Under the pieces are notes generated by a model. It had not been told where the DNA came from. It did not search any database and saw only the letters and a program-made list of their open reading frames with translations. From positions 1 to 41,829 of the IMG/VR virus record IMGVR_UViG_3300049489_000109: a DNA stretch of 41,829 bases. The stretch is one strand, 5' to 3'. The DNA comes from a virus. Every line of letters starts with the position of its first letter. The stretch's first letter is position 1. The position numbers and the translations under genes were made by a program. Positions 1 to 41,829 of this stretch are shown in pieces.

Positions 1-32
1 TCACCGCCTATATCCCTTACTACTCGTATTTA

Positions 33-69
33 TTTGCGATAAATACCTAATATCGGTACTTATCGCAAA
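33..69. repeat. Long inverted repeat at the left edge
   Basis: Arms 33-47 and 55-69 pair at 14 of 15 positions around a 7-nt loop. The inner part has the form TACC-N7-GGTA followed by CTTA, the same arrangement seen just upstream of the genes at 4500 and 40071. No gene starts immediately downstream, and there is no T-tract, so a terminator is unlikely. An operator or leader hairpin is possible. Confidence 0.6.
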
Positions 70-122
70 CAAATACTTTAATTAGGATTTGTTTTTAATT
101 AACCGAAAAACATTATAACAAA

Positions 123-147
123 TTACCTCTTATAAAATAAGGGGTAA
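123..147. repeat. 11-bp hairpin in the leader region before the protease gene
   Basis: Arms 123-133 and 137-147 pair over 11 bp with one G-U and a 3-nt loop. No U-tract follows on either strand. It lies in a 235-base gene-free stretch, between the left-edge inverted repeat and the promoter-like element at 203-230. The rest of 1-235 shows nothing else recognisable. Confidence 0.5.
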
Positions 148-202
148 GTATCTATTAACTATACGTAAAAATAGGGTAAATAATCCACATTACAAAATAA
201 AA

Positions 203-230
203 TTGCACATATTTTAATTATAGGTACTTA
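203..230 (+). promoter_or_regulatory. Putative late promoter of the protease gene
   Basis: TTGCACA at 203-209 and TACTTA at 225-230 are 15 nt apart. The ATG of the protease gene follows after exactly 5 nt, so a start about 6 nt past TACTTA would give a leaderless mRNA. The same element occurs at 898-926 and 4466-4494, and the TACTT(A/T)-N5-start half recurs at 40060. TAAAATTG at 198-205 also resembles the Bacteroidota -7 box with one mismatch, but no -33 TTG is seen. Confidence 0.5.
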
Positions 231-235
231 AGTAC

Positions 236-895
236 ATGAGTACAGCTATTATCCCAAAGAAACTTAAGGTTTATAAAGGTATAATTCACGACGAAAACGG
301 TAAGTTATGCTCAGGCGTAACATTCACCGCCTTAGTCGATAATCCAGCCACTGGAATGATGTGGCAAACATTCTCCGAGCAAAAGCAAGAGTTTAAAATC
401 ATTAACAAAGAAGAAAGACTAGTTGGTGGGGTAATGATGAAGGCGGGGCTTCCTATTTACCGTAGGGATAAGTTTGGTGAATACTACATCGTATTCGATG
501 CTGAGTCTATCCAAAAGATAGCTCATAAGTTCATGGAGGATCAAAATTCAAAAAACGTAAACATGATGCATGATCCTAAAAAGAAAGTGCCTTATGCTTT
601 TGCCGTTGAAACATTTACTATCAATAAAAAGAGGGGTATTAAAGCCCCCGAAGGATACGGGAATGTGAGTGAGGGTGACTGGTTCGGACTCTTTAAAATC
701 AATGATAATAAGGTTTGGGAACAGATTAAGAGTGGTGAGTTTAGAGGCTTCTCCGTAGAGGGTGAGTTCTTCCAAAGGGAAATTTCCGAACAGTCGGAGA
801 ATGACTTAAAGAGGCTTGACGAAAATCTTAAACGTGAGAAGTTCACTGAGATTAAGCAACGATTAGAAAATCTTAAGAAAAATATTTCAAAATAA
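236..895 (+). CDS. Prohead (capsid maturation) serine protease, XkdF-like
   Basis: This 219-residue protein resembles the XkdF family of phage head-maturation serine proteases, which cleave scaffold and capsid N-termini during prohead maturation. The block around residues 70-118 (GLPIYRRD, an FDAESI..IAHKFM helix, then MMHDP) contains the expected catalytic His (H112). EGDWFGLFK and GEFRGFSVEG near 146-176 contain the likely nucleophile S173. The C-terminal 40 residues are a charged helix. It directly precedes the scaffold candidate and the capsid gene, the classical protease-scaffold-MCP order. The ATG is 5 nt after TACTTA of the upstream promoter-like element, and no ribosome-binding site is evident, consistent with leaderless translation. 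The family call is from recognition of the motifs, not a search. Confidence 0.85.
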   Translation: MSTAIIPKKLKVYKGIIHDENGKLCSGVTFTALVDNPATGMMWQTFSEQKQEFKIINKEERLVGGVMMKAGLPIYRRDKFGEYYIVFDAESIQKIAHKFMEDQNSKNVNMMHDPKKKVPYAFAVETFTINKKRGIKAPEGYGNVSEGDWFGLFKINDNKVWEQIKSGEFRGFSVEGEFFQREISEQSENDLKRLDENLKREKFTEIKQRLENLKKNISK

Positions 896-897
896 AA

Positions 898-926
898 TTG
901 CACACTATTGAGCGCAATAGTACTTA
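898..926 (+). promoter_or_regulatory. Putative late promoter of the scaffold gene
   Basis: TTGCACA at 898-904 and TACTTA at 921-926 are separated by 16 nt. A small hairpin (TATTG-AGCG-CAATA) fills the spacer. The gene start at 943 lies 16 nt downstream, so a short leader is expected here, unlike the three leaderless-type copies. Confidence 0.45.
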
Positions 927-942
927 ACCTAAAATAGATACG

Positions 943-1737
943 ATGCCTAACACAGAAAAAAAGACTTCATTTTTAGATTCAATGTCCGATTTAATGACAA
1001 AAGTTGAACATTTATTTACAGAAGATAAGCCTGAAATAGAGTCTACTACTCAGAAATTCATGGATTATAAACTTGCCACTGGCGAGATTGTAAGAACAGA
1101 TACTGAAGAGGTAGGCGTTGGAACAGCGATCACAATTATAGCAGAAGATGGAACAGAAGCACCCCTAACAGACGGGACTTATCAATTAGTTATTGATGAG
1201 GCTAATGTCATTGAAGTTGTTGTTGTTGCTGGATTGGTTGAATCAGCTACGCCAAAAGAAGTTGAAGCACCAGTAGAAGAAGAGGCTAAAACAGAAGATG
1301 CTCCTGAGTCAACAGACTTAGAGGCTGATCCTAAAGTAGCTGAATTAGAAGCTAAGGTAACAGCGTTAGAGTCTAAAGTGAATGAAATCGTAACGGCTAT
1401 GAATATGAACGCAGAGGCTCTTAACCATGCTAACGCTAAGTATGAAGAAGTGAACGCAAAATACACAGACATAGCGGGTAAATATGTTGACGTAGAGAAT
1501 AACTATAAAATAGCTCAATCTAGCATTGAGAAATTATCTACTGAAAAAACACAATTGAAATCATTGTTTGAGCAAATGTTTGAACTAATGAAAGAGATTG
1601 GCAACACAAGTCAAGCAGAGCCTACTAGCCCACCAAAGGAAAAACAATTTAGAAAAGTTGAGCCAATGGTATCTAGAATTGATAGGCTACAAGCTGAGGC
1701 GGTTGCTCACATGAATAAAATTAAAGAGACAAAATAA
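943..1737 (+). CDS. Putative capsid scaffolding protein
   Basis: This 264-residue acidic protein is assigned as scaffold from position and build; no family was recognised. It sits between the prohead protease and the major capsid gene, where scaffolds lie. Residues ~40-100 look like a small beta-rich domain (DYKLATGEIVR, LTDGTYQLVIDE). Residues ~105-125 are an Ala/Glu/Pro-rich acidic linker. Residues ~130-215 form a heptad-like coiled coil (VAELEAKVTALESKVNEI), with a basic tail at the C-terminus, an arrangement typical of proteins that bind capsid subunits. The beta-rich N-terminal half could instead be a decoration domain. Confidence 0.6.
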   Translation: MPNTEKKTSFLDSMSDLMTKVEHLFTEDKPEIESTTQKFMDYKLATGEIVRTDTEEVGVGTAITIIAEDGTEAPLTDGTYQLVIDEANVIEVVVVAGLVESATPKEVEAPVEEEAKTEDAPESTDLEADPKVAELEAKVTALESKVNEIVTAMNMNAEALNHANAKYEEVNAKYTDIAGKYVDVENNYKIAQSSIEKLSTEKTQLKSLFEQMFELMKEIGNTSQAEPTSPPKEKQFRKVEPMVSRIDRLQAEAVAHMNKIKETK

Positions 1738-1764
1738 ATATTAACTAACTAAAACAAATAATCA

Positions 1765-2748
1765 ATGGCATTTGATGTAGGTGCAATAAGCGCATGGACA
1801 GAAGAATTAGGAAATCTTCAAGATTTCGTAATCAAACCGATTTTAGGGTCGGATACCCTTACAAAATTAACTGGCATCGACAAGAGAGCTGGTATCACAG
1901 GTAACACAATTAAGATTCCTACATTCGAATCTGTCACTAGCTGGCAGAACGGTGAGTCTTGTGGATTTACTACATCTGGAACAACTACACTTGCTCAGAT
2001 CAGTTTATCAACTACTCCGATTGTAATTCAGGAATCTATATGTTTGAAAACTTTAAACAAGTATTTCACTCAGAAATTGGTTGAGCAAAACTCACAGCCT
2101 GAAACTTTCCAGATGTTGGATATGTGGATTAATCGTAAGCAAGAAAACTTTGCTTTACAATTTGAGTCTGCAATGTGGCAGTCAAAAACGACTTACACTA
2201 ATGCGACCCACTTAAAGCATACAAATGGCTGGATAGCGGTATCTGACACGGCAGGAACAGCGGTAGCGGCTACACAACAAGCATCTATTTCAACTTCTAC
2301 TGTAAGAGGAATTATCGAGGAAATCGCATATTCTAAAATTCCAGCTAGAATTAGAAACATGAAGCCAGTTATTGTTTGTGGACAAGACACATTCAATATT
2401 TATCGTTTGAAATTAATGCAAGATAACCTGTATCATTTGAATCCTACTAACGACCCTATGGAGGCGTATAAGATGAATGTTTACGGAACTAACGTAACCC
2501 TTATTGGATTGGCTGGATTGAATAACGATAACGCAGTAGACACGGGCGCACTTCCAACAGCGGTGAAGAATAGAATCTTCGCTACTTACGAAGATAACTT
2601 GTTATTCGGTTACGGATTTGAAGGTGAGACAGAGGCGTTCAAGGTTTGGTATTCTCAAGATGACGATCTATTGAAATGTTCTATGAGATTCTTCGCTGGA
2701 TTTGGATTCAAATACAACGATCTAGTAGTACAGTACACTAACTCTTAA
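1765..2748 (+). CDS. Major capsid protein
   Basis: This 327-residue protein is the best candidate for the major capsid protein. It follows protease and scaffold genes and is followed at once by a strong terminator, as expected for a highly expressed late gene. It has the look of HK97-fold capsid proteins: an N-terminal arm and helix, a beta-rich E-loop-like stretch with NTIKIPTFESVTSW, a long spine-helix region around residues 95-130, and a C-terminal SMRFFAGFGFKYNDLVVQYTNS strand. No transmembrane segments. The start ATG follows an A-rich leader, typical of Bacteroidota, which seldom use Shine-Dalgarno sequences. The fold is inferred and untested. Confidence 0.75.
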   Translation: MAFDVGAISAWTEELGNLQDFVIKPILGSDTLTKLTGIDKRAGITGNTIKIPTFESVTSWQNGESCGFTTSGTTTLAQISLSTTPIVIQESICLKTLNKYFTQKLVEQNSQPETFQMLDMWINRKQENFALQFESAMWQSKTTYTNATHLKHTNGWIAVSDTAGTAVAATQQASISTSTVRGIIEEIAYSKIPARIRNMKPVIVCGQDTFNIYRLKLMQDNLYHLNPTNDPMEAYKMNVYGTNVTLIGLAGLNNDNAVDTGALPTAVKNRIFATYEDNLLFGYGFEGETEAFKVWYSQDDDLLKCSMRFFAGFGFKYNDLVVQYTNS

Positions 2749-2755
2749 TAATACT

Positions 2756-2790
2756 GAGGGAGTTGAAATATACTCCCTCTTTTTTTCTTT
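2756..2790 (+). terminator. Rho-independent terminator after the capsid gene
   Basis: GAGGGAGT (2756-2763) pairs perfectly with ACTCCCTC (2772-2779) around an 8-nt loop and is followed by a T-rich tract. It probably limits read-through from the capsid gene. Confidence 0.85.
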
Positions 2791-2811
2791 AACTAATTTA
2801 AAAAATAAAAA

Positions 2812-3324
2812 ATGGCTTGTACAATTTATCAAGACTCGCTACTTGATTGCGTAGATGGTGTATCGGGGATAAAAGAAATTTACCTAACTGAACACGCTAA
2901 TATATTAAGCGTTACCTCTACCTCTGGTGTTGTAAGTGCTATTAGTAAATCTAGTGGTAAGAAGTTTTGGGTTTATCAGTTAGAGAATGAGAACGCTGAT
3001 TGGAAGGAGTCTCAAAAGAAAGCGGTTGAAAATGGAACTAACTTTTACGAGCAGACTCTATCATTCACTATTAAAAAGATGACGGCTTCAAATAGAAATA
3101 ACTTGAAGGTAGTTTCTCAAAATAGATTAATGATTATTATTTTAGATAATAACGGGCTGTATTGGTTGTTGGGAGAGACGAGAGCGATGCACTTGACAGC
3201 TAATGAGGCGGGTTCTGGTAAGGCAATGGGTGACTTGAATGGTTATACTTTAACTTTTATGGGTAAAGAACCAGCACCAGCGCAAACTGTAACATCAAGT
3301 ATTATATCAGCGTTGTTTTCATAA
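2812..3324 (+). CDS. Putative virion structural protein (tail or head-completion type)
   Basis: This 170-residue soluble protein has no signal peptide or membrane segment. The sequence alternates beta-strand-like stretches with a central helix (residues ~60-110, ENADWKESQKKAVENG then a basic AASNRNNLK-type segment) and a glycine-rich GEAGSGKAMGDLNGYTLTFMG-like end reminiscent of tail-tube proteins. Placement after the capsid gene in a late transcription unit supports a virion role. A decoration or head-completion protein is equally possible. It ends at a bidirectional terminator facing the reverse-strand insertion. Confidence 0.5.
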   Translation: MACTIYQDSLLDCVDGVSGIKEIYLTEHANILSVTSTSGVVSAISKSSGKKFWVYQLENENADWKESQKKAVENGTNFYEQTLSFTIKKMTASNRNNLKVVSQNRLMIIILDNNGLYWLLGETRAMHLTANEAGSGKAMGDLNGYTLTFMGKEPAPAQTVTSSIISALFS

Positions 3325-3340
3325 TTAACTTAAGACATTA

Positions 3341-3371
3341 AAAAAAGCCTCGATTATGTCGGGGCTTTTTT
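3341..3371. terminator. Bidirectional terminator between converging units
   Basis: A hairpin (AAAAAAGCCTCGA 3341-3353 with TCGGGGCTTTTTT 3359-3371, including G-U pairs) has a T-tract on both strands. It stops late transcription from the left and the leftward unit (gene 3751-4380 plus the structured RNA) from the right. Confidence 0.85.
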
Positions 3372-3383
3372 ATTTACTGAATG

Positions 3384-3415
3384 TTATGTTAAATCTGCGT
3401 TCAAATTTAACATAA
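3384..3415. repeat. Perfect 11-bp hairpin downstream of the structured RNA
   Basis: TTATGTTAAAT (3384-3394) and ATTTAACATAA (3405-3415) are exact complements with a 10-nt loop. It lies between the 3' end of the reverse-strand RNA (3421) and the terminator. It could act as a 3'-stabilising or processing hairpin for that RNA. Confidence 0.6.
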
Positions 3416-3420
3416 AAAAT

Positions 3421-3742
3421 GGTTAACTACACAGCCTAATACAAACCAATAAGCCATACTATCAGAACTTGTGAAACTTTACATAGGATTTAAAAGAGCT
3501 TTACGCTTTGCTTTTTAATCTTTAAAAGTAAAGAACTTTAAAACTTAAACTTTCCTCTTTAATCTTTAACCTTTTAACTTTTCAGTTTTTGCGATCTTTT
3601 GCTCTAACTAACTGAGCTAAACGGGTTTTACCCCACTATTGGAATTGAACCAACGACCTAAAGATACAGATAGCATGCCAGCTTAGTAGTGCGTAACCCA
3701 CGCATTAAGGGGATAGTGTTTATGGTTTTCGTGTAGTTAACC
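3421..3742 (-). ncRNA. Structured RNA with permuted tRNA halves
   Basis: On the reverse strand, 3742-3731 and 3432-3421 are perfect 12-bp complements that bring both ends of a 322-nt RNA together. Inside, CCAT (3725-3722) pairs with ATGG (3457-3454) and ACTATC (3717-3712) with GATAGT (3463-3458). A TGCGT/ACGCA hairpin lies at 3704-3690 and a GNRA hairpin (AACT-GAAA-AGTT) at 3587-3576. The middle holds a tRNA 3' half followed by a tRNA 5' half. Positions 3576-3505 are an A-rich stretch of AAAGNTT-like heptads. The RNA begins 9 nt after the stop of the reverse-strand gene 3751-4380, shares its promoter, and ends before the bidirectional terminator. A permuted (circularising) intron-exon arrangement is the most economical reading, but no intron family is proven. 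Confidence 0.65.
3594..3665 (-). tRNA. Circularly permuted tRNA (3' half before 5' half), anticodon uncertain
   Basis: Read on the reverse strand, the order is: anticodon-stem 3' strand TCTTT (3664-3660), variable loop AGGTC, T-stem GTTGG/CCAAT with a canonical TTCAATT loop, acceptor 3' strand AGTGGGG (3637-3631), a linker TAAAA, acceptor 5' strand CCCGTT (3625-3620), TA, D-stem GCTC/GAGC with loop AGTTAGTTA, one A, then anticodon-stem 5' strand AAAGA (3599-3595). AAAGA pairs perfectly with TCTTT, and CCCGTT pairs with AGTGGG (two wobbles), so a complete cloverleaf forms only if the halves are swapped. The bases after AAAGA (TCGCAAA) would give anticodon GCA, and T follows the acceptor strand as in tRNA-Cys, but the join in the anticodon loop is unknown. 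Oddities: the D-loop has AG instead of the usual GG, and no CCA is encoded. Confidence 0.6.
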
Positions 3743-3750
3743 AATTTTAA

Positions 3751-4380
3751 TTATACTTCAATGAACGTTACCGCATTAATCTCGCTTAAACAAGCATCTA
3801 CCTCCATTTCAAAAGTAGAAATTTCAGTTTCCAACTCTCTTATCTTTTCAGAAGTTTTAATAGGATCGAATAAATGAAACTCATTAGCATCTAAGAATGG
3901 CTTACTCACATTCTCGACATCTTCTTTAGAAACCTTTACATTATCTTTTCCAAACGTGTGCTTAAGTATCTCGTTTAAATTAGCTGTTACTACCTCATTG
4001 TTTTTATTTAAAGCGCCAGTAGATGCGCTATGAATAGACGTCAATTGGTTTAAAAGTTGTTTTTTAAACGTAATTACAGATTTAAAATTAATCGCATCTG
4101 CAATTGTCATTTCTTTACCAGAGATGGATACTTTTGTCACCCCATTAGCGGTTACAATAGCTGACTTAATTAGTGTTTTGCGTTTAATTAAATCGTTGAT
4201 TGAGTCATAACTAGATTGGGCTTGTTTTGAGAAGTCTTCTTCTTTTAAATAGCCCGAGATTAGTTTTCCCTTTTGATAAACGCCAAGCGGTCTAATAATA
4301 TCAATTTCAGATGTAATTTTAGAGTCGATCAGTTTTAGTTCTGAAAGCCCTCTGTGAATTGTCATTTTTTGTTTTTCCAT
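3751..4380 (-). CDS. Unknown protein of the reverse-strand insertion
   Basis: A 209-residue soluble, mainly helical protein with no recognised domain. The N-terminus (MTIHRGLSELKLIDSKI) begins a long helix. Residues ~55-125 are helical and basic, and residues ~175-205 form a Glu-rich coiled coil (EKIRELETEISTFEMEVDACL). I have an impression of similar short proteins in other phages but cannot name a family. It is the only gene on the reverse strand within the virion region, has its own -7 box, and is followed after 8 nt by the structured RNA. The pair may work as one unit, with the protein as an RNA-binding or effector partner; that is inference from co-transcription only. Confidence 0.75.
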   Translation of the reverse strand: MEKQKMTIHRGLSELKLIDSKITSEIDIIRPLGVYQKGKLISGYLKEEDFSKQAQSSYDSINDLIKRKTLIKSAIVTANGVTKVSISGKEMTIADAINFKSVITFKKQLLNQLTSIHSASTGALNKNNEVVTANLNEILKHTFGKDNVKVSKEDVENVSKPFLDANEFHLFDPIKTSEKIRELETEISTFEMEVDACLSEINAVTFIEV

Positions 4381-4404
4381 GATCTTTAAGATTTAAGTTA
4401 TTCA

Positions 4405-4412
4405 CAAATATA
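4405..4412 (-). promoter_or_regulatory. -7 box of the reverse-strand gene and RNA
   Basis: The reverse strand reads TATATTTG, an exact TAnnTTTG match, 25 nt upstream of the start codon at 4380. A TTTG lies 15 nt farther upstream and an ATTG 22 nt upstream as -33 candidates. It is back to back with the late-type element at 4466-4494. Confidence 0.65.
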
Positions 4413-4460
4413 CATATTTATTTGTAACAAACGGCAATAAATATAAATATTGACGAAAGT

Positions 4461-4494
4461 TACATTTGCACAAAATACCCTCTATTGGTACTTA
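4461..4494 (+). promoter_or_regulatory. Putative late promoter of the second virion unit
   Basis: TTGCACA at 4466-4472 and TACTTA at 4489-4494 are 16 nt apart. GTG at 4500 follows after 5 nt, matching the geometry at 203-236. TACATTTG (4461-4468) is also an exact -7 match, without a clear -33. In that reading the mRNA would begin with the hairpin TACC-N7-GGTA (4477-4490). Confidence 0.55.
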
Positions 4495-4499
4495 ATTAT

Positions 4500-4916
4500 G
4501 TGAACATTATTAGAAAAGGTACTAACAATGAGTTTATCTGTACACTTACAGAGAAGCAAACATTAACTAGCCCTTATTATCTGGTAGAGTTCACACCCCC
4601 TATGAATGGTCAGATCAAGAGGTTTATCGCCTTCGATCAGTCAACTCATACGGACAGATATAACGAATTACTCATTACAGAGACAAACGGAGGGACTGAA
4701 ATTCTTACAAGTGGTACGGTTTCACTTCCCAAAGAGGGAATTTATAAGTATAGAATTTGGGAGCAATCTAGTTCAACTAATTTAAACCCAGATGCGACAT
4801 TAAATCCATCTAGTCCTATTGAGGTAGGAATGTGTTTAGTTTATGTAACAGAGGCTTCTTATAAGCAGTATTCACGACAAATAACGGTAGTTAAGACGTA
4901 TAATAATGGAGTCTAA
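4500..4916 (+). CDS. Putative virion protein upstream of portal
   Basis: A 138-residue beta-rich protein (FICTLTEKQT, YYLVEFTPP, GIYKYRIWEQSS, GMCLVYVTEAS) with an immunoglobulin-like strand pattern and no membrane segment. I chose the GTG at 4500 (VNIIRKGTNN) because it lies 5 nt after TACTTA, as in two other late units. A TTG at 4485 is in frame but lies within the promoter element, and the ATG at 4498 is followed at once by a stop. The gene overlaps the portal start by 11 nt, so the two are probably coupled. A head-tail or decoration role is inferred from context. Confidence 0.6.
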   Translation: MNIIRKGTNNEFICTLTEKQTLTSPYYLVEFTPPMNGQIKRFIAFDQSTHTDRYNELLITETNGGTEILTSGTVSLPKEGIYKYRIWEQSSSTNLNPDATLNPSSPIEVGMCLVYVTEASYKQYSRQITVVKTYNNGV

Positions 4917-6819
4917 AGATAGATCAAATACACCCTTACTAATTAAATTCGAGGAGCATAAAGTTCCTGAATTTAAAGAAGAAAAGAATAAAGAGTGGAT
5001 CACTTATGGGGTAGATGCTAAGTGGAGAAATCGCTACCCTAACTATTTATTAGACCTTTACAACAAGTCTGTTAAGCACAACGCTATCATTACCTCAAAA
5101 GCTAATTACATAGCTGGAAATGGCTTTGAAATCATTGGTAAACCATCTTTAGAAGATAAGTCTTTTGCAGAAGAAATGCTTAGGCAATCTGTTAACAAGT
5201 ATGGTGAGGGATATGGTGATATTGGATATAAATGTGCTTTAGATATTGAAGTTTTCGGTGGTTGTTACTTAGAAATCATTTGGGATAAGAAGGGAAAGGA
5301 CTTTGAGGTTTATCATATGAACTATTGTGATTTAAGAATAAGTAAAGATGAGTCAAGTTACTTATGGTCGAATGATTGGAGTAAGGGAACTCAATCCGCT
5401 GAAGCTACTGGGTTAAAAGAAATTCCTTTATTCGATCCTGAGAATCCGAAAGGCTCACAGATTTATGCTTATAAAGAATATAGACCTAACGTAAAGTATT
5501 ATCCACTTCCTGGATATGTAGGTGCTATTATGTGGTGTGAGATAGATCACTTCATTGCTAATTACCATCATTCAGATTTATCTACTGGCTTTATGGCTGG
5601 AACAATGATAAATTTTGCCAATGGTAAACCGACTAATGAAGAAAGATTAGAGATTGAAAGAAAGATTAAAGATAAGTTTACTGGAACAGATAAAGCGGGT
5701 TCTATTCTATTGACATTTAGTCAGAATAAAGATAACGCCCCTACTATCCAAAGAATAGCAGATGGTAAGATGCACGATAGTGTAATTACCTTAAATAAAG
5801 AGTCTGTAATAAGCGAATTAATCATTGGTCATAGAATTAACTCAGGGACTATCTTCGGAGTTCCACAGCCTTCTGGATTAGGCTCTGAGCGTAGTCAAAT
5901 GATGACTGCTTATGAGTTGTTTAAGAATACTTATTGTGAACCAAAGCAAAGATCGTTGAATATTTACTTTAATGTTCTTTTAAAAGCAAAAGGATTAAAC
6001 GTTAAGGTTAAATTAAAAGAGTCACCTCCTTTGGGTGCTAATTTCTCTGAGTCTATCTTAAAAGAGATTATGACAAAGAATGAATTAAGGGGATTGATGG
6101 GATTAGAGAAGATTGAGGGGTATGACACTCCACAACCTGAGCCTGAAAAGATTGTTTCTTCTGCAATTCATCATTTTGCGAATTGCGAACACAGTCACCA
6201 ATTCACAGAAGAAGAATTAGAAAAAACATTACAAGTATTTAAGAAGTATGGTAGACCTGCTTACAACTTCCATCGTGAAATGATACTGTCATATAAGTTT
6301 AAGACGGTTGAACTTGACGAGGATATGAAGGAAATTTATAGAAGGGTTTTAGACATGATTGATAAAGAACCTTTCATTACTAATGAGCAAATCGCTGAAT
6401 TAACAAATAGAGAAGTTTCAAATATAGAAAAGTTAATAGAAAGACTAGAAGAGTCAGGAGCTATTCAAACAAAAGTTAAGAAGTCTTATGGTGACAAGGT
6501 AGAGCGAAGGGTAATTAGCGAAGAGGCTAGCGTAATTATAGACTCTAATCCACCAAAGAAAGCGGATTGGCAAATCATGTATTCTTATCAATGGAGACCA
6601 GGTATTACACCTAATGAATCTACCTCAAGAGACTTTTGTAGAGCCTTGCTAAGAGCTAATCGTTTATACTCAAAGAAAGATATTAATCAGATAAGTGATG
6701 AGCTAGGATATGACGTATGGAGTAGAAGAGGTGGTTGGTGGAATCACGGAGGGACTACCGATGTAACTACTCCGTATTGCCGTCATATTTGGGCTGCCGA
6801 ATACGTTAAAGAAAAATAA
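4906..6819 (+). CDS. Portal protein with C-terminal extension
   Basis: Residues ~1-410 resemble siphophage portal proteins: NAIITSKANYIAGNGFEI near the N-terminus, a long clip/stem-like region, then RINSGTIFGVPQPSGLGSERSQMMTAY and ..CEPKQRSLNIYFN.., typical of portals forming the dodecameric DNA channel. At 637 residues it is longer than usual. The extra ~220 residues include a winged-helix-like segment (EQIAELTNREVSNIEKLIERLEESGAI) and a C-terminal block (GGWWNHGG.., TTPYCRHIW) similar in flavour to minor head protein endings. A portal-minor head fusion is therefore likely. It overlaps the preceding gene by 11 nt and ends 2 nt before the connector gene. Confidence 0.8.
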   Translation: MESKDRSNTPLLIKFEEHKVPEFKEEKNKEWITYGVDAKWRNRYPNYLLDLYNKSVKHNAIITSKANYIAGNGFEIIGKPSLEDKSFAEEMLRQSVNKYGEGYGDIGYKCALDIEVFGGCYLEIIWDKKGKDFEVYHMNYCDLRISKDESSYLWSNDWSKGTQSAEATGLKEIPLFDPENPKGSQIYAYKEYRPNVKYYPLPGYVGAIMWCEIDHFIANYHHSDLSTGFMAGTMINFANGKPTNEERLEIERKIKDKFTGTDKAGSILLTFSQNKDNAPTIQRIADGKMHDSVITLNKESVISELIIGHRINSGTIFGVPQPSGLGSERSQMMTAYELFKNTYCEPKQRSLNIYFNVLLKAKGLNVKVKLKESPPLGANFSESILKEIMTKNELRGLMGLEKIEGYDTPQPEPEKIVSSAIHHFANCEHSHQFTEEELEKTLQVFKKYGRPAYNFHREMILSYKFKTVELDEDMKEIYRRVLDMIDKEPFITNEQIAELTNREVSNIEKLIERLEESGAIQTKVKKSYGDKVERRVISEEASVIIDSNPPKKADWQIMYSYQWRPGITPNESTSRDFCRALLRANRLYSKKDINQISDELGYDVWSRRGGWWNHGGTTDVTTPYCRHIWAAEYVKEK

Positions 6820-6821
6820 TT

Positions 6822-7388
6822 ATGCCGATAATAACATTTATAAACCAAGCATACATCAAACAATTCTCTGTAATAGATGAGAATGTAGATGACAAGTATC
6901 TATTAGTAGCTATTATAGAGGCTCAGGACATGAGGATAAAGCCTATTCTAGGTACTGCACTATACGATCAGTTAATAACGGCTTGTACAAATGAAACTTT
7001 CACGGCTGTCGAAACTACTTTGTTTGAAACTTATGTACAGAAATCACTATTATATTGGACGTTATACGAGGTAAGTCCATTCTTATTACATAAGTTAACT
7101 AATAAAAGTATTGTAACTAAGAACTCTACTGACTCATCTACTATAAGCACAAGCGAATTAAACAAGTTACAGGATAATTTCTCTGATAAAGCGGAGTGGT
7201 ACGATAAGAGAATGATACTTTATCTAAAGGAAAATCAATCTAGCTTCCCTAATTACGTTGATCCAGGTACTGGTATTGATACTATCCGACCAGTTAACTC
7301 GACTTATGATTGTGGAATCTTATTAGATGACTGTGATAGGTTGCCTGATGGTATAAGAATAGATTACGGACGTAATTATAATTGTTAA
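6822..7388 (+). CDS. Head-tail connector-like protein (DUF6712-like)
   Basis: This 188-residue helical protein begins with the pattern common to Bacteroidota phage connector proteins (INQAYIKQFSVIDENVDDKYLLVAIIEAQDMRIKPILGTALYDQL), followed by helices and a disordered serine/threonine linker around residue 100. It follows the portal by 2 nt, where adaptor proteins are found, and its stop overlaps the ATG of the next small ORF (TAATG). Function is inferred from sequence likeness and order. Confidence 0.65.
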   Translation: MPIITFINQAYIKQFSVIDENVDDKYLLVAIIEAQDMRIKPILGTALYDQLITACTNETFTAVETTLFETYVQKSLLYWTLYEVSPFLLHKLTNKSIVTKNSTDSSTISTSELNKLQDNFSDKAEWYDKRMILYLKENQSSFPNYVDPGTGIDTIRPVNSTYDCGILLDDCDRLPDGIRIDYGRNYNC

Positions 7389-7540
7389 TGAGTAGACAAA
7401 AGGGAACAAAGAACAACGATAAACAGGATAAACTTGAGGAATATTTCAAGAAGATAGTAGTAAAAGAAGATGGCGATAGTAACACACAACACGATCATAA
7501 CGAAGTTAAGGGAGATAGCGACAGCTCATCAACAGATTAA
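7388..7540 (+). CDS. Small charged ORF overlapping the next gene
   Basis: A 50-residue, highly charged peptide (Lys-rich N-terminus, Asp/Ser-rich C-terminus) starts at the TAATG junction with the connector gene and overlaps the next gene by 71 nt in another frame. The tight junction and A-rich context favour translation. A role may simply be to carry ribosomes to the start at 7470. Confidence 0.4.
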   Translation: MSRQKGTKNNDKQDKLEEYFKKIVVKEDGDSNTQHDHNEVKGDSDSSSTD

Positions 7541-8120
7541 CTCGTTTGGTGTTGGACATATCTCAGAGATAGCTACTAGTGGAACTACTAACTACGCTCA
7601 AATGTGGGTAGAGCCTACTGGAACAACTCTTTCTAGTGGGAAAATCGTGAGAGATTTTAGTGTTTATATTTTAGATCGATGTTCAAAAGATCAATCAAAT
7701 GTAAACGAGGTGTTATCCGATATGGAGCAGATCGCTCAGGATGTTATAGCTCAACTAGACACACCTCAGACGTATGATTTTTGGATTGAAAAAGCTACTT
7801 CGTTTAATTTAGAGCCGTTATTTCCAGATTGGGGTGACGAAGAAGTGGGGGGGTGGACATTCAATTTAAGCATAACTTACTCATGGAGTAGGGATAGGTG
7901 CGCTATTCCTTTTGACTCTACGATAAGTAGGGGATTTAGTAATAGCGAGATCGCTTATATTTTAAATGTAAATGGAGTAATTATAGACACTGTTGCGTTA
8001 GGTGATACTTATACCGTTAGTAGTTTAGCTGGTACTATTAATGTGTACTTAGATGGCGTATTAAATCAAACGGTAAGCACTAATGATTTTGCAACAGAAA
8101 CAATTAATATAAGTATTTAA
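7470..8120 (+). CDS. Putative tail-completion or minor tail protein
   Basis: A 216-residue protein whose first ~150 residues form an alpha/beta domain (a helix with ITKLREIATAHQQINSFGVGH, then HISEIATSG..YAQMWVEPTG, and VLSDMEQIAQDVIAQL) like siphophage tail-terminator proteins. The last ~60 residues are a beta-rich tail (FSNSEIAYILNVNGVIIDTV). It follows the connector gene, the usual position, and its stop overlaps the ATG of the next gene (TAATG). Assignment rests on order and general build. Confidence 0.5.
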   Translation: MAIVTHNTIITKLREIATAHQQINSFGVGHISEIATSGTTNYAQMWVEPTGTTLSSGKIVRDFSVYILDRCSKDQSNVNEVLSDMEQIAQDVIAQLDTPQTYDFWIEKATSFNLEPLFPDWGDEEVGGWTFNLSITYSWSRDRCAIPFDSTISRGFSNSEIAYILNVNGVIIDTVALGDTYTVSSLAGTINVYLDGVLNQTVSTNDFATETINISI

Positions 8121-9262
8121 TGGCATTAACGATTAATTTAGGATTAACAGCGGATGCAACAGGAACGGTAGATGTTATAACGGCTACTTATAGCCCTGCA
8201 CCGACTTTAGTTGATAATAAAGTACTATTCTTACAAACCACAGGTACAAATACAGGTGCTGTTACGTTTAATCCTAACGGTGTTGGCGCAAAGGCGGTGG
8301 TAATTGAGGGTGTTGCTTTGACTGCTGGTCAAATGCCTAAGTTTGCTATCTTAGCTTATGACCTAGCTAATACTAGATGGGAGTTACTTAACCCTATTTC
8401 GGGCGCAGGTGGCGGTGAAACGTTAGCGCAGACTTTAGCTTTAGGAAATTCAACAGATGCTTACGATATTGTTATTACAAATGGGCAGAAGGTTAAGAGC
8501 TCAACGGCGAATAAATCTTTTTTACAATTTTTAAATGGAAACGAAGTTGTTTTGGAGACAGATGGCGGTAGCTACACTAAAGCGTATTTATACTTAAGTC
8601 AATCACAAGCGGAGTTAACTGCGCTAGGATATGGTGTCGTAGCAAACGCTTCTTACATAAGATTGCAACACAACTCATTGGTGAGGCTTGATGCACCAAG
8701 TGTTGAGGTGACGCAACAGACAGCTTCTAGAATCTTAAGTACAGACGCTAGTAAGAATATTACAGCACTAGACACGGCTACTTATCCAAGTTTAACCGAG
8801 TTAAGTTACATTAAAGGATTAACTAGTGCTATACAGACTCAGTTAAACGCAAAGGTTTATACGTTAATTGGTGGTTGCAGTAACTCTTCACCAGCAGACT
8901 CAACTACTTACTACATCGGTGGACACCCCGCAACTACTATACTAACTTCAGCAGCTAATACAGTTGCGTTAGCCGTTCCAGTTTCGGGTACTATTATATC
9001 TTCAGTAGTTTATATGGTAGGTGCGAACGGCACAAATGAGAATACAACATTTGAGGTTCGGGTAAACGATACAACTTCAGCTACTATAACAAGTGCGGCT
9101 AGTTTAGCAGCGATAGCAAGTACAGGCGCAATTGCATCAAATTATGCAATGAGTCAAGCTGTAACAGCTGGTGATTGGTTGCATTTAAGAATGATATGTC
9201 CTGCATGGGCTACAAATCCAACAGGGGTTAGAATTTGGTTTTCAATAGCAATTAGATCATGA
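8120..9262 (+). CDS. Putative tail fibre or receptor-binding protein
   Basis: A 380-residue Thr/Ala/Gly-rich protein with many short beta-strand repeats and no membrane segment. The first ~95 residues resemble fibre-attachment domains (TYSPAPTLVDNKVLFLQTTG), the middle contains a SRILSTDASKNITALDTATYP segment, and the last ~130 residues look like a compact C-terminal beta domain suited to ligand binding. It is the last long virion gene before the lysis genes. It could contribute to adsorption, but no catalytic or binding motif is identifiable. Confidence 0.5.
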   Translation: MALTINLGLTADATGTVDVITATYSPAPTLVDNKVLFLQTTGTNTGAVTFNPNGVGAKAVVIEGVALTAGQMPKFAILAYDLANTRWELLNPISGAGGGETLAQTLALGNSTDAYDIVITNGQKVKSSTANKSFLQFLNGNEVVLETDGGSYTKAYLYLSQSQAELTALGYGVVANASYIRLQHNSLVRLDAPSVEVTQQTASRILSTDASKNITALDTATYPSLTELSYIKGLTSAIQTQLNAKVYTLIGGCSNSSPADSTTYYIGGHPATTILTSAANTVALAVPVSGTIISSVVYMVGANGTNENTTFEVRVNDTTSATITSAASLAAIASTGAIASNYAMSQAVTAGDWLHLRMICPAWATNPTGVRIWFSIAIRS

Positions 9263-9471
9263 TAACATACGAATATAAATTACAGGGAAACGGGAAGGAC
9301 TCGTGGACAGCAACGGAAACAAATGATATTGGCGAGGTGATCGCTAAATATATGGTTTACGAAGACCCGAATAAAATCAAGAAAATTGATTTAAAAGATA
9401 TTGATATTGACACGATGAGTCAATCTGAATTAGAGAAACTAGCTAATAAATTAAAACCTTTATTAAAATAA
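9259..9471 (+). CDS. Small hypothetical protein after the fibre gene
   Basis: A 70-residue protein with an N-terminal beta segment (YEYKLQGNGKDSWTATETNDIGEVI) and an acidic C-terminal helix. It overlaps the fibre gene stop (ATGA). Small proteins here are often fibre-assembly factors, but nothing in this sequence shows that. Confidence 0.55.
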   Translation: MITYEYKLQGNGKDSWTATETNDIGEVIAKYMVYEDPNKIKKIDLKDIDIDTMSQSELEKLANKLKPLLK

Positions 9472-9475
9472 ATTT

Positions 9476-9700
9476 ATGACACCAACGGAAACAAATTTTA
9501 TTATATGGGTATTAATGGCACTCATAGGGGTATTAGCTTACATAGGTAAATTAGGTGTAGGGTATCTATCTAAGATTGCTAGTAGTGTAAATAAGATGGA
9601 GAAGGACTTGAGTGTGTTGACGAATGACCATAGTAATTTAAAGGAAGATGTTAAGGACATAGATGTTCGTGTAACTATTCTTGAAAACAAAAAGAAATGA
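9476..9700 (+). CDS. Small membrane protein, holin- or XhlA-like
   Basis: The 74-residue protein has one transmembrane helix near residues 8-33 (FIIWVLMALIGVLAYIGKL), then a coiled coil (NKMEKDLSVLTNDHSNLKEDVKDIDVRVTIL). This XhlA-like build is common beside endolysins. It starts 4 nt after the previous gene and overlaps the endolysin candidate by 4 nt. It may help recruit or release the endolysin. Confidence 0.6.
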   Translation: MTPTETNFIIWVLMALIGVLAYIGKLGVGYLSKIASSVNKMEKDLSVLTNDHSNLKEDVKDIDVRVTILENKKK

Positions 9701-10242
9701 AGCAATATTCTATTCCAGAGTTAAAAAAAGAATTTACCAGACTAGGATATACTTGGTTTAACTTCCAATTTATAGGTATTAGATCAAAGGCTAATTTACC
9801 TAACCAATTCGATGACCTATTTGGTGTGGTTGATGGGGATAGGGTTACATGGTATTCATGTACTACAAATCCAGGAACTCATTGGCTTAAGAACCTTTTA
9901 AATAAAAACGGAACTGCTTTATTAAAACCAAATCAATACGTTAATACTTGGAAGTTAGGATTACATCAAGGTAAATACGAGGCTTTTGTTCAATGTAAGC
10001 CAGTAACTGTTTATAGAGACGCTGATATGGATGAGGTTGCTGAAGAAACTATTAAAACTGAAACTGGTATGTTTGGAATAAATATTCATAGGGCAAATGA
10101 AACGGTTATTTCTAAAATCATTGATAAATGGTCGGCTGGGTGTCAGGTTTTAAATAACCCTGCTGACTTTAAATGGATTAAAGAACTTGCTAAATCGAAA
10201 AAACAACCTGAATTTACTTATACGTTGTTAAGAGAATTTTAA
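9697..10242 (+). CDS. Putative endolysin
   Basis: This 181-residue soluble protein lacks a signal peptide and lies between two small membrane proteins, as expected for a holin-dependent endolysin. GMFGINIHRANE followed by KWSAGCQVL resembles the paired His and Ser-x-Gly-Cys motifs of L,D-transpeptidase/carboxypeptidase-type peptidoglycan enzymes; the likely nucleophile is the Cys near residue 150. An N-terminal block (WYSCTTNPGTHWLKN) is shared by such phage proteins as I remember them. The substrate bond is unknown. Confidence 0.6.
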   Translation: MKQYSIPELKKEFTRLGYTWFNFQFIGIRSKANLPNQFDDLFGVVDGDRVTWYSCTTNPGTHWLKNLLNKNGTALLKPNQYVNTWKLGLHQGKYEAFVQCKPVTVYRDADMDEVAEETIKTETGMFGINIHRANETVISKIIDKWSAGCQVLNNPADFKWIKELAKSKKQPEFTYTLLREF

Positions 10243-10523
10243 TGAAAGAGAAATTTAATATATTTATCACAAAACTTTTCAAGAGTTTAGATAATGATTC
10301 TGGGGGGTATAGCGCAAGGAAGGTCACTTCATTAGCTATCATGATTTGTGTAATAGTTGCTCACGGAGCATGGTTAAAAAAATGCTTTATTGAAAATGAT
10401 TTTCGATTACTTACAGAAGTGCTAATGATTGACTATGGAATGGTAAGTGTGTTACTTGGGTTAACTACTTACGAGTCGATTAAGAAAAAGCAAGGGGAGA
10501 AAGAGAATGATGAAAAACCTTAA
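10242..10523 (+). CDS. Putative holin (two membrane segments)
   Basis: A 93-residue protein with two hydrophobic helices (KVTSLAIMICVIVAHGAWL and IDYGMVSVLLGLTTY) and a charged C-terminus, the form of small class II holins. It shares one base with the endolysin stop (TAATG) and overlaps the spanin-like gene by 17 nt. Holin action is inferred from topology and neighbours. Confidence 0.65.
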   Translation: MKEKFNIFITKLFKSLDNDSGGYSARKVTSLAIMICVIVAHGAWLKKCFIENDFRLLTEVLMIDYGMVSVLLGLTTYESIKKKQGEKENDEKP

Positions 10524-10824
10524 ATTAATTTTAATATGGACTTTGAGCCTTGTTGCCCTTGCTTCAATTATATTCGTTTTAAGCCCTCTTTTTTCAAAGA
10601 AGGTAGAAACTATTAGAAATCCACAGATTGACTCTTTAGGGGCTGTTATAAGTGAAATAAAGGCAAGGAACGAGGAGTTGAGTAAGCAGATTATTTATTT
10701 AGATGGTCAATTAACTGAAAATTATGCAAAACTTCAAAATGATCTCAATAAGATCAAAAGGTTTACTCCTGTTTCTAGGGCTAAGTACCTCGACTCTCTT
10801 TTCACAGTCAATAACGTTAAGTAA
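10507..10824 (+). CDS. Putative inner-membrane spanin (Rz-like)
   Basis: The 105-residue protein has an N-terminal transmembrane helix (LILIWTLSLVALASIIFVL) followed by a periplasmic coiled coil (SLGAVISEIKARNEELSKQIIYLDGQL). This is the i-spanin design that links inner and outer membranes at the end of lysis. Its 3' end overlaps the next gene by about 100 nt in another frame, a hallmark of spanin pairs. Confidence 0.55.
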   Translation: MMKNLKLILIWTLSLVALASIIFVLSPLFSKKVETIRNPQIDSLGAVISEIKARNEELSKQIIYLDGQLTENYAKLQNDLNKIKRFTPVSRAKYLDSLFTVNNVK

Positions 10825-11125
10825 CTCACAAGTAGACTGGCTTATCTCGGAGCAACGACAAGCTACTGCATTACGTGTAGATACTTCTATTTTGAATAAA
10901 AAGATAGCTAAACAGGCTCAAGTAATCGGTAACGACTCTTTGATGTTTAATCGAAAAGTAACCCAATACAATCTACTCTGGAATGATTACGAGAAGGTAA
11001 CTGGATTACTTGCTAAATCTGAACGAAGAAAAGAAACTTTCAAAAGAACGACCTTTATCTTTGGTGGCGTTGCCTTGTTTGAAACTATTTTAATTGTGTT
11101 GGTAGGAATGGTTTTAGCTATGTAG
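10724..11125 (+). CDS. Putative spanin partner with signal peptide and C-terminal membrane helix
   Basis: A 133-residue protein whose start lies inside the Rz-like gene. A second ATG at 10739 (MISIRSKG) gives a cleaner signal peptide (GLLLFLGLSTSTLFSQS) and may be the true start. The middle is helical and charged, and the C-terminus is a strong transmembrane segment (FGGVALFETILIVLVGMVLAM). There is no lipobox Cys, so it is not a classical Rz1 lipoprotein. It could be a unimolecular spanin variant or another envelope protein. Confidence 0.5.
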   Translation: MQNFKMISIRSKGLLLFLGLSTSTLFSQSITLSNSQVDWLISEQRQATALRVDTSILNKKIAKQAQVIGNDSLMFNRKVTQYNLLWNDYEKVTGLLAKSERRKETFKRTTFIFGGVALFETILIVLVGMVLAM

Positions 11126-11148
11126 TTACCCAAAATTAAAATAGGCAA

Positions 11149-11340
11149 TTAAACATCCGTTGTATCAAAAACTTTTATTTGCATCCAAAGTATGTCTATG
11201 TATAAAAAGTATTTTGAAACATTCACCCCGAATAACGCACTGTCAATGTTAATCGGCTTAAATAATTCCAGGTGTAGCAATTCAAATATGAAGCCATTGT
11301 AACAGAACCATTCTGCGTTTATGATTGTTATTCTATTCAT
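11149..11340 (-). CDS. Small hypothetical protein, end of leftward operon
   Basis: A 63-residue aromatic-rich protein (FCYNGFIFELLHLELFKPI, YFLYIDILWMQIKVF) with no recognised domain. It is the last gene of the leftward set and lies 62 nt after the YopX-like gene. Its amino-acid pattern looks like that of small phage proteins, but no partner is visible. Confidence 0.45.
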   Translation of the reverse strand: MNRITIINAEWFCYNGFIFELLHLELFKPINIDSALFGVNVSKYFLYIDILWMQIKVFDTTDV

Positions 11341-11402
11341 CTTATCTAAATTTAAGTAGTATTAGCCAGTAGTTATAAGCAAATAAACTAAACCCCACCC
11401 GC

Positions 11403-11756
11403 CTATGTAGTTAGAAGTTGCGGGTTTTCAAAAATGTTACCGATTACTTCAAATTGCTCATCTTCCGTTCTTATATATGTTCCCTTTCTTGAATGTATCC
11501 ACTCCATATAAGCCTCTTTGTCGTCAATCCATTCAGCCCAAAAACAACCGCTTTTAAAAACAACTTTTCCAACGCCGTAACCGCATTTTACTATATCGCC
11601 CTCCCATATCTCTTTATCATTTTTATCTCTAAGTCCTGTAAATTGCATAAATTCAATTTCGTCAATTCCTTGACTTAGCCAAAATATAGCGGTATCGCCT
11701 AATACCATTTCTTCTTCTACTTTATCCCAAGCTCTAAATTTTATCTCTCTTTTCAT
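11403..11756 (-). CDS. YopX-like protein (copy 1)
   Basis: 117 residues with the YopX signature: an N-terminal KFRAWDKVEEEM, a central LRDKNDKEIWEGDIVK and a C-terminal FEVIGNIFENPQLL. YopX proteins are common in phages and form small SH3-like oligomers of unknown function. It is one of three copies in the window (also 21725 and 32017), each in a different module. It lies downstream of the XRE-type gene in a leftward operon. Confidence 0.85.
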   Translation of the reverse strand: MKREIKFRAWDKVEEEMVLGDTAIFWLSQGIDEIEFMQFTGLRDKNDKEIWEGDIVKCGYGVGKVVFKSGCFWAEWIDDKEAYMEWIHSRKGTYIRTEDEQFEVIGNIFENPQLLTT

Positions 11757-11785
11757 TGCTTTATAGTTTAAAATTAAAATCGCCG

Positions 11786-11959
11786 TTATTTCTTTTTCTG
11801 CAATAGAAATCTAAATTTAGATTCGTTTTCCTTAGTGATATTTCTTTTACCGTTGCACATATAATGTACGGATATAATACTCATGCCAGCATGTTTAGCT
11901 AAAGCCCTTTGAGTTGTCTTTGCTTTTAAAATAAGTATCTTTAGTTGATCTCCTGTCAT
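11786..11959 (-). CDS. Small XRE/Cro-like helix-turn-helix regulator
   Basis: A 57-residue protein built almost entirely of a helix-turn-helix domain (TQRALAKHAGMSIISVHYM, then CNGKRNITKEN), like Cro/CI and XRE DNA-binding domains. It starts 2 nt after the stop of the repeat protein gene and is thus translationally linked. The 18-bp palindromes at the divergent promoters (12735-12752 and 12836-12853) and near 26418 are natural candidate operators. That pairing is inference. Confidence 0.7.
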   Translation of the reverse strand: MTGDQLKILILKAKTTQRALAKHAGMSIISVHYMCNGKRNITKENESKFRFLLQKKK

Positions 11960-11961
11960 GA

Positions 11962-12717
11962 TTAAAATGTTATTAATTTCTTAAATCGCTCCAATCCGTA
12001 AGCATTTGTCTTTTCTAAAATAGGTAATAACTCAATTGCCTTTATTCCTTTATCAAGAATCTTTGTTCTTTCTTTTTCAGAGAAGTTTTTACCCATCCAG
12101 TCAGCAACGCCTAGCTTACAAGAGCCTGTTATAATTCGATAATAAGGAACGGTAATGATAGTGTCTTTTGTTATAGGATATTTCTTTAACTTCTCTGACA
12201 TCACTTTGAACTTAAAATCTTCTTTAGCTTCCTTTAAAGTGTCTCCGTGTGAATGGGTGAATTTTCCATCGGTTACTAAGTAAAACTCTTTTAATGAGTT
12301 TAGTTTTTTAACTACATAAATATTTCCTTTTTTACTTACTATTTTTGTGAATATTCCATCTATTAAAATGTATTTTTCTTCCCATTTTACTATGTTAGTT
12401 TCTAGCTTTCTTTGTTTTACGTTTGATCCGTCAGTCACCGATCTCAAATACAAATCTCCACCAACGGTAGGATTAAAGTTCTCAGGTAAGGAAGTCACCG
12501 ATCTCAAATACAAATCTCCACCAACGGTAGGATTAAAGTTCTCAGGTAAGGAAGTCACCGAACTCAAATACAAATAACCACCAACGGTAGGATTGAAATT
12601 CTCAGGCAAGGAGGTCACCGATCCCAAATACAAAGAATCACCGATGTGTTCTTCTCCTGAAAATTGTTTTTCGGTAATTCCGTGTTTTTCGCAAAAATCT
12701 TTTTTTTCTTTTTTCAT
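11962..12717 (-). CDS. Repeat protein with 20-residue LPENFNPTVGG units
   Basis: This 251-residue protein has three to four tandem 20-residue repeats (core SVTSLPENFNPTVGGDLYL) at residues ~30-95, a leucine-rich-repeat-like solenoid known in phage and bacteroidal proteins of unclear role. Residues ~105-250 form a separate alpha/beta domain (EEKYILIDGIFTKIVSKKGNIYVVKKL; TDGKFTHSHGDTLKEAKEDFKFKV; ITGSCKLGVADWMG). It is the first gene of the leftward operon, with a -7 box 16 nt upstream. The almost identical DNA repeats suggest recent duplication, so repeat number may vary between isolates. Confidence 0.75.
   Translation of the reverse strand: MKKEKKDFCEKHGITEKQFSGEEHIGDSLYLGSVTSLPENFNPTVGGYLYLSSVTSLPENFNPTVGGDLYLRSVTSLPENFNPTVGGDLYLRSVTDGSNVKQRKLETNIVKWEEKYILIDGIFTKIVSKKGNIYVVKKLNSLKEFYLVTDGKFTHSHGDTLKEAKEDFKFKVMSEKLKKYPITKDTIITVPYYRIITGSCKLGVADWMGKNFSEKERTKILDKGIKAIELLPILEKTNAYGLERFKKLITF
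12433..12640. repeat. 60-bp tandem repeats within the repeat-protein gene
   Basis: About 3.5 units in exact 60-bp register; the two units ending at 12480 and 12540 are almost identical and the outer ones diverge. The unit length is a multiple of three, so gain or loss keeps the reading frame. Confidence 0.9.
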
Positions 12718-12732
12718 CTCAGTAATTTTCTA

Positions 12733-12752
12733 CAAATATAACTAATTATACA
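12733..12752 (-). promoter_or_regulatory. Leftward promoter -7 box overlapped by operator half-palindrome
   Basis: The reverse strand reads TATATTTG at 12740-12733, an exact -7 match just upstream of the gene ending at 12717. The overlapping 18-mer 12735-12752 matches TGTATAATTAATTATACA at 15 of 18 positions, so a bound repressor would cover the -7 box. Confidence 0.6.
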
Positions 12753-12790
12753 ACATCACTGTTAATTTATTTAACTTTAAAAATTATTTG

Positions 12791-12861
12791 TTTGATTTTC
12801 AATACAATAAAATTTATTTTGCAGTTTTATTTTTCTGTATAATTAATTATACGTAATATTG
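12791..12861 (+). promoter_or_regulatory. Early rightward promoter region with perfect palindrome
   Basis: TTTG at 12791-12794 and TTATTTTG at 12814-12821 are 19 nt apart, a good -33/-7 pair. A 16-bp perfect palindrome, GTATAATTAATTATAC, occupies 12837-12852, directly before a second possible -7 box, TAATATTG at 12854-12861. The same palindrome, extended to 18 bp, occurs at 26418-26435. It is probably an operator controlling the early genes starting at 12878. Confidence 0.6.
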
Positions 12862-12877
12862 TAAAAAATTAATCAAA

Positions 12878-13111
12878 ATGAGTGCAGGAAATTACATAGT
12901 AGACGGAGACGATGGCTCACACTGGATGAGTTCAAGTTCTAAAGATTACCGATTCACAGAAGAAGAAGAAGCGGAGGCAAGAGAAGAAACACGTAAAGAG
13001 TTTTGGGATCACTATCACAAGGACATGATAGAGTATGTTGTTTATTTTACAGAGAATCCTCACCTATGGGATAGAGAAGAAAACATGAACTATTTAATCA
13101 AGTGCAAATGA
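12878..13111 (+). CDS. Early acidic protein, unknown
   Basis: A 77-residue strongly acidic protein (RFTEEEEAEAREETRKEFWDHYHKD) with a Ser-rich N-terminus. It is the first gene after the operator-controlled rightward promoter, so it is likely expressed early. Small acidic early proteins often act as DNA mimics or host takeover factors, but no family is recognised. It overlaps the next gene start (ATGA). Confidence 0.6.
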   Translation: MSAGNYIVDGDDGSHWMSSSSKDYRFTEEEEAEAREETRKEFWDHYHKDMIEYVVYFTENPHLWDREENMNYLIKCK

Positions 13112-13434
13112 TTGATCTATTCTCTCACAATTACGAGTCAGCTCACTACAACACTACGTTGTTAAAGGGTGTTGAGTTAAAGAGGTGTATCGCAAAGGCA
13201 GAAGATCAAAACGATGATATTCTTAGATACTTCAAGGCTAATCCAAATATTTTATTTTCAGCGTGTGATATTTACAAGGCTATGGGAGAAAGGTATCTGT
13301 TAACCTCAGTAAGAAGGGCGATCACTACTCTTTACAATAACGTGTTGCTAGAAAAAACAAACCAACAAAAAATAGGAATGTACGGAAAGCCCGTATTTCT
13401 TTATACGCTAAAAATGGACTCATGGAAAAAATAA
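13108..13434 (+). CDS. Putative winged-helix protein
   Basis: 108 residues from the ATG at 13108, which overlaps the previous stop as ATGA; an in-frame GTG lies 6 nt upstream. Residues ~40-100 (DDILRYFKANPNILFSACDIYKAM, LLTSVRRAITTLYNNVLLEKT, YGKPVFLYTL) have helix-helix-wing spacing typical of a winged-helix DNA-binding domain. It may be an early transcription or replication regulator. Confidence 0.55.
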   Translation: MIDLFSHNYESAHYNTTLLKGVELKRCIAKAEDQNDDILRYFKANPNILFSACDIYKAMGERYLLTSVRRAITTLYNNVLLEKTNQQKIGMYGKPVFLYTLKMDSWKK

Positions 13435-13640
13435 CTAGAATAGGATTTCTACTTTGTATCTGCACCCTAATATTAGGAGGCGGACAATACTTAAAAATGA
13501 AGGAATACTACCATGAAAGGGAGGTAAAAAGAACCATACAGTTCAAGGTCGATTCGATACGATTTGACTCAATAATCAAAGATCGTACTTTTTACATTCC
13601 AGAGTACACTGGTAAGATAACTAAAATGGATGTTGAATAA
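13422..13640 (+). CDS. Small membrane-anchored protein before the cassette array
   Basis: 72 residues with one N-terminal hydrophobic helix (IGFLLCICTLILGGGQYL) then a basic, repetitive segment (FKVDSIRFDSIIKDRTFYI). It overlaps the preceding gene by 13 nt. Its stop codon is part of the first attC-like site (AATAAC), so it marks the left boundary of the array. Confidence 0.5.
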   Translation: MEKITRIGFLLCICTLILGGGQYLKMKEYYHEREVKRTIQFKVDSIRFDSIIKDRTFYIPEYTGKITKMDVE

Positions 13641-13769
13641 CGGACAGGTATAGCCAAAGGCGGTGGAATAGAAACTGCATCCCTATCGAACCGCTAAACA
13701 TTTATAAGATGCAGAAAGCTATCAAGCGAAAACACGCCCCCCCGCTTGTGGCTATATAGTGTTATAGGG
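13633..13769 (+). repeat. attC-like site 1
   Basis: Left box TTGAATAAC (13633-13641) and right box GTTATAGGG (13761-13769), with inner arms near 13649-13663 and 13742-13756 (TATAGCC...GGCTATA). The left box has no matching cassette start upstream, so this may be the anchoring site. Confidence 0.7.
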
Positions 13770-13786
13770 CGTTTATTCTTACAAAA

Positions 13787-14062
13787 ATGATAACAAAACA
13801 GGAATATATAAATGCTCTTGAAATAGTTGAAGAATATCACGAGCAGTTAAAAAAGCAAATAGTAAATCACGAGCCAAAGTTAAATGATATAGGATTAAAG
13901 AGAGGGGATTATGTTATTTACAATGGAGGCCTTGAAAGCCAATATTTGACTAAAAATAAGCAATACCGATTAACTGGAGAACCATATAGAAATAGGATTT
14001 GCATAATTAATGATAAAGGTTGTAGAATGAATTGTAAGCAGTCCTTTTTTAATGCCCTATAA
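13787..14062 (+). CDS. Cassette 1: small SH3-like protein, unknown
   Basis: 91 residues: an N-terminal helix (QEYINALEIVEEYHEQLKKQIV) and a beta-rich half (GLKRGDYVIYNGG, YLTKNKQYRLTG, CIINDKGCRMNCKQSFF) that looks like an SH3-type barrel seen in phage accessory proteins. Its TAA stop is embedded in the left box of the next attC (GCCCTATAAC), a frequent economy in cassettes. The function is unknown. Confidence 0.65.
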   Translation: MITKQEYINALEIVEEYHEQLKKQIVNHEPKLNDIGLKRGDYVIYNGGLESQYLTKNKQYRLTGEPYRNRICIINDKGCRMNCKQSFFNAL

Positions 14063-14208
14063 CGTTTTGCGTGTATAAGAAGTGGCGGGATTAAAGCACA
14101 AAATTAACTTGAAAGTAATGCAGTTGAATATAGCACAAATGCTTGTTACAGCACAAAAGTACCATAGTAGTAATTCAGCCCCCATTTTGGCAAACACCTG
14201 TTAGTGGC
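14054..14208 (+). repeat. attC-like site 2
   Basis: Boxes GCCCTATAAC (14054-14063) and GTTAGTGGC (14200-14208), with TTTTGC/GCAAA inner arms. The loop contains GCACAAATGC at 14135, the motif shared with other sites. Confidence 0.8.
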
Positions 14209-14257
14209 TGGGCTGGGTTTCAAGGAACGATTTTTAAACAATTAAAATACAAAAAAA

Positions 14258-14533
14258 ATGAAAAAAACAATTTGGAAATTTGAATTAGAGGTTACGGACA
14301 AACAATTTATCCGTATGCCAAAAGAAGCTGAATTACTTTCAGTTCAAACGCAAAACGAAACACCTTGCTTATGGGCATTAGTGAACCCAAATAACCCAAC
14401 AGAAGAAAGGTGCTTTGAAGTATTTGGAACTGGGCATCCTGTTCATTGTGATATGGGTATTGATAGAAAATATACTGGTACGTTTCAATTGCAAGGAGGT
14501 GGTTTAGTCTTTCACTTGTTTGAACGTCTGTAA
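14258..14533 (+). CDS. Cassette 2: DUF7352-like protein
   Basis: 91 residues matching the small family I know as DUF7352: WKFELEVTDKQFIRMPKEAELLSVQTQNETPCLWALVNP at the N-terminus and a beta strand end (YTGTFQLQGGGLVFHLFE). It is common on phages and mobile elements, with unknown function. It has its own A-rich leader and start inside the cassette. Confidence 0.75.
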   Translation: MKKTIWKFELEVTDKQFIRMPKEAELLSVQTQNETPCLWALVNPNNPTEERCFEVFGTGHPVHCDMGIDRKYTGTFQLQGGGLVFHLFERL

Positions 14534-14538
14534 GCCTT

Positions 14539-14673
14539 GCCACTAACGTTAAACGGCTTTGCGATGGTGGGGTTTCAATGCACAAATGTTCAACCCACAA
14601 CTAATGTTAATTTAAAGCACAAAATATGAATTTACCACAAATGCCCCACTATTGCAAAACAGATGTTGTGTGC
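14539..14673 (+). repeat. attC-like site 3, overlapping the helicase gene start
   Basis: Boxes GCCACTAAC (14539-14547) and GTTGTGTGC (14665-14673), with arms GGCTTTGCGATGGTGGGG and CCCCACTATTGCAAAAC. The start of the next gene (14626) lies inside the site. A nine-codon ORF from the loop ATG at 14586 stops 10 nt before that start. Confidence 0.8.
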
Positions 14674-16854
14674 AGTACGAGTAGTTACTTGGATTTTCTC
14701 CAAACGAAACAAAAAACACATATCCTATCTGGATTTGATGTTGATGAAAAACAATTAAACAATAATATGTTTGACTTTCAAAAGTTCATTGTAAAACGAG
14801 CTTTAAAAGCTGGTAAGTATGCAATTTTTGCCGATTGTGGATTAGGTAAAACTTTGATGCAATTAGAATGGTCAAATCAAGTATGTAAAGAAACTAACAG
14901 CAAAGTTTTAATACTTGCACCATTGGCTGTTGTCGGTCAAACAATACAAGAAGGGATAAAATTTGGAATTGATATGGCAAGTATAGATGTTCAAAATTAT
15001 GAGCAACTTGATAATATTGATTGTTCGATTTATAGTGGTGTGGTACTTGATGAAAGCAGTATTTTGAAGAACTTTGAGGGTGCTACCAAAAAACAAATAA
15101 TTGATAATTTTATTAATACACCATACAAGTTAGCTTGTACTGCAACCCCATCACCAAACGACCCTATGGAATTGGGTAATCATAGCGAATTTTTAGACGT
15201 TATGAGCCGAAATGAAATGTTAGCAATGTATTTTGTTCACGATGGAGGTGAAACGGCTAAATGGAGGTTAAAAGGACACGCTGTAAAGATGTTTTATCAG
15301 TTTGTAGGCAGTTGGGCTATAATGCTAAATAAACCTATGGATATTGGTTTTGAAATGATAGGATATGATTTACCAAAATTGAACTTATTAGAAAATCAAA
15401 TTAAAACTACCAAACGAGATAATGGAAGTTTATTTAATGATGCAATTATTTCAGCAACAAATTTCAATGCAGAGTTAAGACTAACTAAAATTGAAAGACT
15501 TGATGAAGTAGTTAAATTAGTAAATGACAAACCCGATGAAAATTTTATTATTTGGATTAAGCAAAACGAAGAAGGCGAAATGCTTAAAAAATTAATTCCT
15601 GATGCTGTTGAAGTAAAAGGTAGTGATAGTAATGAATGGAAAAAAGATAAATTATTAGGATTTGCAAATAATGAATTTAGAGTACTGATAACCAAAACCA
15701 AAATAGCAAGTTTTGGAATGAATTATCAAAATTGTAGAAATCAAATTTTTGCAAGTTTAGATTTTTCTTTTGAAGGATTGTATCAAGCTATTCGCAGAAG
15801 TTACAGATTTGGACAAAAAAACGAAGTAAACATTTATTTAATAACAACCGATACAATGGCTAATGTAAAACAAGCTATTGACAATAAACAAAAACAATTT
15901 GAAATTATGCAAGACGAAATGGCAAAAGCAATTAATTTAAACTTAGCTGGACAAATTATGCAAGTAGGCGAATTTGATACCACCGAAGAAAACAATGAAT
16001 GGTACTCAATACAAAGAGGGGATTGTGTGCAATTAATTCAAAACGTAAAAGACGAAAGTATTGGATTGAGTGTATTTAGCCCTCCATTTGCAGAACTATA
16101 CACATATTCAAACCACTTGGAGGATATGGGTAATTCAAAAGACTACAATGAGTTTTTACACCAATTTAGTTTTTTAATTAAAGAATTATATCGAGTAATG
16201 ATGTCAGGTAGAAATGTTGCAATTCATTGTATGGATTTGCCTGTTCAAAAAGGTAAACACGGATATATTGGATTAAGGGATTTTAGCGGATTACTTTTAA
16301 AGGCTTTTGAAGATGCTGGATTTGTTTATGCAAGTAGGGTTACAATTTGGAAAGACCCTGTAATTGAAATGCAAAGGACTAAAGCATTGGGATTACTTCA
16401 TAAGCAAGTGAAAAAGGATAGCACTATGAGTCGTGTTGGTATTCCTGATTATGTTATGATTTTTAGAAAAGATGGAGAAAGGAATAACCCTGTAACCAAT
16501 ACAGATTTAAGTGTTGATTTGTGGCAAAAATACGCTTCACCAGTATGGATGGATATTAACTACTCAAATACACTACAAGGATTTAGAAATGGCAGAGAAG
16601 AAAATGACGAAAAACATATTTGCCCTTTACAACTTGATACCATTGAAAGATTGATACACTTATACTCAAACAAAGGTGATACTGTTTTAACTCCATTTAT
16701 GGGTATTGGTAGCGAAGTCTATCAAGCTGTTAAAATGGGTCGAAAAGGAATAGGTTTTGAGTTAAAAGAAAGTTATTTTGATTTAGCTAAGGCAAATTTA
16801 AAAGCAGCCGTTTCTCAAAAGAACCAAATCGGATTATTTGATGCAGTTCAGTAG
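14626..16854 (+). CDS. Cassette 3: SF2 helicase-DNA methyltransferase fusion
   Basis: A 742-residue fusion. Residues ~50-440 are an SNF2/DEAD-like SF2 helicase: Q-type start with FDFQKFIVKRAL, Walker A DCGLGKT (70-76), Walker B LDES (141-144), motif III CTATP (171-175), and motif VI QAIRRSYRFGQ (387-397). Residues ~455-742 are an N4-cytosine/N6-adenine methyltransferase of permuted order: catalytic SPPF (485-488), then the SAM-binding TPFMGIGS near residue 700 and a final FELKESYFDLAKANL. No nuclease domain is visible, so it may be a modifying or protective enzyme, not a complete restriction system. The first 13 codons are encoded by the attC site, so the start codon came with the neighbouring cassette; an in-frame GTG at 14668 is an alternative. 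Confidence 0.85.
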   Translation: MNLPQMPHYCKTDVVCSTSSYLDFLQTKQKTHILSGFDVDEKQLNNNMFDFQKFIVKRALKAGKYAIFADCGLGKTLMQLEWSNQVCKETNSKVLILAPLAVVGQTIQEGIKFGIDMASIDVQNYEQLDNIDCSIYSGVVLDESSILKNFEGATKKQIIDNFINTPYKLACTATPSPNDPMELGNHSEFLDVMSRNEMLAMYFVHDGGETAKWRLKGHAVKMFYQFVGSWAIMLNKPMDIGFEMIGYDLPKLNLLENQIKTTKRDNGSLFNDAIISATNFNAELRLTKIERLDEVVKLVNDKPDENFIIWIKQNEEGEMLKKLIPDAVEVKGSDSNEWKKDKLLGFANNEFRVLITKTKIASFGMNYQNCRNQIFASLDFSFEGLYQAIRRSYRFGQKNEVNIYLITTDTMANVKQAIDNKQKQFEIMQDEMAKAINLNLAGQIMQVGEFDTTEENNEWYSIQRGDCVQLIQNVKDESIGLSVFSPPFAELYTYSNHLEDMGNSKDYNEFLHQFSFLIKELYRVMMSGRNVAIHCMDLPVQKGKHGYIGLRDFSGLLLKAFEDAGFVYASRVTIWKDPVIEMQRTKALGLLHKQVKKDSTMSRVGIPDYVMIFRKDGERNNPVTNTDLSVDLWQKYASPVWMDINYSNTLQGFRNGREENDEKHICPLQLDTIERLIHLYSNKGDTVLTPFMGIGSEVYQAVKMGRKGIGFELKESYFDLAKANLKAAVSQKNQIGLFDAVQ

Positions 16855-16858
16855 TATT

Positions 16859-16995
16859 GCACACAACGGCTGACAATAACCGTCAGGTGGGGGGTTAAAT
16901 GCACCGAACCTTCACATTGACACTAAACTAAATTAGGAGCAGATAACTTCAAGCTGGCAACCAGCCCCCACTTGCGGTTATTGTATGTTATGGGC
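16859..16995 (+). repeat. attC-like site 4
   Basis: Boxes GCACACAAC (16859-16867) and GTTATGGGC (16987-16995). Long arms: GACAATAACCG..GGTGGGGG and CCCCCACTTGCGGTTATTG. Confidence 0.8.
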
Positions 16996-17018
16996 TGGCG
17001 TTTTTAAATCACAAAATT

Positions 17019-17240
17019 ATGTACGAAGAAAAATTAATGGCTAAACAGCCGACAACTCAACCAGAACATTTGTCAATTGCACAACAGTTTTCAAATGAAA
17101 TGATGGACAGATTTAACCCCGAACAGGTAAATGAAATTCTGCACCACATTAAACAAATGTTCAAAGAGCGTAGGGAAATAGAAATTGCAGAAGCACAAAA
17201 TAAACTTGCTTATCTGCAAAATACCATAGAAGCTCTGTAA
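17019..17240 (+). CDS. Cassette 4: small helical protein, unknown
   Basis: 73 residues, mostly one or two long helices (QFSNEMMDRFNPEQVNEILHHIKQMF, then EIAEAQNKLAYLQNTIEAL, a coiled-coil-like end). An in-frame ATG at 17037 (MAKQPTTQPE) is a plausible alternative start. No known family. Confidence 0.6.
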   Translation: MYEEKLMAKQPTTQPEHLSIAQQFSNEMMDRFNPEQVNEILHHIKQMFKERREIEIAEAQNKLAYLQNTIEAL

Positions 17241-17272
17241 TTGTAATGGGTGAGCGTGGGTTTCTTACGCTT

Positions 17273-17361
17273 GCCCATAACGGTGAGGGTATGAGAAGGG
17301 AATTTTTACCATTAAAAAATAGACAAGAAAAAATTACTTTTTTATACCCTATGTTACCAGC
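17273..17361 (+). repeat. attC-like site 5
   Basis: Boxes GCCCATAAC (17273-17281) and GTTACCAGC (17353-17361), with GGGTAT/ATACCC arms. At 89 bp it is shorter than sites 2-4. Confidence 0.75.
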
Positions 17362-17421
17362 AGTAGCTTCCACTGAACTCAATTTGAAACACAAGAAAAA
17401 ATTAAAATAAAATTTAGAGCG

Positions 17422-17886
17422 ATGGCAAATATTTTACCCGTAATAACATTATACCAGCCGTGGGCAACTTGGATAATGAGAGAATGGAAAACCATAGAAA
17501 CAAGAACGCATAACCGTTTTGCATCTTTAATTCACAGAAAAGTTTTGATACACGCAGGGCAAAGAACGGATGATAGCGACCTGACCGTGAAAAATCCATA
17601 CCTGACCAAAGAGCAAATATGTTTCAACCCCGATGAAGTAATTAACGGAGCAATATTAGGGAGCGTTTATGTAGATGCGTGTGGATGGCTTTGCGGAGAT
17701 GATTACGAAAACAAAAGTGCGTTGATTGAAACTACAAACAGGTATGGATTATTTCTTAAAGATGCAAAACGGTTTGACGAACCATTATATGTGAAAGGTG
17801 AAATGGGGATATGGTATTACGATTTGGATGCAAAACAGAAAGTTAAAAAACCAATTACAAATGCGGGGCAGGAAATTTTATTTTAA
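17422..17886 (+). CDS. Cassette 5: ASCH-domain protein
   Basis: 154 residues with the ASCH pattern: ITLYQPWATWIMREWKTIETRTHN (residues ~8-31), IHRKVLIHAGQR, VINGAILGSVYVDAC and a final VKGEMGIWYYDL. ASCH domains adopt a PUA-like fold and often bind RNA or modified nucleotides; some are RNases or amidohydrolases. The exact substrate here is unknown. Confidence 0.75.
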   Translation: MANILPVITLYQPWATWIMREWKTIETRTHNRFASLIHRKVLIHAGQRTDDSDLTVKNPYLTKEQICFNPDEVINGAILGSVYVDACGWLCGDDYENKSALIETTNRYGLFLKDAKRFDEPLYVKGEMGIWYYDLDAKQKVKKPITNAGQEILF

Positions 17887-17935
17887 TTTTTTCTCCTCAA
17901 TATCTGCACTACCCTTGCTACGAAGCTAGGCTATT

Positions 17936-18073
17936 GCTGGTAACGGTTTCGGGCTAAACGATAGTGGCGGATTTCGGAGCGATACACTTTCAATTTAGCA
18001 CTCGCTTTATTAGATGCACAAATGCTTGATTTACCACTTAACCCGCCATTTCGTTTTAGCCCGTGTTATGCGA
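17936..18073 (+). repeat. attC-like site 6
   Basis: Boxes GCTGGTAAC (17936-17944) and GTTATGCGA (18065-18073). Arms TTTCGGGCTAAACGATAGTGG and CCGCCATTTCGTTTTAGCCC. The 346-base gene-free stretch 17887-18232 holds this site, the loop motif GCACAAATGC (18016), a 67-codon ORF from its ATG (18022-18225) ending 7 nt before the next gene, and the promoter at 18160-18190. Confidence 0.8.
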
Positions 18074-18159
18074 TGCCGCCTTCCACTAAGCTACCCACGA
18101 AGCACAAAGCCTTTTTTCTTAAAACTTTTTTAGGGGAGGTTTTTTATTTTTCTTTTTTC

Positions 18160-18190
18160 TTGTGTATATCAAATACACTATGTATATTTG
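18160..18190 (+). promoter_or_regulatory. Internal promoter of cassette 6
   Basis: TTG at 18160-18162 and TATATTTG at 18183-18190 are 20 nt apart, an excellent Bacteroidota promoter. The spacer holds the inverted repeat GTGTAT-N5-ATACAC (18162-18178), a possible operator. This cassette does not depend on an upstream array promoter. Confidence 0.7.
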
Positions 18191-18232
18191 CGAACGAAAT
18201 AATTTTTAAACAAACAATTAAATAAAATCAAA

Positions 18233-19276
18233 ATGGAAGTAACAGAAACAACATCAGAACTGGTGCGACTTGTAGAAACAAGTGGGCTGGAAAAAACAAA
18301 GCAAAATCAAATTGCCGAAACGCTGGGCGTATTCTTTAACAAAGCAGCCGAATGGGATGCCACAATACAAAGCATTGTGATTACAAGCCCCGAAGAAACG
18401 GGCAAAATGAAAATGGCAAAGGAAGGAAGATTGACTTTAAAGAATATGCGACTGGAAGCCGAAAAGATTGTGAAAGCAAAAAGAGATGAAGTAAAGTATG
18501 CAATGGCAAACTTTGTTTTGGAAGATAAACTTTGGCTGAAAGCAGGTCAAATGATGGAAGCAACTTTTAAGAACCTTGAAACAAAATTAGAGGAGAAAGA
18601 AAAATTTGCTGAAAGATGGCAAGCCGAACAAAAAGAAAAATTGAAAACTGAAAGATTGGCGTTGCTTTTACCGCTTGGGTTTCAATTTGAAAATGGTTTT
18701 GATTTAGGGAATATGGATGAAAAAATGTTTCAATCTTTGAAACTCGGATTGGAAACTGCAAAGAAAGAAAAGGAAGATGCTGAACGCAAAGCAGAGGAAG
18801 AAAGGATTGCAAAAGAAAAAGCGGAAGCCGAAGAAAGAGCAAGGATAAAAGCTGAAAACGAAAAGTTGAAATTAGAAGCAGAGGCGAAAGAAAAACAACT
18901 GGCTGATGAAAGAGCCAAAGCCGAAGCGGAACGCAAAGCAATGGAAGCGAAAGCAGCCAAATTAAAAGCCGAAGCGGATGCCAAACTGAAAGCTGAAAAA
19001 GAAGCAAACGAAAAGTTACAAGCGGAAATAAGAGCCAAAGCCGAAGCGGAAGAAAAAGCAAAAAAGGATGCTGAAATAAAAGCATCAGCAGAATTGAAAG
19101 CGAAACAACAAGCCGAAGAGAAAGCAGCCAAAGCACCTATAAAGCAACAATTAACCACTTGGGTTGATAGCTTTTCGCTTGGTAAGCCGATAAGCCAAAA
19201 TGAAACAACTATTGAAATAGAAGAAAAATTTGAGGCATTTAGAAAGTGGGCTAAATCAAAAATTGAAGCACTATGA
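18233..19276 (+). CDS. Cassette 6a: long coiled-coil protein
   Basis: 347 residues. Residues 1-130 are a helical domain (ETSGLEKTKQNQIAETLGVFFNKAAEWDATI; a typical RLTLKNMRLEAEKIVKAKRDEVK). Residues ~135-300 form an unbroken Lys/Glu/Ala coiled coil (KAEAERKAMEAKAAKLKAEADAK), and residues ~305-347 a short C-terminal domain (TWVDSFSLGKPI). The N-terminal half resembles phage proteins annotated with unknown domains; I cannot assign a function. It overlaps the next gene (ATGA) and has its own promoter. Confidence 0.7.
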   Translation: MEVTETTSELVRLVETSGLEKTKQNQIAETLGVFFNKAAEWDATIQSIVITSPEETGKMKMAKEGRLTLKNMRLEAEKIVKAKRDEVKYAMANFVLEDKLWLKAGQMMEATFKNLETKLEEKEKFAERWQAEQKEKLKTERLALLLPLGFQFENGFDLGNMDEKMFQSLKLGLETAKKEKEDAERKAEEERIAKEKAEAEERARIKAENEKLKLEAEAKEKQLADERAKAEAERKAMEAKAAKLKAEADAKLKAEKEANEKLQAEIRAKAEAEEKAKKDAEIKASAELKAKQQAEEKAAKAPIKQQLTTWVDSFSLGKPISQNETTIEIEEKFEAFRKWAKSKIEAL

Positions 19277-19455
19277 GAAAGAACCTTGATATAAGCGAAG
19301 AAGCGGTAGAAGCATTGACTATTCAAGCAATAAAAGAGAAAACCGTTTTCAAATTGAAGGCGGAACAAATACTGGAAGATGCTGCAAAACCTTTTATTGT
19401 TTTGAAAAAACAAAAGAGCGTGGGCAAAAAAAGTTTTAAGAAAAAAGATGGTTAA
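19273..19455 (+). CDS. Cassette 6b: small basic protein
   Basis: 60 residues, helical N-terminus (DISEEAVEALTIQAIKEKTVFKLKAEQIL) and Lys-rich tail ending KKSFKKKDG. It overlaps the coiled-coil gene by 4 nt, so they are co-translated and likely work together. The size and charge fit a ribbon or accessory DNA-binding factor; not recognised. Confidence 0.6.
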   Translation: MRKNLDISEEAVEALTIQAIKEKTVFKLKAEQILEDAAKPFIVLKKQKSVGKKSFKKKDG

Positions 19456-19486
19456 GTACTACTCTTTCTACGAAGCACTGGCGGTT

Positions 19487-19624
19487 TCGCATAACGTATC
19501 GGGGCTTAAAGAAGTAGGGGGATTTAACAGATAAAATTTAATATGAAAAACAGAATTTCAACATACCACAAATGTTCATTAGAAGTAGGAAGCCCCCTAT
19601 TTCTTTTAAGCCCTTGTTATGTGT
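19487..19624 (+). repeat. attC-like site 7
   Basis: Boxes TCGCATAAC (19487-19495) and GTTATGTGT (19616-19624). Arms GGGGCTTAAAGAAGTAGGGGG and CCCCCTATTTCTTTTAAGCCC. The loop holds ACAAATG with its ATG at 19572. Confidence 0.8.
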
Positions 19625-19688
19625 CTGTAAAATTTTTAATAATTATTTTTTGCGTGGGCTTTTAACTTTTAAACTAAATAACAAATGA
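19572..19688 (+). other. attC-born leader ORF coupled to cassette 7
   Basis: From the loop ATG of attC site 7 a 38-codon frame runs through the right box into the cassette and stops with TGA overlapping the next start as ATGA (19685-19688). The peptide has no conserved look, so its likely role is to deliver ribosomes to the cassette gene. Confidence 0.35.
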
Positions 19689-20170
19689 CAAATTACAGAA
19701 CGGTTGCAACCACCGAAAGATTGCCACAAGTAGCAAATGAAAACTACTTAACAATTTCCGAAAGAGGTATTGAAACATCAAGGTTCTTTAACGGAACAAG
19801 ATTTGAAACTGCACACTATGAAGGTGAGATTACCCACTGGTTAGAAAAGGTTGCAGACAATAACGATGTATCGGATGGCTACCATACTTTCAGAGAATTG
19901 TATGAACACCGAATTACATTGTTTATTGCCCTTTGTAAAGAACTAAATAGAAACCCTGCATACCAAACATATAATGAAGTGTGGCGTATGCCTGTTGAAG
20001 ATGGATGGTTTTTGATGGGTATAAATACCGAAAAAGGGAAACAAATTACTTATCACTTGCCCGAAAGCAAATGGAATGAAACTGAATTTGCATCAAACCT
20101 ACATCCGCAATCTTATCAATTTGATGGACATAAAGGTTCTGATGTTTTGGAACGACTTAAAACTCTTTAA
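19685..20170 (+). CDS. Cassette 7: conserved phage-type protein, unknown
   Basis: 161 residues. Residues ~60-160 match a family I know from many phages: DGYHTFRELYEHRITLFIALCKE, a VWRMPVEDGWFLMGINTEKGKQITYHLPESKWN block and a final FDGHKGSDVLERL. The role is unknown, but it is usually with replication or recombination genes. The start overlaps the stop of the attC-born leader ORF. Confidence 0.7.
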   Translation: MTNYRTVATTERLPQVANENYLTISERGIETSRFFNGTRFETAHYEGEITHWLEKVADNNDVSDGYHTFRELYEHRITLFIALCKELNRNPAYQTYNEVWRMPVEDGWFLMGINTEKGKQITYHLPESKWNETEFASNLHPQSYQFDGHKGSDVLERLKTL

Positions 20171-20207
20171 CTGTGCGGTGGGAAAAATAATTATTAAAAA
20201 TTTTATT

Positions 20208-20422
20208 GCACATAACGTTTTGCAAATAACCGAATGTAAAAATTACGACTTATGGAATTAATAATATGTTTAACAATTGGAACAATGGGAACCTTTATAC
20301 ACTTTGCGTTGCAAGATATTGTTCGAGAATTAAAAAAGAAAAACGCTTTACTTGAAAAACAGAATGAGATTTTACAGAGAAAAACTGAGTAATTTTTATT
20401 TTGGTTATTTGCTGTTATAAGT
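20208..20422 (+). repeat. attC-like site 8, enlarged and containing a gene
   Basis: Boxes GCACATAAC (20208-20216) and GTTATAAGT (20414-20422). Arms TTTTGCAAATAACC (20218-20231) and GGTTATTTGC (20403-20412). At 215 bp it is the longest site because a 46-codon ORF fills its loop. Confidence 0.75.
20252..20392 (+). CDS. Small membrane or coiled-coil protein inside attC site 8
   Basis: 46 residues: hydrophobic N-terminus (LIICLTIGTMGTFIHFAL) followed by a charged helix (QDIVRELKKKNALLEKQNEILQRKTE). It resembles the small phage proteins that anchor a coiled coil to the membrane. It lies wholly within the loop of a palindrome, so it would travel as part of the recombination site. Confidence 0.5.
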   Translation: MELIICLTIGTMGTFIHFALQDIVRELKKKNALLEKQNEILQRKTE

Positions 20423-20578
20423 AAGCGAAGCGACCCGATAGGGTTACTTATAACGTGGTAGCGGCTTTGTGGCTGTTGCCGAAATAGAATTACATCACTT
20501 TAAAATTTATACAAATGTTGAACGAAGAACAAAAAGTTGAGCCGACTTCCGAAAACGGCAATAGCACAAAACCGCCTG
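20415..20578 (+). mobile_element. Gene-less mini-cassette (cassette 8)
   Basis: The 5' box TTATAAGTAA (20415-20424) and its complement TTACTTATAA (20444-20453) are only 19 nt apart. The unit then is essentially a 40-bp body plus an attC (site 9), with no room for an ORF of its own. Confidence 0.6.
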
Positions 20579-20586
20579 TTAGCCGC
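20446..20586 (+). repeat. attC-like site 9
   Basis: Boxes ACTTATAAC (20446-20454) and GTTAGCCGC (20578-20586). Arms GCGGCTTTGTGGCTGTTGCCG and CGGCAATAGCACAAAACCGC. The loop ACAAATG supplies the ATG (20515) of the next gene. Confidence 0.8.
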
Positions 20587-20742
20587 AGAGCATGGTTGTT
20601 TCAGGGAACAAATGAACGGAAGTTCCCGATTACAATTTATGTATCTGCTGTTGATAGAGAAAGTGCAATAGCCCATTTTGAAACCGATTACCCGCAGTAT
20701 AATTGGTTTGCAACCGTTGAGTGTCCGCTGCTTTGCGGCTAA
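20515..20742 (+). CDS. Cassette 9: small protein whose start codon lies in the attC
   Basis: 75 residues. The first ~22 (MLNEEQKVEPTSENGNST) are encoded by attC site 9, and the cassette proper begins at about the SRRAWLFQGTNE segment. Between the box and that segment no in-frame ATG or GTG is present, so this cassette needs a start from whatever attC precedes it. Its own TAA lies within the next left box. The body (FPITIYVSAVDRESAIAHFETDYPQYNW) is an alpha/beta fragment found in cassette proteins. Function unknown. Confidence 0.55.
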   Translation: MLNEEQKVEPTSENGNSTKPPVSRRAWLFQGTNERKFPITIYVSAVDRESAIAHFETDYPQYNWFATVECPLLCG

Positions 20743-20802
20743 CGATGGATGCCTTACGCATGTGCCCTTTTCGGGCATTGCGTTAAGGCATGTGTTAGCA
20801 AA
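20735..20802 (+). repeat. attC-like site 10
   Basis: Boxes GCGGCTAAC (20735-20743) and GTTAGCAAA (20794-20802). Arms GATGCCTTACGCATG and GCGTTAAGGCATG with a GCCC..GGGC tip. It is compact, 68 bp. Confidence 0.8.
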
Positions 20803-20879
20803 GTGCGTTGGGTTTTTGTGGGAAGCCCGTTGTATTTAATTAAAAAAACAAAAAAGGGAGGGTTTTAAAAACTATAATT

Positions 20880-21536
20880 ATGAATAAAGAAATTGCACTA
20901 AAAATATTGAACAGGTTTGTTGACCGAACACGGAACAATATGAACCAACCATTTAGCCAACAATTAAAAATTGGCAAATACCTATGCGCTACCGATGCGA
21001 GAATAGTAGTGCTGATACCTGAAACGGATGAAAATAAAATTGAAAATGAGGAAGGCTATAAACCACCAAACATAGACGGCATACTACCCGAATTTGAGCC
21101 GATGGATTTTGATTTTAAATACCTGAAAAAGCTGTATGACGATGTGCCGATTATAGAACGGTTTAGAATGCAGGAATGTGAGGCGTGTGATGGAGATGGA
21201 AAATTTGAGCATTACGGAGATTGGTATGAGTGCAAAAATTGTGATGAAATGGGAGAAGTGCAAACCAATTTTAAGGAGAAGGTAAAAAGCCCTGAAACAG
21301 CTTTTAAATTCAAAGATGTAAATATTGCAGTTGGTAAAATTGCAAGCCTGATGGAGATACAATTTGCACTTGGGAAAACCGAATTTGAATTTAAAATTAT
21401 GAAACTTAAAAGCTCAATAGTGTGGTTTAAACTGGATGAAATTTTAATCGGAATTGCAGGACTACACGATATTGAGGATGATAAAAAGAAATGGGAGTTT
21501 GTAAATGTTGAACTTAAAAACCTTTTACAAATTTGA
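20880..21536 (+). CDS. Cassette 10: unknown protein with Cys4 zinc ribbon
   Basis: 218 residues. Residues ~35-75 and ~150-215 look like two halves of a sliding-clamp-like or phage accessory fold (KIGKYLCATDARIVVLIPE; FKFKDVNIAVGKIASLMEIQ). The centre has a DnaJ-type zinc motif with C100, C103, C118 and C121. It starts after a GGAGGG-like purine tract, unusual in this phylum. A DNA-binding accessory role is conceivable but untested. Confidence 0.65.
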   Translation: MNKEIALKILNRFVDRTRNNMNQPFSQQLKIGKYLCATDARIVVLIPETDENKIENEEGYKPPNIDGILPEFEPMDFDFKYLKKLYDDVPIIERFRMQECEACDGDGKFEHYGDWYECKNCDEMGEVQTNFKEKVKSPETAFKFKDVNIAVGKIASLMEIQFALGKTEFEFKIMKLKSSIVWFKLDEILIGIAGLHDIEDDKKKWEFVNVELKNLLQI

Positions 21537-21582
21537 AAAATTTGCGGTGCGTTGGCTTTTGTTTTTTTAATTAAATACAATG

Positions 21583-21662
21583 TTTGCTAACGGTTACAGC
21601 TAATGGCTGGCGGCAATAAGCGGTTAGTATGTAGCCGCTTGACATTAGGTGCTGTTAGTGGT
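21583..21662 (+). repeat. attC-like site 11
   Basis: Boxes TTTGCTAAC (21583-21591) and GTTAGTGGT (21654-21662). Arms CAGCTAATGGCTGGCGG and CCGCTTGACATTAGGTGCTG. Length 80 bp. Confidence 0.8.
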
Positions 21663-21724
21663 GTGGGAAGGGATTTGAGCGTAGGCTCGTTGTTTAATTA
21701 ATAAAAATAAAAAAGGGAGGAAAT

Positions 21725-22135
21725 ATGAAAACTAAATTTAGAGCATTTGACAGATTTTACAAAATGATGATTTACGCAAATGATAAAGAGTTTGATTTTG
21801 TGTATGAGTTTTGGAAAGAGATGGAAAAATACCGAAAAGAAAATGATTGCGTATTTATGATGAATACTGGACTTAAAGATATTAATGGCAAAGATATTTG
21901 GGAAGGAGATATTTTGAAGGTGCATATTTTTACGCAAGAACTTGGAGAAAGCTTAGGCGTAAGAGAAGGCGAAAAAGAGTTTAAAGCGGAAATATGTTAC
22001 CAAGAAATGGGCTTATGGTTGCAAGGTAATACAGAAGATGAAAGCGGTTACATTTTATGGTTTAACGGAATGCACGAAGAAAGTTTTGAAGTGATTGGGA
22101 ATATTTACGAGAATAAGGAACTACTAAGTGCGTAG
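21725..22135 (+). CDS. Cassette 11: YopX-like protein (copy 2)
   Basis: 136 residues with the YopX signature: KFRAFDRFYKMM at the N-terminus, GLKDINGKDIWEGDILKV in the middle and FEVIGNIYENKELL at the end. It is the last cassette. The left box of its attC (ACCACTAAC, 22163-22171) is present but no matching right half follows, so the array is truncated or fused here. A purine-rich GGAGG precedes the ATG. Confidence 0.85.
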   Translation: MKTKFRAFDRFYKMMIYANDKEFDFVYEFWKEMEKYRKENDCVFMMNTGLKDINGKDIWEGDILKVHIFTQELGESLGVREGEKEFKAEICYQEMGLWLQGNTEDESGYILWFNGMHEESFEVIGNIYENKELLSA

Positions 22136-22221
22136 GCTTTTATTTTTATTAATTAAACAATGACCACTAACTACTATATATAAGTTTTGCTTATAAATAA
22201 CTAATATTTAATCAATTACAA

Positions 22222-23055
22222 ATGGATATTATAAAGTGGACAGATAAGTATTCTATTGATTGCAAACTAAGGTATAACAGTTTAGCTACTCAAAACAACT
22301 ACATAAGCCAGGTAAAAAGTTTTCTTTTTTATTTCAAAAACGAGATTGAACCTAAAACAATTTCAAATGACAAGATTAAGAATTGGTTACTAGAAGCAAA
22401 AACTATTAATACAAGAAAGCATAGATTGTGCGCTATAAATTCTTTTTATGAGTTAACTGTTGGTATGCCTAGTAAAATATCAAAAATTCCTTATCCTAAA
22501 TCTGAAAAGAAACTACCAATTGTTTTAAGTGTAGATGAAATTCAAAGAATGTTCGATGTATGTGAAAATAAAAAGCATAAGGTTATTATGGCTTTGCTTT
22601 ACTCTTGTTCGCTTCGTGTTTCAGAATTAATAAATTTGAAATGGAAACATATTGATAGATCGAGAATGATTATAAACATAATACAAGCGAAAGGAAAAAA
22701 AGATAGGCAAGTAGGGTTAAATGTTAAACTAATTTCTTTGCTTGAGGAATATTATAAAGAGTATAAACCAAAAGAATACGTTTTAAATGGTCAAACTTTA
22801 TTGCAATATTCTGAAACAAGCGTTAGCCAAGTTGTTAAGCAGTTAGCTAAAAAAGCAAACATAAATAATAAAAGAATTTATACACACTTAATGAGACACA
22901 CATCAGCCACCCACCTTGTCGAAAACGGTGTAGATATTAATTTAATACAAAAGCTATTAGGTCACAATAATGTAAAAACGACTAATTTGTATCTTCATAT
23001 TTCACATAATCATATTAGTAAAATTCAATCACCTTTGAGCTCAATAAATATGTAG
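22222..23055 (+). CDS. Tyrosine recombinase (XerC/D-like integrase)
   Basis: 277 residues. Residues ~1-85 are an N-terminal SAM-like DNA-binding domain (AT-NNYISQVKSFLFYF), residues ~100-270 the catalytic domain: R132 (SLRVSEL), K157 in the beta-hairpin (QAKGKKDRQV), H222-x-x-R225 (THLMRH), H248 (LLGHNN) and nucleophile Y257. All are present, so the enzyme should be active. It lacks the extra helix insertion that marks IntI integron integrases. It starts 50 nt after the last cassette, oriented with the cassettes. It could move cassettes, integrate the phage, or both. Confidence 0.9.
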   Translation: MDIIKWTDKYSIDCKLRYNSLATQNNYISQVKSFLFYFKNEIEPKTISNDKIKNWLLEAKTINTRKHRLCAINSFYELTVGMPSKISKIPYPKSEKKLPIVLSVDEIQRMFDVCENKKHKVIMALLYSCSLRVSELINLKWKHIDRSRMIINIIQAKGKKDRQVGLNVKLISLLEEYYKEYKPKEYVLNGQTLLQYSETSVSQVVKQLAKKANINNKRIYTHLMRHTSATHLVENGVDINLIQKLLGHNNVKTTNLYLHISHNHISKIQSPLSSINM

Positions 23056-23084
23056 TTAAAATATTAACAAATTTCACCTCGCCT

Positions 23085-23115
23085 ATTGACTTTTAATAAT
23101 TAATTACTATATTTG
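23085..23115 (+). promoter_or_regulatory. Promoter of the replication module
   Basis: ATTG at 23085-23088 and TATATTTG at 23108-23115 are 19 nt apart. The spacer contains ATAATTAATTA, the core of the palindrome seen at 12837 and 26419, so the same repressor may act here. Confidence 0.7.
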
Positions 23116-23129
23116 CAACGCTACCAAGT

Positions 23130-23225
23130 ATGAAGAAACTTAAAAAATCCCCGAACAAACATTGCATCTTGAGCTTACTGCTTGACTTGGTAGCCCTTGT
23201 TTTAGTAGGGGTATTTTTATTATGA
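23130..23225 (+). CDS. 31-residue single-pass membrane peptide
   Basis: A short basic N-terminus (MKKLKKSPNKHC) and one hydrophobic helix (ILSLLLDLVALVLVGVFLL). Its start is 15 nt after the -7 box. Its TGA overlaps the next ATG as ATGA, giving translational coupling. An inverted repeat, GCTACCAAGT (23120-23129) and ACTTGGTAGC (23185-23194), joins the leader next to the ATG with its own coding region and could hide the start codon. Confidence 0.55.
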   Translation: MKKLKKSPNKHCILSLLLDLVALVLVGVFLL

Positions 23226-23839
23226 CAAAAGAAGAATCTAAACCAAAAAAAGATCCAGCCTTTTTATTCTACCCATCTGATTTTTTAACAGGAACTATGT
23301 TTATGAGTAATGAACAAATAGGTATTTATATTAGGCTACTTTGTTCACAACATCAACACGGGGGTATAATTGATAAACTTTCCTTTAATTCATTAGTTGG
23401 GAACAATGACCTTTTAAGGTCAAAATTTATAGAGACTGAGACTGGTTTTTATAATGAGCGATTAACCGACGAGATGGATAAAAGGAACAAGAAATCAAAC
23501 AATATGAGCGAGGTTGCTAAGGAAGTTTGGAGGTTGAGAAAAATACAATTGTATAACAAAAGTAAAAAAAGTGAATACAAAAGTAATACAAAAGTAAAGA
23601 AAAAAGGTACAATTGTTATACAACCTATAAATGTAAATATAAATGAAGTTATAGATTACTTTATAAATAATAATTATACTAAAGAAAGTGCGGAAAAGTT
23701 TTTTAACTATTATTCAGTAGCTGATTGGAGAGATGGTAAGGGAAACCCTGTAAAGAATTGGAAACAAAAAGCTCATTCGGTTTGGTTTAAGCCTGAGAAC
23801 GAGGTAGTTGATCCGCTTAATCCTAAAATGGTCTATTGA
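23222..23839 (+). CDS. DUF1376/YdaU-like replication protein
   Basis: 205 residues. Residues ~10-75 carry the DUF1376 pattern (FLFYPSDFLTGTMFMSNEQIGIYIRLLCSQHQHGGII), found in phage replication initiators and helicase loaders. A Lys-rich linker follows, and residues ~140-195 (VIDYFINNNYTKESAEKFFNYYSVADWRDGKGNPVKNWKQKA) match a DnaD-like C-terminal motif. It probably loads the primase-helicase encoded next, whose start overlaps its stop (TGATG). Confidence 0.75.
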   Translation: MTKEESKPKKDPAFLFYPSDFLTGTMFMSNEQIGIYIRLLCSQHQHGGIIDKLSFNSLVGNNDLLRSKFIETETGFYNERLTDEMDKRNKKSNNMSEVAKEVWRLRKIQLYNKSKKSEYKSNTKVKKKGTIVIQPINVNINEVIDYFINNNYTKESAEKFFNYYSVADWRDGKGNPVKNWKQKAHSVWFKPENEVVDPLNPKMVY

Positions 23840-25608
23840 TGGAAGTAAAAGTAATTAATCTGGCAGATAAAAAAGAGTATGTCTTAACCGCTAACAAGTC
23901 AGGTGAGAATATAATGATTTGTCCTATATGCTCAGAGAATAGAAAGAAAAAAACAGATAAATGTTTCAGTTTCAATCTATTAAAGGGTGCGGGTAGATGT
24001 AATCACTGTCAAGTTGTTTTAGTAGAAAAAAAGGACTTTGAGATAAAACGCACACAAATTCAATTTAAGCGACCTTTATTTAATAATAATACCAAGTATT
24101 CACCTGACCTAACAAAGTTCTTTACAACCCGTAAAATTAGCGAAAAAACGCTATTAGAATTTAAAGTTACTGAAGGTGTGGAATGGATGCCTCAAACTCA
24201 GTCAGAAATTAACACTATTCAATTTAACTATTTTAGGAACGGGGAGTTAATAAATACTAAATATAGGGGTAAAAACAAAGCCTTTAAGCTAGTTAAGGAC
24301 GCTGAGTTAATATTCTATAATATTGATTGTGCGATAAATAACGAAGAGATTATTATAGTTGAGGGTGAAATGGACTGCCTAGCTATGGTAGAGGCTGGTT
24401 ATAAGAATTGTATTTCAGTGCCTAATGGAGCAACGCTTGGAAAGGCTAATCTGGATTATTTAGATAATTGCATTGATTATTTTAGCGAGTCTACTAAGTT
24501 TATTTTAGCACTAGATAATGATAGTGCAGGATTAAACCTTCAATCTGAATTAGGTAGAAGATTGGGTTTTGAGAATTGTTCAAGAGTAATTTTCAAAGAT
24601 TGTAAGGATGCGAATGAATGCTTAATTAAGCATGGAATACAGGGGATAATCGAATCAATGGCAGATCGTACAGACTTTCCGATAGAGGGCGTGTTTACCG
24701 CTAGTGATATTAAAACAGAGATATATGACTTTTATAATAATGGACTTCCAAAAGGTTATGGGATTGGAATGTCTAGTTTTGATAGTTTATTAAGATTTCA
24801 GGAAGGTTATATTACTACGATTACGGGCGTTCCTGGACATGGTAAATCTGAGTTTTTAGACTTCTTATTATGTAGACTTAATATTTCTCACGGATGGAAG
24901 TCTGCTCTTTACTCACCAGAGAACCACCCTTTACAATTGCATTTTAGTAAATTTGCTGAAAAGATAATCGGTAAATCTTTTGAGGGTAATTTTAGAATGA
25001 GTCATATAGACTTGAATAACATGATTGATTATCATTCAAAAAATTTCTACTTTATTAACCCTATGGAGAATTTTACTATTGATAACATCTTAAGTTCTGT
25101 TAAATCTTTGGTTCGTAAGAAAGGGATAAAGGCTTTTGTTATTGATGCTTGGAATAAGTTAGACCACCAATATACAACATCGGAAACAAAGTATATTTCC
25201 GAGCAGTTGGATAAGTTAACTATGTTTTGTGAGAAACAGAAAGTACATTTATTTTTAGTAGCGCACCCTACGAAGATTCAAAAGAATAAAGATACTGGAT
25301 TATTTGAGATACCAAATCTTTATAGTATTTCTGGATCTGCTAATTTTTATAATAAGACATCTAATGGCATTACCGTTTACTTGAATAAAGAAACTGGATT
25401 AACGGAGATTTACATTCAAAAGGTTAAGTTCAAACATTGGGGAGAAACAGGTTGTGTTAATATGGTTTGGGATAGACAAACTGGAAGGTATTATATCGGT
25501 GAACCTAATAGAGATAATTGGTTGTTATATGAAAATAAAGAAGTATCTTTGAAACCAAACGATGAATTTTTAAGTGATATTAAAACAGACATAGAACCAC
25601 CGTTTTAA
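23839..25608 (+). CDS. Primase-helicase (Twinkle/T7 gp4-like)
   Basis: 589 residues from the ATG at 23839, chosen for its TGATG overlap with the upstream stop. An N-terminal zinc ribbon (C28, C31, C54, C57) precedes a TOPRIM domain (IIIVEGEMDCLAMVEAG near 175; LALDNDSAGLNLQ near 230) and a RecA-like DnaB-type helicase (GYITTITGVPGHGKSEFLDFLL Walker A near 320; FVIDAWNKL near 430; ..LFLVAHPTK). It would make primers and unwind the fork for phage DNA replication. No separate DNA polymerase gene is visible, so host polymerase is likely used. Confidence 0.9.
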   Translation: MEVKVINLADKKEYVLTANKSGENIMICPICSENRKKKTDKCFSFNLLKGAGRCNHCQVVLVEKKDFEIKRTQIQFKRPLFNNNTKYSPDLTKFFTTRKISEKTLLEFKVTEGVEWMPQTQSEINTIQFNYFRNGELINTKYRGKNKAFKLVKDAELIFYNIDCAINNEEIIIVEGEMDCLAMVEAGYKNCISVPNGATLGKANLDYLDNCIDYFSESTKFILALDNDSAGLNLQSELGRRLGFENCSRVIFKDCKDANECLIKHGIQGIIESMADRTDFPIEGVFTASDIKTEIYDFYNNGLPKGYGIGMSSFDSLLRFQEGYITTITGVPGHGKSEFLDFLLCRLNISHGWKSALYSPENHPLQLHFSKFAEKIIGKSFEGNFRMSHIDLNNMIDYHSKNFYFINPMENFTIDNILSSVKSLVRKKGIKAFVIDAWNKLDHQYTTSETKYISEQLDKLTMFCEKQKVHLFLVAHPTKIQKNKDTGLFEIPNLYSISGSANFYNKTSNGITVYLNKETGLTEIYIQKVKFKHWGETGCVNMVWDRQTGRYYIGEPNRDNWLLYENKEVSLKPNDEFLSDIKTDIEPPF

Positions 25609-25626
25609 CTACTTGATAAGAGAACA

Positions 25627-25731
25627 ATGATTTACAACGGTATAAAAAACAGTGATTTAAGTATTGAAAAATATTTTATTACGTATTCAAATAATTTTGA
25701 GTTTGAGGTGTTTAATTTAGAAAGGCATTAA
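25627..25731 (+). CDS. 34-residue ORF, unknown
   Basis: A short ORF (MIYNGIKNSDLSIEKYF...) filling the space between the primase-helicase and NinG-like genes. No family is visible. Compact phage organisation and codon use in line with neighbours give moderate support. Confidence 0.3.
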   Translation: MIYNGIKNSDLSIEKYFITYSNNFEFEVFNLERH

Positions 25732-25733
25732 AT

Positions 25734-26357
25734 GTGAAAGAAAAGAAATGTAAATATTGCGGGAAGAATTATAAGCCAGATAGACCTCTTTCACAAGTAT
25801 GCTCTTTTCAATGTGCTTATAAGTTGAGTGCAAAGAGATCGCTAGAGAAGGAAGAAAAGAACTGGAAGAAAGAAAAGGCTAAACTAAAGGAGGGGTTAAA
25901 AAAACACTCTGACTATGAAAAGGAATTACAAGTAGAAATCAATCACATTGTTAGACTAATTGACAAGGGTCATAAGTGTATGATGTGTGGTAATGAGATG
26001 AAGAAAATTAACGCCTGTCATTATCATTCAGTAGGCTCGAATAACTCGCTTAGATTCCATTTGCATAATAACTGGAGTGGTTGTGAGTCGTGCAATAGTT
26101 ATAAAGGGGGCAACATAAACGGCTACGATGTTCAATTGCTTAAGCATTTCACGGAAACACAATGGAAGTTTATTAAGTTCGAAATTGTAAGGGAGTTTCA
26201 ATACTTAAAATTAAGCAAAGAAGAATTGATTGAGAAGCGTAAGATAGCGCAAATCATTGTAAAGAGTCTAGAGAAGATTGACCTTCGTTATAACACAGAA
26301 GAAAGATGGCAATTAAGGACACATTACAACCTTATTTTAGGCATCTATGTAAATTAA
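25734..26357 (+). CDS. NinG-like recombination protein
   Basis: 207 residues starting with GTG (the ATG 2 nt upstream is followed by a stop). The N-terminal zinc finger (CKYCGKNYKPDRPLSQVCSFQC) and central HNH-like Cys/His cluster (CMMCGNEMKK..CHYHSVGS; CESCNSYKGGN) match phage NinG/Rap-type proteins, which assist recombination and can cleave branched DNA. Neighbouring Rad52-like and SSB-like genes support a recombination module. Confidence 0.8.
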   Translation: MKEKKCKYCGKNYKPDRPLSQVCSFQCAYKLSAKRSLEKEEKNWKKEKAKLKEGLKKHSDYEKELQVEINHIVRLIDKGHKCMMCGNEMKKINACHYHSVGSNNSLRFHLHNNWSGCESCNSYKGGNINGYDVQLLKHFTETQWKFIKFEIVREFQYLKLSKEELIEKRKIAQIIVKSLEKIDLRYNTEERWQLRTHYNLILGIYVN

Positions 26358-26417
26358 TCCTTTTGAGCATCAATAAGTTAGCTAAAATCTATAAAGATTT
26401 AACAAATAAAGTTTTAT

Positions 26418-26435
26418 TGTATAATTAATTATACA
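26418..26435. promoter_or_regulatory. Perfect 18-bp palindrome, putative operator
   Basis: TGTATAATTAATTATACA, identical over 16 bp to 12837-12852. TTG at 26417-26419 and TACTTTTA just downstream would form a weak promoter straddling it. It lies in the 130-base intergenic gap before the HNH gene. Confidence 0.65.
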
Positions 26436-26487
26436 TACTTTTACAATGTGATAGCAATTAAGCTACACTTTTTATAACTATAAAAAA

Positions 26488-26877
26488 ATGACTTTCTTAA
26501 AAATATGTTCTGATTATTCTGCGTGTGAGGCAGGAAAAATTTATAGCCATAAGAGGCAAAGGTATTTAATACCAAGTATACGTAGATATTCATATGTTAC
26601 ACTAAGTATTTATGGGAAAAAAACCAATAAACTTATTCATCGTTTAGTTGCAGAAACATTTATTCCTAATCCTGAAAACAAGCCATGTGTTAATCATAAG
26701 AATGGGATTAAAACAGATAATAGAGTGGAAAACCTTGAGTGGTGTACATGGAAAGAAAATAATATCCACGCATTTAATGTAGGGTTAAATAAAAACGACA
26801 TTAAGGAAAAGAGAAGTAAATATTTAAAAACATTAACTAGAAAGAAAGTACTTGACCGCATTAACCTTAAAAACTAA
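26488..26877 (+). CDS. HNH homing endonuclease-like protein
   Basis: 129 residues with a NUMOD4-like N-terminus ([47 protein letters not shown]) and an HNH core ([29 protein letters not shown]). Such genes are mobile and recognise short sites in phage DNA. It stands alone after an operator-containing gap, consistent with insertion between replication genes. Confidence 0.85.
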
Positions 26878-26881
26878 ACAA

Positions 26882-27067
26882 ATGACAGAAGTACATTTAA
26901 CAACACCAAACGGAAACCAAATCATCTACACCTACAATGAAGAGGGAAGAATGATAAGCTCAAAATGTGATGGTAAGAATCGCATTAAGTTGGTTGATAA
27001 AGTAGAAAAGGAAGCTAACGACGAAGTGGCACGAATGTTTAACATTTTAAAACGTAAATCGAAATGA
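26882..27067 (+). CDS. Small hypothetical protein
   Basis: 61 residues from ATG 26882 (MTEVHLTTPNGN), just after the HNH stop; an in-frame TTG at 26852 would overlap the HNH gene and is less likely. A beta hairpin (QIIYTYNEEGRMISSK) is followed by a basic helix. It overlaps the next gene by 4 nt. Confidence 0.55.
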   Translation: MTEVHLTTPNGNQIIYTYNEEGRMISSKCDGKNRIKLVDKVEKEANDEVARMFNILKRKSK

Positions 27068-27303
27068 GTTTAAAAGAAAAAATTGACGAGGTTTTAGCGA
27101 AATGCAAAAGCCTTGATGTAGAAGATTTCACAATCACGGTAAGGCTTTACGCTCCTTTTGAGGAAATAAAATCTACTATTCCGAACGCAAAGCACAACTT
27201 AAACGGAGATAGAATCATGGTGGCTTATACTGATTGTCCATCAAATATAAGTCTATGGGTCTATTCTGAGGAAAAATTTAAACAAGAGTTAACGGTAATT
27301 TAA
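27064..27303 (+). CDS. Small hypothetical protein
   Basis: 79 residues with an alpha/beta pattern (DVEDFTITVRLYAPFEEIKSTI; RIMVAYTDCPSNISLWV). No family recognised. It starts with an ATGA overlap and lies 6 nt before the Rad52-like gene, so it is probably co-expressed with recombination genes. Confidence 0.6.
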   Translation: MSLKEKIDEVLAKCKSLDVEDFTITVRLYAPFEEIKSTIPNAKHNLNGDRIMVAYTDCPSNISLWVYSEEKFKQELTVI

Positions 27304-27309
27304 TAGGCT

Positions 27310-27771
27310 ATGGAAAAATTAAAACAATTAAAAATGGTTATCCCATTCAAGTGGAGGGTTCAGTCATCTTCTCAATATGGTGCTATTTGCGTGGCTTATG
27401 TAGACTCTAGGAATGTGCAGGATTTACTAGATGAGGTTTTAGGTGGCGAGAATTGGCAGTGTAAATATGAGGAACATAAAGGAAATCTTTTTTGCTCAGT
27501 CGGAATTAAAGTGGGGGATGAATGGGTGTGGAAGTCTGACTGTGGAACGGAAAGTGCCGTTGATAAAGAGAAGGGCGAAGCCTCTGATAGCTTTAAGAGA
27601 GCTTGTGTAATGTGGGGGATTGGAAGATTTCTTTATTCTCTTCCAATTCAGAAACTACCAGTTAAAGAAGAAAAAGGAAAGTTTATTCCATATTCAGAAA
27701 AAACAGGTAAATTTGTCAAGTCAGCAGATTTAATAACGCAATGGTGTAATAATTTATACCAAAACAAATGA
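27310..27771 (+). CDS. Rad52/Rad22-family single-strand annealing protein
   Basis: 153 residues. The Rad52/22 core is clear: IPFKWRVQSSSQYGAICVAYVDSRNVQDLLDEVLGGENWQCKY, CSVGIKVGDEWVWKSDCGTESAVDKEKGEASDSFKRACVMWGIGRFLYSLP. These proteins form rings and anneal complementary single strands during phage recombination. The final DLITQWCNNLYQNK may bind other recombination proteins. It works most likely with the SSB-like and NinG-like proteins nearby. Confidence 0.9.
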   Translation: MEKLKQLKMVIPFKWRVQSSSQYGAICVAYVDSRNVQDLLDEVLGGENWQCKYEEHKGNLFCSVGIKVGDEWVWKSDCGTESAVDKEKGEASDSFKRACVMWGIGRFLYSLPIQKLPVKEEKGKFIPYSEKTGKFVKSADLITQWCNNLYQNK

Positions 27772-27986
27772 GCGAATTTACAACGATAAAGATTGAATCT
27801 TATAAGTGGGAATCAATCGTTAATCATTGCAACCTGGATAGTAGTGATTATGAGGTTAAATTAGTCACCGTAGTGGATGAGCTGTTTAAGGAAGATGAAA
27901 CATACAGGTTGTTAAAAAAAGCGTCTGACAAAGCCTATAAACAATTAGAAGAGTATAAATTTAAGAAACGTCACAACATAATATAA
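27768..27986 (+). CDS. Small hypothetical protein
   Basis: 72 residues, mainly helical (ESYKWESIVNHCNLDS; ETYRLLKKASDKAYKQLEEYKFKKRHNI). It overlaps the Rad52-like gene by 4 nt. Not recognised. Confidence 0.55.
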   Translation: MSEFTTIKIESYKWESIVNHCNLDSSDYEVKLVTVVDELFKEDETYRLLKKASDKAYKQLEEYKFKKRHNII

Positions 27987-27991
27987 AAGTA

Positions 27992-28351
27992 ATGGGGATA
28001 TTATTAGAAGCGCAAATTGAGAATGTAACAACAAGGAAGGATAAGACCTTAAAATTAACTCTTGGAACTCAGGAACTATCGGCTAAGAACATGGCAGAGT
28101 TAATGTCAATGAACCAACAATTAATACACGCTTATATTAACTCATCTGGAATAACACCAGATCAAATAAAGGTTGTTGATGGTGCTGAGTCTGAGTTGTT
28201 AGAAAGTGTTGGTAAAAGTCAAAGCCAAAGGATAAGAAATACACTATTTGTATTATACAACCAAAACAACGAGGGCTTTAAAACTGCTAACGATTATTAT
28301 GTTAGTAAAACAGAGAAGTATTTAGAACATTTAAAAAGTAAAATTTTATAA
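27992..28351 (+). CDS. Hypothetical recombination-module protein
   Basis: 119 residues. The N-terminal half is beta-rich (LLEAQIENVTTRKDKTLKLTLGTQELS); the C-terminal half is helical (ESVGKSQSQRIRNTLFVLYNQNNEGFKTANDYYVSKTEKYLEHLKSKIL). The pattern recurs in phage recombination operons as far as I recall. No function is known. It lies 5 nt after the previous gene. Confidence 0.6.
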   Translation: MGILLEAQIENVTTRKDKTLKLTLGTQELSAKNMAELMSMNQQLIHAYINSSGITPDQIKVVDGAESELLESVGKSQSQRIRNTLFVLYNQNNEGFKTANDYYVSKTEKYLEHLKSKIL

Positions 28352-28363
28352 AAACCCAATAAA

Positions 28364-28528
28364 ATGACAAAGAAAAAGATAAACAAAACGTTAATGTTAG
28401 AGGTGGAAAGTAATATACTATCCTCTTTAAATGAGGAGGAGGTAGCTGAGGTTAATAAAACTAATCCAGACCCTTTAGTTAGAGACCCCTATCCTTTTAT
28501 AACAAAGTCAGAGAAAGCATGTTGTTAG
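28364..28528 (+). CDS. 54-residue hypothetical protein
   Basis: A short protein with a Lys-rich start (MTKKKINKTLMLEVESNI), an acidic helix and a C-terminal CC. It starts 12 nt after the preceding gene with an A-rich leader. No family. Confidence 0.45.
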   Translation: MTKKKINKTLMLEVESNILSSLNEEEVAEVNKTNPDPLVRDPYPFITKSEKACC

Positions 28529-28552
28529 AGTCCAGAAGATCGGTATGACGTA

Positions 28553-28753
28553 ATGAGGGGATACTTGGTTGGATTAATTGATTTCATGAATGGTGGAAAA
28601 GTAACTAATCACCCTCAATGTAAAATATTAAAAGGTGCTTTCATGACTAAATTAAGTAATAGTTTATTGAAAGAAATAAGAGAGGTGTCTGCATATTTAA
28701 GGGAATACGACAAGGCTTTTGAAGTTGAGAATGGTATAAAAAATTACAAATAA
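28553..28753 (+). CDS. 66-residue hypothetical protein
   Basis: Helical (GLIDFMNGGKVTNHPQCKILKGAF; LLKEIREVSAYLREYDKAFEVEN). Its start follows the last stop by 24 nt. Not recognised. Confidence 0.5.
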   Translation: MRGYLVGLIDFMNGGKVTNHPQCKILKGAFMTKLSNSLLKEIREVSAYLREYDKAFEVENGIKNYK

Positions 28754-28756
28754 ATA

Positions 28757-28963
28757 ATGAATAAGTATGAGATTGTAGTAAAAACACGTATCTTTAACCG
28801 ATGGATGGACTTGTCTAAATACGAATGTAATTCAAGTGGAAAGCCTTTGGAGCATACCTCTAATTTAATAGGTAGAATACCTTTATACGATTACGATATG
28901 AGTGTTTATAATGAGAATAATATTAAAGTAAGATCACAAATAAGAACAATTAAAAACAAATAA
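28757..28963 (+). CDS. 68-residue hypothetical protein
   Basis: Beta-rich (KYEIVVKTRIFNRWMDLSKYE; RIPLYDYDMSVYNENNIKV). It lies 3 nt after the previous gene and 2 nt before the SSB-like gene. Confidence 0.5.
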   Translation: MNKYEIVVKTRIFNRWMDLSKYECNSSGKPLEHTSNLIGRIPLYDYDMSVYNENNIKVRSQIRTIKNK

Positions 28964-28965
28964 AA

Positions 28966-29295
28966 ATGGCAAAAATTATCGGGGGTTCAATAGACCTAAA
29001 CAAGATTGACAAGTCTAAAATTGTCGAGGGAAAAAATGGAGCAAAGTATTACAACATCACTATTATTGTGAATGATGAAAAGGACACTTATGGTAATGAC
29101 GTATCCTTACAGGAAGGTCAAACAAAAGAGCAAAGAGATGCTAAAGCACCTAAGAAGTATATCGGAAATGGTAAGACTATCTGGGAGGGGCAAGTTAAAA
29201 AGGATTTCGCTCCAGACTTTAAAACAAGTGTTTCAGCTTCTGAAAGTAAAACTTTTGCAGAAATAAATAACGATAGTGATGGGTTGCCATTCTAA
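28966..29295 (+). CDS. Single-stranded DNA-binding protein-like
   Basis: 109 residues. The small beta-rich body (KYYNITIIVNDEKDTYGNDVSLQ; TIWEGQV) ends in an acidic tip, NDSDGLPF, like the DDIPF tip of SSB proteins that recruits partners. Position at the end of the recombination operon fits. The body is shorter and diverged from bacterial SSB, so the call rests mostly on the tip and context. Confidence 0.65.
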   Translation: MAKIIGGSIDLNKIDKSKIVEGKNGAKYYNITIIVNDEKDTYGNDVSLQEGQTKEQRDAKAPKKYIGNGKTIWEGQVKKDFAPDFKTSVSASESKTFAEINNDSDGLPF

Positions 29296-29322
29296 TAAGT
29301 AATTAAGTATCAAATAATTAAG

Positions 29323-29348
29323 AGCCACTTTAACGAGTGGCTTTTTTA
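29323..29348 (+). terminator. Rho-independent terminator after replication operon
   Basis: AGCCACT (29323-29329) and AGTGGCT (29336-29342) form a perfect 7-bp stem with a 6-nt loop, followed by a T-rich tract. It separates replication genes from the sigma-like gene. Confidence 0.85.
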
Positions 29349-29406
29349 TTTTTTATAATTTAACAAAAAAAATTAGGATTTTTAATTTATTTTTTGTATT
29401 CGTGCT

Positions 29407-29414
29407 TATCTTTG
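29407..29414 (+). promoter_or_regulatory. -7 box of the sigma-like gene
   Basis: TATCTTTG, an exact TAnnTTTG match; no -33 TTG at normal spacing. GTG at 29419 starts 5 nt later, so this mRNA may also be leaderless. Confidence 0.6.
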
Positions 29415-29418
29415 TTGT

Positions 29419-29991
29419 GTGAGTTCGGATATTAAAATTATTTTAACTAGAGATCAGACGTTGGTGTACATGGGAAATCGTAAACTATACGATGGGTATT
29501 CTTTTAAAATATGTAAGGATAAGGGGTTAGCGCAAGACTTAAAGCAAGAGAGTTTTATAAGATTAATAGAAAAAAGTATTCCAGTAGAGAAGATTTATTC
29601 AGATGGAGAAAAGGCGTTGGATGTTTTCTTTTATGCGTTTATGCGGAATTGGTTTAAGTCGAACGCTTTTAAGTCAAGGTATGAGTTGAATAGAAATATT
29701 ACTAATCATGATAATGGGACTTTAATTAATCCTATGGCTTATGAGTCTGAACAGACAGAAAGAAACGAGGTAAATGATTATGCTCAGAAATTAGTTGCAG
29801 AGTTTCTAGAATATAATATTGATGACACGAAGGACTCGATGTATTTTAAGCAGTTGTATAACTTATATAAAGAGATAGGAAACGTGTCTGAGATAAGTAG
29901 AAGGACTAAGATTCCAGTAAGGACTCTTTTTAAGGATTATGCTACGCTAAGGAAAATGATTAAGGATAAATACGAGGAGTTCAAGAAATGA
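29419..29991 (+). CDS. Sigma-factor-like transcription protein
   Basis: 190 residues. Residues ~35-55 (GLAQDLKQESFIRLIEK) match sigma region 2 ('..AEDLVQETFLRL..'), and residues ~155-190 (GNVSEISRRTKIPVRTLFKDYATLRKMIK) are a region-4-type helix-turn-helix. Phage sigma-like proteins redirect RNA polymerase to late genes. Its gene precedes the glycosyltransferase, terminase and (in a circular map) virion genes. The start is GTG, 5 nt after a -7 box. The ATG at 29470 would cut into the protein and is less likely. Target promoters may be the TTGCACA/TACTTA elements; that is inference. Confidence 0.65.
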   Translation: MSSDIKIILTRDQTLVYMGNRKLYDGYSFKICKDKGLAQDLKQESFIRLIEKSIPVEKIYSDGEKALDVFFYAFMRNWFKSNAFKSRYELNRNITNHDNGTLINPMAYESEQTERNEVNDYAQKLVAEFLEYNIDDTKDSMYFKQLYNLYKEIGNVSEISRRTKIPVRTLFKDYATLRKMIKDKYEEFKK

Positions 29992-31166
29992 GAATACTAA
30001 CTGTAATAGAAAACTGGAGGACAGAAATTAGCTTAGGAAATAATCCTGAGCAATGGAGTAGGACTAGCGGATTACAATACCACAGACAGATAGCTCCTTT
30101 AAATCATTTAGGTACAAATTACGATTGCACTATTACTTCGGTAGATAATATTATGAAGTTGTTTTCTGAAAATAGAATTACAACTGCGATATTACAATAC
30201 GACATGGTTATATTTCTTCGTCACGTTTCCATAGATGGATTGGGTGTTGAGATAATAAAAGCTATTCAAGCACAAGGCGTAAAGGTTGTAATTGATATAG
30301 ATGACTACTGGCTATTACCAGACACTCACGGAATGAAGCATGAGTACAAAGAAAAGAATTTAGCTAAACAACAAATAGAAGAATTACGACAAGCCGATTA
30401 TGTTACAACTACGACAGGACACTTTGCTTATAATTATATTAGACCAATCAATAAGAATGTAGATGTACTTGCAAACGCTATTGATGCGGTAAATGATACA
30501 CAATGGACTACTACAAAAACAGAGAGTTCCTTAACTAGATTTGGATGGGTTGGTGGGGTGTTCCATGCCAATGATTTAGAGTTGTGTTATAATTCATTTA
30601 ATCAAGTGTATTCTAATTCAGATACAAAGGATAAGGGGTTTCAATTTTGTTTAGGCGGTTATAATAATAATTCAGAGTATAACCATATTGAAAGGGTAAT
30701 GACTGGTAATTATACTAAATTAGATACGTGGTATTCCGATATGCTGAAAGGCACTACGGAGTATATCGACCATTATTCTTTAACACAAAAATACAGAAGA
30801 TTAAAGGCGAAGCCAGTAAATGAATATGGGGAGATATACGATGAGGTTGATGTTGCTTTAGTTCCTTTGATTAAGAATGATTTTACCTCTTGTAAAAGCC
30901 CCTTAAAAGTTGTCGAGGCTGGTTTTAAGAATTGCGCTGTTATCTGTCAGAACATTCACCCGTACTCACCAGTAATTAATAATAAGAACGCATTTTTAGT
31001 AGATAAGCCAGAGGATTGGTTTAAGTGGATTAAGTATTGTTTGAATAATAAAGGTGCTGTAAACGAAAAGGCAAAGCAGTTAAATGAGGATATGACAAGG
31101 GATTTTAATATGGATAAGTGGAGTAAGATAAGATATGAATTGTATAAACAAATAATTGATAAATGA
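29988..31166 (+). CDS. GT4-like glycosyltransferase (GT-B fold)
   Basis: 392 residues. The C-terminal half has the GT-B donor-site pattern (DVALVPLIKNDFTSCKSPLKVVEAGFKNCAVICQ, residues ~290-325), and the N-terminal half contains a Rossmann-like DMVIFLRHVSIDGLG..VKVVIDIDDYW. First of a run of sugar-transfer genes. No membrane segments, so it is cytosolic. The acceptor could be virion proteins, DNA or host glycans. Confidence 0.7.
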   Translation: MRILTVIENWRTEISLGNNPEQWSRTSGLQYHRQIAPLNHLGTNYDCTITSVDNIMKLFSENRITTAILQYDMVIFLRHVSIDGLGVEIIKAIQAQGVKVVIDIDDYWLLPDTHGMKHEYKEKNLAKQQIEELRQADYVTTTTGHFAYNYIRPINKNVDVLANAIDAVNDTQWTTTKTESSLTRFGWVGGVFHANDLELCYNSFNQVYSNSDTKDKGFQFCLGGYNNNSEYNHIERVMTGNYTKLDTWYSDMLKGTTEYIDHYSLTQKYRRLKAKPVNEYGEIYDEVDVALVPLIKNDFTSCKSPLKVVEAGFKNCAVICQNIHPYSPVINNKNAFLVDKPEDWFKWIKYCLNNKGAVNEKAKQLNEDMTRDFNMDKWSKIRYELYKQIIDK

Positions 31167-31318
31167 CAGAAGAAGAAAAGAGATTAAAGAAAGACTTACA
31201 ACATTTCGAGGATAGAAGGTTAAGAGCTTATCTAAAGGGATATACTCTTTTTAGATTTGGGTACTATTACAATAAGGATTTAGGAAGAAGATTACCCCAA
31301 TATCATAGTGTTAAATGA
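31163..31318 (+). CDS. 51-residue basic hypothetical protein
   Basis: Very basic, with a TEEEKRLKKDLQHFEDRRLR helix and a Tyr-rich end (FRFGYYYNKDLGRRLPQYH). It overlaps the glycosyltransferase stop by 4 nt. Not recognised. Confidence 0.45.
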   Translation: MTEEEKRLKKDLQHFEDRRLRAYLKGYTLFRFGYYYNKDLGRRLPQYHSVK

Positions 31319-31354
31319 GTGAGTACGAATGTCAAAACTTTTGGAAAGAGTTAA

Positions 31355-32020
31355 ATGAAAATAGGAGTAGGGGTAACAACAACAACAAGTAGAAAGCAAC
31401 ACTATCAAGTGTGGTTAAAGATGTTTATTGAGAATACGCCTGATTATAATGACGTAAATAAATATGTATTCTATACCGCACTAGATCAACCTACAATTGC
31501 TCAAGGAAAGAATATGTGCTTAATTGCTTTAGAGGATTGCGATTATATTTTCTTATTCGACGATGATTGCTTTGTCACTAGAAAAGATTGGGCTGAATAT
31601 TTTATAGGGGCGCATAAAGCAAGTGGTGAGCATCATTTTTTATACTTAAACAAAAGACTGCATAACTTTTATAAGTACGAAAATGGATTAAGTTATTTCA
31701 AAGATTGCGGTGGGTGCTTCATGTTCCTTACGAAAGATGTCGTTAAGTATGTTGGCGGGTTTAACAAGGAATACAAAAGGTATGGATTTGAACACGCTGG
31801 TTATTCGCAACGGATATTCAGAGCTAAGTTTAATTCAGAGCCTTACATTATGCCTCAGTTAGCTAGTGGTTATTTATTTAGTTTGGATTACGATGGTGCG
31901 TGGGATAATTTAATTCATTACCCAAGCTGTATTGATGACATGAGTAATTTAGAAGGGTATAAAAAATACAATTGGGAGGTTTATAAAAAAGATATTCAAC
32001 AAATAGAACAACCGCTATGA
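31355..32020 (+). CDS. GT-A-type glycosyltransferase
   Basis: 221 residues. DCDYIFLFDDDCFVTRKDW (residues ~65-85) carries the DDD metal-binding motif of GT-A enzymes, and a FKDCGGCFMFLTKDVVKYVGGFNKEYKRYGFEHAGYSQR block resembles the acceptor or galactosyltransferase-like C-terminal part. It overlaps the next YopX gene by 4 nt. Confidence 0.7.
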   Translation: MKIGVGVTTTTSRKQHYQVWLKMFIENTPDYNDVNKYVFYTALDQPTIAQGKNMCLIALEDCDYIFLFDDDCFVTRKDWAEYFIGAHKASGEHHFLYLNKRLHNFYKYENGLSYFKDCGGCFMFLTKDVVKYVGGFNKEYKRYGFEHAGYSQRIFRAKFNSEPYIMPQLASGYLFSLDYDGAWDNLIHYPSCIDDMSNLEGYKKYNWEVYKKDIQQIEQPL

Positions 32021-32433
32021 GAGAAATAAAGTTTAGAGTTTGGGAGCAGAATATTAAAACAATGGTATATCCAGGTGGTACTATTGGAATGTGTAATGAA
32101 GACGGAGCGTCTCGTCTAGAGCAATATTTTAATATTGAACCGTCAATAAAATTAGCCTCTGATGGTTGGGATGTTGAAGAAGAAGGAAAGTTGCCTTGTA
32201 TATTAATGGGATATACTAATTTAAAAGATAATCATGGGAATGAAATTTACGAGGGTGATATTTTAAGGGGGGTTGGAATAAATGGTGAAGAAAAAATAGG
32301 GGAAGTGAAAATGTGGGTACAGGGCGGTACTTGGATTGTTCTATTTGAATACCCAAACATATTTGATAATTTATGTCAAAGAGGATGGGATGTAATAGGG
32401 AATATTTATGAAAATCCTAAATTATTAAAATGA
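32017..32433 (+). CDS. YopX-like protein (copy 3)
   Basis: 138 residues: KFRVWEQNIKTMVYP, TNLKDNHGNEIYEGDIL, GWDVIGNIYENPKLL. Same signature as copies 1 and 2 but an extended N-terminal loop. It is set between glycosyltransferase genes with ATGA overlaps on both sides. Confidence 0.85.
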   Translation: MREIKFRVWEQNIKTMVYPGGTIGMCNEDGASRLEQYFNIEPSIKLASDGWDVEEEGKLPCILMGYTNLKDNHGNEIYEGDILRGVGINGEEKIGEVKMWVQGGTWIVLFEYPNIFDNLCQRGWDVIGNIYENPKLLK

Positions 32434-33086
32434 AGATATTAATTAAGTTCGCTAGTCGGTCACGACCTTTAAAGATTATTGAGTGCTTAAAAAACATTCG
32501 TGAAACCATTGAGGATAAAGAGAATTATCACATTATATTATCATTGGATTACGACGATGAGATGAGTTTAAAGTATGTTTATCAGTTCATGGGAGAAGAT
32601 GTTGAGGTAAGGTTCGGTAAGTCTAAAGGCAAGATTAATGCTATCAATAGAGATATTCCTAATGATTCTAATTACGATATTGTTATCTGCATGAGTGACG
32701 ATATGAAGTTTATCGTTAATGGATGGGATAATAAAGTAAGGGACTTATTTAACGCAAATAAAGATAAACACGTATTGCATTTGGGAGATGGAAATAGGGA
32801 CGACTTAATTACCATGTCAATCACTACATGGGAGGAATATAAAAAGAACGGACATAAGATTTACTATCCTGAATATAAAAGTGTTTATTGTGATAACGAC
32901 CAAACAGATAAGGCTAAATTAGAGGGTACATATTTTTATAATAGTCAAGTATTATTTAACCACCTACATCCAGGATATGGTAGGGGTGAGATGGATGATC
33001 AGTATTTAAGAACAGAAAGTAGAGAATTATACGATCACGATTTACAAGTTTATGAACGAAGAAAAGCAAATGGATTCAAAGATTAA
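32430..33086 (+). CDS. GT-A-like glycosyltransferase
   Basis: 218 residues: LIKFASRSRPLKIIECLKNIRETI at the N-terminus and CMSDDMKFIVNGWD (residues ~92-105) as DxD-type site; a HPGYGRGEMDDQYL end resembles acceptor-loop residues. Similar phage proteins are found in multi-gene glycosylation clusters. It overlaps the next gene start by about 35 nt. Confidence 0.6.
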   Translation: MKILIKFASRSRPLKIIECLKNIRETIEDKENYHIILSLDYDDEMSLKYVYQFMGEDVEVRFGKSKGKINAINRDIPNDSNYDIVICMSDDMKFIVNGWDNKVRDLFNANKDKHVLHLGDGNRDDLITMSITTWEEYKKNGHKIYYPEYKSVYCDNDQTDKAKLEGTYFYNSQVLFNHLHPGYGRGEMDDQYLRTESRELYDHDLQVYERRKANGFKD

Positions 33087-33633
33087 GTTAAGTATATTAA
33101 TTTGCATGACTCACGATCGTGCAGACTTTTTGACTAGACTTTTATGGATTCTGAATCCACAAATAGACGGAAAGCCTATTGAGGTGTTGACTAACTACGA
33201 GGATATAAGCATAGGGGCAAAAAGAAATTCTTTACTAGAGTCTAGTAAGGGAGAGTATGTTTGCTTTGTAGACTCAGACGACTTGGTTTGTTCCGAGTAT
33301 GTTGATTTATTTGAGGAGGCTATTATTGATAAGCCAGACGCTTGTTCTTTATTAGGAGTAATAACGTTTGACGGTAGTAATCCAGAGATATTTGAACATT
33401 CAGTAAAGTATAATGAATGGAAGACAAATGATACTGGAGGAGTGAAGTACGAACGATATATTAATCATTTGAATTTTATTAAAAGAGAAATAGCTATTCA
33501 GATAAAATATCCCGATATAAGTCATGGAGAAGATAAGTCATGGTCGGATGCTTTAAGGTTAAGTGGATTAGTAAAGAGTGAGAAAGAGATAAGTAAAGTA
33601 TTGTATCATTATGAATATAGAAGCAAGAAATGA
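33052..33633 (+). CDS. GT2-family glycosyltransferase
   Basis: 193 residues, a small GT2: SILICMTHDRADFLTRLLWIL, ISIGAKRNSLLESSKGEYVCFVDSDDLVCSEY with DSDD (residues ~78-81). A start at 33070 (MDSKIKLSIL) is equally good and reduces the overlap with the preceding gene. The C-terminal DISHGEDKSWSDAL resembles a catalytic ED pair. It ends with an ATGA junction. Confidence 0.75.
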   Translation: MNEEKQMDSKIKLSILICMTHDRADFLTRLLWILNPQIDGKPIEVLTNYEDISIGAKRNSLLESSKGEYVCFVDSDDLVCSEYVDLFEEAIIDKPDACSLLGVITFDGSNPEIFEHSVKYNEWKTNDTGGVKYERYINHLNFIKREIAIQIKYPDISHGEDKSWSDALRLSGLVKSEKEISKVLYHYEYRSKK

Positions 33634-33776
33634 AAATAAGTTGCATACAAATAAGTAACAATAGCGAGTTGTTTGGATATAAAAACAAACAAGGTAATTT
33701 AGTTATTGGGTGGTTTTCACCAGAAGACGTTAAGAATATTGAAATAATTTTAAATAGTTTAAACAAGTATTTATGA
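33630..33776 (+). CDS. 48-residue hypothetical protein
   Basis: A small protein (MKISCIQISNNSELFGYKNK...) with WFSPEDVKNIEIILNSLNKYL at its end. It shares ATGA junctions with both neighbours, which supports translation. No function. Confidence 0.5.
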   Translation: MKISCIQISNNSELFGYKNKQGNLVIGWFSPEDVKNIEIILNSLNKYL

Positions 33777-34654
33777 GTAAAGCGATTAGTTACGCATTGT
33801 TTGGGAGTCAAGAAAACAGAGTTGAAAACTGTTTCGATTTTTTTTCTTACAAAAGATCATTAATGATTAATTTAAGAATGAATAGATTACTGTATCCTGA
33901 TTGGGAAGTGGTTGTTCATACCGACTTAAATGATTATACGCTTAACATATTACACGAACAAGGGTTAATTAGATTGGTTAAATGCCAATCAGCACCTTTA
34001 TGCAAAGCTATGTTATGGAGGATGAAACCCATCTTTGAAGTCGGTATTCATGACGGTAAAAAATACACCCATGTTCTTTGTAGAGATTTAGATTCTCCGC
34101 CAACTTATAGAGAAGTACAAGCGGTCGAATATTGGATGAGTACTGGTAAGTCGGTACACGCTATTACAGACTCGGTAAGCCATGATGTTCCTTTATTAGG
34201 CGGAATGATTGGATTCGTTCCAAAAGACTTTACGATGCGAACAGGGTGGAATAGTTGGGATGAATTAATGGGACAAGCTCGTTCTCATTTCGAGAACAAA
34301 GGATCAGATCAAGCATTTTTAACACAAGTTGTTTATCCAATATTTGCCAATAAAGGAAGTGAGTCAATAGTCCAGCATTATTTTAACGGATTTTCAAATA
34401 CTTTTTTAAGTGAGTATCACACTTGTACTTGTCCACCCCCCTCTGGGCATAGGTCAGATTGCCCAAACAACTACCCTATTAATTTACCTGATGAATTAAA
34501 AGAAACAAATTCTGTTTGTGGTCATATAGGAAGTTCGGGCGCATATTCCTCTGAAATAGAGAGGTTTATGTATAAATATAGGGATAGATTTATTGATCTT
34601 TATAATATAGAAAAAGATTCTCCTGAAATTTTTTACTGGGTAAACCAATGGTAG
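33773..34654 (+). CDS. Glycosyltransferase-like protein
   Basis: 293 residues. CRDLDSPPTYREVQAVEYWM (residues ~104-123) has a DLD site like those of mannosyltransferase/GT32-like proteins, with ..HVLCRDLDS.. and later VPLLGGMIGFVPKDF. A Cys-rich loop (CTCPPPSGHRSDCPNN) is unusual for the family and could bind metal. It overlaps the GIY-YIG gene by 7 nt. Confidence 0.6.
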   Translation: MSKAISYALFGSQENRVENCFDFFSYKRSLMINLRMNRLLYPDWEVVVHTDLNDYTLNILHEQGLIRLVKCQSAPLCKAMLWRMKPIFEVGIHDGKKYTHVLCRDLDSPPTYREVQAVEYWMSTGKSVHAITDSVSHDVPLLGGMIGFVPKDFTMRTGWNSWDELMGQARSHFENKGSDQAFLTQVVYPIFANKGSESIVQHYFNGFSNTFLSEYHTCTCPPPSGHRSDCPNNYPINLPDELKETNSVCGHIGSSGAYSSEIERFMYKYRDRFIDLYNIEKDSPEIFYWVNQW

Positions 34655-35328
34655 GTATTTATAAAATAGAAAGCCCTAGTGGGAAGGTGTATATTGGTCA
34701 ATCTGTAAATATAACAGATAGAAAACGGAGGTATGCAAACCTACACTGTAAGGGTCAAAGAAAGATTTACAGATCAATAATGAAATATGGTTGGGACAAG
34801 CATATATTTTCCGTGTTGATTGAGTGTGAAATTAATCGATTAAATGATTTAGAAATTTATTATAGTGAGTTGTATGATAGTACTAATCCTAAAACGGGAT
34901 TAAATTTAAGATATTGTGGGGGGAGTCGTGGCAAGGCTTCAGAAGAAACTAAAAAACTAATGTCGATAGCCATGACTGGAAAGAAACATACAGATGAGGC
35001 TAGGGCAAAAATAAAGGAGAGAAGGAAATATCAAGTAATTACAGAGGAAACTAAAATGAAATTAAGGGGACGAACAGCTTGGAATAAGGGATTACCCCTG
35101 TCAAAAGAAACTAGACAAAAACTAAGAGATTTTAATACTGGTTTGTTAGGGGTGGATGCTTTTGGTCATAGGGGAATTATTCAATCAACAAAAAATGGAA
35201 CTATTATTAATTTTTGGCATGGTGCTAGAGATGTTGCAAGAGGTTGTGGTTATGCTTGGGGTGTTATAAACAGATGTGCTAGGGGAGAAAGACTAACTGC
35301 TTATGGATATAAATGGGAGTATGATTAA
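34648..35328 (+). CDS. GIY-YIG homing endonuclease
   Basis: 226 residues: the GIY-YIG module at residues 1-90 (GIYKIESPSGKVYIGQSVN; the catalytic Arg in KRRY; E68-like LNDLEIYYSELYD), followed by NUMOD3 repeats (GKKHTDEARAKIKERR; RTAWNKGLPLSKETRQKL) and an IENR1-type helix-turn-helix (ARDVARGCGYAWGVINRCARGERLTAYGYKW). Such freestanding enzymes spread between phages. It sits within the glycosyltransferase run. Confidence 0.9.
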   Translation: MVGIYKIESPSGKVYIGQSVNITDRKRRYANLHCKGQRKIYRSIMKYGWDKHIFSVLIECEINRLNDLEIYYSELYDSTNPKTGLNLRYCGGSRGKASEETKKLMSIAMTGKKHTDEARAKIKERRKYQVITEETKMKLRGRTAWNKGLPLSKETRQKLRDFNTGLLGVDAFGHRGIIQSTKNGTIINFWHGARDVARGCGYAWGVINRCARGERLTAYGYKWEYD

Positions 35329-35443
35329 ATTAAATAATAAAATAGCTAGAAAACTATTTACAGAAGAAGATCATTTAATCTATGGGTTAATGGTTTCTAT
35401 TTGCATTACAGTAATAATTGTTGTATATTTATGTGTCACATGA
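35321..35443 (+). CDS. 40-residue membrane peptide
   Basis: One hydrophobic helix at the C-terminal half (LIYGLMVSICITVIIVVYLCV). It overlaps the endonuclease stop and the next ATG (ATGA). Confidence 0.45.
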   Translation: MIKLNNKIARKLFTEEDHLIYGLMVSICITVIIVVYLCVT

Positions 35444-35586
35444 TTGAATTAGTTTACGAGAATAATTTAGTAAAGATATTCGTTGAGAATATTAATTTAG
35501 AGAATAGTACTGATGTGTTTTCAGTAGTTAAGCTTGTAACAGATAAAGGAGAAATGATTTATAATATAAACCCTTATAATAAGTAA
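35440..35586 (+). CDS. 48-residue hypothetical protein
   Basis: Starts at the ATGA with the preceding membrane peptide; an in-frame TTG at 35401 is less likely. Beta-rich (ELVYENNLVKIFVENINLENS). TAATG overlap with the following glycosyltransferase. Confidence 0.5.
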   Translation: MIELVYENNLVKIFVENINLENSTDVFSVVKLVTDKGEMIYNINPYNK

Positions 35587-36347
35587 TGGATAGAATAGTA
35601 GTAATATCAACAAACAATAATCCAGATTATTTTTTTTACGCTCCGTACATGGAGAAGGCTTGGAATAGTTTTGGGTGGAGATTAGCCATAGTAGTAACGC
35701 ATGACGTTAGTATTGAAGATTTAAAACTCAATCCTAAGGGTAATACTATTGTAATTAAACTGCCAAATATTGATGGGATAAGATTAGAAACACAGGCTCA
35801 GGCTGGTAGACTGTATGCTTGTAATCATTTGCCGGAGAATTGTATTGTAATGACAAGTGATATGGATTTACTTCCATTGTCTAATTATTGGAATCCAAGT
35901 ATTAATGATGTAACTATTTATGGTTATGATTTAACTTGGCGTAGCTTTTTTCCAATGGGATATTGTGCAATGAGTAGAGATAATTGGATTAAGTATTTAA
36001 ACTTAACGGGTGATACAGAAAAAGATTTCTTAAGAGATGCGAATGATAGAAGTGTAAAACACGACCCTTATAGCTCAGACTGGTCGGTATATTGGGACTA
36101 CGATTGGGATTTACTTACAACTAGATTAAGTCCATTCAAAGATCAATTAACGTTTATAGATAGGGGTCAAATAGATATTGCAGGAGCGACATTAGCTAAA
36201 GGAAGAATCGATAGATATAATTGGGAGGTGACACAGAGCCAACCCGAGCCTTTTATCGATGCTCATTGTGAGAATAATAATACACAACACCCTGTTAAAC
36301 TAGAACCATTTTTAAAAGTATTTACTAAATATCACGGAGAATTATGA
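35586..36347 (+). CDS. GT-A-like glycosyltransferase
   Basis: 253 residues. CIVMTSDMDLLPL (residues ~86-98) contains the DxD site; GRLYACNHLPEN before it and the DWSVYWDYDWDLLTTRLSPF segment fit a GT8/GT32-like fold. The last segment contains FIDAHCENNN and HPVKLEPFLKVF. It overlaps the next gene by 4 nt. Confidence 0.6.
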   Translation: MDRIVVISTNNNPDYFFYAPYMEKAWNSFGWRLAIVVTHDVSIEDLKLNPKGNTIVIKLPNIDGIRLETQAQAGRLYACNHLPENCIVMTSDMDLLPLSNYWNPSINDVTIYGYDLTWRSFFPMGYCAMSRDNWIKYLNLTGDTEKDFLRDANDRSVKHDPYSSDWSVYWDYDWDLLTTRLSPFKDQLTFIDRGQIDIAGATLAKGRIDRYNWEVTQSQPEPFIDAHCENNNTQHPVKLEPFLKVFTKYHGEL

Positions 36348-36880
36348 AAGAAAAATTTTGTGCAAGTGGTGGTGACTTATGTTACTACCCTTTATTATTT
36401 AAAGCCCTAGAGTCAAGCGAGGGTGAAGTATTAGAGTTTGGAATGGGTCACGGATCGACTCCATTATTAAACGAGTATTGTACTAAGAAAAAAAGAACTC
36501 TTAAATCTTTTGACTATAATCAAGAGTGGAGGTCTAAGTTTGATAATAGCTTAAATGATTTTCACTCTAGCGAATTGGTAACTGACTGGAAGGATGTTTA
36601 CCGAAACAACAAGGACGCTTCTGTAATATTTATAGATCAAAGTCCAGGTGAAGAAAGGAAGTTTACAATAGTTAACTACAAAGATACCGCTGGTATATTG
36701 GTTATTCATGACACAGAGCCAGTGGGTGCGGGAGCTTACTTTGTTCGACCTGAGTTTAAGTATTTTAAATATAAGGTAGAGGTACAAACAGAGGGTGCAT
36801 GGGCAACCGCACTAAGTAATGAAATTGATATTACTAAGTGGGTTGGTGAGCAGTTTGGAGCATATACAATCGTCCTATGA
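36344..36880 (+). CDS. SAM-dependent methyltransferase-like protein
   Basis: 178 residues with a Rossmann-like SAM site (GEVLEFGMGHGSTPLLNEY, residues ~27-45), SFDYNQEWRSKF as the acidic second loop, and SVIFIDQSPG (motif IV-like). It is in the glycosylation cluster, so it may methylate a sugar or related acceptor. Overlaps both neighbours (ATGA). Confidence 0.65.
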   Translation: MKEKFCASGGDLCYYPLLFKALESSEGEVLEFGMGHGSTPLLNEYCTKKKRTLKSFDYNQEWRSKFDNSLNDFHSSELVTDWKDVYRNNKDASVIFIDQSPGEERKFTIVNYKDTAGILVIHDTEPVGAGAYFVRPEFKYFKYKVEVQTEGAWATALSNEIDITKWVGEQFGAYTIVL

Positions 36881-37293
36881 GATCGGACACTTGTGTCGTG
36901 AGTGTTGCTTTTCGTGAGCCTTACTTAACACATAGTAAGACTCAGGAAGAATACATAAGGCAGACTAGCCCTGAAATAGATATGCTTCTCTTTAGGGACA
37001 GGTTACCTTATAAGGGCGGTGTGTATGAAGATAATATAGTAAGTAGGTTTCAAGAGTCTTTGTATGGGTTTAAGCCCCACGCAATACAACAAGCCATTGA
37101 TTTAGGTTATAAGAAAGTTATTTGGTTAGACCCCTCTGTGTTACCTATTGTTAACATGAGAGTATTAGTAAAATCATTAGAAGTTAATCCAATAATTATA
37201 AGAACTGGTGAACTAAGGCGGGGCATTTTGATTAATGATATTTTATTTGTATATTTACAGCATGATAAACTACATTTACATAATAGCGTTTAG
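36877..37293 (+). CDS. Glycosyltransferase-like protein, probably shortened
   Basis: 138 residues. HAIQQAIDLGYKKVIWLDPSVLPIVNM (residues ~68-95) resembles the donor-binding half of a GT-A enzyme, with WLDPS replacing the DxD-type motif. The usual acceptor part after it is missing. The next gene starts inside its 3' end (37262), so the C-terminus may have been lost by insertion. Confidence 0.5.
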   Translation: MRSDTCVVSVAFREPYLTHSKTQEEYIRQTSPEIDMLLFRDRLPYKGGVYEDNIVSRFQESLYGFKPHAIQQAIDLGYKKVIWLDPSVLPIVNMRVLVKSLEVNPIIIRTGELRRGILINDILFVYLQHDKLHLHNSV

Positions 37294-37510
37294 CTTGGTG
37301 TTTTCCTTATTAAGTGGAATACCTCAGCAATATAAGATTACTAACCGTAAACCATTTACTTGTGAAAGTTGTATGAGCTTCTGGACAACCATTCTTTACG
37401 AGGATAGTATCGTTCAGGATAACTTCTTTATCTCATTAGGGGTTGCCTGTATCTCATTCATAGCAACACATTTAGTTAGCAAGTGGTACTTAAGATACGT
37501 GGGGGCATGA
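37262..37510 (+). CDS. Small membrane protein
   Basis: 82 residues from ATG 37262, with two or three hydrophobic segments (YIYIIAFSLVFSLLSGI; FISLGVACISFIATHLVSKWYL) and a CESCMSFWTT cysteine pair. An in-frame TTG at 37235 would lengthen it but lies in the preceding gene. Overlap of 4 nt with the next gene. Confidence 0.55.
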   Translation: MINYIYIIAFSLVFSLLSGIPQQYKITNRKPFTCESCMSFWTTILYEDSIVQDNFFISLGVACISFIATHLVSKWYLRYVGA

Positions 37511-37665
37511 TTGAAGTAGGTCATAATTTTTTTATAGGTGAGTTTTCATACGCTTACTTTATTAATAATTTAGGAGAAAAGATGCTAATTATTGAGGACT
37601 TCTCTAAAGAGGATTATAAGTGTATGGATATTATTCACGAGTCATTAGTTAAAAATACTAAGTGA
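37507..37665 (+). CDS. 52-residue hypothetical protein
   Basis: Starts at the ATGA with the membrane gene (37507); the upstream ATG at 37483 would overlap more. Beta then helix (VGHNFFIGEFSYAYFINNLGEKMLIIEDF). Ends in GTGA with the next gene. Confidence 0.5.
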   Translation: MIEVGHNFFIGEFSYAYFINNLGEKMLIIEDFSKEDYKCMDIIHESLVKNTK

Positions 37666-37889
37666 AACTAACAGAAGATCAATACAATAGATTAAAACCC
37701 TTTAGACCTCTATTAGACCTATTCGGTCAGACTGGACAGCTAGTTAGTAGTAGTGGAAACGAAACGTTTGTATCTATTCATAAAGAGCTAGACCCCTCAT
37801 CGAGTGGGTGTATTACTTGTGGTGGCGAGATAGTCGCAATTTGCAGAAGGTTAAATGATTTCATAAAAGAGTACGAATCAAAACTATAA
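37662..37889 (+). CDS. 75-residue hypothetical protein
   Basis: GTG start overlapping the preceding stop (GTGA). Helical with a short Cys cluster (CITCGGEIVAIC) that could bind a metal ion. No family recognised. Confidence 0.55.
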   Translation: MKLTEDQYNRLKPFRPLLDLFGQTGQLVSSSGNETFVSIHKELDPSSSGCITCGGEIVAICRRLNDFIKEYESKL

Positions 37890-37892
37890 AAT

Positions 37893-38201
37893 ATGGGTGG
37901 ATGGGGATTAAATAACGGATACTCTTACATGGCTCTAGGGGCTAAAGGACTTGAGGAGTATTCTAGGTCATATAATAACAAGTCAGACGCTGAAAATTGG
38001 TACAATGAAAACGGTAAGTGGCTTGAAAAAGAACTGGACAGGAGTCTTATCCTTTGTCACAAACAAATACCCCTTAACCCGAAGTACAGGGACTTAAATG
38101 TAACCAAAGAAGATAAGGTCGGTGATGTTAGAAGTAAGTCAACTGAAAGCGATGTAAAACTATTCTTTGCCTCCTTAAGGAAGAATAAGAAAAGAGAATG
38201 A
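37893..38201 (+). CDS. 102-residue hypothetical protein
   Basis: A soluble protein with a Gly/Tyr-rich start (GGWGLNNGYSYMALGAKGLEEYSR), a helix (ENWYNENGKWLEKELDRSLIL) and a basic end. Directly before the terminase genes. It may be involved in packaging, but nothing shows this. Confidence 0.55.
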   Translation: MGGWGLNNGYSYMALGAKGLEEYSRSYNNKSDAENWYNENGKWLEKELDRSLILCHKQIPLNPKYRDLNVTKEDKVGDVRSKSTESDVKLFFASLRKNKKRE

Positions 38202-38341
38202 AGGAAGAGCAAGTAAAAGAATTAATAGAGGTACTAAAAGACTATTCTAGAATGCTTTTATACTCAAAAAAACCATTGATATATAAAAAGAAAGTCGAGA
38301 AGATAATTAGGGAATTAAGAAAAATACAGGATGGAAAGTAA
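38198..38341 (+). CDS. 47-residue basic protein upstream of terminase
   Basis: Helical, Lys-rich (EEQVKELIEVLKDYSRMLLYSKKP; KKKVEKIIRELRKI). It overlaps the previous stop (ATGA) and the terminase small subunit by 11 nt, so probably translated. Confidence 0.5.
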   Translation: MKEEQVKELIEVLKDYSRMLLYSKKPLIYKKKVEKIIRELRKIQDGK

Positions 38342-38840
38342 CGAAGATAAAAAACCTCAAGAAGGTAGAGACGAGAAGGGAAGGTTTAGTTATGGTAATT
38401 TATTTTCACTAAACAATAATGGTGGCGCACCTCCTTTTTATGAGGATTACGAGGTAATGAAAAATAAGATTGCTGAATATCTAGATTGGGAGGATAAATG
38501 GAAAGCCCCAAGCGCAAAGGGTGAGGGAAAAGGAATTTATACAATAGAGGGTTGCGCCCTGTATTTAGGTTTCGCTTCAGTGCAAAGTATTTATGATTAC
38601 GAAAAAAGAAGTCCCGAGTTTTCTTATATTCTAAATAGATTTAGATTATTCATGACTCATTGGAATGCTCAGAAGCTATATTGGGGAGGTACATTTACAG
38701 GTGCGCAGTTCTGGCTTAAGAATCATGGAGGCTATCGAGATGTTACTGATGTTAATAATAATCAAACGATTACAACTATTAACGCTCAGGTAATAACTGA
38801 TAAAGACACCCCTTCATTTGGAACAGAAGATAGAGAATAG
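38331..38840 (+). CDS. Terminase small subunit
   Basis: 169 residues: a GRDEKGRF-like N-terminus, IAEYLDWEDKW, then a DNA-binding helix region (GCALYLGFASVQSIYDYEKRSPEFSYILNRFRLFM, residues ~75-110) and a GAQFWLKNHGGYRD stretch typical of TerS. TerS binds the packaging site and recruits TerL, whose gene overlaps it by 23 nt. Confidence 0.8.
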   Translation: MESNEDKKPQEGRDEKGRFSYGNLFSLNNNGGAPPFYEDYEVMKNKIAEYLDWEDKWKAPSAKGEGKGIYTIEGCALYLGFASVQSIYDYEKRSPEFSYILNRFRLFMTHWNAQKLYWGGTFTGAQFWLKNHGGYRDVTDVNNNQTITTINAQVITDKDTPSFGTEDRE

Positions 38841-40011
38841 TTTTAAAGTTTCACCGTTATACCTTGAAAACCTAAACGCTACTGAGGATATAATAGTTAA
38901 TCAAGGAGGTACTGCTTCTGGTAAGACTTATTCTTTAATGCAGGTTCTATTCAGTAAGGCAATATCAGAGCCTAATAGAGTTATAACAGTTGTTGGTCAA
39001 GATATTCCTAATCTTAAAAGGGGTGCGTTAAGAGATAGTCAAAATATAATGACTAACTCACCAGACTTGAATAGTTGTTTTAAAAGCTATAACGCTTCTG
39101 ACCGAATCTATTATGCTAAAAGTGGGTCTATTATTGAATACACTAGTTATCAGAATGCTCAAGATGCTCACTCGGGAAAGAGGGATTATCTATTTATAAA
39201 CGAAGCTCCAGGTATTAGTTGGGAAATTGCAGAACAATTAATCGATAGAACAAAGATAAGAACGTTTATCGATTACAACCCTCATTCAGAGTTCTGGTCA
39301 CATGAAAAGTTACTTAAAACCAAAGTGTATGGCTCTAAGAGGGTGCGAATGATTAGGTCATGGCACGTTCATAATCCTTTCTTAACACAGGCACAACACG
39401 ACCATATTGAACAGAAAGCATTAGAAGACCCTGAATGGGGCAAGGTCTATGCTAGGGGAATGACTGGTAAGATCGAGGGTATTATCTTTAGTTATTCTTT
39501 ATGTGATGTAATTCCAGAGGGGGCTACGTTAATAGCTTTAGGAATGGACTTTGGGTTTACTAATGACCCAACAGCGGTAACTAAGGTTTACTTAAGTGGG
39601 GGTGAGTTATATTTAGATGAATTAATTTATCAAACAGGGTTAACGAATCAAGATATATCTACTAAGTTAATTGAATTAGGGATAAGTAAGGAGATTGAGA
39701 TTATAGCTGACTCAGCAGAGCCTAAGTCAATAGAGGAGCTTTATAGAATGGGATGGAATATTCACCCCGCTGAAAAGGGAGGGGACTCAATTAAGAACGG
39801 TATTGATATTTTAAAGAGGTACAAGATAAATATTACAAGGGACTCGTCTAGTGTTCGTAAAGAATTTGACAGATATAAATGGGCTATTGATAAGAATGGT
39901 AATAGTTTAAATAAACCAATTGACTTTTTTAATCATGCAATGGATGGAATTAGATACGTAGCTTTAAACAAGTTAAGCGAGTCTTCTAAGGGGTGGTACA
40001 TGGTATCTTAA
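38818..40011 (+). CDS. terL: Terminase large subunit
   Basis: 397 residues. ATPase: Walker A GGTASGKT (30-37), Walker B YLFINEAPG (124-132) and the coupling motif IRTFIDYNPHSEFW. Nuclease: GMDFGFTNDPTAV near residue 240, ADSAEPKSIEELYRMG near 300 and a late ..FFNHAMDGIRY Asp. It packages phage DNA into proheads and cuts it. The only suitable start is TTG at 38818, overlapping TerS, an unusual but plausible coupled start. Confidence 0.9.
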   Translation: MEQKIENSFKVSPLYLENLNATEDIIVNQGGTASGKTYSLMQVLFSKAISEPNRVITVVGQDIPNLKRGALRDSQNIMTNSPDLNSCFKSYNASDRIYYAKSGSIIEYTSYQNAQDAHSGKRDYLFINEAPGISWEIAEQLIDRTKIRTFIDYNPHSEFWSHEKLLKTKVYGSKRVRMIRSWHVHNPFLTQAQHDHIEQKALEDPEWGKVYARGMTGKIEGIIFSYSLCDVIPEGATLIALGMDFGFTNDPTAVTKVYLSGGELYLDELIYQTGLTNQDISTKLIELGISKEIEIIADSAEPKSIEELYRMGWNIHPAEKGGDSIKNGIDILKRYKINITRDSSSVRKEFDRYKWAIDKNGNSLNKPIDFFNHAMDGIRYVALNKLSESSKGWYMVS

Positions 40012-40059
40012 TTCTGTATAAATTATTTGCAAGTATCGACCTAAAATACCGACTTGTGG

Positions 40060-40065
40060 TACTTT
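40060..40065 (+). promoter_or_regulatory. Putative late promoter element before the tail-chaperone gene
   Basis: TACTTT at 40060-40065 sits 5 nt before ATG 40071, and TACC-N7-GGTA (40047-40061) repeats the layout at 4477-4490. TTATTTGC lies at 40023-40030, but its distance to TACTTT (29 nt) is longer than in the other copies, so the upstream half is uncertain. Confidence 0.4.
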
Positions 40066-40070
40066 AGTGT

Positions 40071-40706
40071 ATGAAAGTACCTAAAGGATGGAGTGAGGTA
40101 AACCTATCTCAATTTGCACATATTTACGATATTCTTATTGACTCTAACATAGATGAGATTGACAAGAGTATTCGTATCACTTCTGTGTTAAGTGGAATAA
40201 CGGTAAATGATTTAGAGGATTTGCCGATAAAGGAACTCAAGGCAAAGATCGAACAGTTCAAGTGGGCTTATTCTCATAACTTCAAAGCAAAGCCTATTGA
40301 TACTGTAAAGTACAATGGTTATAAATTAAAATTTGTAAAGGATATTTACAACGAGAAAGAGTTTAAGAGTGGCGCTTATATTGACATTATGACGCTAACC
40401 GAAAGACCAGATCAAATACATTACAACATCAATCAGATTCTTAATTGTTTGTGTACCGTTTACAAAAGAACATGGTATGGTGTATATCGAAAGGTTGATT
40501 TAAGCAATGGTGAACAAGCTAAGTTAATAAGTGAGGCTGTAAGCATTGATCTAGCGTATTCGTATGCTGTTTTTTTTTGCAATTATGCGGAGAACTTAAC
40601 AGAAAATATAAAAGACTATTTGATATTAAAGAGCAAGAAGGAGCTGAAGAAGGCGCAGAACCTGTTAAAAAAGGATTTGAAAAACATTGGGGTTGGATTG
40701 CGGTAA
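40071..40706 (+). CDS. Tail-assembly chaperone, unshifted product
   Basis: 211 residues: GWSEVNLSQFAHIYDILIDSNIDEIDKSIRITSVLSGI near the N-terminus matches Bacteroidota phage proteins of this slot, followed by a Lys-rich end (KSKKELKKAQNLLKKDLKN). The nine-T run at 40570-40578 lies near codon 168. A -1 slip there opens the frame of 40577-40858, giving a longer product of ~262 residues. Siphophage chaperones (gpG/gpGT of lambda) use exactly such slips. No -33/-7 pair is seen; an element of the late type precedes it. Confidence 0.7.
   Translation: MKVPKGWSEVNLSQFAHIYDILIDSNIDEIDKSIRITSVLSGITVNDLEDLPIKELKAKIEQFKWAYSHNFKAKPIDTVKYNGYKLKFVKDIYNEKEFKSGAYIDIMTLTERPDQIHYNINQILNCLCTVYKRTWYGVYRKVDLSNGEQAKLISEAVSIDLAYSYAVFFCNYAENLTENIKDYLILKSKKELKKAQNLLKKDLKNIGVGLR
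40570..40578 (+). promoter_or_regulatory. Slippery T9 run, candidate -1 frameshift site
   Basis: In-frame reading is GTT TTT TTT TGC, so T TTT TTT is available for tandem -1 slippage. It lies at the start of the overlap between the two chaperone frames. A sequencing error in the homopolymer would look the same. Confidence 0.5.
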
Positions 40707-40858
40707 TTGATTCCTTATCAAATGGGGATAGAACGAAGTGGGACTTCTTTACTGAGATGGGAGTGGTTGAGTTCTTAAATACATTGGCTTATTTTAAAGA
40801 TAAGCAACAAGAGCTTGAGAATATACGTTGGAAGAACGCTCAAAGAATGAGGGGATAA
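40577..40858 (+). CDS. Frameshift extension of the tail-assembly chaperone
   Basis: 93 residues in the -1 frame, with the conserved-looking block HWGWIAVIDSLSNGDRTKWDFFTEMGVVEFLNTLAYFKDKQ, which in related phages is the C-terminal part of one long protein. Independent start codons are poor (TTG within the T run). I interpret it as the T-part of a G-T fusion, not a separate gene. Confidence 0.6.
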   Translation: MQLCGELNRKYKRLFDIKEQEGAEEGAEPVKKGFEKHWGWIAVIDSLSNGDRTKWDFFTEMGVVEFLNTLAYFKDKQQELENIRWKNAQRMRG

Positions 40859-40859
40859 T

Positions 40860-41432
40860 ATGGCTACATTAAATTCAAAGAAGAAATTAAAGTCTGGTAA
40901 GTCCTTTAGTTGGGGTCAGGATAGGTCTAACTTCACCTTTATGAGTGACACGAAAGGAACGGAGAAGATTATCTACGATTTAATAAAGAAGTATTACTAT
41001 TCGCCCGATGGGTCTAGTTTAGCACAGAAAGCCCTTTACGACAAAGATGTGATTGCTAGTGGTAACTTAGCTTATCAAGGATTACTACCAGAGCTTAAAA
41101 GAACTGGAAATGGGTTTGAGATAAAGTTTCACTTAGAAAGAGATTCTCCTTATTGGAAGGTAATCGAGAAGGGTGCAAAGCCTGGTGAGTTAAGCCCTAC
41201 TTATGAGGATATTAAAATATGGATAGCCAACAAACCAAGCGTTCAGAATACCATAGCTAAATCAGAAAGGAATACCTTTGCTTACTTTGTAGCCCAAAAG
41301 ATAAATAGAGTTGGTATTAAGCCTAAGGTTAATTTCTTCTCAAAACAACACGATCCATTCTTAGCTGAATTAAAATCTTTACTACCTAAGAAGATGGCTG
41401 AGGACATTAAGCTCGAGATACTAGGTAAATAG
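40860..41432 (+). CDS. Putative neck or tail-completion protein (gp10-like)
   Basis: 190 residues: KEGK-basic start, FMSDTKGTEKIIYDLIKKYYYSPDGSSLAQKALYDKDVIASGNL, then a YWKVIEKGAKPGELSPTYEDIKIWIANKPSV segment close to HK97 gp10-like neck proteins. It starts 1 nt after the chaperone stop and probably helps join head and tail. Confidence 0.5.
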   Translation: MATLNSKKKLKSGKSFSWGQDRSNFTFMSDTKGTEKIIYDLIKKYYYSPDGSSLAQKALYDKDVIASGNLAYQGLLPELKRTGNGFEIKFHLERDSPYWKVIEKGAKPGELSPTYEDIKIWIANKPSVQNTIAKSERNTFAYFVAQKINRVGIKPKVNFFSKQHDPFLAELKSLLPKKMAEDIKLEILGK

Positions 41433-41435
41433 GCG

Positions 41436-41467
41436 TTTGTTTATTTCATTACTAAGTTGTATATTTG
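41436..41467 (+). promoter_or_regulatory. Promoter of the last small genes
   Basis: TTTG at 41436-41439 and TATATTTG at 41460-41467 are 20 nt apart, an ideal host-type promoter. The gene at 41486 follows. Confidence 0.75.
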
Positions 41468-41485
41468 ACTAAAATTTATTAAGTA

Positions 41486-41695
41486 ATGGCAAAAACATTT
41501 GGACAGATGCGAATGATTGGTAAGTCTAAGTATAAGCACGTATCGATTTATAAAGCATACACTGGCGAGGTTATTTATGTAGTAAGGGGTAATAAGGCTA
41601 ATCAGTACAATACTGAAAGGGAGGCTGGTATTCAGGTTGATTTATCTTTAATTAAACAAGGCAAAGAGCCTGTTAATATACTTAAGAGAAAGTAA
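41486..41695 (+). CDS. 69-residue basic protein, AP2/integrase-DNA-binding-like
   Basis: Three-strand plus helix pattern (SKYKHVSIYKAYTGEVIYVVRGNKANQYNTEREAGIQVDLSLIKQGKEPVNIL) resembling AP2-type DNA-binding domains found in phage and endonucleases. It has a strong promoter of its own. Function unknown. Confidence 0.6.
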   Translation: MAKTFGQMRMIGKSKYKHVSIYKAYTGEVIYVVRGNKANQYNTEREAGIQVDLSLIKQGKEPVNILKRK

Positions 41696-41697
41696 AA

Positions 41698-41829
41698 ATG
41701 ATATACATTAATCCAGACCCAGACTCTACATTTAGCGATATAATAATTACATCTATAACTACAATAGCGTTGTATTTTATTTCATTTATTTCGTCATGGT
41801 GTTTAGTTTCTTTTTTTATTTTAAATGTA
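41698..41829 (+). CDS. Small membrane protein, cut by the window end
   Basis: The first 44 codons, open to the window end, with a hydrophobic helix (IIITSITTIALYFISFISSWCLVSFFIL). If the window is a circular genome, reading on from base 1 gives 13 more codons and a stop at 40-42. Partial. Confidence 0.45.
   Translation, partial: MIYINPDPDSTFSDIIITSITTIALYFISFISSWCLVSFFILNV

Follow-up and report, generated by a model that had tools for sequence, protein, structure and literature searches.

Can a row of small phage genes separated by palindromes constitute an integron, and if so, which recombinase would move its units? The window, meaning the whole 41,829-bp stretch of DNA analyzed, is a virus record with a G+C content of 34%, and a terminase and phage structural genes are present. 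Its array of units at 13.64 to 22.17 kb has small phage genes on the left and, on the right, a tyrosine recombinase with primase and replication genes beyond it. In our assessment, the window very probably holds a complete, self-sufficient phage-encoded integron with inverted cassettes, whose recombinase most likely has the neighboring attI and the attC sites as its substrates. Sequence alone shows the array with its unit boundaries and polarity, the attI, the clade of the integrase, and the rearrangement of cassettes in relatives. The features, in order of coordinates, are given below; "walk" denotes a hairpin-plus-box walk, "model" a covariance model of bacterial attC sites, and a slash the predicted crossover point.

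13422..13640, plus strand: phage gene adjoining the array distally, whose stop codon shares bases with the boundary AAC (13639-13641); no family match.
13641..14062, plus strand: cassette unit 11, attC 13642-13760, ORF 13787-14062; walk; model match 13634-13768, minus strand, 38.1 bits.
14063..14546, plus strand: cassette unit 10, attC 14064-14199, ORF 14258-14533 (DUF7352); walk; model match 22 bits.
14547..16866, plus strand: cassette unit 9, attC 14548-14664, ORF 14626-16854 (helicase and N6/N4 DNA methyltransferase), first ATG (14626) within the hairpin; walk; model match 59.5 bits.
16867..17280, plus strand: cassette unit 8, attC 16868-16986, ORF 17019-17240; walk; model match 53.1 bits.
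17281..17943, plus strand: cassette unit 7, attC 17282-17352, ORF 17422-17886 (phrog_3193); walk; model match 34.6 bits.
17944..19494, plus strand: cassette unit 6, attC 17945-18064, ORFs 18233-19276 and 19273-19455; walk; model match 66.1 bits.
19495..20215, plus strand: cassette unit 5, attC 19496-19615, ORF 19685-20170 (WDGH domain); walk; model match 59.8 bits.
20216..20453, plus strand: cassette unit 4, long attC 20217-20413 whose loop holds a 46-aa ORF; walk, stem 36, box 11; no attC model match.
20454..20742, plus strand: cassette unit 3, attC 20455-20577, ORF 20515-20742 starting within the hairpin; walk; model match 55.5 bits.
20743..21590, plus strand: cassette unit 2, short attC 20744-20793, ORF 20880-21536; walk; model match 20736-20801, 11.1 bits, E 0.59.
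21591..22170, plus strand: cassette unit 1, adjoining attI, attC 21592-21653, ORF 21725-22135 (YopX); walk; model match 27.7 bits.
22163..22190, minus strand: attI-like site CCACTAA/CTACTATATATAAG; its core is common to the flanks of related integrases as TAACTAYTATATGTA.
22222..23055, plus strand: integron-type tyrosine recombinase lacking the I2/patch insertion specific to IntI; R132, K157, H222, R225, H248, and Y257 invariant in the family.

The eleven attC-like hairpins and eleven cassettes of the preliminary description were all present. Every cassette begins with GTT and finishes with AAC, and its end boxes are self-complementary in all eleven cases, over 8 to 11 bp from the GTT/AAC core rather than the 7 to 10 bp first given (9 bp in the last cassette, GTTAGTGG/CCACTAAC). 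Such boxes were said to be hard to obtain by chance, and this held. The array reached a chain score of 45, compared with at most 13 in 40 shuffles and in four 8.6-kb stretches elsewhere in the window. The walk scored 78.6 on the window versus at most 4.0 in ten shuffles, and with a looser stem cutoff it recovered 11/11 sites (score, 91.6). An imperfect hairpin with R'' and R' boxes was found at each cassette.

The covariance model was trained only on 22 attC sites of Bacteroidota chromosomal integrons. It matched 10 of the 11 window sites, with coordinates agreeing and every match on the minus strand (66 to 11 bits), and no better match than the array sites was found elsewhere in the window; the failure to fold as attC that had been named as a possible refutation was therefore not observed. 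The weakest accepted match (20736-20801, E 0.59) is near background, and the missed site (20216-20414) is the one with an ORF in its loop. Applied to 17 loci of related phages, the model yielded some 78 sites, and in the negative control, 361 kb of related terminase-bearing phages, it gave one match (E 0.0085). An Rfam scan returned chance matches only and no attC family, and a megablast search of the array against named phages gave no match. Near the ends of four cassettes (17394-17894, 19628-20205, 20830-21580, and 21687-22163), AT-rich inverted repeats of 22 to 26 bp lie beyond the R boxes and would extend the attC stem in the circular form.

The cargo of the window cassettes is phage typical, with helicase-methyltransferase, YopX, WDGH, and DUF7352 proteins; in other arrays, the products include C5 and N6/N4 DNA methyltransferases along with a PAPS-reductase-like and a radical SAM protein. 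Elsewhere in the window, a minus-strand gene at 11962-12717 contains three near-perfect 60-bp tandem repeats (12436-12640) encoding a leucine-rich-like repeat (SVTSLPENFNPTVGGDLYLR), and several glycosyltransferase-like genes, judged by eye, are clustered at 29988-36347 in the late phage genome.

The array had been placed between early and replication genes, which was incomplete, since the next gene, at 22222-23055, encodes a tyrosine recombinase (Pfam PF00589). Likewise, an integron-like cassette array at 13633-22171 was supported, but its right end at 22171 is an attI-like site and not a degenerate attC. The recombinase was closest to the XerA, XerD, and IntI models, with no cutoff passed (158 bits against TIGR02249, for which the cutoff is 265 bits). 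All six residues of the catalytic R-K-H-R-H-Y set were invariant in 20 sequences. The insertion of ~40 residues that carries the I2 helix in IntI is missing: the alignment has a gap at model positions 179-238, the interval from KGxKDR to HxxRH is 65 to 71 aa versus 111 to 112 in two IntI proteins, and the predicted structure (mean pLDDT, 83.5) has no extra helix at the position of the IntI patch. Thus, the IntI-specific patch that marks the IntI family is absent, and the I2 helix is said to be necessary for IntI function (PMC7790495). The best structural matches were the Vibrio integron integrase (2a3v) and XerA. Beside the integrase lies an attI with a TAACTAYTATATGTA-type core at a fixed distance. 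From attI and the distal phage gene, the empty site of the window is predicted to read GGATGTTGAATAA/CTACTATATATAAG, with attI joined to the stop codon that ends the last phage gene.

Searches of viral contigs yielded 37 loci encoding relatives of this integrase, some of them near-copies, and a few more were found through the attI motif. Where flanks were available, most family members had an attI-like TAACTAYTATATGTA 51 to 68 nt ahead of the start codon, with 1 to 12 cassettes arrayed directly upstream of the integrase. Only one or no cassette was detected in L004, L008, L098, L099, L108, L112, L114, and L119, in some because of a contig end or truncated start. A similar array lies 55 nt upstream of the integrase in Polaribacter phage Leef_1, and no convincing array was seen in Ingeline (L248). 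A scan of viral contigs for the attI 16-mer gave 51 stretches, most of which lacked the integrase; by itself, the motif is therefore not diagnostic. In the tree, 25 related phage integrases and four from metagenome-assembled genome (MAG) contigs formed one clade (100/100). This clade was nearest the patchless integrases of Bacteroidota, with weak support for deep placement; IntI sequences stood separately, and no grouping with them was found. Identity to the window integrase was ~71% in two related loci (L009 and L010) and ~30% in the Freya phages. No relative above 60% identity was found in named phages or plasmids, nor was a near-identical sister of the window.

Each hairpin goes with the ORF to its right and not with the one to its left. 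A first reading of polarity, with attC at the ORF 3' end and the integrase distal, was ruled out by the L009/L010 junctions, the spacer asymmetry, and the model strand. The breakpoints between L009 and L010 lie inside TAAC, and the hairpin moves with the ORF on its right, which places the crossover at AA/C on the plus strand and attC before the ORF. In attC-first polarity, a spacer of 1 to 2 nt follows AAC and one of 5 nt precedes GTT, as in Bacteroidota integrons. Matches to the bacterial attC model lie on the strand opposite the ORFs in phages but on the ORF strand in bacteria. Judged from the cassette junctions, the spacer asymmetry, and the model strand, the phage cassettes are inverted, with attC upstream of the ORF and the ORFs toward attI. 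Across 19 phage arrays, 91 ORFs faced attI and 2 faced away (some cassettes are common to L009 and L010), compared with 44/44 facing away in nine integrons with IntI or Bacteroidota integrases. The canonical cassette, with its ORF directed away from attI and attC at the 3' end, was thus not what these phages contained. The first ATG of the longest ORF lay within the hairpin in 37 of 98 units, mostly 40 to 66 nt before GTT.

Comparison of relatives bore out the suggestion that cassettes are shuffled: exact units were gained, lost, and reordered, and cassette content, whose uniformity had been proposed as a counterindication, varied among relatives. L009 and L010 share four cassettes (281, 306, 326, and 334 bp) that show 100% identity across the exact unit but stand in a different order, and each arrangement recurs in contigs with other IMG identifiers. 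The ten Polaribacter phages Freya_1-10, from 2018 enrichments and with genomes of 44.0 to 48.9 kb, were described with no mention of integrons (Bartlau et al., PMC8776804). Because the walk with relaxed thresholds gave a long chain with an unreliable distal part in these phages, only attI-proximal units and separate junctions were used. From the left anchor to the integrase, the Freya genomes that were compared differed by whole cassettes at AAC boundaries. In Freya_9, one 307-bp cassette beside attI is missing, and in Freya_5, everything past the first 1.78 kb is missing. Freya_6 matches Freya_5 except for an added new cassette of ~470 bp beside attI. An internal 902 bp is absent from Freya_8, two genes remain in Freya_2, and Freya_1 is empty. 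Cassette mobility is supported by these sequence comparisons.

The circular records of Freya_1, Freya_2, and Freya_8 (L250/L252, L254/L253, and L260/L259) start at a cassette junction or no more than 4 nt from one; a possible reason is that mixed arrays in the lysates broke the assembly. In L110, units 1 and 5 (8839-9877 and 4411-6542) carry the same small-gene pair twice in one array at ~90% DNA identity, which suggests cassette duplication or repeated capture.

Among other explanations, the one that survives best is a dual role for the integrase in prophage integration and cassette shuffling. XerA/XerD-like tyrosine recombinases can serve several sites, and four close relatives lie in bacterial MAG contigs; however, no attP/attB or prophage boundary was seen, and those contigs may be binned phage contigs, so we regard this role as improbable. 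Still less likely is a CALIN, in which cassettes captured from host integrons are moved by the host integrase and the neighboring recombinase merely serves lysogeny. Phage CALINs without integrase are known, IntI1 recombines phage attC sites (PMC9892861), and the Freya integrase was taken as a sign of a temperate lifestyle (PMC8776804). Against this, the array is no attC cluster without an integrase, the integrase clade is accompanied by attI and arrays at the fixed spacing of 51 to 68 nt, and sister-phage homology begins exactly at the attI AAC. The ORF polarity is also opposite to that of host cassettes, so wholesale capture from host arrays fails to explain the content. A host integrase may also work in trans on the phage array.

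It is very unlikely that the array differences reflect homologous recombination or misassembly instead of site-specific recombination. L003-L017 are metagenome contigs, and the Freya_1, 2, and 8 junctions coincide with the record join and thus depend on declared circularity. Yet the junctions always fall within the TAAC/AAC core between unrelated flanks, those of Freya_5, 6, and 9 lie inside contiguous sequence of cultured isolates, and the metagenomic orders recur under other identifiers. Nor is the window array host sequence misassembled into a phage, as its flanks are phage genes and such arrays recur beside the same integrase in many viral contigs. That the hairpins are terminators or processing signals between operon genes, with incidental box complementarity, is scarcely conceivable: they are intergenic and attC sites are regarded as weak terminators, but box identity far above shuffles, attC model matches, and exact cassette indels already contradict it.

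In the preferred reading of a phage-encoded integron, the recombinase would cut the plus strand at AA/C (the other strand at G/TT), and cassettes would be excised, inserted beside attI, and swapped in order; we infer both catalysis by the window integrase and a folded-strand substrate. With attC first in each cassette and every ORF directed to attI and the integrase, the ORFs could be read through by phage transcription from the left and not from an attI promoter. The presumed benefit would be that phages can swap accessory genes, those for DNA modification among them.

Bacterial chromosomal and class 1 integrons likewise have an integrase gene divergent from attI and the array, an attI beside it, attC sites with self-matching boxes, and exact single-cassette loss and gain with insertion beside attI. 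The phage system differs in ORFs that face attI, attC 5' of the ORF, and a patchless, phage-encoded integrase with phage-type genes. The literature describes cassettes oriented from the integron promoter; atypical Treponema integrons also depart from the usual gene orientation, but only intI is turned and the cassettes still run away from attI (PMC3607928). Other close systems are the Bacteroidota chromosomal integrons found in this analysis, L191, L192, L196, L198, L201, L172, and L181. Their six full-length integrases are patchless and nearest in the tree (the partial one of L181, also without the patch, was left out of it), their attC model finds the phage sites, and the spacer asymmetry is common to both, whereas their ORF polarity is canonical and their integrases are 38 to 52% identical to that of the window in the best segment. 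The orientation of the integrase gene relative to the array is reversed in L196, L198, L201, L172, and L181.

As reported previously, CALINs and host-type integrons occur in phages, and IntI1 recombines phage attC sites (Qi et al., 2023, PMC9892861). The elements of Polaribacter phage P12002L and Shewanella phage M16-3 in that study are similarly attC-bounded phage cassettes, often with DNA methyltransferases, but the CALINs lack an integrase and the complete phage integrons have host-type IntI. In P12002L (L246), three attC matches of the published CALIN (30004-31318) are antisense to the local genes, and its cassettes also appear inverted. The preliminary description, sound in its array reading, had missed these reports along with the phage-encoded integrase, attI, and inverted polarity. 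Four points appear to be new: a phage-specific clade of integrases, inverted cassette polarity, the exchange of cassettes between sister phages, and the presence of patchless integrases beside attC arrays; no matching description of inverted-cassette or phage-encoded integrons was found in the open-access literature that our search covered.

These loci probably represent a distinct, phage-specific integron class of Bacteroidota phages, in which attC hairpins are recombined without the I2 helix, cassettes are wired backwards to join the phage operon, and a virus-to-virus gene pool is kept separate from the bacterial cassette pool. Because patchless integrases adjoin good attC arrays in both phages and bacteria, the I2-helix requirement for integron recombination is put in question. 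Searches demanding the IntI patch would be expected to overlook such elements or call them CALINs. Previously, stray integron cassettes were known in phages; here, a phage lineage would own the whole integron machine, in reversed polarity. This offers a mechanism for the rapid phage-to-phage exchange of accessory and DNA-modification genes, visible in cultured, testable phages.
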